64,000 nt of DNA from assembly GCA_029237695.1 (NCBI GenBank), contig CM055265.1, positions 219,841,679 to 219,905,678 of the forward strand, given 5' to 3'. This document shows positions 1 to 64,000 of the stretch, piece by piece. The stretch is from Conchocele bisecta. Lineage: Eukaryota; Mollusca; Bivalvia; Lucinida; Thyasiridae. Each line of letters opens with the position of its first letter. The stretch's first letter is position 1. Made by a program: the position numbers and the translations under genes. The notes under the pieces were generated by a model. That model did no database searches. It was not told where the DNA came from and worked only from the letters and a program-made list of their open reading frames with translations.

Positions 1-148
1 GAACAACCTCGCCAAACTCTCGGCATTGGATGATCATATCGCACTAGAAAAAAAGAAATATGGAAGACGCCCATGATAACGAAGATAAGCGGCGGATCAC
101 TGAACGCCTACACTGAACGCCCCCCGCACCAGCGCCCTCTTTCAAGGA

Positions 149-349
149 TTGGGCCAAAATGCAGCTGAAAGCGCTCGCCTAACCAAATTAGCCGAAAACG
201 TGGCTGCCGCACTGCGTGGGATGATATTCGGGCTCGTCTCCTTCTTGCTATCCGTGTTGTCAAAAACGGCCGGATGGCTTGCCGAGAATGTTTGGGCCAT
301 GGTCCTCGCGGTCACTGGCCTCCTACTGTTCGCCGTGAGTGTGGCTTAG
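149..349 (+). CDS. small two-helix membrane protein of virus-like cassette copy 1
   Basis: The reading frame has two hydrophobic segments, at about residues 25-40 and 50-65, and ends in VSVA at the stop. The open frame begins with TTG, and the first in-frame ATG is near base 221, so the true start is unclear and may lie before the window. It faces the minus-strand membrane gene at 312-581, with which it overlaps tail to tail. The family is not recognised. Placement in a virus-like cassette is inferred from the neighbouring genes. Confidence 0.35.
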   Translation: MGQNAAESARLTKLAENVAAALRGMIFGLVSFLLSVLSKTAGWLAENVWAMVLAVTGLLLFAVSVA

Positions 350-581
350 GTAAAAGCCAAAGCGTGATTAGCCCGATGGCCACGAGGGCGACGATGGGCC
401 CCCTTTTGTTGGCCTCGTGGTCCGACGCTGATGTAGTCCCGACTCCTGTTGCACCAAGAGCGGCGACTCCTGTTGCACCCAGTGCGCCGTCCTCATGCGC
501 TTGCGGTTGGTGTGACTTTACGAAATCGGCGTCGGTTCTAGTTGTCATTCCCGCGGCAGGCGGGATGATAGCCGTGTTCAT
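312..581 (-). CDS. single-pass membrane protein of virus-like cassette copy 1
   Basis: An 89-residue frame with an ATG start. The N-terminal half is polar and Ala/Gly/Thr-rich, with a repeated ALGATGV unit. One transmembrane helix lies at about residues 61-77 (GPIVALVAIGLITLWLL), followed by a basic tail. It lies 45 bp downstream of the minus-strand gene at 627-1675 and is probably co-transcribed with it. The function is unknown; a small virion or membrane protein is a guess. The base composition is GC-rich like the rest of this cassette and unlike the AT-rich Polinton. Confidence 0.4.
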   Translation of the reverse strand: MNTAIIPPAAGMTTRTDADFVKSHQPQAHEDGALGATGVAALGATGVGTTSASDHEANKRGPIVALVAIGLITLWLLPKPHSRRTVGGQ

Positions 582-626
582 GTTCCCGTTACGACCGAGC
601 TTTTGCTGGATGGTTGCAATGACAAT

Positions 627-1675
627 CTAATTATTGAAGCCGTCGACCCGGTCGACGCGTAGCATCATGTTGCTCGGTGCCATATACTGGCCGATTCCAA
701 ATACATAGTCCACTGGGGTGCCAGCATACTGTAAAATGGCTGAATACTGCTTGATCGCCGCCGGGAGGTCTACCGGAGATGAGATGGCGTCCTCGACATT
801 TGTCATGAACTGTTTCTGGCCATCGAACGATGTTCCCGTTCCCAATATAGTGATGCGCGCGTGTGCCTGTGCGCCAAGGATATCCCAAACGTATGTGACA
901 ATGGAGTCGTGAGGCGAGGAACACCGGCCTGCGTGAACCCTAGACCCTTGTCTAACACACATGTGCCCCAAGCGTCACCAGCAGCTTGCTGAATATAATC
1001 AACGTGGGCTTGTTTGAAAGTAAGCCAATTGCAGGATGAGATACCACAGTGCCGGCAGCCAGACACTTCCGGTCCGAAGGTCATCGTTGCAGGGTCCACA
1101 TTACTGGCATTCCGACTCGTCGCCGGAGTTATCTTGCCTAAAATCCGTCTGCGTTGAAGCCCTTTGGCCCCGAATGAGAAACATCCCCAATGCCAGTGCT
1201 GCTCGGAAATACTTTCTGTCGCCAGTCCGTATCCTTAGAGACTCCAAATTCGCCACAAAATATTGGTCACAGGCGTCGTCTTTCGGTTGAGCGGTCTTTA
1301 GTTCTTGAAGAATCCGCGTAGACGTGTAGTACACATGAAAGTTGAAATCCTTCGCGGCAAGATGGTCAACTCCACGCCTACCCGTGGAGCGCCACACGGC
1401 GAAGTTCAACTGGTTATGCCGAAACTGCAGTGGTGTCGTGTTCTACCTATTCACGACCTCGTTGGCCTGTATTTTGAGGCTATATTTTTCAAGCACGTTT
1501 GGGCAGTTGGTCTGAAAGCCTGTTCCTGTTGATCCAGCTGTTCCTTTTGTCCCAACTGTGGAGCTGCGAACTTGGATGGTGGGGTGTACCAGTTGGGGGC
1601 GCCCGCCTTGGCGGTGTAGGCTCCGCCGGGCTGGAACTTCGCATCAGAATTGAAGCTAAACGCCTTGGTATCCAT
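627..1675 (-). pseudogene. frameshifted gene of virus-like cassette, possible capsid-type protein
   Basis: Consecutive minus-strand frames form one broken gene. The N-terminal part is at 1675-1451 (starts MDTKAFSFNSD), the middle at 1409-1101 (contains FNFHVYYTSTRIL and RKYFRAALALGMFLIRGQ), the next part at 1099-803 (CRHCGISSCNW, AWGTCVLDKGLGFTQAGV), and the C-terminal part at about 920-627 (TNVEDAISSPVDLPAAI, VDYVFGIGQYMAPSNMM). Frame changes fall near 1520, 1100 and 910, and an in-frame stop lies near 1450. I have the impression that similar proteins occur in many aquatic invertebrate genomes, but I cannot name the family or show that it is a capsid protein. A polyadenylation-like AATAAA on the plus strand at about 1689 belongs to other transcripts. 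Confidence 0.45.
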
Positions 1676-1714
1676 GATCTCATAGAGTAATAAAGATATC
1701 TTTTATTATCATGT

Positions 1715-1909
1715 TTGCTACGCTTACCCAAGTCAGAACCTGACACTGATCGGGGTAGGACAGAAATATGGCGAGCATGCGGAGCAGTTATCAGGTTTAC
1801 ATTATTCGACGACACACCAATTAAATTTCTCGCCGGGAGTGTTATTAACTTCGTGACAAAAATCGCCGACCCATCGAGCTCCTCCAACGTGGTGACACTG
1901 TATCCTTAG
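1715..1909 (+). pseudogene. remnant of jelly-roll-like protein (copy 1)
   Basis: The translated segment TLFDDTPIKFLAGSVINFV and the following Ser-rich stretch match the protein at 5575-5975 almost residue for residue. The 5' part is scrambled and the C-terminus is broken after SSSSNVV. The coiled-coil gene that follows the intact copy (5979-6472) is missing here. Similarity to copy 2 resumes at about 1945. This shows that 1-2700 and 5004-6530 plus 25169 onward are paralogous copies of one cassette. Confidence 0.6.
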
Positions 1910-2061
1910 AGACTCCTAGAGTTAAAGGGAGCGAGCCGGTCCAAGGTACATCCGCAGGTTTTGAGAGATGACAACGTAAAATAAACTCATCATGGAGGGG
2001 CGGGCCGACGTCAGAAGGACTCTCCTCATCCGCCTCGGGACGTGATATGCTTGTTCGCCTG

Positions 2062-2455
<394 letters not shown>

Positions 2456-2612
2456 GGCACAGCAGCGGCAGCGGCAGCGCAGCGGCGGCGGCGGCGGTAG
2501 CGGCAGCGGCAGCGGCAGCGGCAGCGGCAGCGGTAGCGGCGCGGCGGCGGTAGCGGCGGCGGCGGCTGCGGCGGCGGCGGCGGCGGCGGCGGGGCGGCGG
2601 CGGCAGCAGGAT
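2456..2612. repeat. GGC/GCAGCG-rich low-complexity tract
   Basis: Degenerate (GGC)n, (GGCAGC)n and (GGCGGT)n, directly continuous with the CAG expansion. It ends at about 2612, where similarity to copy 2 resumes (CGCCTCCTTACGAAGC in 2669-2684 against 25261-25275). The tract is GC-saturated and probably a difficult assembly region. Confidence 0.9.
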
Positions 2613-3089
2613 GTCCCGCCGCCTAACTGTCAGAGCGCCAGATCCTTCAGATATCCGTCCACGCCTCCTTACGAAGCGTAAAAACTTTCTAGCGCGGTGA
2701 AACTCGCAAGTCCATTCGCCCCCTGCTATACATTCTCTACTTTACATTGGTTACCGTCAATAAAAACTAGAGCACGTGCATGTACAAATAAACGATTCTT
2801 TGTGAAAGTTATCAATTATAGATATACGTATAGGCAATTATAACTTATGTAAATAAAAGTGATAGTTTCAATTTTACAGCAACCAAATATATATAGCATA
2901 TACTGGTACCTAGAGTGTCTCTATTCATAAAAAGTAAAAGGCTTCAATATAAATGGTAAGGTTGTTTCCGCCGAATTCTAAATGTCAGCCACACTTTGCA
3001 CGTGAAACTGGATTACGGACAGGTAATTGTTAACACCGTCAGGTGTGTAGCTACACACAAAATGGTGTATGGCAAATGTGCTAATTGGT

Positions 3090-3600
3090 GGAGGGGTCGT
3101 TCCTATGATGGCTCATTAGGGAAATTTCGTTTCTTCATTCCTTCGCCGCGAAGGTTAAGGATTCTAGACTTCGTTACATCGATGCGAAGAAACCGCCTTT
3201 GTTAGAGCGCCACGAACGAACGAAGTTTAAGAACCTTAACGAAAGAACGAAAATTCTCAGCGTTGTAACGAAGTTTAGGGTCCTTGAACTTCGTTACTTG
3301 TCGGCGTTGTAACGAAAATTAGTTAATTATCGTTTCTTCACGACGTTGTAAGGAAGATTGAGAACTTTACTATTAGTTACATTAATTACTTCGCGAAGGA
3401 ACGACGAACCGAAGTTTGGATCGCGAAGGAACGAAGATTTAGAGGCGCTAATTAGTGTGAATATTTTAGTTGTTTTTCGTTTCTTCGACTTCGTGGCATG
3501 GAAGGCGACGGGACGGAACGCTAATTAGCGTTCCTTCGCGGGGATGTAACGATGTTTAGTATCATTAATCTTCATTCTCACGGCCAAGTAACGAACATAT
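3090..3600. repeat. AACGAAG / CTTCGTT hairpin-rich block
   Basis: The heptamer AACGAAG and its complement recur many times in both orientations, with spacer motifs such as GCGTTGTAACGAA. A perfect 20-bp palindrome GGAACGCTAATTAGCGTTCC lies at about 3515-3534. It looks like a decayed cluster of short inverted repeats. The family is unknown. Confidence 0.55.
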
Positions 3601-4764
3601 CCACAACGAGCCACCATACCTTACGGTGGCATACATCTTGTACGCCAGTTTGTAAAACGCACTGAAATTTTCCTTCCGCAACTACGGTGTTCTGTTAATG
3701 CCATCGTAATATCGCAAACCACGATAGCACGATACCGAGGTCGTAGCTAGCCAATTTAATTCTGCAGGCCCCGACTAATTTATACGAGTACCAACGGTGC
3801 CCGCCTCTACATCCACCCAACTCCAGACTTTTTTTTGGAAACTGTTTCGCAAATAGTGCATTCTGACATATTCTAAAACATGTTGTATGCTTAATTAAAT
3901 AACTTTTTCTGGCAACATACTACAATGTACGTACGGTCAATTAATGAAATACATAGTTAGGCGATGTAAATAAAAGTCATATGTTCTCATCGATAAAATA
4001 AACAACTTCCGGTGAAAATACGACTACTTCCGCTATTTATATTTATAACATCTATGTTCGGGAAAACAGCGCAAATAGGCTGCAAATACACATTCATTAC
4101 CGTATACAGTCTAACAAACTGCTAATTTCCATGGAGCGGTATATAATAAATAGAATATTCATATTTTTGCCTCATTCATGTCATATTCGTTTCAAAAATA
4201 TGAATATCCTCTATATAGCGGGTATCATCCGAAATCGGTACAGGAAAACATTTACGACATTGAATGACCGTCACATGCACGTGTGTACACGCAGGAATTT
4301 ACATCATGGGGTGGAGTGCTTTATCGACGACGCAAAGGGCCGGAGTTGGCAACTTGCTAAAACAAAAATTACACTATTCACGGAGGAACTTGGCGGATTA
4401 AGGGTGATGCGCACACACCCATCGCACCCTCACCACACCCCCCCCCCCCCCCCTTCAGTGCGTACAGGCGTGCGGTCGGTCATATGAAAATACCGTAGAT
4501 TCTCATCTCAGTACATGTACGTTGCGAGTAACGTTCACCGGCGGTTATATTGTACACGGTGATTTCTAATTGTATCCTACTTGCATGACGTTGAAATGAC
4601 GTTGATACAATATAGTTAAAGGTGTCATATCTGTGTCAGTTTCAGTTGAATCGATCGGTTGCAGCAGGAAAATGCGTGCCTGTCATATTGCAAAATTACA
4701 GAAACCGGAACCAGAAAACTGGAATTTTAATGGTTTACTTGTCTGTTTACAGGTTAATGACAGC

Positions 4765-4910
4765 ACGTCATTAGTTAAAATGTCATTAAAACGTCATTAG
4801 TTAATGAGGACTTAATGATGTTTCACACAACCAGTTTGTAATGACTCATTAACTAATGGAAAGTTAATGTGTCATTAGGCTAATGATACATTAACTAATG
4901 GAACGTTCGT
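4765..4910. repeat. ATTAGTTAAT inverted-motif cluster
   Basis: CATTAGTTAATGA and its complement CATTAACTAATG recur about ten times in 145 bp, giving several nested short hairpins. It lies just upstream of cassette copy 2. The function is unknown. Confidence 0.5.
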
Positions 4911-5003
4911 ACAACCTGGTCCAGAAGCCGATCGATAACTGCTGCGAAACGTGACGCGTCGGCCTCAGAACGATCACGTTCGCGGTCGGCTGGCGAAACG
5001 TGA

Positions 5004-5528
5004 CATGAGGGTTTTGGCTACGAGAAGGACGGCCGCCCAGTAGGCGCAAAGCTGACACCCGGTCTTTGGAGTTCGAGAGCCCTCCAAGCTTTTGTCGCGT
5101 CGGAGCTTCATGGCCGAGCGAGCCTCACAATCTCGAAAGCCACCGGACTTGCGACCTTGACCATCGAGCCCGCAAACCGGGTAACGATCACCCCGCCGTT
5201 GGCCCTGCTTCTCGGTGTTACAACAACATACTCCAGCAACAACGGATGGTTTATCCCGGGCGAGCACGTCGGCGACGGCCCCATGGGCTTCGTCTTCACG
5301 AAAACGCTCAGGGTGCACGTGGATCAACTGGACGTGGACTCTCCTTGCGGTTGTGCACTCCAGCGACCGTTTCTATGGCGAGACCCTGACCTTAGACTCC
5401 CAACCCCCGAGATGAAACGTTTGGAATCTGGTCACATCCACGAATTGAATATCTCTATTCTCGATGATAAAGCGCAAGAATTAAAGAACGATTACCCGAT
5501 TTCAGCGGTTCTCGAAATAACAGAATAA
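5004..5528 (+). CDS. penton/minor-capsid-like protein of virus-like cassette copy 2
   Basis: The frame is open from the stop at 5001 to TAA at 5526. There is no clear ATG at its head, so the 5' end is probably truncated or frameshifted. The pattern is PPLALLLGV, a variable loop, then FVFTKTLRVHVDQLDVD and HIHELNISILDDKAQEL near the C-terminus. The order and spacing resemble the Polinton minor capsid at 21218-22116 (IYSDIVEYSIVG, then FDTIHINIRGDFGNPV). That suggests a vertex jelly-roll protein of the same broad DNA-virus lineage. This is inferred from visual pattern similarity and needs a profile or structure comparison. It is followed directly by the jelly-roll gene at 5575. Confidence 0.45.
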   Translation, partial: HEGFGYEKDGRPVGAKLTPGLWSSRALQAFVASELHGRASLTISKATGLATLTIEPANRVTITPPLALLLGVTTTYSSNNGWFIPGEHVGDGPMGFVFTKTLRVHVDQLDVDSPCGCALQRPFLWRDPDLRLPTPEMKRLESGHIHELNISILDDKAQELKNDYPISAVLEITE

Positions 5529-5574
5529 AGAGCAAGCGCAGAACAGGACATTCCCGTCGAGGACACAGACAGCA

Positions 5575-5975
5575 TTGATGGGGCAGTAATGAGAAGGATA
5601 TAGGGAAGGGTATCGCATGTCCGCACACATGCAGCGATTGCAAGCGTCATAACAGTTTGGACCGAGGAGCAGAGCGCACTGCGCATGGGGGGGGGGGATG
5701 TGGGGAAAAGCACGAATATTGATTTGTCAATGGCAATCTGCTCTGTCAACTTTAAGGAACATGCTACTACCGAAGTTCGAGTGAATCTCGTTCTGAACGG
5801 GGTAGAGCAGATGTCTGGCGTCACCAAGCATGTGGGACAGAGGTCATGGTTTACGATATTCGATGACACACCAATTAAAGTTTCCGCCGGGAGTGTTATT
5901 AACTTTGTTACAAAAATCGACGACCCATCGAGCTCCTCCACCGAGGTGGCACTGTTAATCGAGCTTGATTTATGA
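5575..5975 (+). CDS. jelly-roll/fibre-like surface protein of virus-like cassette copy 2
   Basis: The C-terminal 96 residues (from 5685) form an uninterrupted frame. It contains VNLVLNGVEQMSGVTKHVG, FTIFDDTPIKVSAGSVINFV and a closing ALLIELDL. This is an alternation of hydrophobic strands and loops, as in small trimeric jelly-roll knobs. The upstream part (SVITVWTEEQSALRMGGGD) is reached by a frame continuing back to about 5575, with a break near 5600-5640. A G9 run lies at about 5690. A partial second copy is at 1715-1909. The role as a virion surface protein is inferred. Confidence 0.45.
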
Positions 5976-5978
5976 TGT

Positions 5979-6472
5979 ATGCCGAAAAAAGATATCCTGA
6001 GCTACCATCCGGGGCGGCTGGTCCGACCTCTTTTAGGATGGCCAGGATTGTCGAGATACAACAGATTCTCCAGGATGAGGGAGAGACACGGACAGGTCAT
6101 GCAAAAAAAGATTAGGCGGGCAGTCAATGTCGTCAATGCCATGCTAGCCTCAGCTTCCGTTATGAGTGGGATGGGGAGTCTGTCTTTATTGTCAACAGTC
6201 GTTGCCGCGCCGATTGCGGTGGCCTTTAGTGCGGTCGCGGCAGGGGCAGCAGACTGGTGGCCCGCAAGCTCGAGGTCAAGAGTCGCCAGCACGACCGAAC
6301 AACAGTTCTTGCGAGGTCGAAGAAAATCGGTATCGACGTTATCGTGTCGAAAGCAATAGACGACAAAGATATATCAGATTGTGAGCTCAAACTTGCCGTC
6401 GAAGAGATGGCCAGGTACCAGGAGGTCCAAGTCCCATCCGGAAGTTTTGGGACCGCAGGATTTGTGAGATGA
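5979..6472 (+). pseudogene. frameshifted membrane/coiled-coil protein of virus-like cassette copy 2
   Basis: The first frame (5979 onward) has a basic N-terminus, then a hydrophobic glycine/serine-rich segment (SVMSGMGSLSLLSTVVAAPIA). It then changes frame at about 6255 into KLEVKSRQHDRTTVLA and ISDCELKLAVEEMARYQEV, a charged helical C-terminus. Together these look like one protein of about 160 residues with a membrane-active N-terminal half and a helical tail. I recall similar small proteins in other invertebrate genomes, but no function is known. Its stop lies about 60 bp before the Polinton insertion point. The gene is deleted from copy 1. Confidence 0.45.
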
Positions 6473-6524
6473 CGACGTAAAGAACCTCGACATGGAGGGG
6501 CTGGCCGACGGGAGAAGAACTCTC

Positions 6525-6530
6525 CTCGCC
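6525..6530. repeat. target site duplication, left (CTCGCC)
   Basis: Identical to 25169-25174. The homologous site in copy 1 (about 2024-2031, CTCATCCG) has a single copy of this position, supporting duplication on integration. Confidence 0.93.
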
Positions 6531-6720
6531 AGTAGTAATGGGTGCCACAATGGCGTGTTTTGCTTTTTTTTGCCACTATGGCGTGTTTTTTTTTAACATG
6601 CGTTTTTACATAGACAACCGGTGTAAGGGTAAAATTGTCTATGTAAAAAACGCATGTTAAAAAAACCACGCCATAGTGGTAAAAAAACAAAACACGCCAT
6701 AGGTGGCACCCCTTATTACT
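6531..6720. repeat. nested terminal palindrome, left end
   Basis: The outermost 18 bases pair with 6703-6720 (16 of 18 match). Inside this, GGCGTGTTTTG pairs with CAAAACACGCC, and a further arm of about 45 bp (GCCACTATGGCGTG, AACATGCG, ACATAGACAA) pairs with its complement around a short loop at about 6617-6634. The whole terminal 190 nt can fold on itself. Confidence 0.85.
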
Positions 6721-7023
6721 CCCATTATCAGGGGTGGTAACTTCTTGTATTACTCTATAGTGGTATAAAACCACGCCATAGTGGCACCCCTGAAGCATTT
6801 TGATGGAGATTCGTGAATTTTATCCGGTTGGTAACTTCTTGTATTCGTGAATTTTATCCGGGGATGGAAACTTCTTGTATCACGCTATAGTGGCACCCCC
6901 TGAACCATTTTGATGGAGATTCGTGAATTTTATCAGGGTGAAAACTTCTTGTATTACGCTATAGTGTCACCCCTGAACCAATAAGAGCAGTATGTAAGGT
7001 ATTCATTTCTTGAGAAAGTGTAT

Positions 7024-7039
7024 AACCCTGAAAAGGGCT
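7024..7039 (-). terminator. histone-type 3' stem-loop after gene 7056-7268
   Basis: On the minus strand this reads AGCCCT-TTTC-AGGGTT, a 6-bp stem (one G-T pair) with a 4-base loop, preceded by ACAAC. It lies 16 bases past the stop codon. The length, loop and position match histone mRNA 3' stem-loops. Confidence 0.7.
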
Positions 7040-7055
7040 GTTGTCTTTTAGTAAA

Positions 7056-7268
7056 CTATGTAGTGTTCAGTTTACTCCACATACAATCGACGACTATTTG
7101 ACAGGCCTCACAAATTTCGAGGTCTTTAAGGTCCTCTTCTTCAAAAAAGCCTTCGTCGAGCTCTGGACAATTGTGTTCTTCCCCTTGAGTGTCCAACACT
7201 GCATAACATTTTCTACACTCTATATAACAGTGTTCCCCACACATAGAGCATTCCCCGTTCTTCTGCAT
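7056..7268 (-). CDS. small Cys-rich acidic zinc-binding-type protein (left TIR gene)
   Basis: A 70-residue protein with CSMCGEHC and CRKC near the N-terminus and CEACQIVVDC near the C-terminus, separated by a very acidic stretch (DEGFFEEEDLKDLE). Paired CxxC motifs suggest a zinc ribbon or knuckle. It has its own CCAAT/TATA promoter block (7311-7400) and a histone-type stem-loop 16 bases after the stop. It lies in a block present only in the left terminal repeat. Function unknown; a regulatory protein expressed early in the cycle is plausible. Confidence 0.6.
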   Translation of the reverse strand: MQKNGECSMCGEHCYIECRKCYAVLDTQGEEHNCPELDEGFFEEEDLKDLEICEACQIVVDCMWSKLNTT

Positions 7269-7310
7269 TCTTATGTAGTTGGTTGAACAGTTTAATGACT
7301 AATGAAATAT

Positions 7311-7400
7311 AGCTGTATGTTTTTACTTTTATACACATCAGAAGGATTGACCTACTTTTGATAGTTTAGTCAATTTTCAGATTTTCGACCAATCAGAAAG
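7311..7400 (-). promoter_or_regulatory. P1-type promoter block (CCAAT + TATA) for gene 7056-7268
   Basis: On the minus strand the block runs from CCAAT (7389-7393) through ACTAAACTATCAAAAGTAGG to TATAAAAG (7326-7333). It is about 80 to 90% alike to the blocks at 9451-9520, 14937-15004 and 16066-16125. Confidence 0.75.
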
Positions 7401-7643
7401 CGCGTTGTATACGCGTTTTTTTGTGATATCCTAATGGATTGTACTGTTCCTGTATATAATTTTCAAATATTTTTGATAACTCCAATATTATCAAATACAT
7501 ATGAAAATTTCCTAAAATAATTTTCATCCACTTCTGACAACTCTAATATTGACACAAGTTGATGAAAATAAATATTGATTGTGAATCAATATTTTCAATT
7601 TATGGTGGGGAAAATTGAATACAAGATATGTAAAGTTTTTATA

Positions 7644-7682
7644 ATATTTTATTGAACAATAACATATTTACAACATGTATGT
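7644..7682 (-). terminator. shared AATAAA 3'-end module after gene 7690-8250
   Basis: On the minus strand this reads ACATGTTGTAAATATGTTAT then TGTTCAATAAAATATTATA, with AATAAA at 7648-7653. It is the same module as at 9568-9616, 14338-14386 and 24539-24577, and lies just after the TAG stop. Confidence 0.8.
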
Positions 7683-7689
7683 TTAACAT

Positions 7690-8250
7690 TCAAGAGGTAT
7701 GATCTATTTCTATTGGTTCAAAAATTGCCTTTGTCCCTGTAGCGTGATCACTGTCCCTGAAGCGTGAGCAATGGGAACATACACACATTGATTCAGTCTC
7801 ACTAATCTGTACTATATCCATTGGTTCAAAACTGTCTCTATGTCCAGGAAGCATGAGCAATGGGAGCGTTAGTCCAGACAATGTTTCAATCTTTACACTA
7901 TTCCATAAGTACGGTTTACAGCGGTTAAATAAGAAATTCACAATATTGTCATTTTCAACAACTTCGTTTCTCCATTGTTCAAATGTTATTTGTTCTACTT
8001 TATTCCTTGAATCTTTGGAGAACCCCGTTGTTGCTAATAAGGCTTCCTTGAACTCTTCAAACATCTCTATTTTCTCTAATTCATCCTTGATGATCTTGGG
8101 TGTAAGATATTGTTCAATTGATACTTTTAGTTTGAAAGCAAGTATCAATGCTTTCCTGTATGGTATGTGATTTAATAGATCTGTCAGAGGATTCATTGTT
8201 ACTGGTTTCCAGATTGCTATGTGATTTAATAGATCTGTCAGAGGATTCAT
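7690..8250 (-). CDS. Polinton hypothetical protein with duplicated N-terminus
   Basis: A 186-residue protein of unknown family. The first 11 residues (MNPLTDLLNHI) are repeated at residue 19, because a DNA segment of about 52 bp is tandemly duplicated (8167-8202 and 8219-8254), so either ATG could be the start. The middle is helical and charged (KIIKDELEKIEMFEEFKEAL). The C-terminal part has CVCSHC. It ends in the shared AATAAA module, inside the inner part of the left terminal repeat. Confidence 0.6.
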   Translation of the reverse strand: MNPLTDLLNHIAIWKPVTMNPLTDLLNHIPYRKALILAFKLKVSIEQYLTPKIIKDELEKIEMFEEFKEALLATTGFSKDSRNKVEQITFEQWRNEVVENDNIVNFLFNRCKPYLWNSVKIETLSGLTLPLLMLPGHRDSFEPMDIVQISETESMCVCSHCSRFRDSDHATGTKAIFEPIEIDHTS

Positions 8251-8325
8251 TGTTTCTTCAACTGTGTCTATTCATAGAATGATTCAGTTATATCCGTTCC
8301 TACTTTTATAGTCTTCAGTAACAAT

Positions 8326-8661
8326 CTACTTCCAGGATTGTTTGACTTGTTTCTTCAACTGTTCCAACCACGATTCATCGGGTCTAAAACGGAGTTTGTT
8401 TTTAATTTGTACCCACAGTCTGTATGCTTCCAATTTCTCTTGATCGTCCAATGTCATATCTTTGAGAATTGGATACCATTCTTCCATAATTTTATGGGGG
8501 TCTAATTTCTGTAGAGTGGTCAATATGAATAAATCTGTTTGTTCATCTTGATCTGTGAATAAGCACAGTTGATGTCGTCATTGACTTGGATGTTCAACCT
8601 GACATCCATAACAATTATCATTTACTTCTTTTTTAATTAATGATTGAAGTTGTTCAACCAT
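8326..8661 (-). pseudogene. Polinton conserved small protein (CxxC...HPSQ), internal stop
   Basis: The minus-strand frame starts at ATG 8661 (MVEQLQSLIKKEV), passes NCYGCQVEHPSQ, meets an in-frame TGA at 8578-8580, and continues in the same frame to TAG at 8326 (LDPHKIMEEWYPILKDM, EAYRLWVQIKNKLRF). The frame is open further upstream for about 30 codons. A CxxC followed by HPSQ and a downstream H and C is a pattern I associate with a small conserved Polinton gene. Its role is unknown. No nearby promoter block of either recurrent type was seen. Confidence 0.6.
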
Positions 8662-8916
8662 ACATCTTTTGAATGTGTCATGTATTGTCTTTCTTTGTCG
8701 GGGTATTTCTCGGGATTTCTTTATCAGACAAACATCGTTTGTAACCACAACTCATAATTATGCCCCATCATTTTTATTGTTTATTATCTAAAAGTACTGT
8801 ATAATATTTGTTGTTTCTACGACGAATACGTTGAAGATAATGGCTTATGACAAAATGTAAAACGTTTATATAGGTACAACTGATTATAAGTTTTTTCTAT
8901 TCTAAATATTTGTATT

Positions 8917-8932
8917 GGCCCTGAAAAGGGCC
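8917..8932 (-). terminator. histone-type 3' stem-loop after gene 8953-9370
   Basis: The minus strand reads GGCCCT-TTTC-AGGGCC with A-rich 5' flank ACAAAA. This is a perfect 6-bp stem and UUUC loop as in animal histone mRNAs. It lies 21 bases past the stop at 8953. Confidence 0.85.
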
Positions 8933-8952
8933 TTTTGTCCTGATCGTCTAAT

Positions 8953-9370
8953 TCAAGTTTGCTGATTATCATATTTGTTCACTCTTTCAATGTATTTTTT
9001 ATGGCCACCACAATCCCGGGATCCACAGCTTCTACATGTTAAGAGAAATCTGTGTGTAGACCTTTTGCTGGGTTTTCCAGGAATCGCAAATGATGGTGTC
9101 GGAGCTCGTCGGAGCTCGTCGGATCTCTTCATCCCAGTCTTCTTGCTGGGGTTGTACACTCGCTCTCTCATCATTACCCCAGTTTTCTGTAGGCTTCGAC
9201 ATAGTGTTCGATGAAACATGTGTTCTGTTGATATCGTTCAGCAAATCATCGAACTTGTTCCAGTTACATACGAAGCTATTCGAGGCTTCTCTTGCTTCAA
9301 ATTTCAAATTATAGTAAGGAAATAAATTCCTAACCACGTACTCATGAAATAAATATATTAAAGTTATCAT
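8953..9370 (-). pseudogene. Polinton small zinc-knuckle protein, frameshifted by a 10-bp repeat
   Basis: The N-terminal frame starts at ATG 9370 (MITLIYLFHEYVVRNLF) and is polar (NWGNDERASVQPQQEDWDEE). The C-terminal frame ends at 8953 with THRFLLTCRSCGSRDCGGH, a Cys/His cluster. The two frames meet in three tandem copies of a 10-bp unit (GTCGGAGCTC, about 9098-9127), so gain or loss of one unit explains the shift. It has the P1 promoter upstream and a perfect histone-type stem-loop downstream. Family unknown. Confidence 0.6.
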
Positions 9371-9450
9371 CCTAGATGTGTAGAGTCAGGGTTGTACTCT
9401 GAACAATGTAATGCTTCTCATAGAATGTAAATTAATGATTTTATGATCGT

Positions 9451-9520
9451 CTTTTATATACACCAGAAGGATTTACCTACTTTTGATAGTTTAGTCATTT
9501 TTTCAGATTTTCGTCCAATC
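9451..9520 (-). promoter_or_regulatory. P1-type promoter block for gene 8953-9370
   Basis: Minus strand: CCAAT is at 9515-9519, then ACTAAACTATCAAAAGTAGG, and TATAAAAG at 9451-9458, followed by ACGATCATAAAATCATTAAT. The same post-TATA sequence follows the block at 16066-16125. Confidence 0.8.
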
Positions 9521-9567
9521 AGAAAGTGTGTTGCAAACACGTTTTTTACAGTTAAGCTTGTTTATTT

Positions 9568-9616
9568 AACAATATTTTATTGAACAACAATATATTTACA
9601 ACATGTAATACATAGT
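9568..9616 (-). terminator. shared AATAAA 3'-end module of the DNA polymerase gene
   Basis: Minus strand: the module runs from TATGTATTACATGTTGTAAA to TTCAATAAAATATTG, with AATAAA at 9576-9581. It begins about 10 bases after the polymerase stop. The inverted copy at 14338-14386 is nearly identical, including the leading TATGTATTACATG. Confidence 0.85.
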
Positions 9617-9626
9617 GTATATTCAA

Positions 9627-12600
9627 TCAAAGTCTCAATGTGTTGTACCCGTATGGTACAGTATTGAAATTGTCAACAATGACACGTTTTGTGTACACAG
9701 ACCTAAATGTCTTGCTTTGACATTCACTCGTTACTGTTCTGTTTGCATGTCTCCTGATTTTACATGCATACACAACTTTCACTTCGGTACTTCGGTCCTC
9801 TGCACATTGAACATACGTGTCAAAGTTAACTACTTGACTTGTGTTGTAATCGAGTGTCAGTCCTTTAACTTTACATTTGGATTTTATTTCCCCAGCTTTT
9901 GTTAGCAACTTGTATGCATAACTCTTTGGTCCTATTCCCCTAAAACTTATTATTTTATTTCCCGGTTCTTCATCAGTCCATTTACCAAGCCTACTATTGA
10001 TAATGGGGGGGGGGTTCCACGAATTCTGTTTGTGTATGAACATACAACTGTCTGTATCGAAATATAAGACACGCTCATTTAACTTTTCCAAAACACTGTA
10101 TAGTTCAAGTCTTGCATATGCTGTTACATATGATCCCACTACAATGTTTGATGTTGCATGGGATTCAATGTGTTCAAGTCTAGTTTCATAGTTAACCAAT
10201 ATGAATGGACATTCATTATCAAATATGTCTACGTGTTTTACCATTATACATGGATTTGAAATCAAATCAAAATATTTTGAAGGATTATTGATGTATTCCG
10301 TTTGTGTCATGATTTCACGTTGTGCCAATTTACCCCATAAACAATTTAACATAATCTTGGCAAATGCTCTACGGCCAGTATTTGTTTGTATGTTTGATGG
10401 ATCAAGACAAATACCTTCAGCTTCTTTATAGTCCTTAACAATTTGTTCTTTGTCTTTTTCTGTTACACACCATCCTGGATAACCACTTGCTTCTTGTTTG
10501 ATTTTAAGAAAATTGTCCACATACCCCGAGAAAAAATCATTAGATTTTTCCGAAAAATGCCATACTTCATACACGTCTAACAACGTATAACCAAAGTCCA
10601 ATGCTTTAAACAATTCTATTGACACCCATGTACCAATCAAAGCTCGTTCTTCAATTGTATGTGTACACTTTGTAGAACTTCCTTCTGCACATGTTCTACA
10701 TAATGGAAACATGAGTTTGTTATTACAATGTGTCGGTAACACTGGATGAAATAGATTGTCCGGAGGAAGAACTTTACATTTTATCAAACCCTCATACTGT
10801 CGGATGTTTTCTATATCAATATTTTCTTTTGTCAAAATAGCGGGGTGTCCTATCGGATATTCTTTGTGTTTACATACAAATGGATATAATGAACAAATAT
10901 CAATATATTTGATTTCATCATCTGAATTTTCTTCAATATCATATTTAATTTTTATAGCATTACAACGTCCACCAAACAATCCTTCCCTAGGTTCAATCGG
11001 ATTACAGTTTGAAAAGAATTGTTCGATCAACTTTTTGTATTCTTTATCAGTTTTCATTTTTAAATCGAACTCATGTTCCCATATAGTGTGAATTTTGTAA
11101 CCACTTACACTGAAATATTCCAATCTTTCAAATGTTTGAGAATATAAATTTTGCATTGATTCTCCATTTACCGGGTTTTTTAGATTACGATTTGGGTAAC
11201 ATTTAGGACAACCATGCCACAGATCACCGAGAAACTCATAGATAGTATTTGATTCTTTGTGAAACCCATCTACAGTATAAGGACCAATTTGGTATTCACC
11301 ACCATTTTTTGCATGTTGGATAACAATATTGTTTTCGTGTGCAATACTTTGCATCCATCGAATACCTTTCATTGAAAATTTGCGTTTAATCGGATCTCTG
11401 CTTGAAATAATTCCGATCTGATTACTTGGCATATATTTGTTACGCCAAACTTTGTTACATGCGTCAGCGATTGTACTGGCTTCTAGAAACGGATCTATAC
11501 CCCCATATTCCATGAATACCTTCCTGAATTCTCCACAACCACGTCTCAAAATATCTACATCCGATCGACAATATTTTTCCATTTCTTGTTTGAAATTGAA
11601 ACAATCGTTGTTTTTCACACGTTCGTTATACCATGATAAAAACTTTTCCCTAGCAGTTATCCCCATTGAATCTGGTTTATAATAAGAGACATCAACGTAT
11701 GGACCAACATAAGCCGCAAATTTATCAGTATTTGCCCAATGTGGAAAATATCCCTTAGCCATTTCTTTCAATTCAAAGGTTTCTGGAAATTTTGCCAATC
11801 CTGAATTTATGAAATTATAGGAATCAATCAATCGTATACCTCCAACTTCCATAACCATGATGTTATTACCGTTCATTATTACCTTCAGTTGTAACATCCC
11901 CTTTTCAATGAGATGATGAAGTATGAACTGACCATCATACGCTTTGAAATTATGGGCAATAGCTGTAGCACCTTTATGTTGTTTTGAAAACAACCAATTA
12001 CAAAATTCTGTCAAAGTATTTTTTCCTTCAAATACTACTTCTCGTCCTTCAGGAAACCGACTATAACATTCACAATTGAATTCTAATGGTTCATTGATAC
12101 ATTCATCACAAGCTCTGTGTGCAATACAATAGTTAGGAATGTGTACACCAGTGTATTGTTGACATTCCAAATCATAAAATATGAAAAACGGTTCATGATC
12201 ATCTTCTTCAGTTTTGCTTTTATACTGCTGAATATGACATTTGTGGTCAAAATTAACAATCTCTTTACAAAATTTACATTTCTTCTTTCCTTTACATGTA
12301 TGATTCTTCTTGGAATCGGCAAACTTCCCTCCACATTTGCCGCAACATTTTATGAGCTGACAAATTGATTTCTTTTGTCGTCCTTCAATTTGTTTGTGAT
12401 TTGCAAAACACGTTCCACTATAAAATTTCCTAAGACAATCTTTACACTTGATACAATCTACCACATGACATTTTGTTTTGGAACGACATGCCTTACAAGA
12501 AGTAGGGCATATATGTGTTTCACGATTTTGGTAACCAACATTACACATCTCACAATAGTAATGACAGCCAAGAAATCCAACAATATTTGTAATACAGTCA

Positions 12601-13442
12601 TAATGATCTTGATTATAGTATACATGTATCACTTTGCTGTATGACTGAATTTCTGGATATTCAAACAACAATTCTGTTTTCACATGTTGTTGATGAATCT
12701 TGATCACATATTCTGGATACATATATTGTTGTATTTTCTTATATTCTTCAATTCCACAAGCTTTTTGTGGTGAAATTCCAACTTCATTCAATAATTTCTC
12801 TGCTTCAATACGTTGTAAAGGTCTTCTGGAATCCCTGATTACATGCCATCGCATATTCCATGTTGAAGAAACTTCTCTATTCGCATGACATTTTCCAACA
12901 ACAATAGCCCGGGCTAAACACATATTGTCTTTAGAATTTTCAATTTTCACAACAGTTTTCTTTTTTTTCGTGAAAACTCGAGAATCAATTTCAGAGGTCA
13001 TCTTCTTTCTTCCAGAACCTGTTGGCATTTTGGTAAACGTTGTTTCGATTGTCATCTCACCATCGTTCAAATTAAAATCCATATTCGATTGTATAACTTT
13101 TTCTATTTCTTGTAACAATATGTTCCCATTCAAATCTTCAACATTCAAGAATGGAATCCCCATCTTTAATGCAGGATGATTTAATACTACCCTGATTTTG
13201 TCGTGTGGATCACCATCAATTCGTTCGATGATTTGATGAATGATATCATCAAATAATACCCCAACGAAATTTTGAGGGTGTTCGTCTACATCAAATTTCA
13301 TGAATGTTGTTTTAAAAACTGATGATTCAGTTCTGAATTTTCTTGATCTTCGACATTTTTCTTGTATAAGATCATAAAATCTTCTAACATCTGGTGACTC
13401 TTCGGTTTCACTCTCGGTGTCCGAGTATGGTACAAGTGGCAT
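9627..13442 (-). CDS. polB: Polinton protein-primed family-B DNA polymerase
   Basis: An intact 1271-residue frame from ATG 13442. It would replicate the linear element by protein priming. Exonuclease motifs: FYDLEC (422-427), NFKAYD (499-503) and YCRSDVD (624-630). Polymerase motifs: A, YIDICSLYP (846-854); B, KIMLNCLWGK (1029-1038), with Trp where Tyr is usual; C, YFDTDS (1127-1132); KxY at about 1173. Residues 710-750 (GGEYQIGPYTVDGF, LWHGCPKCYP) match the endonuclease-like insert seen in Polinton polymerases. Residues 293-402 are a Cys/His-rich region with about eight CxxC pairs. The C-terminus (RSVYTKRVI, PYGY) looks complete. It is divergent from the gene at 13570, with an AATAAA module at the 3' end. 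Its integrity contrasts with the broken neighbours. Confidence 0.97.
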   Translation of the reverse strand: MPLVPYSDTESETEESPDVRRFYDLIQEKCRRSRKFRTESSVFKTTFMKFDVDEHPQNFVGVLFDDIIHQIIERIDGDPHDKIRVVLNHPALKMGIPFLNVEDLNGNILLQEIEKVIQSNMDFNLNDGEMTIETTFTKMPTGSGRKKMTSEIDSRVFTKKKKTVVKIENSKDNMCLARAIVVGKCHANREVSSTWNMRWHVIRDSRRPLQRIEAEKLLNEVGISPQKACGIEEYKKIQQYMYPEYVIKIHQQHVKTELLFEYPEIQSYSKVIHVYYNQDHYDCITNIVGFLGCHYYCEMCNVGYQNRETHICPTSCKACRSKTKCHVVDCIKCKDCLRKFYSGTCFANHKQIEGRQKKSICQLIKCCGKCGGKFADSKKNHTCKGKKKCKFCKEIVNFDHKCHIQQYKSKTEEDDHEPFFIFYDLECQQYTGVHIPNYCIAHRACDECINEPLEFNCECYSRFPEGREVVFEGKNTLTEFCNWLFSKQHKGATAIAHNFKAYDGQFILHHLIEKGMLQLKVIMNGNNIMVMEVGGIRLIDSYNFINSGLAKFPETFELKEMAKGYFPHWANTDKFAAYVGPYVDVSYYKPDSMGITAREKFLSWYNERVKNNDCFNFKQEMEKYCRSDVDILRRGCGEFRKVFMEYGGIDPFLEASTIADACNKVWRNKYMPSNQIGIISSRDPIKRKFSMKGIRWMQSIAHENNIVIQHAKNGGEYQIGPYTVDGFHKESNTIYEFLGDLWHGCPKCYPNRNLKNPVNGESMQNLYSQTFERLEYFSVSGYKIHTIWEHEFDLKMKTDKEYKKLIEQFFSNCNPIEPREGLFGGRCNAIKIKYDIEENSDDEIKYIDICSLYPFVCKHKEYPIGHPAILTKENIDIENIRQYEGLIKCKVLPPDNLFHPVLPTHCNNKLMFPLCRTCAEGSSTKCTHTIEERALIGTWVSIELFKALDFGYTLLDVYEVWHFSEKSNDFFSGYVDNFLKIKQEASGYPGWCVTEKDKEQIVKDYKEAEGICLDPSNIQTNTGRRAFAKIMLNCLWGKLAQREIMTQTEYINNPSKYFDLISNPCIMVKHVDIFDNECPFILVNYETRLEHIESHATSNIVVGSYVTAYARLELYSVLEKLNERVLYFDTDSCMFIHKQNSWNPPPIINSRLGKWTDEEPGNKIISFRGIGPKSYAYKLLTKAGEIKSKCKVKGLTLDYNTSQVVNFDTYVQCAEDRSTEVKVVYACKIRRHANRTVTSECQSKTFRSVYTKRVIVDNFNTVPYGYNTLRL

Positions 13443-13478
13443 GTTGAATTTTATAATAAAGTATTAATCAATTTACAA

Positions 13479-13567
13479 CAGCTTATATACTATCGTTAAA
13501 CCGTGACGTCTATAAAAGAAGCCACAAATTCCATATGGTCATCATTAGTCTACTGAACTCTGAAGCG
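13479..13567 (+). promoter_or_regulatory. P2-type promoter block for gene 13570-14287
   Basis: CTATCGTTAAACCGTGACGT is followed by TATAAAAG (13511-13518) and AAGCCACAAATTCCATATG, then ATTAGTCTACTGAACTCTGA just before the ATG. The same sequence recurs at 15477-15561. TGACGT resembles a CRE/ATF site. Regulation is not proven. Confidence 0.75.
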
Positions 13568-13569
13568 AT

Positions 13570-14287
13570 ATGGACTCTCAAGCGACAGATCGATCTTCCA
13601 TTCAACTACAAAAACACGAGGAACATTTTGCTGACTATTTCGAAAGTATAAAATATTGGCACAAAGGATGCGAAATGAATTTATATGTAAATCCGTTTAC
13701 TCATGAAGTTGAATTCAGCAACATACCGAAAACCTATTCTATAAAACATAATGGGAACTTTGTTGGATCGTTTACATCTTACAATTATTCGGGCGACTCT
13801 GAGTACCTGATTTCTACAGGAAAGAGGTTTACAAAATTCAGCATCGATGAGAAATATGGAGGGGGTGAAATATCACCTAACAGATGTTACATTTGTCAAT
13901 CAACGGAGCATTGGGATAATAAATGTAGCCAGAAGCTACAAGGAAAGTACATGGATGTGTTTGTGAATCCATATTCTCATGAAGTTCAAATTTTATTCTC
14001 CTAGTATTACCCAAGACCTGTGTGTTGGAAAATTCATGTCTTATAACAACGAAGAGAGTCATATGAAGCTGCCAAGAAATGTTATGTATGATGAATGTTT
14101 CATCTGTAAATCGAAATCACATTGGGCTTGTGATTGTGACCAGAAACCCACGCCTAACACAGTGGATGTTAAGCCCATAGAGAAACCAGTGAACAATCGT
14201 AAACGTAAACGCCAAGATGAAGCGAGTGTTCAAATCAAGAAGAGGAAAATTGCGGTTCCAGTCAAGAAGATGAAAATTGACTTTTAG
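13570..14287 (+). pseudogene. Polinton duplicated zinc-knuckle protein with basic tail, frameshifted
   Basis: The first frame (13570-14004) has NLYVNPFTHEVEF and a CxxCx4Hx4C knuckle, CYICQSTEHWDNKC. The second frame (13979-14287) carries the second knuckle, CFICKSKSHWACDC, and a lysine/arginine-rich C-terminus (KRKRQ, KKRKIA) like a nuclear localisation signal. VNPxxHEV and SYN motifs recur before each knuckle, so the protein is an internal tandem duplication. The frame changes at about 13985-14005. It is driven by P2 and ends at the AATAAA module. A nucleic-acid-binding role is likely from the knuckles. Confidence 0.65.
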
Positions 14288-14337
14288 ATTCGGTTGATTT
14301 ATTTATCTTGTTAAATTAATACAATTTTGAATAGACA

Positions 14338-14386
14338 CTATGTATTACATGTTGTAAATATATTGTTGTTCAATAAAATATTGTTA
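14338..14386 (+). terminator. shared AATAAA 3'-end module after gene 13570-14287
   Basis: CTATGTATTACATGTTGTAA to GTTCAATAAAATATTG, with AATAAA at 14372-14377. It is an inverted near-copy of the polymerase 3' end (9568-9616). Confidence 0.85.
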
Positions 14387-14500
14387 AATGAATACAAGTT
14401 GAAATGTATTTTCTAGTTTTGTTATTTATCATTTTTATAATTTATATGGTTAATTCATATGATTTATAAAATGCAAGTGTTTCTTTCTGGAAAATATTGT

Positions 14501-14516
14501 GGTCCAGAAAAGGACC
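14501..14516 (-). terminator. histone-type 3' stem-loop after gene 14530-14730
   Basis: Minus strand: AAAC then GGTCC-TTTTCT-GGACC and ACA. The stem has 5 strong pairs, and the sixth (T-T) is lost. The second position pair differs from the other copies but still pairs (T with A). It lies about 14 bases past the stop. Confidence 0.65.
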
Positions 14517-14529
14517 GTTTGATCTCTGT

Positions 14530-14730
14530 CTAATAGAATTCAGACAGATCAGGATATAAGTTATTCAATGTAACTTTCCAAACAATTTTTTGTTTGGAAG
14601 GCCAATGATAACCACGTCTTGCAAAGAATTGTTGTAATAATTCTTTATTTCTCTCTTTTTCTTCATTAACATCATTTTTCCTGGAGAATACAATGTTTCT
14701 CAAACGGTGGAAGAATTTCTTGATCTGCAT
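14530..14730 (-). CDS. Polinton small basic protein, unknown
   Basis: A 66-residue basic helical protein (MQIKKFFHRLRNIVFSRK, then KERNKELLQQFFARRGY). No family is recognised. Three CCAAT-type boxes lie 80 to 135 bp upstream, and a histone-type stem-loop follows the stop, so it belongs with the other stem-loop genes although its promoter lacks the full P1 block. Confidence 0.5.
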   Translation of the reverse strand: MQIKKFFHRLRNIVFSRKNDVNEEKERNKELLQQFFARRGYHWPSKQKIVWKVTLNNLYPDLSEFY

Positions 14731-14936
14731 TCTGGTATGTAAGAATGAATAGAATGAATACTATACGCTTTAGATTCAGAAATGATTTCAGCTATGATTT
14801 CATTGGCTAAAAATTAGAGGATTTGATTGGTTAAGGATTCTGCCCCTCTCATTGGATGATTTTCAATCCGTTTTTTACAGCCAAGCTTGTGTAAACAAAC
14901 TTTGATTACAAAACGCGTTTTACAACACGCTTTCTG

Positions 14937-15004
14937 ATTGGACGAAAATCTGAAAAATGACTAAACTACCAAAAGTAGGTCAATCCGTTTGATGGGTATA
15001 AAAG
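14937..15004 (+). promoter_or_regulatory. P1-type promoter block for gene 15056-15322
   Basis: ATTGG (14937-14941), ACTAAACTACCAAAAGTAGG, GTCAATCCGTTTGATGGG and TATAAAAG (14997-15004). It is a plus-strand copy of the blocks at 7311 and 9451. Confidence 0.8.
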
Positions 15005-15055
15005 CATGTGTTTTTTTAACACATACTTCACATGTTTCATTGAACACTCAAAGAA

Positions 15056-15322
15056 ATGAATACCGAACGAAGCAATATGATGGGAAGGCGGATCACAGAT
15101 TTGGTTGAAGTCGTAGGGTCGATGCAGAAAGACATAGAAACGCTGCAAATGGTTACGGCTGACCTGTTGAGGAAAATAAAGGAAAAGCCAAAACCTGCTT
15201 ACAAAGAATTTGAAATGGAGGACGGCAAGAGTTTTACGACAGAAGCAAAACCTGACACTACAGGCGTTTTGAGAGTTAAAACTCGAGAATCAAACAACAA
15301 ATGGCGGTCGTCCTACCATTGA
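15056..15322 (+). CDS. Polinton small coiled-coil protein
   Basis: An 88-residue protein. Residues about 10-45 form an amphipathic helix (ITDLVEVVGSMQKDIETLQM), probably a short coiled coil, followed by a polar charged tail. The P1 promoter is upstream. A perfect histone-type stem-loop lies 38 bases after the TGA, within the usual distance for histone mRNAs. Function unknown. Confidence 0.6.
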   Translation: MNTERSNMMGRRITDLVEVVGSMQKDIETLQMVTADLLRKIKEKPKPAYKEFEMEDGKSFTTEAKPDTTGVLRVKTRESNNKWRSSYH

Positions 15323-15360
15323 ATATTAGTTTTGTACAGTTGTACACTCTAAGCAAAAAC

Positions 15361-15376
15361 GGCCCTTTTCAGGGCC
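15361..15376 (+). terminator. histone-type 3' stem-loop after gene 15056-15322
   Basis: CAAAAAC-GGCCCTTTTCAGGGCC-ACCACA: stem, UUUC loop, A-rich 5' flank and ACC 3' flank all fit the animal histone 3' stem-loop consensus. A clear purine-rich downstream element was not seen. Confidence 0.88.
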
Positions 15377-15476
15377 ACCACACATTATTACGAAAATATT
15401 ACTTTGCAATTTATATCCTAATAACTTTGTATATTGTATCATTAGTTGTTAAACATTAAGCATTTTGTAATAGCTT

Positions 15477-15561
15477 CTATACTATCGTTACATCGTGACG
15501 TTTATAAAAGAAGCCACAAATTCCATATGATCATCATTAGTCTACTGAACTCTGAAGCGAA
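15477..15561 (+). promoter_or_regulatory. P2-type promoter block for gene 15596-16037
   Basis: CTATACTATCGTTACATCGT, GACG, TATAAAAG (15503-15510) and CATCATTAGTCTACTGAACT match the block at 13479-13567 over about 85 bp. Confidence 0.75.
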
Positions 15562-15595
15562 AGCATTACATTGTTCAGAGTACAACCCTGCTAAA

Positions 15596-16037
15596 ATGGA
15601 TCAACTAATAAAACATTGTGATCAGCATCCGGAAGTCGAAGAATGTAAATGTTTCGATTTTCTCAAAAATTTGTACTATAGGCATAGTAAACGGAGAATA
15701 CACTATTAATAATGTAAACATTTATAAATCACCCAAATATCAATATTATCCTTTCATAGGGTACATAACAAACAATTCTAGATTTATACCGTTTGGTATT
15801 TGTCCAAAGATAACTGTGATAGAAAAAAATAAAATTTATAGGTTAGTAAGTTCTAGAACATACGGGAAGGATAGTCAGATTTACTTTGACAAGGATCTTA
15901 AACCTTTGCTTCATCTATACAGCCATAAAATTCCTTTTTCGGGGGCTGTCAACATAGAAACTAAAATTATTAAGAGATATCACAGTATCCCTAAATTAAA
16001 TGTGAGAAAAGAGTACTGTAAATGGAATATTGGTTAG
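15596..16037 (+). pseudogene. Polinton hypothetical protein, frameshifted
   Basis: ATG at 15596 starts MDQLIKHCDQHPEVEECKC. The frame closes at 15709, while an overlapping frame continues from about 15670 (VNGEYTINNVNIYKSPKYQY, YPFIGYITNNSRFIPFGI) to TAG 16037. The break lies near an A5 run at about 15663. The product would be about 145 residues. Family unknown. P2 lies directly upstream. No recurrent 3' module is seen after it. Confidence 0.5.
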
Positions 16038-16065
16038 CAGCTATCGTTTTGTAAGACACACTGTG

Positions 16066-16125
16066 ATTGGTCACTTGATTTTTATCAATTTCTAAGTAGG
16101 TCAATCCTTCTGATGGGTATAAAAG
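16066..16125 (+). promoter_or_regulatory. P1-type promoter block for gene 16161-16682
   Basis: ATTGG (16066-16070), AGTAGGTCAATCCTTCTGAT, GGG and TATAAAAG (16118-16125), then ACGATCATAAAATTCATTAA as downstream of the block at 9451. The part between CCAAT and AGTAGG is shortened. Confidence 0.78.
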
Positions 16126-16160
16126 ACGATCATAAAATTCATTAATTTACATTCGATACT

Positions 16161-16682
16161 ATGGCTGACAACCGAAGTTACGATTTTGTCACTCAAGATT
16201 TTGATATATTAGCAGAGACGATGAATGAAATATACCAACCAACCTTCCAGCCGCCACAACAACAACAACAACTACAACAGCAGCCAACTGTTCCTGTATA
16301 CATTCCAATAGAGAAGAAGAAAGAAGATTCTATGATATTGAAAGAACTACAGAAAATGAACAACAATACAGAAAGAATATTGCAGAAACTAGAGAACATC
16401 GCATCACGACATAGTGTTCAACTGGACCGCATGACAGACACATTATCAAAGAAACTAGAGAAACAGTGTGAAAATCGGGACTTGACATTTAACACAAAGC
16501 CATTGAAAGTGCCCATCAAGTTTGAATTGGACAAGAAAACAGTGGCACAGATCAGTCAACATGCAGAAAGGGCCCTGTGTGATACAGTTGACGAAAAAAT
16601 ACATTCACATAAAAGTGGGGTTGGTGCACATCGTAAACACATTCGTTCAGAAAAAGAAAATCATTTCATTCCACGAAAATAA
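16161..16682 (+). CDS. Polinton Gln-rich coiled-coil protein
   Basis: A 173-residue protein. A glutamine-rich stretch at about residues 33-46 is followed by a long helical region (MILKELQKMNNNTERILQKL, about residues 58-110) typical of a coiled coil. The tail is polar and basic. It has the P1 promoter and a histone-type stem-loop 193 bases after the stop. No homologous family is recognised. Confidence 0.6.
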   Translation: MADNRSYDFVTQDFDILAETMNEIYQPTFQPPQQQQQLQQQPTVPVYIPIEKKKEDSMILKELQKMNNNTERILQKLENIASRHSVQLDRMTDTLSKKLEKQCENRDLTFNTKPLKVPIKFELDKKTVAQISQHAERALCDTVDEKIHSHKSGVGAHRKHIRSEKENHFIPRK

Positions 16683-16683
16683 A

Positions 16684-16860
16684 AAAATAAAAGTACCAGT
16701 ACTCGTGCAAAAAGAAAAAAAAATTGTAAAAAAAAAATTGTAAAAAAAACAATTGTAAAAAAAAAATAAAAACATATTGTACCAGTACTCGTGTCTTTTT
16801 TATTTTTAAAATTGTACCAGTACTCGTGTCTTTTTTAAAAATAAAAATAACAGTACTCGC
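16684..16860. repeat. A-rich tract with four GTACCAGTACTCGTG-like units
   Basis: The unit TACCAGTACTCGTG occurs at about 16692, 16779 and 16813, with a truncated AGTACTCGCACC at about 16851, separated by poly-A/poly-T runs. It fills the 3' untranslated region between the stop of 16161-16682 and its stem-loop. Confidence 0.7.
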
Positions 16861-16874
16861 ACCTTTACCCAAAC

Positions 16875-16890
16875 GGCCCTTTTTAGGGCC
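16875..16890 (+). terminator. histone-type 3' stem-loop after gene 16161-16682
   Basis: CCCAAAC-GGCCCTTTTTAGGGCC-ATCCCA: perfect 6-bp stem with a UUUU loop. The CCAAA-type 5' flank fits histone genes. Confidence 0.82.
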
Positions 16891-16985
16891 ATCCCAAACT
16901 ATTCGAACAAAATTCCTTTTCAAATAAAACATTGCTATACACATGATAGTATATCATTATACATCTGGACCTTGTACTGTAAACA

Positions 16986-17655
16986 ATGGAGAACGAAGAC
17001 CTATTTTCTTTGTTATTTCAACATCCCTGTAACATTTATATAGCAGGTCCAAGTGGATGTGGAAAAACTGAAATTGTACAAAAGATTATTGATTATCGCA
17101 AAGATTTATTTAATATTGTACCCGAAAAAATAATATGGTGTTACAAAGAATGGCAACACATCTATACTATTATGCAAGAAAATTTCAATTGTCCTCAAAT
17201 TTATTGAAGGTATCCCAGATGATGAAAATGAAATTGTATCCGATGTAACAATTCCACATCTTGTAGTATTTGATGATATGTTAGGAGAAAAAGATGAAGA
17301 AAAAATAAAATTGTGGTTTACAAGAAAAGGTCATCATAGAAATTCAAGTGTAATATATATTACACAAAATATGTTTCAACAAAATAAATCGAGTAGAACT
17401 ATAAGTCTTAATTCTCGTTACATGATTTTATTTAGAAATGAACGTGATGGGTTATAAATTAAAATATTATCACGTCAAATTCAAAGTCCGCACTTAATTT
17501 CAGCCTACAATGATGCTACTTCTCAGGAACATGGTTATTTGTTAATTGATTTTCCATCAAGAATTAAAAAACAATTTCGTTTAAGAAGTGACATTTTTCA
17601 TCGTTGGGTTACAGATAAGGATGTTAGAGGACCTACTATTTATTCTCCAATATAG
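16986..17655 (+). pseudogene. Polinton packaging ATPase (FtsK/HerA-like), broken
   Basis: The N-terminal frame has a Walker A motif, IAGPSGCGKTEIVQK (about residues 19-33). It ends at 17205, and the frame beginning near 17197 continues with Walker B, HLVVFDDMLGE. It then shows an ITQN sensor-like motif, an in-frame TAA at about 17456, and an intact C-terminus to TAG 17655. Family knowledge: this ATPase would pump DNA into the capsid. Two breaks make this copy non-functional unless they are sequence errors. It precedes the small core-protein genes and capsid genes, as in other Polintons. Confidence 0.88.
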
Positions 17656-17697
17656 TAATATAGATATCAGTATTGTACTTTCTATCAAGGTACCAAC

Positions 17698-18060
17698 ATG
17701 GCTTTCTCATACACATCAGGAAATATTATTCATGCTTTAAGAAATTTGAGTGATGAACAACATAAACTTACAAGAGAAATAATATTGAAATCTGGGTTAA
17801 AAGAGATATTGAAATGGTTTTCAGTAGCTGCTCAAAATATAGTTGAAAATAAAATAAAATTACCAAAACAAACAGTGCGTTTTATAGAAAGAAATAAAAA
17901 AGATGTTAAACAATTAGCGGATCCTACAGTTGATGATGATACAAAGAAAAAAATAATATTAAAACCTGGTGGTGGAGGATTTTTAGGTGGTGTAATTATT
18001 AGAAGTTTACTTCGCTGGACAGGTACAAAAAACGTGAAAAATAGAAAACCGAAACGGTGA
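17698..18060 (+). CDS. Polinton conserved small basic protein with Gly-rich tail
   Basis: A 120-residue protein. It has a helical N-terminus, then QLADPTVDDDTKKKIIL and GGGGFLGGVI near the C-terminus. The order 'LAD, lysine-rich strand, GGFL' resembles small virion or core proteins I associate with Polintons, and the protein encoded at 18733-19126 has a similar ending. A frame shifted by one base continues past the stop (GDIDLHELTRLGFVD, 18057-18130), so the C-terminus may be truncated by a frameshift. Confidence 0.65.
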   Translation: MAFSYTSGNIIHALRNLSDEQHKLTREIILKSGLKEILKWFSVAAQNIVENKIKLPKQTVRFIERNKKDVKQLADPTVDDDTKKKIILKPGGGGFLGGVIIRSLLRWTGTKNVKNRKPKR

Positions 18061-18119
18061 TATAGATCTACACGAATTAACAAGACTAGGATTTGTAGAC
18101 ATACTAGACATTGAAGAAA

Positions 18120-18240
18120 ATCTTAAAGATTCATTTTGCTTTTTAGTTGTTTTCTTTTTAGTTGTTTTCTTTTGAGATTTTTTATTTCGTGTTTTCTTTT
18201 GTTTTTTAATTGTTTTCTTTTTAGTTTGTTTTTTGGTTAG
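18120..18240. repeat. T-rich imperfect repeat (TTTTCTTTTTAGTTG units)
   Basis: About five imperfect copies of a 15-17 base T-rich unit. On the minus strand this is an open lysine/threonine/glutamine-rich frame (KKTTKKK repeats). I cannot tell whether it is coding on the minus strand or simple-sequence decay. Confidence 0.5.
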
Positions 18241-18676
18241 TTTTCCCTCATCGACTGGGAAACCTCAGTTCACATCGACACCTATTTCCTTTAGATCACC
18301 ACAATTACCATTTACATCAACTTCTAGCAAATCTGGATCATCATACAATGTATCTTTCCCCAGTAATTCGGGTTCATTTGAGAGACAGCCTCCAAAAAAA
18401 AAGAAGTATAAATATAAACCTGAAATTGAAAATTGGTTTAGACTTGTTAATAAAACAACAAAAGAACATGAAAAACTGTTACAGGAATATAATGCATTGG
18501 ATGAACATCCGATAGCTAGGTTTTCACCGTTAAGAACACCTTTGAGATCTCCTAAGACCAAAGAAGTTGTCAGAAACAAACTTATTCAAAAAGAAAAGGA
18601 AATAAAACATCTAAAAGATTTTGCGTTTAAAAATCCAGAATTAAGAGCAAAAATTAAAAGCTACTTAGCTGTATAA
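18233..18676 (+). CDS. Polinton hypothetical protein, 5' end unclear
   Basis: The frame has no internal Met, and the only start candidates are non-ATG, so the 5' end is probably lost. It is Ser/Pro/Thr-rich at first (SFPSSTGKPQFTSTPISF), then has a basic patch (PPKKKKYKYK), a charged helical part (KEHEKLLQEYNALDEHPIAR) and a helical C-terminus ending YLAV. It lies in the structural-gene block and could be a core or scaffold protein, but no family is recognised. Confidence 0.45.
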   Translation: MVSFPSSTGKPQFTSTPISFRSPQLPFTSTSSKSGSSYNVSFPSNSGSFERQPPKKKKYKYKPEIENWFRLVNKTTKEHEKLLQEYNALDEHPIARFSPLRTPLRSPKTKEVVRNKLIQKEKEIKHLKDFAFKNPELRAKIKSYLAV

Positions 18677-18732
18677 AATACAGTTATTAATTAATTTTGT
18701 ATCATTCAATATAAAGTATTGTTAGTATAAAG

Positions 18733-19126
18733 ATGGGTAAGGTCAAGAATAAAACCAGTAAAAAGAAACCATTAATTAAAAAACATGGTGCTATGCTTTT
18801 GGCTATAGCTAATGAACCTAAAAAATATCGTGAAAAATTAATAAAAAATTCATATAATTAAGTGTATTTGCGAATGTTGTCACAATCTCTTAAAAGGCAT
18901 TGTCACACTTACATCTGATCAGAAACATAAATTGTATCCTAAGCGTAATCATCTCAGACAACTTGTATCAAAATCAATTTCAATTAAGAAAAAGAAAAAT
19001 ATTATAAATCAGACAGGAGGTATTTTACAATTTTTACTTCTATTATTACCATTAATAGGTAAAGCTGTTCTAGGTGGCGCACTTGGTGTTGGTGCGCGAG
19101 CAGGTATTCGAGCTCTAGTTAAATAA
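18733..19126 (+). pseudogene. Polinton conserved CxCxxC / Gly-rich C-terminal protein, frameshifted
   Basis: The first frame (18733-18861) encodes LIKKHGAMLLAIANEPKKYR. The second frame (open from about 18850 to TAA 19126) encodes CICECCHNLLKGIVTLTSDQ, a lysine-rich helix (ISIKKKKNIINQTGG) and a hydrophobic Gly/Ala-rich tail (LLPLIGKAVLGGALGVG). The frame shifts near 18855. The helical lysine-rich stretch followed by GG and a hydrophobic tail parallels 17698-18060. I regard it as a known but uncharacterised Polinton gene. Confidence 0.65.
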
Positions 19127-19795
19127 TGTCAGTCCGGAAAATGGCACTTGTTCCTTTTCATTTACTGGAAGAAATGAATAAATGGAAAATAGAACAAAGT
19201 CAAAAACCTCAACTTTCACCGGATCCACAAATTACAAATACAGCTAAACTTCAAAAAAAATTATCTAACCTTTTATAAAGAACAGATTTATCGGAAAGTG
19301 AAAAGGTAAGACAGCACGGAGAAATTACATTACCTAAACTTCAGAAAAAATTATTTAAAAAAGTTTTAGAACCTCAACATGTTACAGTAAATGAAAGTAC
19401 AAAAAGACCACTTAATGATAGGATTTTACAAAGTATACCAAAAACAATGCAAAGAAAGGCAGGAGAAACTTCTTTTAAGCATGCTGAAAGATAACCCAAA
19501 AATCAGTTGGGATGAAAATGGTTTAGTATCATATAAAGGAAAACTTATAAGGGGGTCAAATATTATTGATTTAGTTAATGACACTTTACGTCAAAGAAAA
19601 GGATTTAACCCCAGAGGCTGGGAGACATTCAGTACAGCTTTACAGGAACTCAATATACCACAAGACGTAGTTGGTAATAGACAACGATGGAACTGGATGC
19701 ATAAATATCAAACTGATACATCTGACATTGAGTCAGATTCAATATTTAGTACACCTAAAACAGTAATGAAATTTCAGTCACCCCAACTGGTATAA
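19126..19795 (+). pseudogene. Polinton conserved protein of unknown function, two breaks
   Basis: ATG at 19126 overlaps the stop of the previous gene (TAATG). The frame reads MSVRKMALVPFHLLEEMNKW, meets in-frame TAA at 19276, continues to about 19470, then changes frame into the open frame ending at 19795. The C-terminal part (ISWDENGLVSYKGKLIRGSN, GFNPRGWETFSTALQELNIP) is the best conserved. I associate the 'GSNI..L..D, PxGW..F...L...NIP' pattern with a widespread Polinton gene next to the integrase. Biochemical role unknown. Confidence 0.62.
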
Positions 19796-19826
19796 AAAGA
19801 AAGTCTGTTTCAACATATCTTAAAAA

Positions 19827-20932
19827 ATGGGAGCCTTATTAAAGCATAAAGAGAAGAAACTTAATTCATTACTAAAGAAAATATATTATGATCCAAAAAG
19901 TTCAATTGCCTACACAAGTGCAAAACACTTGTATGATTCAATTAAACGAATAAACACATTTTCAGATGTTAGATTAAAACATATACAAGAATGGTTGAGT
20001 AGACAGAAAACATATACACTTCATAAACAAATTCAAAGACGTTTTACACGTCGTAAGACAATAGTAGGAGGTATCGATCAACAATGGCAGGCTGATTTGG
20101 CAGATATGCAACAATTCTCAGGTGAAAATGAGAATCAAAGATATCTATTGTGTGTAATAGATGTATTTTCAAAATATGCATGGGTCATACCCCTTCCTAA
20201 CAAAACGGGGAAAAAATTGATTAACGCGTTTGCTTTGATACTAAAAACATCAAAACGCAAGCCACGTTCTTTACAAAGCGATAAAAAGGAACGGAATTTA
20301 AAAATAAAGAATTTCAACATTTCTTGAAATCTAAGCACATTCATTTTTTCACAAACGAAAACCCTGAAACTAAAGCAAGTATAGTTGAACGATTTCAAAG
20401 AACTTTAAAAACACGTATGTGGAAATATTTCACATATCATCAAACTAGAAAATATATTGATATTTTACAAAATATTGTTGATGGATACAACCGAACATAC
20501 CATCGTAGTATTAAGATGGCCCCAATTTCTGTCAATACCTCAAATGAAATTGAGGTTACACATGCATTGTATGGAATGAAACAAGCTATTTCAACCAAAA
20601 ACAAATTACATGTCGGTGATTTAGTTCGTATTAATAAAACAAAATGAACATTTGAAAAGGGTTATCTACCAAACTGGACGAAAGAATTATTTGAAATATT
20701 TCATATTAATAAAAGTTTACCACCAACTTACAAAATTGAAGATCTTGATGGTGAAAAAATAATGGGTACATTTTATGGAAAGGAAATTCAAGGTATAAAA
20801 GATGATGAAATATATGAAATTGAATCAGTTATTGCTCGACGTACAAGACGTGTAGGTAATAAAACAATCAAGGAAACTAAAGTTCGTTGGATGGGTTATC
20901 CGTCAAAGTTTGATAGTTGGATTTCAACATGA
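19827..20932 (+). pseudogene. Polinton retroviral-type integrase with chromodomain, broken
   Basis: The frame from ATG 19827 has an HTH/zinc-like N-terminal region, then the catalytic core. The first Asp is in WQADLADMQ (residue 90), then LLCVIDVFSKYAWVIPL, and the second Asp is in LQSDK (about 152). The frame changes near 20290. The next frame holds the catalytic Glu (SIVERFQRTLKTRMWKYF), then an in-frame TGA at 20645-20647, and the C-terminus to 20932. The end is a chromodomain (YEIESVIARR, KVRWMGYPSKFDSWI). Family knowledge: it inserts the element, giving the 6-bp duplication seen here. Confidence 0.93.
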
Positions 20933-21249
20933 AACATAATATGAATGAACAAGATATAATTGAAAACGGAAAAATAGAAAAACAAGAGTTTTCATTTTGT
21001 GGTAAACGAATACCAAAAAATCAATTTCAATATATTTCTCAAGTAATTATAATATATGCAATTGTTACAACAGCCATCATTCATTTAAGTATCCAAAGTC
21101 CTAATCGTGAATTGTGGCTCGTTCTTTTAAGTAGTTCTCTTGGATACATTTTACCAAGTCCCGGGTTAAAATTTACCAAAAACCACCGACAGGCTTCGAT
21201 TTTACAGACGGTAAAAAATGAATTCATTTTACGTAACCTTACGGAGTGA
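20929..21249 (+). CDS. Polinton conserved two-helix membrane protein
   Basis: ATG 20929 overlaps the integrase stop (ATGA). A 106-residue protein with a basic N-terminus (KRIPKNQFQYIS), a first transmembrane helix (VIIIYAIVTTAIIHLSI, about residues 38-55) and a second hydrophobic segment (LWLVLLSSSLGYILPSPG, about 62-80). The order 'TM, ELW..LLSS..GY.LP.P' is a pattern I associate with a conserved small Polinton/adintovirus membrane protein. It overlaps the start of the minor capsid gene. Confidence 0.65.
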   Translation: MKHNMNEQDIIENGKIEKQEFSFCGKRIPKNQFQYISQVIIIYAIVTTAIIHLSIQSPNRELWLVLLSSSLGYILPSPGLKFTKNHRQASILQTVKNEFILRNLTE

Positions 21250-22116
21250 TAGTTCTATGGATATTTTATCCATCAAATATACAATGATGTTTCAAAGTTA
21301 AATTACCCTCGAACAGTTCGTATCGATAAAGAAAACTGGGAAATAGCATTAACGGAATTAATTATTCCTTCACAGTTTTTAAATATCAGCAAAGACGAAA
21401 CAGAATTTAATATTATAACAAAAGATTTATCTTTCTACTCGGATGTTTCAGAAATAAAAAATAAAAAATTTGATATAAATGAGATAGGGTTTGGTGAAGA
21501 TGGTACTCCTGTTAAATGGATTATCAATTTTAATTTTCAACCTGGATCCTATTCATCAATAGTTCATGTATTGGAAACAATTGATAATATCATTCAAGAT
21601 TCTTTTGGCGATATTTTTAAAAAAATCAAGCAAGCGATTAACGTTTCATATTCTCCGGGTATGAAACGTTCAAAATTTAGTTTCCATAAAATTCGCAAAA
21701 CAGGAATTAAATTTAACCATACATTGTTTTTGAAGTTAGGTGGAGATCCAAAGTTAGTAAACGATACATTTTTTGCAAACAGTAATGCAAATGATTTTTT
21801 TCCCCATTTGTAAAATTTAAATGAGGGGTTTAATCATTTGTTTATTTACTCTGATATTGTTGAATATTCGATTGTAGGACATATTCAAGCTCCGATTTTA
21901 AGAGTTGTACCATTCAAAACATCAAATTCAATTGAAAATGATATAGGTAGTCAACATATTAACCATGAATTTTTAAACTTACATTATATGCCTATATCAA
22001 AATCTGAATTTGATACAATTCATATAAATATAAGAGGAGATTTTGGCAATCCTGTTCATTTTGTTCTTGGAAAGTCTATGGTGAAGTTACATTTTAGGAA
22101 AAGAAAAATAGATTGA
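21218..22116 (+). pseudogene. Polinton minor capsid (penton) protein, broken
   Basis: ATG 21218 lies inside the end of the membrane protein gene and reads MNSFYVTLRSDSSM. The frame shifts near 21255 in a T-run. The main frame carries WEIALTELIIPSQFLNI and an in-frame TAA at 21811-21813, then IYSDIVEYSIVGHIQAPIL and FDTIHINIRGDFGNPVHF. This jelly-roll protein forms capsid vertices in Polinton-type virions. Its motifs parallel the shorter protein at 5004-5528 in the flanking cassette. Confidence 0.88.
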
Positions 22117-22118
22117 AA

Positions 22119-22520
22119 ATGCATCCTGTATATCGAGGAGTTACACGTCAGTATGGGGCAGGTTTAGGATCCTTGTTCAAATCTGCAATTAGAACCGTTT
22201 CTCCAATTATAAAACCAATAATAAAAACTGGAGTAAATTCTTTTAAAAATGAAGGAATGAAACAATGAATAGGTTTAGCTCAAGATATTTTTCTTCAACA
22301 CAAAAATCCAAAGGATGTAATTATTTCACGAGGTAAACAAACAATGAATTCACTAGGAAAATCATTTTTGAAGAAATTAGGTATAAAAACAAAGAAAAAT
22401 AAAAGGAAACATAAGTCGCGTTCAATACATCGAAGAGTTAAGGTCCATAAATCAAGTAACAATCAAAAAGGTATAAAAAGGAGAAAAATATCTAACAGAA
22501 ATTTAGATATTTTTGACTAA
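22119..22520 (+). pseudogene. Polinton conserved YRG-type small protein, internal stop
   Basis: ATG 22119 follows two bases after the minor capsid stop. The frame begins MHPVYRGVTRQYGAGLGSLF, with an amphipathic hydrophobic segment (SAIRTVSPIIKPIIKTGV), an in-frame TGA at 22266-22268, then a very basic C-terminus (KKLGIKTKKNKRKHKSRS). An N-terminal amphipathic helix plus basic tail resembles adenovirus-type membrane-lytic or cement proteins, and a homologue of unknown name usually sits between the capsid genes in Polintons. The role is inferred. Confidence 0.62.
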
Positions 22521-22528
22521 AATAAAAA

Positions 22529-23834
22529 ATGATGCAAAACGGTTCTTGTGAATGTAAGAAGACTGAGTTGGATGTTCAATCAGTACCTCCAACCATGACT
22601 GCTATGCATGAAAGTCAGTGGATTGAACATTTTCCGATTTCCTCTCTCAACAATAATGCTCCAATAGAATTTGTAATTCCACCACACAGATAAATGGACA
22701 GATTTATCTCAATCTTACATGTATTTGAAATTGAAAATTTTAAAAACAGATAATACTGTATTAGACGCAGATGATAATATTGCTCCAGTTAACAATTTCT
22801 TTCATAGTATCTTCAGTAACATTGATTTATATCTAAACAATAAACTGATAACAAATAATTCTGATACATATCCTTTTAGGGCATATTTAGAAAATCTTTT
22901 GTCATATAACGCTGAATGTAAATCAACACAATTAGCGGCTAGTGAAATGTGGTTGACAGATACAGCCGGTAAATATGAGATTGTTGACATTGCAGGTGCA
23001 AATTTAGGTCTTAACAAGAGGAATTCATTTATTTCTGGGAGTAAAGTAATCGAACTTCAAGCACGCTTGCATTTGGATTTATTTTTACAAGAAAAATATT
23101 TACCCAATGGAATTGAAATTAGAATAAGACTCAATAGAGCATCGTCAAAGTTTTGTTTAATAGGCGGCACTGGCGCACCAGATGTAAAAATAGATTTTGA
23201 AAATGTTAGTTTCAATGTAAGAACTGTTGAGCTATTACCTGCTGTGTCCAATGACATGAACAGACTCATAGCTCAAAATAATATGAAAATTCCTATACGT
23301 AGAGTAGAAGTCAAAACATTCACAATTGCAACTGGAATGCGCTCAAAAATAGAAGATCATCTTTTTCAGGGGCAATTACCAAAACGGATATTCATTGGTA
23401 TGGTTGATAATGCTAGTTTCAATGGGGAATACGCAAAAAATCCATTCAATTTTCATCATTTTAATCTATCAAAAATTGATGTAAATTGTAATGGTCATGG
23501 TATTTTCAACCGTCCATTTGAGCCGGATTTTGAACATAAATTATGTCTTAAATCATACATGTCTTTGTATCAAGCTGTGTCTTCACTAGGTCAAAACAAA
23601 TCATTTGATATTACTAGAGATGAATATGTAAATGGATATTGTTTGTGGGGATATGACTTGACACCTGACCAGGGCAGCGAAGAGGGGCACCTACACCCTA
23701 TAAGAACTGGAAATCTACGACTTGAACTTCAGTTTGCCAGAGAACTTGAAAAAGTCATCAATGTCATAGTGTTCTCAGAGTTTGATAACCAGATTGAAAT
23801 AAATAGTCTTCGTGAAGTGATCACCGACTATTAA
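22529..23834 (+). pseudogene. Polinton double jelly-roll major capsid protein, 5' frameshift
   Basis: ATG 22529 starts a 54-codon frame (TAMHESQWIEHFPISSL) that closes at 22691. The main frame (open across about 22680, first ATG 22719) runs 371 codons to TAA 23834. It includes FFHSIFSNIDLYLNNKLI, NSDTYPFRAYLENLLSYNAE, IELQARLHLDLFLQEKYLPN and LPKRIFIGMVDNASFNGEY. These match the double jelly-roll major capsid fold of Polintons and related viruses. One break near 22685 separates the N-terminal 50 residues. The rest is uninterrupted. Confidence 0.92.
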
Positions 23835-23846
23835 TATTGGACAATT

Positions 23847-24481
23847 ATGAACAAAACAAATCCTAAAAGTAACGTATTGGTGAAATCAACATCCAAAGAT
23901 GGAAACCATCGAATTACAGTATATTCGGATCGAGAAATATGGCTGAAGAGACTAAAAGGAATAGTATGCCAAAAGACAAGCTACCAAATCACAGACCATT
24001 AGACGTCCAAGCGTACATAATCAACACGGATAATTCTGATCAACCTGGAAAACATTGGATAGCTATTGTATTCGGGCAGAAGAATGAAGCCATCTACTTT
24101 GACTCCTATGGGTTACCACCACTACACGCAGAAATATTGTCTTTCTTGACAAACAATTCTAAGAAATGGACATTTAACAAACAGAGACTACAAAGTGTAT
24201 TCAGTACAACATGTGGAAAATACTGTGTGTTTGTGTTGATTGCGATTGCAAGAGGAAATACTCTGCGTCTCTGTATTCAACAAACATTCAGTTCATCAAA
24301 TTACTTCAAGAATGATAGGACTATAACGATCTGGTTCAAACATCACTTCGGAACACTCTACGAAGGACCTCAACAAAGTTCAACATCTGTCGGGTGTCAA
24401 TGTTGTAAACCACAACAATATCATCATGCCATGTCTTTGCATTTTCCAAAAATACTTCATGTTACAAATATGTTAACATAA
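23847..24481 (+). CDS. Polinton adenain-like (Ulp1-type) cysteine protease
   Basis: The main frame begins at 23939. An ATG at 23847 opens an overlapping frame (LVKSTSKDGNHRITVYSDRE) that may be the true N-terminus joined by a frame break near 23950. Catalytic residues in the main frame: His39 (GKHWIAIVF), Asp55 (YFDSYG), Gln85 (LQS) and Cys92 (TTCGKYC), the order used by adenovirus maturation protease. Family knowledge: it cleaves capsid precursors. The gene runs into the AATAAA module in the right terminal repeat. Confidence 0.88.
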
Positions 24482-24538
24482 TATTGCATGCACTTTTGTA
24501 AAGATCAAATATGAATATCATATCTGGTCTATAATTCC

Positions 24539-24577
24539 ATGTTGTAAATATGTTATTGTTCAATAAAATATTATTAA
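24539..24577 (+). terminator. shared AATAAA 3'-end module of the protease gene
   Basis: ATGTTGTAAATATGTTATTG to TTCAATAAAATATTATT, with AATAAA at 24562-24567. It mirrors the module at 7644-7682 because both are inside the terminal repeats. Confidence 0.85.
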
Positions 24578-25168
24578 AACATTACATATCTCGTATTCAA
24601 TTTTCCCCCATAAATCGAAAAATACCAATATATTGATTTACAATCAATATTTATTTTCATCAACTTATGTCAATATTAGAGTTGTCAGAAGTGGATGAAA
24701 ATTATTTCTAGGACATTTTCATATGTATTTGATAATATTGGAGTTGTCAAAAATATTTGAAAATTATATGGAGGAAAACAGTACACCCCTAAATGTTCAG
24801 GGTGGTACTATAGCGTGATACAAGAAGTTTCCATCCTCGGCTAAAATTCACGAATAAAATAAGTTACCACCCGGATACAATTCACGAATCTCCATCAAAA
24901 TGCTTCAGGGGTGCCACTATGGCGTGGTTTTATACCACTATAGAGTAATACAAGAAGTTACCACCCCTGATAATGGGAGTAATAAGGGGTGCCACCTATG
25001 GCGTGTTTTGTTTTTTTGGCCACTATGGCGTGTTTTTTTTTAACATGCGTTTTTTACATAGACAATTTTACCCTTACACCGGTTGTCTATGAAAAAACGC
25101 ATGTTAAAAAAAACCACGCCATAGTGGCAAAAAAAACAAAACACGCCATAGTGGCACCCATTACTACT
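24540..25168 (-). repeat. Polinton right terminal inverted repeat
   Basis: About 630 bp, inverted relative to 6531-7682 and lacking the left-only 540-bp block. The inner edge contains the AATAAA module of the protease gene, so the 3' ends of the outermost genes on both sides lie inside the repeat. Confidence 0.92.
24978..25168. repeat. nested terminal palindrome, right end
   Basis: Mirror image of 6531-6720, with the same outer pairing (AGTAATAAGGGGTGCCAC with GTGGCACCCATTACTACT) and inner hairpin (TTGTCTATG with CATAGACAA around CCGGTGTAAGGG on the opposite strand). Confidence 0.85.
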
Positions 25169-25174
25169 CTCGCC
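25169..25174. repeat. target site duplication, right (CTCGCC)
   Basis: Direct repeat of 6525-6530, immediately outside the right terminal inverted repeat. Confidence 0.93.
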
Positions 25175-25320
25175 CGCCTCGGGACGTAATATGCTTGTTC
25201 ACGTGTCTGCAGCAGCAGACCCCGTCGCCATACTGCCCAAGCGCCATAATTCCGTTGGCGCCACCTTACGAAGCATACAACTTTCGGGCAAGATTTGTTT
25301 CGCACTAGAATGTTTGTAGT
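25169..25320. other. right-hand continuation of virus-like cassette copy 2
   Basis: The bases after the Polinton (CGCCTCGGGACGTAATATGC and onward) align with copy 1 at 2030-2060. Past the CAG tract, ACCTTACGAAGCATA aligns with 2671-2685. The two flanks of the Polinton therefore join in copy 1, which serves as an unoccupied paralogous site. Confidence 0.85.
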
Positions 25321-25429
25321 CGCAGCGCCACTTGTGCATCGCCCGACTTGCGCTCGGGGCGATCCGCTTGGCCGGCGATGGGCGTGACCCGTCCCTTGCA
25401 GTTTTGCTCATGCTGTAATTCGCAAGCGG

Positions 25430-25680
25430 TATGGGTGCTGGTGGGGTGGGGGTGGGTGCGGACTCCAAGGGGTGAAGTGGTCCAGATGTTTGTCATAGGT
25501 GGTCCAGGCCCCGAGCGATGCAGTAGTATATCCAGACCCCGGGTAGTGTAACCAAGGTTGAGTCTGGTGTATTGCGTGGGGTGTGGCCCGCCCCGTGGGG
25601 GTGGGGGCGGGCTCCATGGGGTTAAGTGGTCCAGTCCAGCAGGTGAGGTGGTCCAGTCCCAGCCTTTCTATTACTACTGT
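25430..25680. repeat. G-rich GGGGTGAAGTGGTCCAG minisatellite remnants
   Basis: The unit GGGGT(G/T)AAGTGGTCCAG recurs at 25468, 25618 and with variants at 25646, inside a GC-rich stretch. No gene is supported, although both strands are open for long distances because of composition. Confidence 0.5.
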
Positions 25681-25748
25681 ATCACATGCCCAAATGCACC
25701 TATCATCCACTGTCCACCCACCATAAATACCCTCCCTATCTCCCGCAG

Positions 25749-25888
25749 TGATGTTGACGTTTTGCTGCCATGAGTACGTCGTGTGTGACATCTCCACACG
25801 CCAGGGCGACTGTTGTCTGATGCCCTGGTGTGTGCCCGACGCATTGCTCGCCATGCGAACCAGGATCAGGACCCTAGGTGGTATCCAG
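25749..25888 (+). CDS. PLAC8/cornifelin-like gene, penultimate exon
   Basis: A pyrimidine-rich tract and CCCGCAG acceptor end at 25748, and a CAG|GTGAGT donor follows 25888. The exon encodes MLTFCCHEYVVCD, GDCCLMPWCVPDALLAM and RTRIRTLGGIQ, and ends in phase 0. The Cys pairs, the LxxLRTK/RLRxxxxIQ-type stretch and the smooth join to the exon at 28889 fit the PLAC8 (cysteine-rich, cornifelin/onzin) domain. These are small membrane-associated proteins with varied roles, including metal handling and growth control. Upstream exons with the first Cys cluster are not found in the window. The virus-like cassette and Polinton lie within 500 bp upstream. Confidence 0.8.
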
Positions 25889-25921
25889 GTGAGTCCCTTC
25901 CGCGCCCGTTCGTCCGTACAC

Positions 25922-26222
25922 CAGGCCCGGTTGCTCAAAACCTATGTTAGCTTAACGGACTATTAATACTTTCACCCCTAAGTAACTGGAATGTATTTTG
26001 ATATGTTCATTTTGCAACCAAGCCAACCGTCACAAAACGATTTTCAGACTAGTCGATTTATGAAAATGGGATGTTCTCAAAAAATGCGGTTCCCAGCAGG
26101 CTCATCTGGATCTGCACTGTTTGCAAATGTCACTATAGCGGACTTTCGGGTTCAAAGGGTGAAATCCTTAACAGCGTACACCAGTCCGATAAGCTAACAG
26201 AGGTTTAGAGCAACCGGGCCTG
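25922..26222. mobile_element. fold-back MITE, termini CAGGCCCGGTTGCTCAAA
   Basis: The left arm CAGGCCCGGTTGCTC...TTAGCTTAACGGAC is the inverse of GTCCGATAAGCTAA...GAGCAACCGGGCCTG at the right. The interior (25967-26160) is shared with 29131-29350 (CACCCCTAAGTAACTGGA, ACGATTTTCAGACTAGT). Another arm-like piece follows at 26232-26272. Confidence 0.7.
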
Positions 26223-26229
26223 TTTAGGA

Positions 26230-27060
26230 TTTAACAGCCCGTTAAGCTATTGGAGTTTTTGAGCAACAAGACCCAATCTATTTACTTAGCGTGAATAACC
26301 AGTGTGTTTCCAGCTAGTTCACCAAAATTGCAAAGTATGATTATCTTGCTAAGTACACTTTCAGAGAGAACTTTTCAATTTAAGGATACATTTATTAATT
26401 GTTAGTTTACTGAATTTATTACATTATCACAGCCATTTTCGTTTTGATAATGTAATAACTTCAGTATAATAATTCTGAATCATCAAATATAATATGCAGT
26501 TGTTAGTTCTGTATGAAATAATGCATTTCAGGAAAAATAAATGATTACTCCCTCAAAGTGCGCTTTGCTAGATAAGTTTCCTTTGCAATTTTGGTGAAAT
26601 ACCAGTATGCTGCTGGTCTCTCATTACATATTTGACACTGGAACAATGTATTGTGCATGTAACAAACCGACCACCGACAACATGTACATATTATTATTCG
26701 TCCGCATAGTCATGTATACATGGACATGCCCGTGTCATCTGGGTTTCACACTTTTAATAATATGCCGAATGGTACTGACACAGTGGGGTTATGTCCGCAT
26801 TTGCAGGATATCACACAGGATTGTTTTGAAACCAGAGCGACTCTGTGACATTCATTTTGTTGTCAAATAAACAAGAGCAGACGCACAGGGGACCAGCTTT
26901 GTCGACCTCTCAGTGAGTTCAACGAGCCGTATCTATGGCCACACCGACCTATGTTACATGACTGTAGATACAGCAGCAATAATATTGAGTGCAATACGCA
27001 TGGCAATTGACTTAATTGTTATTTAGCAATTCGCCCCTAAATACTAGTAGATGTTTCATG
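26230..27060. other. intron sequence without recognised features
   Basis: AT-rich. I see no gene or repeat family here beyond a short arm-like piece at 26232-26272. The frame at 26607-26870 has no domain signal. Confidence 0.4.
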
Positions 27061-27065
27061 ATCGT

Positions 27066-27500
27066 TTTGACCGACACCGAATGACCAACCGACACTGACC
27101 GTCCGACAACAACACTGACCGACCAACTGACACCGCCCGACCAACTGACACCCACCACGACCGACAAACCGACCGACCGACCGCCACCGACAGACCGACC
27201 GACAAACCGACACCGACCGACCGACCGACCGACCGACCGACCGACCGACCCACCCACCGACCGACACTGACAAACCTACATCAACCGACACCGACGGACC
27301 GATACTGACAAACCTACACCGACCGACACTAACCGACCGACCGACAGAAACCGACCAACAGACAATGACCGATCGACTGACACCGACCGTGCGAAACCAA
27401 GTGACAGACACCGACCGACTGACCGACACCGACCGACAACTGACCGACACTGTCAAACTGACAAACTGATACCGACCAACTAACTGACACCGACCAACAG
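27066..27500. repeat. degenerate (CCGA)n satellite
   Basis: Tetranucleotide CCGA/ACCG with frequent A-C transitions (ACTGACC, ACCGACA). Purest at about 27215-27250. Frames across it are V/R/S-rich artefacts. Confidence 0.95.
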
Positions 27501-27504
27501 ACAC

Positions 27505-27660
27505 CGACAGACAGACGGACGGACGGACGGACGGACGTCACGGACGTCACGGACGGACGGACGGACGGACGTCACGGACGTCACGGACGGACGGACGGAC
27601 GGACGGACGGACGGACGGACGGACGGACGGACGGACGGACGGTGGACGGACGGACGGACG
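27505..27660. repeat. (CGGA)n satellite with TCACGGACG interruptions
   Basis: A near-pure GGAC repeat, adjoining the CCGA tract. The unit ACGTCACGGACGTCACGG occurs twice. Confidence 0.95.
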
Positions 27661-27839
27661 TTCTCGCGAATGGATACTTATGTGACCATTTGTTCTTTAA
27701 AAAGGTGTCACATAAACGGAATAAGTGTCACATAAATAAATTATTCGTTAGTTTTTTCTATTAGTTATGTTACTAAACCCTAACCTTTAACAAGTCCATC
27801 CCTATGTGACATAGTCAGTAATGCCAAATTCGTGGGCCC

Positions 27840-28780
<941 letters not shown>

Positions 28781-28888
28781 ATAAATACGGTTCGTTACGA
28801 GCCTTCTCATCTGGATCTACAGTGTTTGTCTATTTGATTAATAACTGTCGGATTGACATGATTCACTGAAGATGATGCTATGTTTCAG

Positions 28889-28981
28889 GGTACGATCTGT
28901 AATGACTGCATGGCCTTGTCGTGCTGTTACCTGTGTGCGCTCTGCCAGATGCAGAGGGAACTCAACGCCATGGGCCTATAG
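28889..28981 (+). CDS. PLAC8/cornifelin-like gene, last coding exon
   Basis: TTTCAG acceptor ending at 28888. It encodes GTICNDCMALSCCYLCALCQ, then MQRELNAMGL and TAG 28979-28981. CNDC...CC..C..CQ..REL is the signature C-terminal half of the PLAC8 domain, so the family call is strong. The exon is short and intact. Confidence 0.85.
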   Translation, partial: GTICNDCMALSCCYLCALCQMQRELNAMGL

Positions 28982-28989
28982 GATATCGG

Positions 28990-30060
28990 CACATATAGGG
29001 CCATATATGATATATATATATATATAAAAATAGACCAGTAGTGTAGGAAACTGGACTTGGAAAACCACTACTAACTTATAACAGAACTACTTCCGGGGCA
29101 TCATCAGCCTTAGAGCTGTCATGTTTCTTAACCATTTCACCCCTAAGTAACTGGAGTGGATTTTGATACGGTAATTTTCCAACAAATCCAATCGTCACAA
29201 AATGATTTTCAGACTAGTTCATTTATGGAAAGGGGGTGTTCTTGTTCTCAAAAATATGAAATTGCTTGCAAATGTGCATATCCTGATGGGATGGCTCGTT
29301 ACTAGCCGACTCATCTGGATCTACACTTGCTAATACCACTACGTCCGAGTCAACGATGTTTCGGAAGTTTTTCTCTTGAAATTTACTCGAGATTTTCCAA
29401 GTGCGGTAACCTGCTTATAATGTTGCTGTATATATGGCTATACTGAATACAGAACTTGGTCCTGATGCAACTACATACGAGACACGCCCTGTGATTTCCG
29501 ACATCGGTGTAATTTCATGAAATACGCTTACAAAATTTAAATTATTTTCAGTAAATGGTGGCAAAAGTTGACAAATATATTCTGCATGTACTCTGGAAGT
29601 TTTGTCAACTTATGACATTATTTATAGAAATCGGACATATGGCATTTGCGGTCAGTGTACAGCAAGACCAGACTGTGCACCCGTCATTCCGTCAGTGAAA
29701 CACCCGGGATTCTTCTAATAGTTGTACGTATATATCGAGATCGGGATTCAGGAGAGACCTGCCAAATCGAGATCCCGACTAGTCTAAAATGCCCATTATT
29801 TCCACAACAAATATAATGCAAAGTGCTGGTCGTTTATGGATGTGTCTCGTAATCCGGCGTGTATATGCCCATTTGCACTTGTTCTATATTATTTGATGTG
29901 CTCCTATTCTGACATAACATGAAGACGTAATTGTGACCGCTATGTCTCACTTTCTACTATCGTAGGTGAGAGAAACAAGCAATACATATCGTTATCAGGC
30001 TACACAAGTGTGTTATCTGATCAGGAGCTACACTTGTCACACATATCATAAGCCCCATTA
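28990..30060. repeat. mixed dispersed-repeat region downstream of the PLAC8-like gene
   Basis: A short (TA)n tract lies at 29006-29028. The sequence at 29131-29350 is related to the interior of the MITE at 25922. A decayed fold-back lies at 29490-29650 (AAAGTTGACAAATATATTCT...TTTTGTCAACTTATG) and is related to 32641-32880. A piece at 29990-30060 (GTTATCAGGCTACA, CATAAGCCCCATT) recurs at 32110-32185. No gene seen. Confidence 0.55.
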
Positions 30061-30061
30061 C

Positions 30062-30476
30062 CAAGGTGTATGATCACGTGGTACTAACAACAGCAACAAG
30101 TACTGAAACTTCCAGAATCCATCCGATTCAAAGTATTATTTTATATTGTCCTTATTTCTTAACGGATTTTGATGAAATATGGCGCATCAAACGCGTCTTG
30201 TTAAGCTGCACTTGGTGGTCTTTGTATTTTCGCCCAAAACTTCTGTCGTTTTTGCAAAGAATCGATTTCCGTGTCTACCGACAGGGAAATCGATTCTTCC
30301 CAAAAACGACACAAGTCTGTGCCGAGCTCCCTGGACCACCAACGGCAGCTCATGAAGACGCGTTTGCTGCGCCATATTTCATCAAAATCTGTTGCATATT
30401 AAGGAAAATATCAAATAATACTTACTTTGGAGTGGACGACGTTGTTGTTGTTGTAACCACGTGATCATGCACCTTG
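30062..30476. mobile_element. fold-back MITE M1, copy 1 (termini CAAGGTG)
   Basis: Long imperfect palindrome with ends CAAGGTGTATGATCACGTGG and its inverse. The central hairpin is AAGAATCGATTTCCGTGTC with its complement. Flanks ATTAC and ACTAC suggest a 5-bp target duplication. 415 bp, no protein. Confidence 0.85.
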
Positions 30477-30479
30477 ACT

Positions 30480-31520
30480 ACGATGACGATGCCGGAATGG
30501 TGACCGCCATGTCTACCTTTCCACTATCATTAAAGTAGAATGACCGATGGTGGTTCGGTATCAATGTAAAGATGTTTGGTAAACGAATCAGGAGAAATAC
30601 GAATTTAGGACGTACGCCCAAGTTTTGACCGACATGACCTAAATTTCGTGAATAGTCGGTCATGGTCACACGAATGGCCCAGGGTGGTTAGTTATCAATG
30701 TAAGGAAACTACTGATAAAGTTTGGCGACAATCCAATTTCATATGCGAACATTCACATGTTGACTGACATGACCTACATTTCTAAAATGTAGGTCAATGT
30801 CACTTGAATGACCCAGGGTGGTTAGGTATTAATGTAAGGAAGCAAAGGATGAAGTGTGGCGAACATCAGATGTCCAAATTTTGACGGACGTGATGTATAT
30901 TTTGAGAAAAGAAGGTCAAGGTCACTCGAAGTACCCGGGGTGCTTTAATATCGATGTACGGAAACTTACTCATGAAGTTTAGCGAACAACCGACTAATGT
31001 ATCACGAGATATACAAACTTTGGACGTAACTCCAAGGTTTGATTGGCGTGATATATATTTCGAGAAAAATAGGTCACACAAATTGCACAGGGTGGTTAGG
31101 TATCAATGTAAGGAAGCTACAAGTGAAGTTTGGTAAACACCTGACTAATGTATCAAAAGGTATGCGAAATTTGGACGTAACTAAAAATTATTGCCACACG
31201 GGATAAGATCACTAAGGTGAAAGTCAATGCCATCCGAGTGATACTGGATGGATATGTGTATCAATGTGAGGAAGATATTGATGCAGTTTGGTAATTGTAG
31301 ACTAACGGATCAAGAGATATACGATATTGGACTTACGTCCAAATGTTACGTCCCAAATTGGCGACGACGACGACGACGACGGAATTGTGACCGCATGTCC
31401 CACTTTCCACTATCGTGGTAAGACAAAACGTAGGTCATGGTCATCAGAATGACGCAGGGTGGTTAGGTATCAATGTACGAAACTACTCATGAAGTTTTGC
31501 GAACATCCTAATAGCAGATC
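30480..31520. repeat. tandem array of about 150-bp units (CAGGGTGGTTAGGTATCAAT)
   Basis: The core CCAGGGTGGTTAGGTATCAA followed by TGTAAGGAA, ATGAAGTTTGG and TTGGACGTA recurs at about 30552, 30685, 30815, 31085, 31250 and 31455, with another relative at about 31860. Units are 115 to 170 bp and diverged. Short (GAC)n tracts lie at about 31364-31381 and 31980-32048. Confidence 0.75.
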
Positions 31521-31521
31521 A

Positions 31522-31772
31522 GGGGCCCGTTTCACTAAGCTTCGTACGACTAATATATTCATAACTGCAAATTCAGGATCGTCTGGAAATTGCAATTGAT
31601 GGATTTACATGTATTTAACATAGGCTGCTTATGCTTATGCAGCCTATGCTCAATAAATGTTAATCCGATAATTGTTTACAAGAACACATTGTTAATGTGA
31701 TATTTACAGACTATCATAATTTTGCACTTATTAATATTTTAGTCGTGCGAAGTTAAATGAAACGGCACCCTG
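31522..31772. mobile_element. MITE M3, copy 1 (termini GGGGCCGTTTCACTAA)
   Basis: Left end GGGGCCCGTTTCACTAAGCT, TCGTACGACTAA; right end TTTTAGTCGTGCGAAGTT then GAAACGGCACCC. The interior has an ATAGGCTGCTTATGC fold. Confidence 0.75.
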
Positions 31773-32004
31773 GAGATACACGACATTTAGATGTACGTCT
31801 AAATTATTGACACAACGGTTACGGTCACCGAGGTAAAGGTCAATGTCACCAGAATGACACTGAGTGGATAGCTATAAATGTGAGAAAGTTATTGATGAAG
31901 TTTTGGTAATGATCCGACTAACGGATCAAGATATATGCGATATTTAGACTTACGTCCAAAACTTACGTTCCAAATTGTTGACGACGACGACGACCACCAC
32001 CACC

Positions 32005-32041
<37 letters not shown>

Positions 32042-32303
32042 CGACGACTCCGGAATTGTGACCGTTATATCTCACTTTCCAATATCGTGGGGGAGACAAA
32101 CGATCAATAAAGATCGTTATCAGGCTACAGAAGGGTGCTATCTGACCATCAGCTACACTTGTCAGAAATCTCATAAGCCCCATTTCTCCACTCACAACCA
32201 CACTGAGGACTGTAATTCATCAAGGTCTTCTTCAACTTCCATAAATAGTGTTTTGGTCAGCTTGCGTTTGCTATACGGCATATCCAGAATCGCGTTTCGC
32301 CCC

Positions 32304-32525
32304 TGGGGGCCGTTTCACTAAACGTCGTACGACTAAAATGTTCGTAATTGCAAAATTGCGATCGTCTGGAAATTTTAATGGATGGATTTACATTTATTGA
32401 ACATAGGCTGCATATGCCAGTAATTGTTTACAAGAAAACAGCGTTATTGCGAATTTTACAGACTATCATAATTGTGCACTTACGAACATTTTAGTCGTAC
32501 GAGGTTTAGTGAAACGGCCCCCAGA
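32304..32525. mobile_element. MITE M3, copy 2
   Basis: Near-perfect inverted ends (CTGGGGGCCGTTTCACTAAA and its complement). Both flanks carry CAGAATCGCGTTT followed by a GCCC-type tail, suggesting a target duplication of about 15 bp or more. A left-end fragment of the family is at about 33088-33195. Confidence 0.8.
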
Positions 32526-32640
32526 ATCGCGTTTGGCCCTGCTCTCCTGGTGTCATGGCTACGTCCCAATTGCAAACCCACCGACAACGTTAGTCAATAT
32601 CAGGACTGAAACATAAACAAGAAAAGACTGACATATATGA

Positions 32641-32880
32641 GGCACCATATGGGATTTTGTATGTTCGGACATCTACGTAATTTCATTAAATACGTTTACT
32701 ATATTTTTCATAAATTAAGTCAAAAGTTGACGCAATCCTCAGAGTACAATCGAAATATAATTATGCATGTAAACTGTAAATTTCGTCAACTTTTTCCGCC
32801 ATTTACGGAAAATATTGTAGATTTTGTAAACGTCTTTCATGAAATTACGAAGTGCAAAATCCCATGGGGTGTCTCATATG
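32641..32880. repeat. decayed fold-back element
   Basis: GGGATTTTGTATGTTCGGAC...ACGTAATTTCATTAAATACG is inversely repeated near 32835-32875 (CATGAAATTACGAAGTGC, AAAATCCCATGG). An inner pair, GTTGACGCAA with CGTCAACTTTTTCC, is also present. Related to 29490-29650. Confidence 0.6.
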
Positions 32881-33272
32881 TGGCTGTCACTGGAGAAATG
32901 GGACAGATATGATTCGTGACCAGTGTAGATGTTGGTTGGGTGCACATGCTAATCTGGATCTACGCTGGTCGCAAAACCCATAAGCCCCATTTCTCAAGCC
33001 ACGGCTACATACAAAGCGCGATTTCAATCACAAGAGTTATTATTCCGTACAAGAGTCTAGCACAGAGTACTGTACAGCTGGAAGCAGTTTCACTAAACTT
33101 CGTACGACTAAAATGTTCGTAAGTGCAAAGTTAGATCGTCTGGAAATTGAAATTGATGTATTTACATTCATTGTAACATAGGCTGCATATAACTGATAAA
33201 GTAATTCTATAACGTAGATTACAGTATGTCGGGTGGGCGGGGCAATGGGATTTCTTAATGGGCATGTTTATG

Positions 33273-33507
33273 TCATATGTCTGAGTCTTCCATCTGTGGG
33301 TACGTACGTGTCCCAGGGGCCACTCCAATGGCCCCGCTCCGTAACAACTGCCACACGTTGTCAAGGTAACCGTTGTTAGGGGCCCCAGTGACCAAGAGTA
33401 GGTGACACATGAGCGGGTAAATGTCGATCATGTCGAACGACCGCGCAGTAAACCCCTGCTTGAACGCGGGACCTAGCGCCATGAACAAAGGCCAGGAATT
33501 GTTCACC
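33273..33507 (-). CDS. ENPP-like ectonucleotide phosphodiesterase, C-terminal-side exon
   Basis: A CGCTTAG acceptor on the minus strand is followed by VNNSWPLFMALGPAFKQGF, DMIDIYPLMCHLL and NNGYLDNVWQLLRS. 'GPAFK..F......DIY.LMC..L...NNG...' is the conserved metal-site and C-terminal segment of ENPP4/5-type enzymes, including a metal-ligand-region Asp. The 3' limit is uncertain, since the last 20 codons to the stop at 33273 (RTYPQMEDSDI) overlap a MITE-like piece and may be intronic. It belongs with exons at 34889, 35588 and 36673. Confidence 0.75.
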
Positions 33508-33589
33508 CTAAGCGGATTTTAGCCATGCATACCCACTGAAATAACATCATCTCTGTATACACCCACGGCGGCGTAAAGGTGGGATAAGA

Positions 33590-33797
33590 GTATACCACAG
33601 GTGGAAGACTCGGACCTGTGACGCAAACAAAGCCCAGTAAAAGGTTCATTACCCCACCCACTTCGTCTCGTATAGTACCATGTTATATTTATACAAATAT
33701 AACATATTACAGTACGAGACCAAATGGGTGGGCAATGGACTTTTTTAATTGGCTTTTGTTGTGTCACATGTCCGAGTCTTCTACCTGTGAGGTATAC
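33590..33797. mobile_element. fold-back MITE M4 (termini GTATACCACAGGTGGAAGAC)
   Basis: The left arm GTATACC, GAAGACTCGGAC, CATTACCCCACCCA is matched inversely by TGGGTGGGCAATGG, GTCCGAGTCTTC, GGTATAC around a central ATATTTATACAAATAT hairpin. A partial copy is at about 33225-33300 (GGTGGGCGGGGCAATGGG, CTGAGTCTTCCATCTGTGGG). Confidence 0.75.
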
Positions 33798-34193
33798 TGG
33801 AGTGTGATCGCCCGTGTATTTCTATGTTAATTAGGTTTCCATAATGGTGACTGTGACTGGAGAAATGTAACTCCTGAACAAATGACACACTCGTGTAGCG
33901 TGATAACGACATTCATGCACATTGCTTGTTAGAAGCATGACGATTGTCTCGTTGATGGAATTGCGAACAGTGGTGCAGATCTTGGTGAGACTGTGTGGAT
34001 GCGCAGGCTGACCTGGATCGACACTGGTTGCAACACCCACAATTCCCATAAATCCAGTCACATCCACAATTCTACAACGCTCCTGTCAACACTAATGCTA
34101 AGATCAAAGGGTTAGTGCGTTAACACACGCCACCACATGACCTACACTACAACAATTACAAACTCCAGTCGTAATGAACGTGTCATGCATTTA

Positions 34194-34626
34194 CAGGGTG
34201 CATGATCACGTGGTTATAACAACAACAACCGTGGCTGAAAGTGTTGAAATATTGCCCACTCCAAAGTAAGTATTATTTGATATCTTCCTTAATATGAAAC
34301 GGATGTTGATGTGGCGCAGCAAACGCGTCTTCGTGAGCTACGTTTGGTCGTCCAGGGAGTTCGGCACAGACTTATGTCGATTTTGCGAAGAATCGATTTC
34401 CGTGTCTACCGACACGGAAATCGATTATTCGCAAACACGACAGAAGTCTGGGCCAAAGTACAGATACCAGCAAATGTAGCTTAACAAGACGCGTTTGATG
34501 CGACATATTTCATCAAAATCCGTTACGAAATAAGTACAATATAAATGAATACGTACTTTGAATCGGATGGTTCTGGAAATGTCAGTACTTGTTGTTGTTG
34601 TTAGTACCACGTGATCATACACCTTG
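34194..34626. mobile_element. fold-back MITE M1, copy 2
   Basis: Same termini and central hairpin as 30062-30476. Flanked by a perfect 5-bp duplication ATTTA (34189-34193 and 34627-34631). 433 bp. Confidence 0.88.
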
Positions 34627-34888
34627 ATTTAGATAGGACGTGAGGCGTTTTACGTTATCAAGACACAAAAAGTGCCGTCCAGTTAGATTAGAACCAAGTC
34701 GGTGGCCGAAACTTGTTTTAGTTGAAATCTGCCTTATTTTGTGTATAGTTACAAGCGGCACCACACTATATTGTTTTCTGAATAGTTATACATGTAGGAC
34801 AGTGGTTGTTTATTTCGTAAGAAATTCATTTCTAAATGAATAGTTTCGCTTCCTGTAGAAACAAAACAAAACACCAGGTGTCGCTTAC

Positions 34889-34996
34889 TTATTGTCCGGT
34901 TGCCGGTCGAATTGTTTGTGAAGATGAAACCTTCGTCGGTCTCCAGAACTATGGGCGATATGCGTGGGATGTCGCTGTAGTGCAGGCTTCTCATCA
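34889..34996 (-). CDS. ENPP-like gene, internal exon
   Basis: TTCTTAGCAG acceptor and AA|GTAAGC donor on the minus strand bound 108 bases encoding MRSLHYSDIPRISPIVLETD and EGFIFTNNSTGNRTI. 'HY....RI.PI....DEGF' is typical of the ENPP nuclease-like linker before the final metal-binding part. Two N-glycosylation sequons (NNS, NRT) fit an extracellular enzyme. The exon starts and ends in split codons. Joining to the next exon as drawn is out of phase, so a small exon is probably missed. Confidence 0.7.
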
Positions 34997-35587
34997 CTGC
35001 TAAGAAGTAGGTATGTCATATGTTGCAGGATTTTCGGCTAACTGTATGGCTAACGCTACACATTCCACATTTATAAACAAAATTAATAATGAACAACGTG
35101 ACGTTCAAATTGAATTCGTTGTATGTGCTGAATAAATCAGCAAATTGACAAAAAAGCAATCACCTCAGCATCGGACAATGTTAAAAACTCAAAATGTCAC
35201 AATTTTGCCAAAGGTACCTTTTCCCACGACACTGCTCAAATATGGTCTACTGTGCCTACAACGCACATACTAAATCAGGAGTGGTGGTATAATTATGTAA
35301 CATGTGCGGTCTACATTAAATTTACAATTCACAGGTTCTGCTGACATTGAATGTTATTGAAATGCGTCAGTTGAGGGAGCAAAGGTATTTCGTACTACCA
35401 TACCAGCTAACTTATACGGATTATACCTTCCAGCGAATAATATAATGAGGATGGCGTATACGTATATTTTCTACTACATTTGTAATTGCGAACAGTAACT
35501 CTGGTAAACTCGCGTACCGGTACGGGAACTTTGCAGAGTTACTGCCCGCAACTAAGTATTTACCTTCCTTTGGAAATATGTTAATGT

Positions 35588-36249
35588 TCAACAGTCCCAC
35601 CAGTTTGCTTCCGTTGCATACCAGTTTGGATCGAGATATGTGTCGATATTCACAGCGTGTTGTACTGCTGACATTCCATGGTCGGAGGTCAGGATGATAT
35701 TGGTTGTGTCCAGTAGATCTGCGTCTCTGAGTTTCAGTAGAAGACGTCCCATTGCATTATTCAATATCCCCGTGATTGCGTCTCTCGCCTGTGGAGATTG
35801 CGGTCCGTATTCGTGACCTATCTCATCCGGCTCGCTGAGGTACACAGACCCAGATTGACCGGGATTTGTTTGTCCGTCATCCACCTCATTAGACAGTCCA
35901 CACGCTCGTTTAACGGTATTGACATATTGCTAATACAATCTGCATTTTGGATGACCATATCTGGTGATATGCCCTCTACCCTGGCGAGGCCCGTTGGCCA
36001 TAAAGCAGACCCGCCCGCCGTCCCACGCCCGCCTTCATATTGGTCACGTAAATTGGCTCGGCGCCGTTATCGTACCATCTGGCATCAACATTGTCATCCA
36101 TACTGGGGAAGTCAAACCAGGCCTTGTAGGTGCTGTCATAGAAGACATTACCGACAACGCCGTAGCTCTCGGGATAGAGACCGGTGATGAGGGTGTTGTG
36201 GTTATGGTATGTGACAGCCGGGAACACGTTATTGATCCAGCCCGCCCGC
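35588..36249 (-). CDS. ENPP-like gene, main catalytic exon with frame breaks
   Basis: TTTTGTCATTCAG acceptor, then AGWINNVFPAVTYHNHNTLI and TGLYPESYGVVGN. The Thr of VTYHNH aligns with the nucleophile of the ENPP family. Later parts are DNGAEPIYVTNMKAG (frame 1), LARVEGISPDM and LNERVDCLMRWM (frame 2), then VYLSEPDEIGHEYGP and IILTSDHGMSAVQ (frame 3), the last two carrying metal-ligand Asp/His. Frame changes fall near 36000 (in a G/C-rich run) and near 35855. Either the gene is decaying or the base calls contain indels. ENPPs hydrolyse extracellular phosphodiester and pyrophosphate bonds. Confidence 0.8.
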
Positions 36250-36254
36250 CTGAA

Positions 36255-36680
36255 TGACAAAAATTGGTCACCGAGTGCTTAAATGCAGTGGAACCCCTCT
36301 AAGCTCTATACTCTGGGACCTCCCAGGGTGTCCGGTTTAGAGAGGTGAGCACTCGGTGACCAATTGTTTGTCATGAACAGACAGAACAATGAAATAAATT
36401 ACAATGAAACCCATCTAAAGTAAGCATAATGTGGTCCATAGGGTGTCCGGTTTAGAGGGGTACCACTCTAATTCAGCACTCGGTGACCAATGTTTGTCAT
36501 TTTCAGTGAAGAACAGACAGGACAATGACATAAATTACATCGAAACCCATCTAAATTAAGCATAATGTGGTCCCTAGGTTGTCCGGTTTACAGAGATTCT
36601 GCTGTAATTAAGCACTCGGTGACCAATGTTTGTCATTTTCTATCATGAACAGACAGGACAGAAATAAATTACATTGATGA
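36255..36680. repeat. tandem repeat of about 135 bp (GCACTCGGTGACCAAT units)
   Basis: Three direct units start at about 36345, 36475 and 36612. Each has GCACTCGGTGACCAATGTTT, ACAGACAGGACAATGA, CCATCTAAATTAAGCATAAT and GTCCGGTTTAGAG. An inverted arm lies at 36262-36278. It fills the first ENPP intron. GTCCGGTTTAGAGAGGT also occurs near 42105 and 42250. Confidence 0.8.
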
Positions 36681-36875
36681 AGTACTGGAAGTTGGCTGTC
36701 TCCGTGGCGGGAATGGAGTCCAAGTAATCGAAGCGAAATCGTGATCAGTATCAGCCGTGGAATGTCTGCGGTACGCGCTATCACGGTCACCATTGATGTA
36801 TACTCTGTATTTCCTCCATATGGAGATTACATGGTGAAACATGAAGAACAGAACAAGTAACATACATCGAAACAT
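36673..36875 (-). CDS. ENPP-like gene, signal-peptide exon
   Basis: The minus-strand frame from ATG 36875 begins with a signal-peptide-like MFRCMLLVLFFMFHHVIS. After frame changes near 36740-36780 the exon ends RFDYLDSIPATETANFQYF then AAT|GTAATT donor. 'FDYLD..PA.ET.NF....I' is the conserved first segment of ENPP4/5-type enzymes, followed in the next exon by AGWINNVFP. The expected phosphodiesterase Asp-containing motif before it (PRLILITIS...) is damaged. The position and order of domains support one gene on the minus strand. Confidence 0.65.
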
Positions 36876-36999
36876 GGCATAGAGAGAATAATTAGATTTG
36901 CAAAAATGGGACGTTTCTGTACACTAAGTATCTTAAATTGAATTCAGATTACACACAAATGAACAGTTGTGTGATCAGAAAACATCATACAACAGGTTC

Positions 37000-38000
37000 T
37001 CTGCATTACTGGTCAATTGGTATCGTGTGAATCCTTTGTATTTAAATAACTTCCCACAGTATACGGTATTCAGTTGTGTGCTGTGTAGGTTCAACTGATA
37101 TGATAAGCAGAGTGAACCCATACCAGCGTACACTTGCGCGTAAGCTGGTATGTGTCCATTCCGATTATCTGAATCGTCACTGGCTCGTGAGTTTGTTAGA
37201 CCGGTAGACAAACAGGGTAGATAGACCGGTGGACAAGCAATATAGATAGACCCAAGTCAGCATGTGTATATGGTTTCTCGTTTGTTCAGTCTCTAATTTA
37301 TAATGTTGGTGATAATGTCATAAGGATACAAGTTTACAATCTAAATCTGTATTGCGTATCAGTCGGGCAAGCAGTGTGGGCCCTGGTCAACGTACACGCG
37401 AGTGTAGGCTAGCCGGGACCATTCTGGCTGTCTGTTTATCTCAGGTGCATGTACCTCAATATATATGTTATTGTAGACCCGTCTCCTACAATGTACGCAG
37501 TATAACATGTCACATGGTGTTGGTGTTATAAACAGTGTAGACCTTGCTCAATGGATACAAATACATAGTCTAGTCTAAAGGCTATACTTATTTACTAGTC
37601 GTTATATGCATGTATCGTTAAATTCTTCAATCAGTGATCGGTTATCTATTGATGACAGAGTGATACATGTACATAGTATCGGAATATAACAGAGCAGACT
37701 CACTTTTAGCATACATGATGCATAGGCTGGTTACGGTTATCCTGATTTCTGATATTTACGATCAGTGATTGCATATAATCGTGTTTCTTTTTTTCACGAG
37801 TTATGACAATATTTAATTTTAACAACATATCGATTGCAATGACGAGCAGTGCGTATCCTGACCAGCATGCGTGAGTACGTAGGCTGGTCATCCTGATTGT
37901 GTGTATTCAGAGTATCGTACGTTACATGTTACCAATATGCATGGTCAGCAGTATGGGCGCTGATCAGCTTACACGTACGTGTAGGCTGGTCGGGCGGGAT
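37000..38000. repeat. diverged GCTGGTC-type dispersed units
   Basis: Motifs such as AGCGTACACTTGCGCGTAAG with CTGGT, and CAGCTTACACGTACGTGTAG with GCTGGTC, occur at about 37125, 37395 and 37960 and resemble the tandem units at 45380-46800. No gene seen. Confidence 0.5.
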
Positions 38001-38029
38001 AATTATGTTAGTTAGATTAGCATAACACT

Positions 38030-38875
38030 TCATAGGCATATAACACGTGCAATATGACATATACTCATTAACAATTTGTGGCTAAAATGGTATACAGTAT
38101 CTGTCGCAATGACAAATGGTGTAGTACATGTAGCAACATATTCAATAGAAATCCTGAGGAAGTGTTTGTGTGACCTTCTGTCAGGCAGAGATCGCAATTG
38201 TTTGCCAATGAGTTTTTGCAATTTTTCTTCGCATGAGCCATCCCGTATTTCTAAGACTACGTCCGTACTAAGCTGTTCTTCAGCATTGCGATATAAATCA
38301 TTTCTGGTGTTATCATGTGTACTGCATTCTGTAATAATGTGCGAAACGTGGTCTGTGGAGAAGGAACCACACACGCGGCATAGCATAATTAACCTTGTGG
38401 ATTATCTATCTGTACAGTTTCTAATCCACAATTTGCTCACGGCGCGTGCGGCGGGGATGCCAATGGGTTCGGTAGCGCACTCCCAGATAATAGCCCTTTC
38501 AATGTTTGTATGAAGAAGACGAAATCTCGCGTAGCAGTTATCACCCTGTAATCTAAGTCGCCACAGGTCAGTTTCCTTTGCGTTTATAAAATATTTACAT
38601 TTATTTTTCCAAGCGTTTTTCTCCGGAAACGTACCGCTTTGTACATAGTTAACTAAGAAATGGGCTAGACCATATTTATCTAAAACACGTATAATATCGG
38701 GAATAAATCCTCTGTGATTACTGTCTGTTCGGCAAGTGTATACTGACAATCGGATGTTAAATATCTTTCTGGTTAATAGGTGACACGGCATATTACACAG
38801 TCTGCCTAAAAATAACAACGTTTTTAGATCAATTTGTGAATGGACTGTTTTCCATCCAATCATGATAATGCACAT
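38030..38875 (-). pseudogene. LINE C-terminal region with zinc knuckle (broken)
   Basis: 38875-38402: DLKTLLFLGRLCNMP, WRLRLQGDNCYARFRLL. 38386-38030: CRVCGSFSTDHVSHIITEC, a CxxC...H...C knuckle seen at the C-termini of several LINE clades. Confidence 0.75.
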
Positions 38876-38920
38876 ATCCGTTTTAGTTCTAACATGGAAG
38901 TTTTGGATCTTTTTGGTACA

Positions 38921-40106
38921 CTATTTATTAAATAATTCTAGTTGATCAATGCCACGTTTTTTATGATTTGACAAGAGTTCTGCACCGAATAATAATCTTG
39001 GTAAGCATATCTTGTTGATAAGTGACACTGAGTGAATCGGGATAATATATGTATGGTTCATATTTAGTGAAAGAAGAGCGAATAAGGAGGATTTCGCCTT
39101 CTTGCATGCATTATCCACTTTATTGTTGTCGGTCATTTTACTGTTCAAGAATATTCCGACATGTCTAATATTATCTGTTTGAGATATGCAGTCGGATCCC
39201 ATGGTTAATTTCAACTCTTTGTTTGTTCTACTTGTTTTGCCAAATGTTATAAGAAAACTTTTAGACGCATTCATGACGTATCAAAACATGCATGTATACA
39301 GGTGAGCTATATCAAGCATGCATTGTAGGTTAACGGGACTCGTTGTCGCGAGGGTTATATCGTCTGATAGGGTAACGTTACCGGTTTGTATGTTGACTAT
39401 TGTTGTGCCTAATCCACTTCGTTGCAGCAAGCATGATAGTTCATCAATAAAGAGAATATATATCCAAGTAGAGATTATCCCCCCTTGGCGGATCCCTTGA
39501 TTAACGTCAACATTTGAAGAACGTAAACCGTTGACTAGGACGCAACTAGACATGTTACTGTGAGCGTCTACTAAGAGCGACCACATTTTATCTGTGACCC
39601 CACTGCCCCAGGTTATGTAGTTTATGAAACACGCCTGACAATCAAACAGTATCGAATGCTTGTTTTGTGTCCAGCGTGGCCACGTATACTTTGCTGCCTA
39701 ATTCAATATTGTGATATATTGTCTCCTGCAAATTGAAAGATGCAGTTACAGCACCGGTGTGCTTTTGGTACGCGTTTTGTTGTTTATTCGGAAATGGTAT
39801 GTTATTATCGAACACCCGTTTTGTCAGAGTAGAGTGTATTACCTTCTCAAATAGCTTTCAAATTACTGGTAACAATGTGATAGGCCTATAATTTCTAGGG
39901 TCAGTCCTCGGTTTACCGTTATCCTTATATATAGGTATTATCATTCCTCGCTTACAAGTACATGATATTACCTCGGATGATATAATTATGTTAAACAGAT
40001 CTGTAAGGGCGTGGCACAGTACAGGCCCACCCAATTTTATATGTTCATTATATACCATGTCGTATGAAGCGGCCTTGCTATTTTTCAGTGATCGGATTGT
40101 TTCCAT
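38921..40106 (-). pseudogene. LINE reverse transcriptase domain (broken)
   Basis: 40106-39858: KNSKAASYDMVYNEHIKL, RNYRPITLLPVI. 39586-39281: NQGIRQGGIISTWIYILF and SDDITLAT, the catalytic box with Ser in place of Ala. 39274-38921: RHVGIFLNSKM, SLINKICLPRLLFGAEL. Several stops and frame changes lie between them. Confidence 0.85.
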
Positions 40107-40407
40107 GGTAATATTTGGTTCTATGCTCGGTACATTTCGTAATTGTGAATTAGTTTGCTTTAATTTCTCAACTTCACGTTCAATAAAGTATTTATATTTA
40201 TATCGAATTGTGCCTCGCGTAAGGGCGTGTATAGCTCTTTATAATATGTCGAAAACCCGTCCGCGATAACGCTGGGGTCACGTGATACACCAGATTCGGT
40301 ATCAAGCTGACAACACGTGTGTTTGCATTTTCCCTTCTTTCTATTAATTAATGATCAGAATAATCGATTGTCGCATTCAGCAGTCTCGTTTAGCTGCAAA
40401 ATAAAAT

Positions 40408-41491
40408 TTAATTATATTTGTTGTATGGCTTTTTTTGTGTATTTACGAAAGTTCGTTCGGCATTTTTATAATTTACGAACGATTGGTGTTGCCTGCCCCT
40501 GGGTCTACCCTGAGCAATCCAGAGTCGGCGTGCTTGCCTCTGGGCGTCATGCGATAGTTTAACTTCTTTCGACCAATACGGTTTACAGTTACTATTGTAT
40601 TTGCTCATTGGAAGCGTTTTATCTGAAGCGATCAAAATAGCGTTTATTGTGTCCCCATATATTGTATCAATGTCCTCGAGCGGCAGATTTTCTAGCGAGG
40701 ACGACAATGACTGTTGATAGGCTTGTATTTGATCGTTAGTTATTTTATTCCATGCCACGTGCGCAGTTGTATTCTTCACATGAGTGTAGTTTATGGGATT
40801 GTAAATATTTATGCATATCGGGAGGTGGTCAGACACGTAGTATAAATCATAATCTATGATTTCAATCTCGCTGGCAAAACACGAGTCATGGTTATACATG
40901 ATCACATGGTCTAGCAATTTTTCCATAGTTATGAAAGTAAATGGCGGACCTATACGATCATTTGAGTAAATTAATGAGGTCATATCATTTTGTTGCATGA
41001 ATTTCGTGAGTGTTCTCTAAATGAATGAGAGGAAGTGCTGGTATGATGAATATTTCACTGTTCATGTCACCTAGAAATATTATAGTGCCATGCTCAAAAT
41101 ACAAGTCACAAATAGCTTGTAAAGTATTGATATATTGTATATAGTGCTCATTAGCATAGTTTGCGGATGGCATATATACACAAAATTCGAACAGTTTCAT
41201 GTTACATGAATGTGAAATTTCGATACCGGCAATTCGCTCGTCTGATACCTCGTCCATTCTCCTTATCGAGAATTCGAGTGACGTTTTATGTAATATGGAG
41301 ACACCACCTTTACCACATTTGACATTACTGTATATATCGTAATTATTGTCACAGCAAATTATGTCTCTATATTCTGTATTAATGGATGACATAAAAGTCT
41401 TAGAATAATCGAATAGTTTATGCTCCGTAATGAAGGCGATGTCTATGTCTTTATTTTCTAAAAGGTATCCCAAGCTTGCTGCGGATGACAT
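40408..41491 (-). pseudogene. LINE apurinic-type endonuclease domain (broken)
   Basis: The frame at 41491-40985 has DIAFITEHKLF, CGKGGVSILHKTSLEFSI and IIFLGDMNSEI. The next frame (40998-40408) has YYVSDHLPICINI, the SDH catalytic motif, then a basic linker (KPYWSKEVKLSHDAQRQARR). These are the motifs of exonuclease-endonuclease-phosphatase domains of LINEs, which nick target DNA. Confidence 0.85.
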
Positions 41492-41560
41492 ACTACCTCT
41501 AACGTTCCAGCTGGGGCTATATCACGGTATGTATGTGACTCACGATGGGCAGAATATAGA

Positions 41561-41701
41561 GAATAGTAGGTTAGTGGTGCCGTGAATGGGAAAATATCTG
41601 ACAAAGCATAGGAAGCGGGATGGGCGAGGCTCTGCTGAGTCCATCCCGTTTCCATGCCGCGCCAGATATGTTTTCCCATTCACGGCCCTAACCTACTATT
41701 C
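41561..41701. mobile_element. fold-back MITE M5, copy 1 (termini GAATAGTAGGTTAG)
   Basis: GAATAGTAGGTTAGTGGTGC, CGTGAATGGGAAAA is inversely matched by TTTTCCCATTCACGG, CCTAACCTACTATTC. The second copy is at 51720-51860. Confidence 0.8.
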
Positions 41702-41869
41702 TATTTATCCCGTCAACACATACACATAGCTTTAAATGTCAAACATAAACCCAGCCGCATCCTCAAAATCGGAGAATCGACTAGTATGACAACCTCACAT
41801 ATTAATACGCAGTGACTAGGTCGTATTGACAGGATATCAACAATGTTGACGGGATAAATGTATATTCGT

Positions 41870-41948
41870 GCCCGGTTAGCTCGGATGGTTATACTTAGGG
41901 AGATAGTACTGTAAACCAGATGTCTCCAGTTCGATTCCGGGCCGGTGC
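41870..41948 (+). repeat. tRNA-like SINE head, copy 1
   Basis: GCCCGGTTAGCTCGGATGG (A-box region) and CCAGTTCGATTCCGGGCC (B box). Acceptor-like ends are present, but the anticodon arm is extended. It is followed by a TTTCTTGCCGTGTGACA tail. Confidence 0.75.
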
Positions 41949-42615
41949 GCAATTTTCTTGCCGTGTGACATGTTACAATTCGGGAAGTTTTGTTTTACAT
42001 ACATTTTGGAACAGCGAAGTTGCCGGTCAGCAGATTGCCAGTTATTCACAACGCCGTGGAGATGAATGGGACTAATGTTAACATTGTGATATACAATGAA
42101 ACCCCTCTAAACCGGACACCAATAAAACATATGTGATCATATGACATTGTTTGATTATTTTCTTGGTAATTTATCTCATGTGATAATGTATGTTCATGAT
42201 CGCCGGCATACATGTAGCACACAACTATGGCTAACAAATATCAATACCTCTCTAAACCGGACACCCTGATCCGGCTTAGAGAGGTTTCGGTGTAAACGCA
42301 ATCCACGGAATTGGCACTTCAATTATGAAAGGTGTAACTATTTGGATGTGTTATTTGCCGTTGTTTCTCGACCAATGAAAGCACAGCATATCATCTCAAG
42401 TAATCGCATGTTGCGACGTTTTAGCCAATATTTATTAAATTATTAAATATTTCAATATGTACCGTGCTATATTTAGAACTGATGTTATACCTTGGTACCG
42501 TCACTTCACGAAACCATGATACCCATACACGCGCTCACATCGATGTCACACCGCCAAGCACATACTAGTAACGATTCAAATCACGTTTACTGACATACTG
42601 CAACATTTATATAAT

Positions 42616-43040
42616 AGGTACATGTCCATTCAGTAGACACCAAATGTTTGTTATATCAGAGACATCATCTGAGACATTTTCTGGCAAAAAAGACATTCAC
42701 TCACCATTACCCCACGTATTTACTGGAATTATTATACATTATATATCAGACGTAAATTTCCACACCGATATCAGGTGCGATAACCGTGTTTTCTTTAAAT
42801 GTAAACGGACTTTGCTATTTATTTTCTGTTTTTATGTGTTGATGTGCAATGATCTTACTTTATATTCTGTCGAAAATATTATTTTTTCAGCGTCACTATC
42901 AGTAAAATAAATATTTACTAAATGATTATAGCTGTACAGCTAACACACGTAATGTTTAGAACTGGTGGAATAGTGACACAATAATACACTTATTTAATTC
43001 CTATAAAGAACATTTTGTGCCTACTGAGTGGGTATGTAAC
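42616..43040. mobile_element. piggyBac-like MITE M2, degraded copy
   Basis: Ends AGGTACATGTCCATTCAGTA and GTGCCTACTGAGTGGGTATG. The flanking TTAA is lost. The interior (ACATCATCTGAGACATTTTC, GTAAATTTCCACACC) matches 56161-56673. Confidence 0.75.
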
Positions 43041-44230
43041 TTTGATATGTATTGACGAAAGCGTCGAAATATGCGATTAATTGAGACGAAATGTTGTGCT
43101 TTCATTGGTCGATAAACTAGGGCAAACAATATGTAACATGAACGATTATAAACACAGCCCCAGTTACCAGTTATAATTGATATGTCATTTAGGCTCACTT
43201 GAGAAACTCCCCATGGTCTGTGGAGTTTACTATTCCAGCGTTGCTCTGGCTGTTGCCAGGGTTAAACAGGGCGTCTCAAGTCACACTAATGTTCAGCCGT
43301 GTAGGTCGCGATATAAGCACACTTGTTGGGGTTCACACACTTTTACAATGCGAATGTTATTTACACCGACGCAACTGATGTTTTTGTTATTTATGTTATA
43401 TTTAAGGGTCAGAATTGGCTCGCAGATCTTCTAAACCCGGGCATTTGAGACCAAACAACTGACAGTTCAATGGCCGTTGGCCCGTTTGTTTCCGAATTTA
43501 CCAATATGTGCGATACAGACGAAATATGTGCATGATAGAAGCAGGCGATCAGGCGGTTAATTTAACCTAGCTAGTTCATTCTCATATCGCACTCAACTGA
43601 TGTTGTATGGACAGCATAGAGTCTACTTTGATGGGGATAGTGACAGGTCAGGTGTAAATTTGGGCTGCGGTTTATTGGATAGCTTAGGGTGTTATTCTCA
43701 TACAAAATGTGGAAATGTGTATAAGGAATACTAAAACAAATGTTGATAATTACTTTACGTTGGATTATATTGTAAAATATGTAAAATATGTAAAACAACA
43801 GAGGATTAATTGTGAATTTTTCTGGGAACAATAGTAGAGAACAAAGAGAGCTTTAATTACTGTGAACTATGGTGAACTAAGTGTGAGCTTCAGTCACTGT
43901 CAGGTGAGAGCCATAGGCGTTATGAATAAGAATGCATGCTGTGATATTGACAATGTGATATACCTTGATTTGCAGTGCACAAAGCTATAAAACACTATAT
44001 GGACATTATATGGAATACAACGAGTCATAAGGTATTATAACACTCAACAATTATTTACCACTCTTTCAAACCGACAAAACAAACATCATGTCACAATTAT
44101 CAGTTATTATTCAGTACCAGACGTGCGAATTACACCAGTCCGGTCAACCAAACGCGCACAAACAACAGTAAAGACTCCTAAGAGTAAGTTACCCCCAGCC
44201 GCACCATTTCGCGAGATGCTGATTGGTACT
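43041..44230. other. no recognised features
   Basis: AT-rich sequence. Frames at 43177-43434 and 43571-43831 show no domain. I see nothing else to call. Confidence 0.4.
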
Positions 44231-44236
44231 TGAAAT

Positions 44237-44290
44237 ACCCTCTTGAAATGATGGGTCCTTGAATTCAAGGACCCATCATTTCAAGAGGGT
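44237..44290. repeat. perfect 54-bp palindrome
   Basis: Bases 44237-44263 are exactly the reverse complement of 44264-44290, with no spacer, centred on GAATTC. The arm contains CTTGAAATGATGGGTCCTTG. Confidence 0.95.
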
Positions 44291-44424
44291 TTTTCACCGA
44301 TGATCAGCAACCTGGTGTCCCCATTAATCGAGCAATAAATTCAACAGGACGTTGACTCCGCCAACGCAGGGGTAAGAAATGAAGTCGTCAAACCCTGGAA
44401 GAATTCAATGACAAGTTAACCCGG

Positions 44425-44888
44425 TTGGTGGAGGAACAAAACAACACAATTCGTCAACAGCACTCACGAATTTCCGAGTTAGAGTCCGAACACGACCTAC
44501 TTTGCACAGAAATGGACGACCTCAAGCTATCGGTAAATGACCTGGAACAATATGGCCGACGTAACAACCTATGGATATCAAACATGATGACCGGCCCCCC
44601 TAACGCCACGGAAGCCGAGGTAACGGAACACACACAAATTTATAAACGACCCGGTATTAAAGGCGACGCCGGGATCATCTGTTATATTACGCCAATAGCC
44701 TCTGATCAGATCGACAGGTGCCACCCAGTTGGCCCAATGCGAGGTGTAAACGAAATATAATTGTAAAATTTAACAAATATCACACCAAACAGACAATATA
44801 TCAAGCCAAATCTAACTTAAAGGGCGATATCCACAAACGGTACATTTCAGAAGACCTAACGCTACACAACTACGCGGTAGTACAATAA
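44425..44888 (+). pseudogene. LINE ORF1-like fragment (coiled coil + RRM-like)
   Basis: The first frame (44425-44760) has a coiled coil (ISELESEHDLLCTEMDDLKL) then VNDLEQYGRRNNLWIS, the start of the conserved region of L1-type ORF1 proteins. A frame break near 44740 leads to RNIIVKFNKYHTKQTIYQA and HKRYISEDLTLHNYAVV, closing at 44888. ORF1 proteins bind the element RNA. The rest of the element is not seen nearby. Confidence 0.75.
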
Positions 44889-45379
44889 TTAACGCGTCAG
44901 TGACGAGCCGGACACATCGTATCATTCTCGACAAGAGACGGAATATCTACGCTAATGTATGGGTAATGTGAACACGCAATGAAGCTGCTGGTTAAGTAAG
45001 ATGTAGCACAGCTCACGCTCAGTCATTGGAGCCACTTGATGTCAATAAATAATATATTGACATATAGTGGCGCGATTGCCGCAAGAGGTAGTGTAAAGTC
45101 GATATTCGTGTTTGATATCTTGTCCGTCGTGATTCTCACATTTCGGTTTCGTAGTGAGACTTGCGATGGAACATCATACAGTCAACATTTTTAGAATCCC
45201 ATTCTTCCCTTCACATCCGTTATTTGAAGGGGTGCCATATGGGATCTTGTTCATTGATTGTGCTGTGTCGGTCAGAGTGTACCCTGAGCAGACGGCATAG
45301 TTATGATTGGGCTGGTCAGAGTGCACTTTGACAACAAAACATGATTGTATTGCTGAGTCATACATACTTATTTTCTATT

Positions 45380-46830
45380 ATTGCAGAGTGACAAACAGAG
45401 TACACCTGATCAGACTATACACACGCATTTCGGCTGGTCTGGGTCTACTGTGGTTGTATACCATGTATGGTTCAGTCAATATATTCTATATCTCGGCATA
45501 TTAAGGGTCAAGGCAGTATTGATGAGTGGCAGGAGTATACCCTGATCAGATTAAACATTCGTGTGTAGGCTGGTCTTGGTCTACACTGGTCGTAGATCCC
45601 GTACACCCATTCAAAGGATATCGTCGACGATGTCACATAATACTAAGGTAGACTAAGTTTCGGATAAGTTGATGCTTAGTGACAGAGCATACCCAGATCA
45701 GGTTATACATTTGTGTCTAAGCTGGTCTCGGTCTACACTGGTTGTGAGTCATGTATGGTTCATTCATCCACTACTTCTTCCGTAATGTCACATTATACTT
45801 TAATAAACCTGGCTAATGTTCCGTTTTGGTGAGTAGCAAACAGAATATACCCATATCATATTGTGCAAGCAGAGTATACCCATATCAGATTATACATTTG
45901 TGTCTAAGCTGGTCTCGGTCTACACTGGTTGTTAGTCATGTATGGTTCATTCATCCACTACTTGTTCTGTCATGCCACGTCATACTAAGATAAAACTTGT
46001 CTGGTGTTCCTTTTTAAGGAGTAACAAGCAGAGTATACGCGGATGAGATTATACATTCGTGTCTACGCTGGTCGCCGTCTACACTGGTTGTACATCATGT
46101 ATGGTTCATTCATACACTACTTGTTCTGTCATGTCACGCCATACTCTAATAAACTTGGCTGGTGTTCCTTTTTAAGGAGTAACAAGCAGAGTATACCCAG
46201 ATCAGATTATACATTAGTGTCTACGCTGGTCTCGGTATACACCGGTTGTAAATCATGTATGGTTGATTTATTCGCTACTTGGCAGATGTTACATTTTTCA
46301 GGAGTAACAGATTATACACTGATTAGACTATACATTGTAGGTGATGTACGATTCAATCATGCAGTCATACGTTTTACAATTTCAAGCCGTACTCAGATGA
46401 TTCAAGTCTATTACGTTTGATATATCGAATATATCCTGCTCAGCATGTACTTCGATGTAGGCTGGTCTGTGCCCACGTTGGTTATATTCTGAGCAGTTAT
46501 TGAAATCAATCGATATGTTTTCGCACATCATTTCATCGTAACGAACAAGAACCTGATACGACACTATCACATAGTAACTAATGGAGTATACACTGATCAG
46601 AATATACGTTCGTGTGCAGGCTAGCCTGCATCAACATTTGTTGTGGAACTGTGCTGTTAACTCACCCAGTTGATACTTTCTACCTTTGCAGGGTATACTT
46701 ATTTATAATAATAGGATTCTAAATGGTTGAGTAACGGAAAACATAGTATACACTGATCAGACTGCATAGTTGTGCCTAGGCTGGTCCGGATCTGCACGGG
46801 TTGTACATCATGTAATGGTCACTCATGTAA
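45380..46830. repeat. diverged tandem array of about 150-170-bp units
   Basis: Each unit contains GCAGAGTATACCCAGATCAG, ATTATACATT, GTGTCTA(A/C)GCTGGTC and TCTACACTGGTTGTA, then CATGTATGGTTCATTCAT. Units start at about 45385, 45530, 45680, 45865, 46025, 46185, 46575 and 46745. No coding capacity. Confidence 0.85.
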
Positions 46831-46839
46831 TCGATATCC

Positions 46840-47590
46840 TGCCGTGTCACTTCATACTCTCGAGTTGCATGTAAGTTTATATTTATAGCGGAATGTGAAT
46901 CTTGTTCATAATACTGTGACATAATTGTGGTCAATAATTGAAAGTAGATCGCTTTTCCCAGTGACACGTGTGAGTGTTTGTTAGGTATGTATTATTATAA
47001 CAATAAAGAAAGCATTATGTCACTGGATTAAATGCATGAGCCGTTTGGCTAGACATGCGATCTGATCGGGATCTACAGTGTTCGTTAAATGATTTATAAC
47101 TAGCACACGATACTTTGCAGTAGATATTTTATATGAGAATATTTCACTGAACTATCCATCCCGCCACAAAAACCTGATCCCCGTTTTGCATCACATGTTA
47201 GGAAGATGTATTTGTATGTTGCATGTACGTGTTCCTACCAGCTTCAATATCATCTTCTTCTTTTTCTACTATTCCTTTTGTTTTTTACTCGCTCTATCTT
47301 CTTTCTCTCAGTCAAACGTCTTGCTGTTTGAATGTCACTATTATAGGTACATGCACTATGTTGAGAAGATTTGTGAACATACATGTTATCGGGTGTTGTT
47401 GGGTGAGGTTGTCATTGTTGATACATATGGCAGCTCTTCACCTCGCTGATTTAATTAATAAGCCGAATGGGTAATGATTTAACTTCCTGGAGGGCTGATA
47501 TAGGTAATTTTAATTGTAGCACACATCCGATATTGCTTGCGTTTACAATATTTACTAATATTTAATATATAATACTGAAAGCGGACATAG
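46840..47590. other. no recognised features
   Basis: AT-rich sequence. A piece at 47050-47090 (TCTGATCGGGATCTACAGTG) resembles motifs at 26100 and 29320. Overlapping frames at 47186-47474 have no domain. Confidence 0.4.
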
Positions 47591-47598
47591 GTAATTGT

Positions 47599-48081
47599 TT
47601 GACCAATATATTTAAATGTAGAGGATCCGGATTACTATTTAACCTCAATATTTGTCTAGCAATAATATCTTTGATTTTGCTACTGCTGGCTGGTGATGTT
47701 GAAAGAAATCCAGGGCCTGAAAATGAGATTGGATCTTTTTCAATTTTACATTTAAATATTAGAGGTATTCGCAATAAGGTCAGTTATATCGAGGACACTT
47801 TTACAGACTTCGATATTCTATGTTTTACAGAAACGCACTTATCATGCGCTATAGAAACGAGCAGTTTGCAACTGAATGTATATGGCTTACCATTCCAAAA
47901 GTACAAATCGCCAAATTCTGGGGGTATATTAGTATATGTCGCAGACCACTTATTAGCAGAAAGAATGCAAAATTTAGAAACATTTTGGGATGAAACCATC
48001 TGGATTCAAGTTAAAACAAACCGTAAAACGTTCTTGATTGACACGATTTACCGACCCCCGTCGTCAAATATCGAATTTTGA
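47599..48081 (+). pseudogene. LINE 5' region: hydrophobic leader, 2A-like motif, endonuclease
   Basis: Residues about 15-33 are hydrophobic (NICLAIISLILLLLAG), directly followed by GDVERNPGP, which fits the 2A ribosome-skipping consensus D(V/I)ExNPGP. Then comes the endonuclease start FSILHLNIRGIRNKVSYIED, FDILCFTETHLS and GGILVYVADHL. 2A-like motifs upstream of the endonuclease are known in some animal LINEs. The frame stops at 48081, after IYRPPSSN, and homologous sequence continues in other frames to about 48400 (SPNISDHKATFF). Confidence 0.85.
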
Positions 48082-48450
48082 GAATTACTTAATCGCAATC
48101 TAGAACTGGTATCCGATATAACAAATAAGATCTTTATTGTTGACGATGTAAATGAAGATCAATTACATGTACAAAACCACAAGTTAAAATACGTAATGAT
48201 TATGAATTAATTGAGAAACATTATTACATCCGCAACTCGGGAAACAGCTACTACTTCAACCTTACTGGATCCAATTATTGTTAACTAAGATCAGATAATT
48301 CTCAAAAGCGATGTATTATCTGTTTCGCCAAACATAAGTGATCATAAGGCTACATTTTTCATCATACCAGCTGAAAGTTCATATAGTAATTCATATAAAC
48401 GAACTGTATAGAACTATAAAAGAGCATACTTTGCTAAATTTAACGAGCTC

Positions 48451-49700
48451 ATGCTTAATACTGATTGGACAATTTTAAAAAATGTTAGCGTAGATGATGC
48501 ATCTAATATATTTACATCTAAGTTCATTGAGCTAGCTAAGCAATGCATTCCATGCAGTCAAGTCACAGTGCGGCCTAACGATAAACCATGGTATGATTCC
48601 GAAATTCACAAAACAAGCAAGCTAAGGGACAAGTTAGGAAATAAAGCAATACAATTTGGACGGGTGGACGAAATAAAGTTAATAATATGAAAAAACATGC
48701 AAGAGGAGCATTTTATAACGACATAGAGTTTAATCTAACGGAATCATTTTCGAATAACAAAATATATTTCTGGAAGCTAGTCCGACACTTTGTAGAAGAC
48801 AGCATGTCAAGTGGTACTATTTCTCCTTTAAAAAAAACCAATGACGGTAACACCGAACATTTATATTTGTCTGATGCCGAAAAAACAAACTGTCTTAACA
48901 ACTTCTTCGTTTCAATATCAACTGTTGATGATACTAACTCTACTTTACCACCGTTTGAATTGAAAACTAAGCAAGTTCTTGATACGATTAATATAAATGA
49001 ATCTGAGGTTAGAGATATAATACGAATTTTGAAAACTAATGAAGCTTGTGGATACGATATAATTAGTCATAGAATGTTAAAAGGAACTATTACATCTGTC
49101 TCAAAACCTCTGGCGATCCTCTTTAGCATATCTGTTAATGAATGTCAATTTCCGATAGCGTGGAAATTAGCAAGTGTAATTCCCCTATTGAAAAAGGGGT
49201 GTCCACAGACACCTTCAAATTATTGCCCGATATCGTTATTAAGCTGTCTAGGTAAGGTAATGGAGATAATAATATTTAAACATATTTATAATCACTTGCA
49301 CTCACAACAATTGATTTATAACAGGCAATCTTGTTTTTTACCAGGCCACTCAACGGTATATCAACTTACAGACATCCACCATCAAATATGTCAGGCATTT
49401 GATGAACGACAATCTACATGCATAGTGTTTTGTGATATTTCTAAAGCCTTTGATAGAGTCTGGCATAAGGGGTTAATATTTAAGCTAGGGCAAAATGGAT
49501 TAAATGGTTGTATTTTACGCTGGATCTAAAGCTACTTGTCGAATAGGAAACAGTCCGTATCTATACGGTCCACAACCTCAGATACAAAAATAGTTACTGC
49601 TGGCGTACCACAAGGTTCGGTACTCGGCACATTACAATTTATAATATATGTCAAGGACATAACTCGATTATTATTCGATTATTTGCTGACGACTTGCCTT
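48451..49700 (+). pseudogene. LINE reverse transcriptase, N-terminal half (broken)
   Basis: 48451-48690: linker (IPCSQVTVRPNDKPWYDSEI). 48687-49529: IIRILKTNEACGYDIISHRM, ASVIPLLKKG, NYCPISLLSCLGKVME, FLPGHSTVYQLTDI and motif A, FCDISKAFDRVWH. 49536 onward: GVPQGSVLGTL (motif B). A frame change then leads to LFADD at about 49675-49693, where plus-strand similarity ends. Confidence 0.88.
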
Positions 49701-50188
49701 AAGTTGTCGAGTGATACTGACCAGGGTAATCCTGTTACTATTCTCGCGGTTTCATTCTGATTTTTTCCCAACGAATCCTTTTCATATTCTGTACACCCAT
49801 CCCAGACTGATGAAGCATATTCTAGTATAGGTCTCATATAATATATATATATTTGGTTCAAAGACTGTCTGCTTATCTTAAATTTTAGGTTACGCATTAT
49901 TCCCAATACTCTCGTAATCGAATTAATTATATGATGTATGTGTGTATGCCATTTTCCGTGATCGTCAACAAAGGCTATGGACGTGTTCTGAAAGATTAAG
50001 TTTACGGGTCGATCACGTTGTCTTAATGTTAGAAGCATCGATTCAGACTTGTTCGGATTGAAACTAACCAACCATTGTTTAGCCCAATCAGAACTCATTA
50101 GCAGGTCATGATTTATTATGCCTTCTAGATCATCAACATTTGTTGAAGAAAAGGACAGAGAGCTGTCCACAAAATAAAAAGAATGCAC
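49700..50188 (-). pseudogene. LINE reverse transcriptase, C-terminal half (inverted)
   Basis: The minus-strand frame begins FVDSSLSFSSTNVDDLEG, the sequence expected just after the catalytic box. It continues with AKQWLVSFNPNKSE, VLGIMRNLKFKISRQSL, YYMRPILEYASSVWDGC and ends at LDNL. This is the thumb and following region of the same LINE type as 47599-49700. Confidence 0.85.
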
Positions 50189-50363
50189 ATTCTTAAATTT
50201 TGCTGTAATTTAATATTATCGAAAAAAATGTTGTTTTGGCCTTATTTATATAGCCGTAACATGTTGGCAGGTTTCGTGAAACAGACAGTTGTGAAATCAA
50301 TTGTATTATATTTGATCTCGTCTTGATCAGTCTGTACGTCGCCTTGACACTATACATATCGCA

Positions 50364-50768
50364 TCACGACGTCTTACTAGCATTGGTCAATATGGGATAA
50401 ATCGTCTTACTGCCTTTATCGACGAGATAATGTGTCGAAATTTTAATAAAACTCGAGATAACTAGTGTTAAGTACCACGTTGTTGACAATATTTCATGAT
50501 AGTTATCGTCTTGGTTAGTCACATGTAGTACGGCGTCTTGGCACACTACTGTTGTAAATGTTAATTCGTTGATTTCACGACGGGACTGGCTCGATGACCG
50601 TGCATGTCGTCTCCCAAGAACGGGAGACAGGAAGGAGGTGAAGGAGGTGGATACAGTGGAAACCGGCCCCAGGGGTCTAGCCCTTATTATAATAGTCTCC
50701 TCTGGTTCTTTAACGTACACATACTCTCCTTTAAATGTATACACGGGACCGCCTTTTAAATTCCCCAT
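50364..50768 (-). CDS. possible host exon, unknown protein
   Basis: The frame opens MGNLKGGPVYTFKGEYVYVK, EPEETIIIRARPLGPVSTVS, then a Ser/Arg-rich part (GRRHARSSSQSRREINEL). The first 75 codons look more protein-like than the last 60, which may be read into an intron. No family or clear splice sites are recognised. The plus-strand frame 50569-50781 overlaps it. Confidence 0.25.
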   Translation of the reverse strand: MGNLKGGPVYTFKGEYVYVKEPEETIIIRARPLGPVSTVSTSFTSFLSPVLGRRHARSSSQSRREINELTFTTVVCQDAVLHVTNQDDNYHEILSTTWYLTLVISSFIKISTHYLVDKGSKTIYPILTNASKTS

Positions 50769-51109
50769 CCGAAAGGACTAATAGATCATGAAATACAAGT
50801 ATCTCAGAAATACTGCCGCCCAGGAACTGAACACTGTGGAGTTCGTGCATAATTATTATCTTGCAATTGTCAAGTGGTTTGCCGATATATAAATACAACA
50901 GTTATATTCATGTGTGCTTCAATATTACAGGCTTTCAACAGTGATTCATAGCGAAGCCTTTGTTTACCTTTGTCAAGTGTATGTTGGCGTCTATTTACGA
51001 TGGTGCAGTTGTTTTTATCACAAAGCGTCAGGATTAGGTTTGACTAACACATCATTCCATGTAAGACTCTTTTTTTTACACGTAATATATATTTTGCCAT
51101 CCACATAAC

Positions 51110-51528
51110 CAAGGTGTATGATCACGTGGTTAAAAGTACTGATTCTCCAGAAGCCCTCCGATGCAAAGTACGTATTCTTTTATTTTGTCCTTATTATGTA
51201 ACGGATTTTGATGAAATATGACCAGATGACGCATCAACGCATCTTGTTAAGCTGCATTTGGTGGTCTCGGTACTTTGGCCCAATTTCTTTCGTTTTTACA
51301 AAGAATCGATTTCCTTGTCTACTGACACGGAAATCGATTCTTCGCTAAGCCGACATAATTATTGCCAAACTGATGGGACCACCAAACGCACCTGATGAAG
51401 ACCCGTTTTCTGCTCCATATTTCATCAAAATCCGTTGCCTCTTAAGGAAAATATCAAATAATACTTACTTTGCAGTGGGCGCGCTTTCAGCCATTGTTGT
51501 TGGTGTTGTAGCGTGATAATGCACCTTG
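51110..51528. mobile_element. fold-back MITE M1, copy 3
   Basis: Same family, flanked by a perfect 5-bp duplication ATAAC (51105-51109 and 51529-51533). 419 bp. Arms are more diverged near the right end (GCGTGATAATGCACCTTG). Confidence 0.88.
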
Positions 51529-51719
51529 ATAACGTGACAACGTGATAGTTACGTCGTCTTACTACACCGTATGCATTTAAATTGCCTACTGGGTGATTGT
51601 GACTGATATATACATCGACATCAAACACGATGTAGATATCCGTCCCATAAACGAGGCATTCCAATGTGGCTGGGGCTATATCACGGGATGTATTTGACTC
51701 ACGACGGGCAAAATATAGA

Positions 51720-51860
51720 GAATAGTAGGTTAGTGGTACCGTGAATGGGAAACTATCTGACAAGGCATAGGAAACGGGATGGACGAGGCTCTGCTGAGTC
51801 CATGCCGTTTCCGTGCCGCGCCAGATATGTTTTCCCATTCACGGCACTAACCTACTATTC
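51720..51860. mobile_element. fold-back MITE M5, copy 2
   Basis: Same arms as 41561-41701, with CACTAACCTACTATTC at the right end. Confidence 0.8.
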
Positions 51861-52066
51861 TATTTATCCCGTCAACACATACACATAGCTTTAAATGCTA
51901 AACATAAACCCAGCCGCATCCTCAAAATCAGAGAATCCACTAGTATGACAACCTCACATATTAATACGCAGTGACTAGGTCGTATTGACAGGATATCAAC
52001 ATTGTTTCACGGCACCGTGTTTCACGGCACATATGCACAGTGTTGACGGGATAAATGTATATTCTT

Positions 52067-52146
52067 GCCCGGTTAGCTCGGTTGGTTATACTTAGAGAGA
52101 TGATACTGTAAACCAGATGTCTCCAGTTCGATTCCGGGCCGGTGCG
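52067..52146 (+). repeat. tRNA-like SINE head, copy 2
   Basis: Same as copy 1 with minor changes (GGTTAGCTCGGTTGG, CCAGTTCGATTCCGGGCC), followed by CATCTTTCTTGCCATGTGAC. Confidence 0.75.
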
Positions 52147-52469
52147 CATCTTTCTTGCCATGTGACATGTTACAATTCGAGAAGTTTTGTTTTACATACA
52201 TTTTGGAACAGCGAAGTTGCCGGTCAGCTGATTGCCAGTTATTCACAACGCCGTGGAGATGAATGGGACTAATGTTAAGATTGTGATATACAATGAAACC
52301 CCTCTCAACCGGACACCAAGAAAACATATATAACAGGCTCCAGTTTTGTTTGAGCAAATCCAGTTGCTCAAAATATGGACCCCATAGCCATAAGGAGTGT
52401 TATGAAAAATTCTGACTGCACTTGACTATGAAAATTATTCAGCCATCACCAATGCAACTCACATATTGA

Positions 52470-53125
52470 AGTCACATTTTCATAACATTCCGTCATTATG
52501 AAAATTTTCATAAACCGTACTATCACTATGAAAATTATCATAAGCCGTACAATCGATCTCACTATGACAAATTCATAAAATGTACTATCCCTCTCACTAT
52601 GAAAATTTTCATAAACCGTAATATCCATCTCGCTATGAAAATTTTCCTAAGCCGTACAATCGCTCTCACTATGCACATTTTCATAAACTGGATCTCACTA
52701 TGAAAATTTGCATAAGCTGTATTATCCCTCTCACTATGAAAATTTTCTTAAGCCGTACTATCGCTCTCACTATGAAAATTTTCATAAACCGTCATATTCC
52801 CTCTCACTATGAAAATTTTCATAAACCGTAATATCCTTCTCGCTATGAAAATTTTCTTAAGCCGTACAATCGCTCCCAGTCACTATGAAAATGTTCGTAA
52901 ACCGTAACATCCCTCTCACTATTAAAATTTTCATAAACCGTAATATTCCCTCTCACTATGAAAATTTGCATAAGCTGTACAATAGCTCTCACTATGAAAA
53001 TTTTCATAAAACGTAACATCCCTGTCATTATAAAAATGTTCATAAACCGTAATATTCTCTCTCACTAAGAACATTTTCGTAAGCCGTACTATCCCTCTCA
53101 CTATGAAAATTTTCTTAAGCCGCTA
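52470..53125. repeat. minisatellite, unit about 36 bp (CTCTCACTATGAAAATTTTC)
   Basis: About 17 diverged copies of CTCTCACTATGAAAATTTTC followed by ATAAACCGTAATATCC. Looser relatives (CGCTATGAAAATGTTCAT) continue to about 53340. Confidence 0.92.
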
Positions 53126-53539
53126 TGAAGTCGTTATGAAAATTACTGCTTTCAGACAAATTTTAGTCGCTATGAAAATGTTCATGAAACGTACCATCGC
53201 TCCCACATATTGTAGCCGCTAAGAAAATGTTCCTAACATTCCCGTTTCTCAGACAAACATTAGTCGCTATGAAAATTTGTATAAGATTCCATTCTCTGAC
53301 AATCATTAGTAGCTATGAAAATGTTCATAAAAGTCACTATGAAAGCAAAAAGCACATACATGTAATGAGGTCAATATGAAAAAGGTCATAATATTATCGT
53401 TCTGAAACAAGCATTTGTTACAAAGAACTTGGTCATAAAATGTAGTTATGTTTACTAATTGTTCCTATCGACGGTTAATTGTTACAATGTTAATGTTCCA
53501 AATATATGTCAAGTTAACGCACTCTGTGAATTATACCAT

Positions 53540-53800
53540 ACACTCCCGCCTGCGATTCGCTTACCAAGAATTGCAATCCAGCGGTCCTTGAATTGCAATT
53601 CTTCCCCTCTGGAATTGCAGTCTAATTGCGGTCCAAACGCGTTCCCGTTTTTGCGGTCATTCTTTCGCGATACCGTTTGTGCGGTCATTCTTTCGCGACA
53701 CCGTTTGTGCGGTCATTCTTTCGCGGTCCAGTTTGTGCGGTCATTCTTTCGCGATACCGTTTGTGCGGTCATTCTTTCGCTATTTGCGGTAAAAACTTAC
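53540..53800. repeat. GCAATT/GCGGTC dispersed repeat with 26-bp tandem units
   Basis: GAATTGCAATCCAGCGGTCC and related motifs are followed by five tandem copies of GCGGTCATTCTTTCGC with a GATACCGTTTGT spacer (53655-53790). The left part is inverted relative to 61200-61345. Confidence 0.85.
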
Positions 53801-54349
53801 CGTATCATCGCATAGTACAGTTTGTTTACATTATCAGTGATTATACAAACGTACTATACGAACATTATACAAAAACATACGATATCCGTTTGTATATACG
53901 ATATATCCGTACGGTTATGGTATGAATATACAGTGGGTCATCGTGCGGTTAAAATATACCGATGCACCGGTTCATTTCGCATGTAAACATCCGGTTTTCA
54001 TTTCAATCATCTGCCACAATTTTAAGTTTTTCAAAATGAATAAATGTTCAGTTTTACGATACAGAAACAATTTAAAACTGAGGATTGTGAAGTACGGTAT
54101 CACAGTGCATATACATGTGTGTTCAATACAGTAATTCATCAGTAATTCATCATTGTACTCCGCACCACCGCCGGGGACACAAAACAATGATCCCCCACAC
54201 ACACCAGCCATCTACATTTGGCGTGCTAAAAGTTCCGGTCTGTATCCCACAGTGGGAACAATGTGTATCACCACCACCACCAGTTTTTGTCTATGACTAC
54301 ACTACACACCCCCCCCCCCCCCCCCCCGACCACCACTTCTGTCTGTAAC

Positions 54350-55785
54350 GCAGGATGACGTGGCTGACTAATCAAGTGCTAAACTAGTCTTGGTGCGATG
54401 GCCGACTGATCAAGTTCTAAACTAGTCGTGGTGCGATGGCCGACTGATCAAGTTCTAAACTAGTCATGGTGCGATGGCCGACTGATCGAGTGCTATACTA
54501 GTCCTGGTGCGATGGCCGACTGATCAAGGGCTAAACTAGTCTCGGTGCGATGGCCGACTGATCAAGGGCTAAACTATTCCTGGTGTGATGGTCGACTGAT
54601 GAAGTTCTAAACTAGTCCTGATGTGATGGCCGACTGATCAAGTGCTATACTCGGCATGGCCGACTGATCACGTGCTGTACTGGGCATGGTGAGATGGCCA
54701 ATTGATCAAGTGCTATGCTGGGCATGGTGCAAAGGGCGACTGATCAAGCGCTATACTAGTTATGGTGCGATGGCAGACTGATCAAGTGCTCTACTAGTCC
54801 TGGTGCGATGGCCGACTGATCATGTGCTATACTCGGCATGGCCGACTGATCACGTGCTATACTGGGCATGGTGAGATGGCCAACTGATCAAGTGCTATAC
54901 TGGGCATGGTGCAATGGGCGACTAATCAAGCGCTATACTAGTTATGGTGCGATGGCAGACTGATCAAGTGCTCTACTAGTCCTGGTGCGATGACCGACTG
55001 ATCAAGGGCTAAACTAGTCCTGGTGCGATGGCCGACTGATCAAGTTCTATACTAGTCCTGGTGCGATGGCCGACTGATCAAGGGCTACACTAGTCCTGGT
55101 GCGATGGCCGACTGATCAAGGGCTAAACTAGTCCTGGTGTGATGGCCGACTGACCAAGGGATAAACTAGTCCTGGAGAGATGGTCGACTGATCTAGTTCT
55201 ATGCTAGTCATGGTGAGATTGCCGACTGATCAAGTGCTAAACTAGTCCTGGTGGCTGGTGCGATGGCCGACTGATCAAGTTCTAAACTAGTCCTGGAGCA
55301 ATGGCCGACTAATCAAGTTCTAAACTAGTCCTGGAGCGATGGCCGACTGATCAAGTTCTAAACTAGTCCTGGTGCGATGGCCGACTGATCGAGTGCTATA
55401 CTTTTCCTGGTGCGATGGCCGACTGATCAAGGGCTAAACTATTCCCGGTGCGATGGCCGACTGATCAAGTGCTATACTAGTCCTGGTGCGATGGCCAACT
55501 GATCAAATGCTATACTAGTCCTGGTGAGATGGTAAACTGATCAAGTTTTAAACTAGTCCTGGTGCGATGGCTCACTGATCAAGTTCTAAACTATTCCTGG
55601 AGCGATGTCCGACTGATCAAGTGCTAAACTAGTCCTGGTGTGATGGCCGACTGATCAAGTTCTAAACTAGTCCTGGTGCGATGGCCTACTGATCAAGTGC
55701 TAAACTAGTCCTGGTGCGATGGACGACTGATCAAGTGCTAAACTAGTCATGGTGCGATGGCCGACTGATCAAATCGCATGCCATA
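54350..55785. repeat. 38-bp minisatellite array (GATGGCCGACTGATCAAGTG)
   Basis: About 37 copies of a 38-bp unit, GATGGCCGACTGATCAAGTG plus CTAAACTAGTCCTGGTGC. A shortened unit (CTCGGCATGGCCGACTGATC) and a block of five to six units are themselves duplicated (54625-54800 and 54810-54985). Preceded by a C-run of 17 or more at 54310-54327. Confidence 0.96.
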
Positions 55786-55789
55786 ATAA

Positions 55790-56155
55790 CTAGATGGCCA
55801 TGGCCTGCATGTCGTGCCCGCCGAGACATTTGATAGTACAAACAATTTTTTTTATTGCAACAAAGCTTTAGCCCGTCGACGTAAAAACGTGCCGCACCCG
55901 CCGAGGCTTTGATAGTATACCCAAAAACTTTAACTAAAAAACACTTTAACCAAAAACTTTATCCTGAATGCACACCAATGTGCCAACTATATCGCTTTGT
56001 CTGCAAGCGGGCCCAACAAAAACTTTAAGGGAAATTTCAAAGTAATTTGACCGTGACATTTGGCACATATAAATAATAATGAAAATGTGGGTGACAAATA
56101 CACCTTATGTGAAGTTTCGAGTGAATTGGTGAAGCGGTTTCAGAGATATAGTGTT
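55790..56155. repeat. CCGAGGC/CAAAAACTTTAAC repeat region
   Basis: GTGCCGCACCCGCCGAGGC, TTTGATAGTA and AAAAACTTTAACxxAAA recur here and at 57060-57660, where ACTTTGAGGTAAATTTCA and TTTGACCTTGACCTTGGG mark about three 180-bp units. Confidence 0.6.
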
Positions 56156-56160
56156 CTTAA

Positions 56161-56673
56161 AGGTACATGCCCACTCAGTAGGCACAAAATGTTCTTTATA
56201 TCACAGACATCATCTGTGACATTTTCGGGCAAAATAAACATTAATTCACCATTAATACACATATTTATTGGCATTATTATACATTTTATATCAGACGTAA
56301 ATTTCCACACTGCTATCAGGGGCGATAACCGTGTTTCCTTAAAATGTTACGAAGACATTACTATTTATTTTTTGATGTGCAATGATCATACTTTATAATC
56401 TGTCGAAAACATTATTTTTTCAGGGAAACACATTTAATTAGTATAAGTAATTAAAAAATATCATGCCCCATTTGCCTATGAAAATAGCCTGATATCACCG
56501 CGTGTCACTATCAGTGAAATAAACATTACTAAATGATTATATCCATATAACGGGCACTCGTAATGTTTAGAACTGGTGGAATAGTGACAAAATTATACAC
56601 TTATTTAATTCCTACAAATAACTGAGAATACACATAACTTTAATTGTTGTGCCTACTGAGTGGGTATGTACCT
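56161..56673. mobile_element. piggyBac-like MITE M2 with TTAA duplication
   Basis: Terminal repeats AGGTACATGCCCACTCAGTA and its complement at the right end, flanked on both sides by TTAA (56157-56160 and 56674-56677). 513 bp, non-coding. TTAA targeting is a hallmark of the piggyBac superfamily. Confidence 0.88.
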
Positions 56674-56865
56674 TTAATTAGCATAAATTATTAAAAACAA
56701 GAAATGCGTCTGTCGAACGCGGATGCCACCTGCAGCATATTTGAGAAACTGTGACAAAGTGGTTAACCGAAAAGTGTGACGGACGGACAGACGGACGGAC
56801 GGAAGGACGGAAGGACGGTCCAAACACTATATGCCACCCGTTTCTTCGAAACCCGGTGGCATAAA

Positions 56866-57060
56866 AATATCATGCCTCATTTGAATATGAAAATAGCTTG
56901 ATACCACTGCTAGTCATTATCAGTAAAATAAATATTACTAAATGATTATATATGGATAGCGGGCACACATAATTTTTAGAACTGGTGGAATAGTGACACA
57001 ATTATACACTTATTTAATTGCTATAAAGAACAGTTTGTGCCTACTGAGTGGGCATGTACT
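56866..57060. repeat. truncated M2 MITE right end
   Basis: ATCATGCCTCATTTGAATAT to GTGCCTACTGAGTGGGCATG matches the right half of 56161-56673. It is preceded by a (GGAC)n tract at 56780-56816. Confidence 0.75.
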
Positions 57061-57700
57061 GTCCACATGCAGGCATGTCAAAAACTTTGAGGTAAATTTC
57101 ATTCAAAGTAATTGGGCACAGGGGTTGCAGGGGTTGAGCATAGAATGAAAATATGGATGATGATAAACACACATGTGAAGCTTCGAGTGAATTGGCGAAG
57201 CTGTTTCTGAGATATAGTGTTCTTAAAAACTTTAACCTACGGTAAATAAAAACCGGATGGCCATGGCCCGCATGTTGAGCCCACCGAGGCATTTGATGGT
57301 ATCGGAGTATATTTATTTGAAGTTTGAATTAACGTATGTAAAAGCTTTAACGCAAAGTTGAGTCATTTGACCTTGATCTTGGGCATGTGGGTCGCATGCG
57401 TGGGCTATAATATGAAAATATGGATGATAATAAAGAATTATCTGAAGTTTGAAGCAAATCTGGGTAAGTGTTGTGGAGATATAAGGTATGCAAAAACTTT
57501 AACAAAAATTTCAAAGTCCTTTGACCTTGACCTTGGGGCAAAGGGGCCGCATGAGTGGGACACAGAATGAATATATGGATGATGACTAATAAGCATTTGA
57601 TGTTTCAAGTCAATGTGACTTAGGATATGGTATTTAAAAACATACACCGATTTCGGACGGACTGACGCACGGACGTCATTGTGATCACTAAGTCTCGCTT
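57060..57700. repeat. about 180-bp tandem units with ATGAAAATATGGATGATGAT
   Basis: Three units each contain CAAAAACTTTAAC, a CATTTGACCTTGACCTTGGG-type line, GAATGAAAATATGGATGATA and a TTTGAAG(C/T)AA line. No gene. Confidence 0.65.
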
Positions 57701-57805
57701 TCCGCAAGCACGCTCGGCAAAAAAAATACAGATGGACGTCAATGTGCAGACTATATCGCACTGTCCGCAGGCGGTCGCGACAACAATTGTCCAACCCCTT
57801 TTTAA

Positions 57806-58302
57806 AGGTGCAAGCCCACTCAGTAGGCTAAACATGCTCTTTATGGGAATTAAATAAGTGTATAATTGTCACTATTCCACTAGTTATAAACATTACGAGT
57901 GCCCGCTATACAGATATAATCATTTGGTAATATTTATTTTACTGATAGTGACGCGCGGTGGTATCGGTATTTTCATGTGCAAATGGGGCATGATATTTTA
58001 TAATTATTTATACTATTAAATTAAATGCATCAACTGAAAAAAAAATTGACAGATTATAAAGTATGATCATTGCACATCAAAAAATAAATACAGAGAATAA
58101 ATAGTAGTGTCCGTTAACATTTTAAGGAAACACGGTTATCGTCCCTGATATCAATGTGGAAATTTTCTTCTGATAAAAAATGTATAATAATGCCAAACAA
58201 TACGTGGGTAATGGTAAATGATTGTTTATCTGGCCAGAAAATGTCTCCGATGATTTCTCTGACATACAGAACATTTTGTGCCTACTGAGTGGGCATGTAC
58301 CT
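57806..58302. mobile_element. piggyBac-like MITE M2, inverted copy with TTAA duplication
   Basis: AGGTGCAAGCCCACTCAGTA at the left and GAGTGGGCATGTACCT at the right, flanked by TTAA (57802-57805 and 58303-58306). The interior is in the opposite orientation to 56161-56673. Confidence 0.87.
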
Positions 58303-58489
58303 TTAACGCTAGCTCCGCCCTGTCCAGTGAGACCTATGCATGTGTTAAGTTTCATAAAAAATATTGCATAGGGTGTTCGCGTTATGCTCCGGACAAATCA
58401 GTGCGCGAAAAAACAAAGGGAGATAACTAAACTAGAAAATGTGTTCATAGAACACGGATACTCCACATATCGCTTTGATAGTAAACAAG

Positions 58490-58935
58490 GCAAAATTCCA
58501 GTGTCCAAAAGGGAGAGATAATCCATGACACGGGGTTGGGGTTCGAATCAAAAATCGAAATAAACTTTCCGCATCTACTCATCATAAGGAAGCTACATAT
58601 CAAATTTCAGTGCTGTAGCTATTACAAAAGTTTTACGAGTTACAAGGCAAAATTTTCAAATTCTAATTCAAAAAGAGGGAGATAATCCATGACTCGGGGG
58701 TCGAATGAAAATAAACTTTGCAAATCTACTCATCATAAGGACATACCAAGTTTCAGGTGTGTAGCTATTAGGGTTTAAAAGTTTTACGAGCTACAAGACA
58801 AAATTGTAAAATTCTAACTTGAAAAGGGGGAGATAATCCATGACCATGGGGTCGAATCAAACATACATGTACCAAGTTTCAGGTACATGTATGTAGCTAT
58901 TACGGTTTAAATGTTTTTCGAGTTACTAGGTTGGT
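58490..58935. repeat. three tandem units of about 145 bp (GGGAGATAATCCATGAC)
   Basis: GGGAGATAATCCATGAC at 58510, 58678 and 58828. Each is followed by GGGGTCGAATxAAA, ACTCATCATAAGGA, CCAAGTTTCAGGT, TAGCTATTA and GTTTTACGAGTTACAAG. Confidence 0.8.
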
Positions 58936-58939
58936 GACG

Positions 58940-59660
58940 GACGGAAGAACGGACAAGGTCAAGGGTAACACTAAATGCCCCCTCCACTATCGTGGTGAGG
59001 CAAAAGTTGTCATATACAAGTAACTTACCTTAATTCATCAGTTACACATCAGACGATGAATGAACTTTAATTCTGGTGTAGAATATTAAAGTTATTCATT
59101 ATATTCAATAGTGCTGCTTTGACATGACGTGAAATTAAAACATGCATGACATGATCTGGAAGAAAAACCACAGACCAAGCACGCATATTCAGAATCACGT
59201 CTGTCGGTTCTTATCCAGCTCCGATTTCTGTCACCTGTCCACAAAATCCAGAATCCAACATTGTCGCAAATTTAATCCTCTATGTTGGTGTACGTTAGAA
59301 CAAAATGTCACTTAGTATATTATCCAATCCATTGTAATCTCTCGTTTCTCTAAATAAATGCGTCCAACAATCCCTGTAGCTGCTATCGTGATAAAAAATG
59401 TTAAAGGTTCCGTCAGCGCCTCACATATTGATCTTAATATCCACCATTTTGATTCCAAGTACCAGAATAATGATGTTTCTATGCGCCGTCGTAGTGTTAT
59501 CTGTCAGATTCCGTTGTTTATTTGATCAAATTGATGGACAAATTTGTGTCCGCTAATGTCGCCAAGAGCATAATCTGTGACGTTGACTGTAATAATTTGG
59601 CATAACTTCTAGCTTGTGAATTTTTGGTTGAATGAAGTGATCACTATGGTGAATAAGTGT
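58940..59660. other. no recognised features
   Basis: A GGACGGAAGAACGGACAAGG tail and CCACTATCGTGGTGAGGCAA close the preceding repeat. Beyond that nothing is recognised. Confidence 0.4.
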
Positions 59661-59668
59661 GTATTTGT

Positions 59669-59740
59669 GCCCGGTTTGCTCAGCAGGTAGAGCGATGGTG
59701 TCGTAAACCAGAGATCCCCGGTTCGATTCCGGGCTGGTGC
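59669..59740 (+). repeat. tRNA-like SINE head, copy 3
   Basis: GCCCGGTTTGCTCAGCAGG, a D-arm GCTC/GAGC, TGGT/ACCA around a 7-base loop with CGT (threonine-like anticodon), and CCGGTTCGATTCCGGGC. It is followed by CATCTTTCTCACCCTGTGAC, the tail shared with the other copies, so I call it a SINE rather than a tRNA gene. Confidence 0.75.
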
Positions 59741-59744
59741 ACAT

Positions 59745-60170
59745 CTTTCTCACCCTGTGACATTTAGCGCCCAACGTAGTTGCGGGAAGTAACTCTGCAG
59801 AATACTCCCGCATCGTCCGTACCGAGAGTTTATAATGGTGCTCTCCGTAGGTTTCCCCTGCAAAGTACCAAATCACATCTGATTTGCACTTCAACTGTTA
59901 ATTGCGACATATTTTCTGTATTTTTCAATTGAAGGAAATGTCAGTATTATACTTATTCATTTCTGTGTAATAAGTACAGAAAAATATGTCACAATTAACA
60001 GCTAAAGGGCGAATGAGATCCGATTCGGTACTCTGCAGGAAAAACCTATGGAGCACCGGAACTCTGGGTACGGACGATAATTGACTATTCTGTTGCCCAA
60101 CAAAGGACCGCGACTGATAAATACTCCCAAATTGTACCCAAACATATGGAATTCGGAGACAAAAATTAAA
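59745..60170. repeat. inverted pair flanking SINE heads
   Basis: CAAATCACATCTGATTTGCA, GTACCGAGAGTTTATAATGG and ACAGTTAATTGCGACATATT (59790-59920) are inversely echoed at 59985-60085 (ATATGTCACAATTAACAGCT, CGAATGAGATCCGATT, CCGGAACTCTGGGTACGG). This is probably two SINE-associated repeats inserted head to head. Confidence 0.55.
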
Positions 60171-60257
60171 CATAGAATTTGAGGACGAATTTCAATTTGG
60201 CGGAGAAGAATGTCACAGTACGCAACTGACCATGGGGATGAAGTGTGTATGATCTGT

Positions 60258-60333
60258 GCCTTGTTAGCTTGCTCGGTAGAGCCATGGGCATGGTACGGTA
60301 AACATGAGGTCCCTGGTTCGATTCCGGGCCGTT
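60258..60333 (+). repeat. tRNA-like SINE head, copy 4
   Basis: GCCTTGTTAGCTTGCTCGGT and CCTGGTTCGATTCCGGGCC, followed by ATCTTTCTCACTCTGTGACA. More diverged than the other copies. Confidence 0.7.
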
Positions 60334-60904
60334 ATTTATCTTTCTCACTCTGTGACACAAGTAAACCGTTTTATTTTAAAGAAATGGCTATCACCGGAAT
60401 AAATATTATCTTCACAAAATTTGATTCGGGCCAATAGAAATCAACAGCCAGAACAGAACAGAACGTTTGCAGTAATATAAATCTAATTCCAAAATAAATT
60501 TTTAATATATGATCAGGTTTCGAAAATTAAAATATGCTTTTCTTTTAAAATTATTATCAATATGTTCACCATGTTATTATGGTTAATATGCAATTCACAG
60601 TCTCCTTGCAGCTTGAAATTGAAAGACATTATGAAAAGTTGTGTTGATCTCAGAAATTGTCATGTCGACTATAGGATCGCGTCGAAATAATGTTAACAGA
60701 ATAGGAAAACGTAATTTAATACTGACGAAAAAGTAAACAAAACGCTAAATTGATGCTTAGTTTTGCAATATTATACCGTAGAACACACATTATAATTTGA
60801 TTGTATATGAAAATAAATATATTGTGAGTATGGTGGTGTCTATTAATGTGTTCTTGATATTCGGAACAGCAGTGACGACATTTTGTTTTGGCCAAGAAAT
60901 TGTC

Positions 60905-61365
60905 AAGGTCAATGTTTCACTGTTTGTCTCGCAATAACCCGCCGCTTTATATTTGCACACCAACAAAACAGATCACCAATACCGCTGACTTTCTAGCCAC
61001 TTTGAATGAAATAGATGGGATAACATTTTGGATTGGAACACGGATACGTTTGTAAACTATTTCGATTTTATTGCCGCATTGGTCAAGCAGATCGAGCGGT
61101 CCGCCGGTTTGACCGCAGAGCGCAGCGTAAAGCGGTCATTCTTTCGCAGTTTAAAGTAAACTGCAATTAAAAGCGGAGCGCAGCGCTAACTGCGATATAA
61201 GTATTGCAATTCCGCAACCAACTCTTTGGACCGCAGTCACATGATTGCAGTCCGATTGCGGTCCAATTGCAATTAATGGGAACGCGAATTGCAATCCTGC
61301 GCTCCAGGAATTGCAATTCGCCTGGTAAGAGAACCGCAGGCCACTCTGTAACTGCGGCACGTGTA
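60905..61365. repeat. GCAATT/GCGGTC dispersed repeat, second copy
   Basis: AAAGCGGTCATTCTTTCGCA (61131-61150), GACCGCAGTC, TCCGATTGCGGTCCAATTGC and CCAGGAATTGCAATTCGCCT (61301 onward). It is the inverse of 53540-53650 in its right half. Confidence 0.75.
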
Positions 61366-61369
61366 TTAA

Positions 61370-64000
61370 ACATTCTTGTCAAATATTAGTTAGTTGGTTA
61401 GTGATTGAAACAGCTATTGTAAGCAGAAATAGGAACATAAATGTGACTGTGACATGCAACATTGGGTTTATGCGATTTATGTGTAGTTCCTGATCAAATA
61501 TGACACTTGTTTTGGCTAATAACGATATACGTATGTTGCTCGAGAAACATGACGGGCGTTTCATTCATGGAATAGCGAACGGTGTAGACCCCGATCAGAC
61601 TACACGGATGTGCATACTACGCTGGTGGCATACCCCATAAGCCCCGTTTTTCCAGTCTCATCCAGAAATATAGTGGTTATACGCAAACAATGAATAAGCA
61701 CTAAACCTTGTATTTTCATGTGGGGCATGCACAATAAAGCAGACTGTCTAGACATACATGCAAAACAGTTCAGTGGTATCGACCTTAAACAGTCGGACAT
61801 GGTGTTCTAATTCACATGTATGCACACGTGTCGTTACCAACTATCATTTGTCTTCCTTACGCATCGGGAATCAGAAAAAAACGTTCTTTCCATCAAATAG
61901 ATTAACGTATTCATGTAGTGTCATATCCGCTGAAAATATAAACAAACGAGTTAAAAGGTGACCATACTATATACATGTATGACAAACATTACGTCACAAG
62001 TCATGATCGGAAACAGTGAAAACTAGAAAGAAAGTCGCAAATAACAAAGGAATTGCCCCTTAAATACAGAACCCATATGGAATTCATCACGCGCAAGTGA
62101 CGTCCACCTTACATTATGTATACATGTAGGTACGATTATCATAATACTTGTATGTAGGGTTGGTAAGCACAACTAAATAACGTATACATGCCTGAGTAAA
62201 GTCCAGAGTTCTGCAGTCAAAATGGAAAGCGAGATATACCGCCGAAATTATAGGCATGGTCTAGTCTGACCAAAGTGTCAGTCAGGGTCGGTTATCTAAT
62301 TAATGGGTTCATACGTTCAGTCAGCCAATCAGATGGTCCATAATATTCGCGGCAAAAACGATGGGGGCGGGATTAAATGCTGCGCGTGTATTCATGTCTG
62401 GATGCATTACAAACCCTTACAATGCTGAATTCCTCTTTGTCGTCTGCCTTTTAATTTTAGTTTTACACCGGTCTCGGTAGAGCCGGTGGCATATCGTGTT
62501 TGGACTGTGCATCCTTGTGTCTGTCCTTCACAAGTTCGCTCGAGTTTCGAAAATATATCTGCTACCCTGTGGCCAGGAATTCGTGTGCCGACAGGCCACA
62601 TTTTCTTGTACGTAATGAAAACCTGGTTTGTAAGCACCTGATAATTGTCTCAAATGTAGACAATTATCATGTGCTGTCCAACATGTGCATTGCTAAAACC
62701 TGTCTGAAAAATATAAAAGCAGACGATAATATCCGGTTTTGGCCTTTTAAGAGATCATTATAAATTTAGTTGTTTTCACTATAAGACACGTGTATGTAGA
62801 CACGCGTAATGGGGTAACGCTCATACAATATTAATTCTGAGTACATAACTCTAATTGAATTTAATTACACTGCATGAAGCGTTATTACGGAGTAGTCCTT
62901 CCAAATTTGCGTTTATTTCATTTCTACTTCGTGGAAAGTGACATAACAATATTGCTAATACACACTTTCTTGGGTAAGTTTATGGTAATAGTTTTGTGTT
63001 ATGTTGTAGAATTGTTTCTCAATAACAATATAGCGAATTATGAACGTCAACGCCCTGCAGGTTTTCCCTATATTTTAGTGCGCGAAACGTAAATAAAATT
63101 GCGCAATTGTTGACCGTGGTCTAGCCATAGTGCATCCTGTGCAGCTAATGCAAAATGGGACGATACCCTGCCGGGATATGGTCCCAAAACGTTTACACAA
63201 GTAATCAACGGATCGTCATGTCGCAGTCACACTGCACCGGCAATCAAACATTGCGGATAATTATAGTATCAATAGTAAATTGAATTACAATGGAACCACA
63301 TGTGTTATCATTCTCATGAGAAGATTATAATAAATGCAGTGCACCAGATAACCATATGGAGGCGATTCTCATGTTCAGTACTCTATGACTAAATTTATTA
63401 AAAATCGGTGCATTCACTTAGCCGATAAAACATGATGAAACAGAAATTTTAGCGCTTTCGCGAACTTAACAGTGGGGCAAATTTATTTTAATTCCTGCTT
63501 CCTTTCACACAGCTTCTTGATATTCGTTAAACTAAAGCACCACCAGGCGCGCTTCGTTGTCTTCTGACAACTCTTGTTACCCAATCCATTGATGCGCATC
63601 TTCCAAAGATGATGCTCCAGAGACTATGCAGGTAACTTGCACTCTAGACACATTCTGACATGTGTATCGAGATTAAACATTAAATAATAAAGGCAACTTA
63701 ACGGGTCTCGGAGTAAACTTTTATTTTCCTTTTTCCTTCTCAGTATAGTTTACATATATATAGGCTTTTCGGTAACATTTCGGAATATTATTTCTATTTT
63801 GTATAAAATCACACTGAAATTACTAGTGGTTCTGGCGAGTTTTGGAACAGGTATGACGGTTCTTATGCCGTCCGTTCCTATTTGGAACCACCTGTAGCAT
63901 GCAAATGACTGTAAACAACTACATGTTATTATAATAGTATTATGTTTTGACTCAGTGTAGTTCAAATACTAGTCATCAATGTACAGTCTCAAAAGAGTTA
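61370..64000. other. right end of window, nothing callable
   Basis: A dispersed-repeat piece lies at 61545-61670 (GAATAGCGAACGGTGTAGAC, CATAAGCCCCGTTTTTCCAG) and is related to 33950-34050. The remainder is AT-rich with short frames lacking domains. The frame at 62407-62637 (minus) is not supported. Confidence 0.4.

Follow-up and report, generated by a model that had tools for sequence, protein, structure and literature searches.

Histone-type 3' ends and H2A-type promoters on small non-histone genes of a Polinton from the bivalve Conchocele bisecta

At least five small genes of a Polinton (genes A–E, Table 1) end in histone-type stem-loops, and three of them carry histone H2A-type promoters. 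It is very probable that a Polinton lineage took these signals from the replication-dependent histone genes of its host and set them as cassettes on five small non-histone genes, whose mRNAs are predicted to be SLBP/U7-processed and replication-coupled. We also consider it likely that this integrating DNA virus lineage runs a non-histone regulon as true histone-type mRNAs (H2A promoter, SLBP stem-loop, U7 cleavage and no poly(A)) timed to S phase.

The window, a stretch of 64 kb that was analyzed as a whole, contains one Polinton, with the target-site duplication CTCGCC on both sides (6525-6530 and 25169-25174). Besides pPolB, the element encodes an adenovirus-type cysteine protease (PF00770, 24.7 bits; cut-off 21.3) and has a weak match to a retroviral-type integrase in a fragmented frame (PF00665, 27.7 bits, below the cut-off of 32.6). 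The putative packaging ATPase is a P-loop frame at 16983, with a frameshifted A32 match of 15.5 bits, below cut-off, and a search confined to Pfam gave no match to double jelly-roll capsid proteins for frames 21253-21813 and 22677-23834. The terminal inverted repeats (TIRs), the 6-bp target-site duplication, pPolB, the adenovirus-type protease and the weak integrase match are shared with Polintons/Mavericks and adintoviruses. What sets this element apart is that five of its small genes have histone-type 3' ends and three of these an H2A-type promoter, arrangements of which the literature searched contained no report in Polintons or adintoviruses. Searches of IMG/VR with pPolB and with a 14-protein pPolB alignment returned no relative. 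Two sets of candidate features were rejected: the long hairpins within the TIRs account for MIR/mir matches at 6561-6693 and 24991-25155, which fall below the gathering score, and frames 5004-5525 and 5604-5972, capsid-like in look, matched neither Pfam nor the frames of the Polinton's capsid region.

Table 1. Positions of the Polinton, its small genes and their putative histone-type and poly(A)-type signals within the window
Feature	Position	Strand	Remarks
Polinton insertion	6531-25168	.	terminal inverted repeats (start 6531, end 25168) and 6-bp target-site duplication
Stem-loop site A	7024-7039	-	AGCCCT/AGGGTT, six RNA pairs including one G-U; HDE-like TCAAGAAATGAA after
Gene A	7056-7268	-	70 aa, Cys-rich (several CxxC pairs); stop to stem-loop 16 nt
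H2A-type promoter, gene A	7326-7426	-	CCAAT box, AAGTAGGTCAATCC, TATA
Related poly(A)-type cassette	7637-7679	-	homologous to 14327-14392
Stem-loop site B	8917-8932	-	6-bp stem, perfect
Gene B	8953-9370	-	two overlapping frames in window copy (frameshift); stop to stem-loop 20 nt
H2A-type promoter, gene B	9451-9547	-	homology to host H2A promoters
Related poly(A)-type cassette	9561-9626	-	homologous to 14327-14392
pPolB	9627-13442	-	PF03175, 144 bits; no stem-loop after; poly(A)-type cassette 9561-9626 follows
Poly(A)-type 3' cassette	14327-14392	+	after 13570-14287 frames
Stem-loop site C	14501-14516	-	GGTCCT/TGGACC, one mismatch; HDE-like CCAGAAAGAAAC
Gene C	14530-14730	-	66 aa; stop to stem-loop 13 nt
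H2A-type promoter, gene D	14900-15005	+	86.8% to host copy over 91 bp
Gene D	15056-15322	+	88 aa; stop to stem-loop 38 nt
Stem-loop site D	15361-15376	+	perfect; 3' flank ACCAC
Promoter core, gene E	16094-16125	+	AAGTAGGTCAATCC..TATAAAAG, common to A, B, D
Gene E	16161-16682	+	173 aa; stop to stem-loop 192 nt
Stem-loop site E	16875-16890	+	perfect; AATAAA precedes stem-loop
Related poly(A)-type cassette	24534-24578	+	homologous to 14327-14392

None of the tested frames of genes A–E has a histone match in Pfam, so they may work like histone genes without being such genes. Derivation of the gene D protein from H2A was rejected as having no Pfam support, and a homologue search with this protein gave none. 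Intact 135-aa frames of gene B are present in other copies. No LXCXE motif was found in the frames of the element examined (all but a few minus-strand entries).

The sequence-only reading had claimed five stem-loops, and the pattern GGCCCTTTTCAGGGCC, allowed up to three mismatches, finds five in the window at the same positions and on the same strands, as compared to 0.14 expected; 0 of 100 shuffles reached five. All five are in sense, with a TTTC or TTTT loop and an A-rich 5' flank. Site D, singled out earlier as a full histone match, scores 40.2 bits with RF00032 (Histone3) at 15356-15401(+), above the gathering score of 34. In a scan of 4000-27000 that admitted E values of up to 10, the other four sites stay below that score at 33.2, 32.6, 26.1 and 23.1 bits (E 3e-6 to 0.02), and no sixth match is listed. 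With a host-only covariance model built from 11 histone 3' ends of the host genome, the five sites reach 49.4, 41.1, 37.1, 36.6 and 34.9 bits (E 7e-9 to 2e-5), and the next best match in the 64 kb has an E of 0.47. By RF00032, the host model and the pattern shuffles, the scores exceed chance. The distance past the stop, given earlier as 14 to 193 bases, was close to the 13-192 nt measured. The stems at 7024 and 14501 had been described as mostly pairing, which holds for 14501, with its one mismatch, and understates 7024, which pairs fully in RNA if its one G-U is counted. Sites B, C and D align with host 3' ends past the stem, and the region of site D (15343-15386) matches sequence that directly follows a host H2A-like locus (L031, 3270-3315). 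In IMG/VR, the stem-loop pattern was found by one search at no locus and by another at five, of which a hairpin filter kept three; these were judged chance matches, and none has a histone-like downstream element as inspected by eye.

The downstream element and the promoters are also histone-like, which the sequence-only reading had not noted. GA(A/G) occurs at +14..+16 in 5/5 sites, in the place of the U7-binding element of host histone genes; 0 of 20000 shuffles had GA(A/G) in +13..+16 at 5/5 sites, for positions picked after the data were seen. A candidate host U7 gene was identified with a pattern modelled on the host downstream element. Its 5' end pairs better than shuffles with site A (p 0.005) and site C (p 0.003), where host H4/H3 ends do; pairing is significant at 2/5 sites, 5/8 host ends and 0/4 controls, and non-significant at sites B, D and E, likewise at 3/8 host ends. 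With RF00066, whose cut-off is 34, the candidate reaches 11.1 bits, and its fold over 80 nt does not surpass that of shuffles. RF00066 found no U7 across the genome, where the control was silent as well. An SLBP gene is present in the host.

The best matches of the gene A, B and D promoters to host histone H2A promoters are 79-89% over 76-96 bp. The gene E core matches the host histone clusters over just 16-20 bp, before H2B, and no histone-like promoter was found for gene C. The same promoter block lies upstream of 6/6 host H2A-like loci found, five of which look damaged, as they match H2A at only ∼42-46% across most of their length. When the Polinton was compared by blastn to six 10-kb host histone stretches, matches at E<0.01 fell at the A/B/D promoters or at stem-loops B–E, with the sole exception of one AT-rich 47-bp match. 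The 45 kb of window flanks, used as a control, matched the histone stretches too, at repeats. Among the flank matches listed, L032 accounts for two, L033 for one and L034 for all the rest. These promoters bear on whether the histone-type ends serve SLBP-mediated export and translation without poly(A), or evasion of a control that acts on foreign transcripts through poly(A), rather than S-phase timing. Such a use would fit the stem-loop and downstream core common to host histone ends. However, with an H2A-type promoter on three of the five genes and its core on a fourth, the element appears to have taken up a histone programme beyond the RNA end alone, and we regard this alternative as unlikely.

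Copies of the element in the same genome carry the motif downstream of the same genes, as had been anticipated for orthologous genes of related Polintons. Of 29 promoter copies that the RF00032 list lacks, 20 were taken as promoter-ascertained stretches, and 19 of these have the stem-loop; 6/20 stems fall short of full pairing, and copies decay. One copy, L071, carries a natural deletion of the stem. Of six pPolB-ascertained stretches, four reach site D, with the stem-loop in 4/4, and two missed the site. Among the matches listed, the stem-loop is at the expected place in 13/37 pPolB copies (7/8 on contig C1) and 11/40 promoter copies; of 257327 first-look candidates the genome RF00032 list gives scores for 75, so little can be read into a copy's absence from it. 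A distant Polinton in the same genome has no stem-loop in the 4 kb read beside its polymerase. The stem of site C is perfect in 13/17 aligned rows, and its mismatch in the window is most simply private decay. Left out of the copy alignment were L031-L036, which are host loci, L023, which is the window, and any alignment that failed to span the stem with a 20-nt margin. Because site D copies were picked by stem-loop score, the conservation of site D in that alignment carries a bias, which is weaker for sites A, B, C and E of those copies and for the 20 promoter- and six pPolB-ascertained stretches. Across 95 matches (55 distinct rows, with some sites present twice in overlapping loci), 97.6% of cells pair, as compared to at most 66.2% when slid. 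Compensatory changes on both sides occur at 3/6 stem pairs, a number reached by 95/500 shuffles, and the further pair types (6) are not above the shuffled 6.9.

The copies also inform a passenger scenario, which we judge quite improbable, in which histone promoters were taken for their strength, the stem-loops are incidental or redundant, and most transcripts run on to poly(A) signals further downstream. Stem mutations do accumulate in copies, AATAAA occurs 3 nt past the gene E stop and ahead of its stem-loop, and genes B, C and D have AWTAAA 167-284 nt past the stop, in AT-rich DNA where such a signal lies within 400 nt of 17 of the 21 frames examined. Yet the stem-loops lie 13-38 nt past the stop in four of the five genes, vary in sequence with compensation, and include one that is listed where expected in a copy with a 75% identical pPolB, while gene C has a stem-loop but no recognizable H2A promoter. 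A poly(A)-type cassette is shared by four other genes: pPolB, the protease and two more. A role for the hairpins at the DNA level, or as general signals of transcription end like those of mimiviruses and virophages and independent of SLBP, is very improbable: these short GC hairpins, though set within an AT-rich viral genome, keep sense orientation, loop and A-rich flank at all five sites, carry GAA at an almost constant distance, fit the host histone model, and at B, C and D align with host ends beyond the stem.

Like metazoan replication-dependent histone genes, the Polinton genes have a 6-bp stem, a 4-nt loop, an A-rich 5' flank and an HDE-like element ∼15 nt downstream, with a short 3' UTR in four of five and the H2A promoter block on three. 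Unlike them, they encode no recognizable histone and sit in a mobile virus-like element. In mimiviruses and virophages, mRNA 3' ends are defined by hairpins that lack a constant sequence, and the transcripts carry poly(A) tails; viral genes end in hairpins there too, whereas the Polinton hairpin is the host histone element. An RF00032 match has also been claimed in coronavirus genomes, where a Histone3 element was predicted inside a coding region at 14.7 bits, far under the gathering score of 34, in an account of the match that claims neither a downstream element nor a promoter (PMC7786107).

These sequence features support the reading that the element copied the histone 3' end onto small genes, and genes A–E most likely give SLBP/U7-processed, replication-coupled mRNAs. 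A Polinton lineage would have captured at least the H2A promoter and histone 3' ends of its host and deployed them as cassettes on five small non-histone genes. Host SLBP would bind the stem-loop of the A–E pre-mRNAs and U7 snRNP would cut them in place of polyadenylation, and the mRNAs would be made during the cell's DNA replication, when a DNA virus needs them; pPolB and the three genes sharing its cassette would instead end there. For A–E we infer that SLBP binds, that U7 directs cleavage, that poly(A) is absent and that expression is timed to S phase, this last by analogy with histone biology. If true, the histone-type class would gain its first protein-coding mRNAs without a histone product, and the histone 3' end would be capturable and spreadable as a cassette. 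Small genes of a mobile element with a histone end, some with an H2A promoter, would be a rule-breaking exception and natural test cases for the requirements of the SLBP/U7 pathway, and they would explain how a Polinton could match its gene expression to host DNA replication.

The sequence-only reading had placed five histone-type stem-loops behind small genes of a Polinton, here lettered A to E like the sites that end them, and a pattern search allowing up to three mismatches confirmed all five positions (five matches in the window against 0.14 expected; none of 100 shuffles reached five). The Rfam Histone3 3'-end model that it had proposed for a check (RF00032, gathering score 34) detects site D above the gathering score, at 40.2 bits, and the remaining four below it, at 33.2, 32.6, 26.1 and 23.1 bits. 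A covariance model built from 11 host histone 3' ends alone (stem-loop plus downstream element, with the labels H1 and one H2B assigned by cluster position) singled out the five sites in the window, with nothing further below E 0.4. The same model gave 33 matches (E ≤0.022) in 14 stretches around seven other Polinton copies, and 95 matches (E ≤0.05) in 33 sources including the window, some sites being counted twice because they are present in two overlapping loci. The host genome (1.89 Gb; window G000:C1:219841679-219905678) contains clustered H3, H4, H2B and H2A loci, intact H4 genes with the 3' end AAACGGCCCTTTTTAGGGCCACATATATTTTCAAGAAAGAAAC (stretches L007 and L008), and SLBP, the stem-loop binding protein (best of five PF15247 matches, 58.7 bits).

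The Polinton ends in terminal inverted repeats (TIRs) and is flanked by CTCGCC on either side. Matches to protein-primed DNA polymerase B (pPolB, PF03175) and an adenovirus-type protease exceed their cut-offs; those to integrase and ATPase are weak, with broken frames. Gene A and its stem-loop lie in a left-arm segment that has no counterpart of equal length in the right arm, and the product is a Cys-rich protein of 70 aa. The gene B protein carries a conserved C-terminal C..CGSRDC..H motif; in the protein collection it has two homologues, both distant (45% over 70%; 51% over 52%). Pfam searches with genes C, D and E returned nothing above cut-off, and a homologue search with gene D found none. 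Near-perfect long hairpins with sub-threshold microRNA-family matches lie immediately inside both TIR ends and probably belong to the Polinton termini. Elsewhere in the window are long tetranucleotide arrays and two probable retrotransposon remnants.

Features of the window, with stem-loop conservation among copies (counts take in the window) and best promoter matches to host histone stretches
Feature	Position	Strand	Detail
Polinton	6531-25168		
Terminal hairpins	6559-6693; 24991-25155		
Left-arm segment with gene A	6899-7446		
Stem-loop A	7024	-	8/8 copies; 5 perfect stems (4 in the alignment table, where a gap splits one)
Promoter A	7325-7426		89.5%/76 bp
Stem-loop B	8917	-	8/8 copies; 7 perfect
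Promoter B	9454-9547		79.2%/96 bp
Second common block	13463-13568; 15455-15560		91% identical
Stem-loop C	14501	-	16/17 copies; 13 perfect, one deleted
Promoter D	14900-15005		86.8%/91 bp
RF00032 match, site D	15356-15401		
Stem-loop D	15361	+	21/21 copies, biased sample; 20 perfect
Stem-loop E	16875	+	13/13 copies; 10 perfect; two mismatches in each of two copies, a single mismatch in one
Tetranucleotide arrays	27062-28810		ACCG/ACGG/ACAG
Endonuclease match	40985-41491	-	20.6 bits, under cut-off
Reverse transcriptase match	48687-49529	+	51.4 bits

Two classes of gene can be told apart by their 3' ends. The genes orf7690, pPolB, the 13570-14287 frames and the protease have in common a 3' cassette of poly(A) type, in which AWTAAA lies 36-84 nt past the stop, and no stem-loop was found at these four. 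In the stem-loop genes the stem begins 13-38 nt past the stop, or 192 nt in gene E. Since 17 of 21 frames have AWTAAA within 400 nt of the stop, the signal by itself is of little information; gene E, where AATAAA directly follows the stop, is for that reason the weakest of the five cases.

The expectation that related Polintons carry stem-loops downstream of the same genes was borne out for sites A to E in copies of the same genome; the DNA itself shows both the sequence parts and their conservation. Twenty copies were ascertained by promoter D, out of 29 that the RF00032 list lacks: in 19 the stem-loop scores at least 26 bits, 14 are fully paired and one has a deletion. Of six stretches ascertained by pPolB (76-95% identical), four reach site D and all four have the stem-loop, mutated in two (20.1 and 26.9 bits); a copy whose pPolB is 75% identical has an RF00032 match at the expected place. 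Where near-identical copies have broken stems, the damage looks like ordinary decay of dead insertions. Some subfamilies (L004, L011, L030 and others) have an extra stem-loop, GGCTCT/AGAGCC. Some copies have an additional D-type 3' end ~460-475 nt past the first: L021 (1967-2069), where the preceding frame resembles the start of gene B, and also L016, L022, L026, L027 and L028. Cassettes seem to have been recombined.

Across 55 distinct rows, 97.6% of 330 cells pair, as compared to 5.1-66.2% in slid versions, and none of 500 shuffles matches the observed pairing percentage, double-change cells (20) or covariation score. Both-sided changes occur at three of six pairs, one going from G-C to A-U (6 rows) and two from C-G to U-A (11 and 3 rows). 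Against covariation, 95 of 500 shuffles also reach three such pairs, the six observed pair types are fewer than the shuffled mean of 6.9, the alignment had been fitted to the host-trained model, and its rows derive from few events (sites A and C and the GGCTCT site).

Likeness of the promoters to host histone loci is new beyond the sequence-only reading. When the Polinton was compared by blastn with six host histone stretches, matches with E below 0.01 fell at promoters A, B and D and otherwise only at stem-loops B to E with their flanks and at one AT-rich 47-bp match; the window flanks, used as control, matched the same host stretches at repeats. All three best pairs are to the end block of L031, which follows an H2B locus and sits at the stretch edge. 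The block lies upstream of all six host H2A-like loci found by tblastn, one 94.6% to H2A and five at ~42-46% over most of their length, which look damaged. Apart from departures in individual rows, the aligned promoters have in common a TGATTGG CCAAT box, TCTGAAAA, AAACTA, AAGTAGGTCAATCC and TATA. The gene E promoter has the CCAAT box and a 32-bp core common with A (97%) and D (94%), and matches the host clusters over only 16-20 bp, upstream of H2B; gene C gave no promoter match to the host histone stretches. Separately, a second common block, with TGACGT and TATA by eye, lies before the gene at 13570 and before the 15598-16037 frames and is a possible second promoter class.

The sequence GACTAAACTA(C/T)CAA is common to promoters A, B and D, where three of six host copies have GGCGAAACTACCGA and a fourth has one extra base. 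The pattern would fit a single promoter capture followed by copying within the Polinton. Transfer probably ran from host to Polinton, since the block goes with the H2A loci found in the host, and neither block nor stem-loop was found in L056 (G000:C1:154691500-154695499), 4 kb by the pPolB of one distant Polinton and a single stretch of a single copy in the same genome. Zinc-finger-like and ATPase-like frames, by eye, adjoin that pPolB.

In every one of the five Polinton sites, the downstream element, which pairs with U7 in histone transcripts, has a GA(A/G) whose first base falls at +14 to +16 past the stem; in the eight host ends used for comparison that base falls at +14 to +17. A search of the host genome with the Rfam U7 model (RF00066, cut-off 34) returned no U7, its control being silent as well. 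A pattern that joined the complement of the host element to an Sm-like site matched the genome at three places, and its reversed control at one. Of the three, L083 (C2:116290475-116290624, minus) has by eye a U7 layout of TTTCTTTCTTG, TTTTTTGTCTAG and TTTCTGG/CCAGAAA, and remains only a candidate host U7 gene because it scores just 11.1 bits with RF00066 and its 80-nt fold is not better than shuffles. Its 5' end pairs above shuffles with five of eight host ends: H4 twice and H3 once at -12.3 to -12.5 kcal/mol, H3 again at -8.5 and H2A at -8.9. The H3/H4 values are partly circular because the pattern was derived from that element. At the same place as in host ends, it pairs with sites C (-8.7 kcal/mol, p 0.003) and A (-7.8 kcal/mol, p 0.005). 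Sites B, D and E, the other three host ends (labelled H1, H2B and H2B) and the four controls taken from poly(A) genes showed no significant pairing.

No publication pairing Polintons with the histone stem-loop was found in the open-licence literature searched, and the titles and abstract openings covered, including those of PMC6303110, yielded none on histone-type mRNA ends in Polintons. PMC10120064, on protists, mentions no histone, stem-loop, polyadenylation or promoter; PMC7786107 reports for coronaviruses a Histone3 match of 14.7 bits, under the Rfam cut-off. Most of the weight of the overall case lies on the 3' ends. In the most likely reading, the five small genes, which are probably early, would be transcribed in the manner of H2A, and we infer that their transcripts would be bound and cleaved through SLBP and U7, leaving mRNAs without poly(A) that would be timed to S phase.
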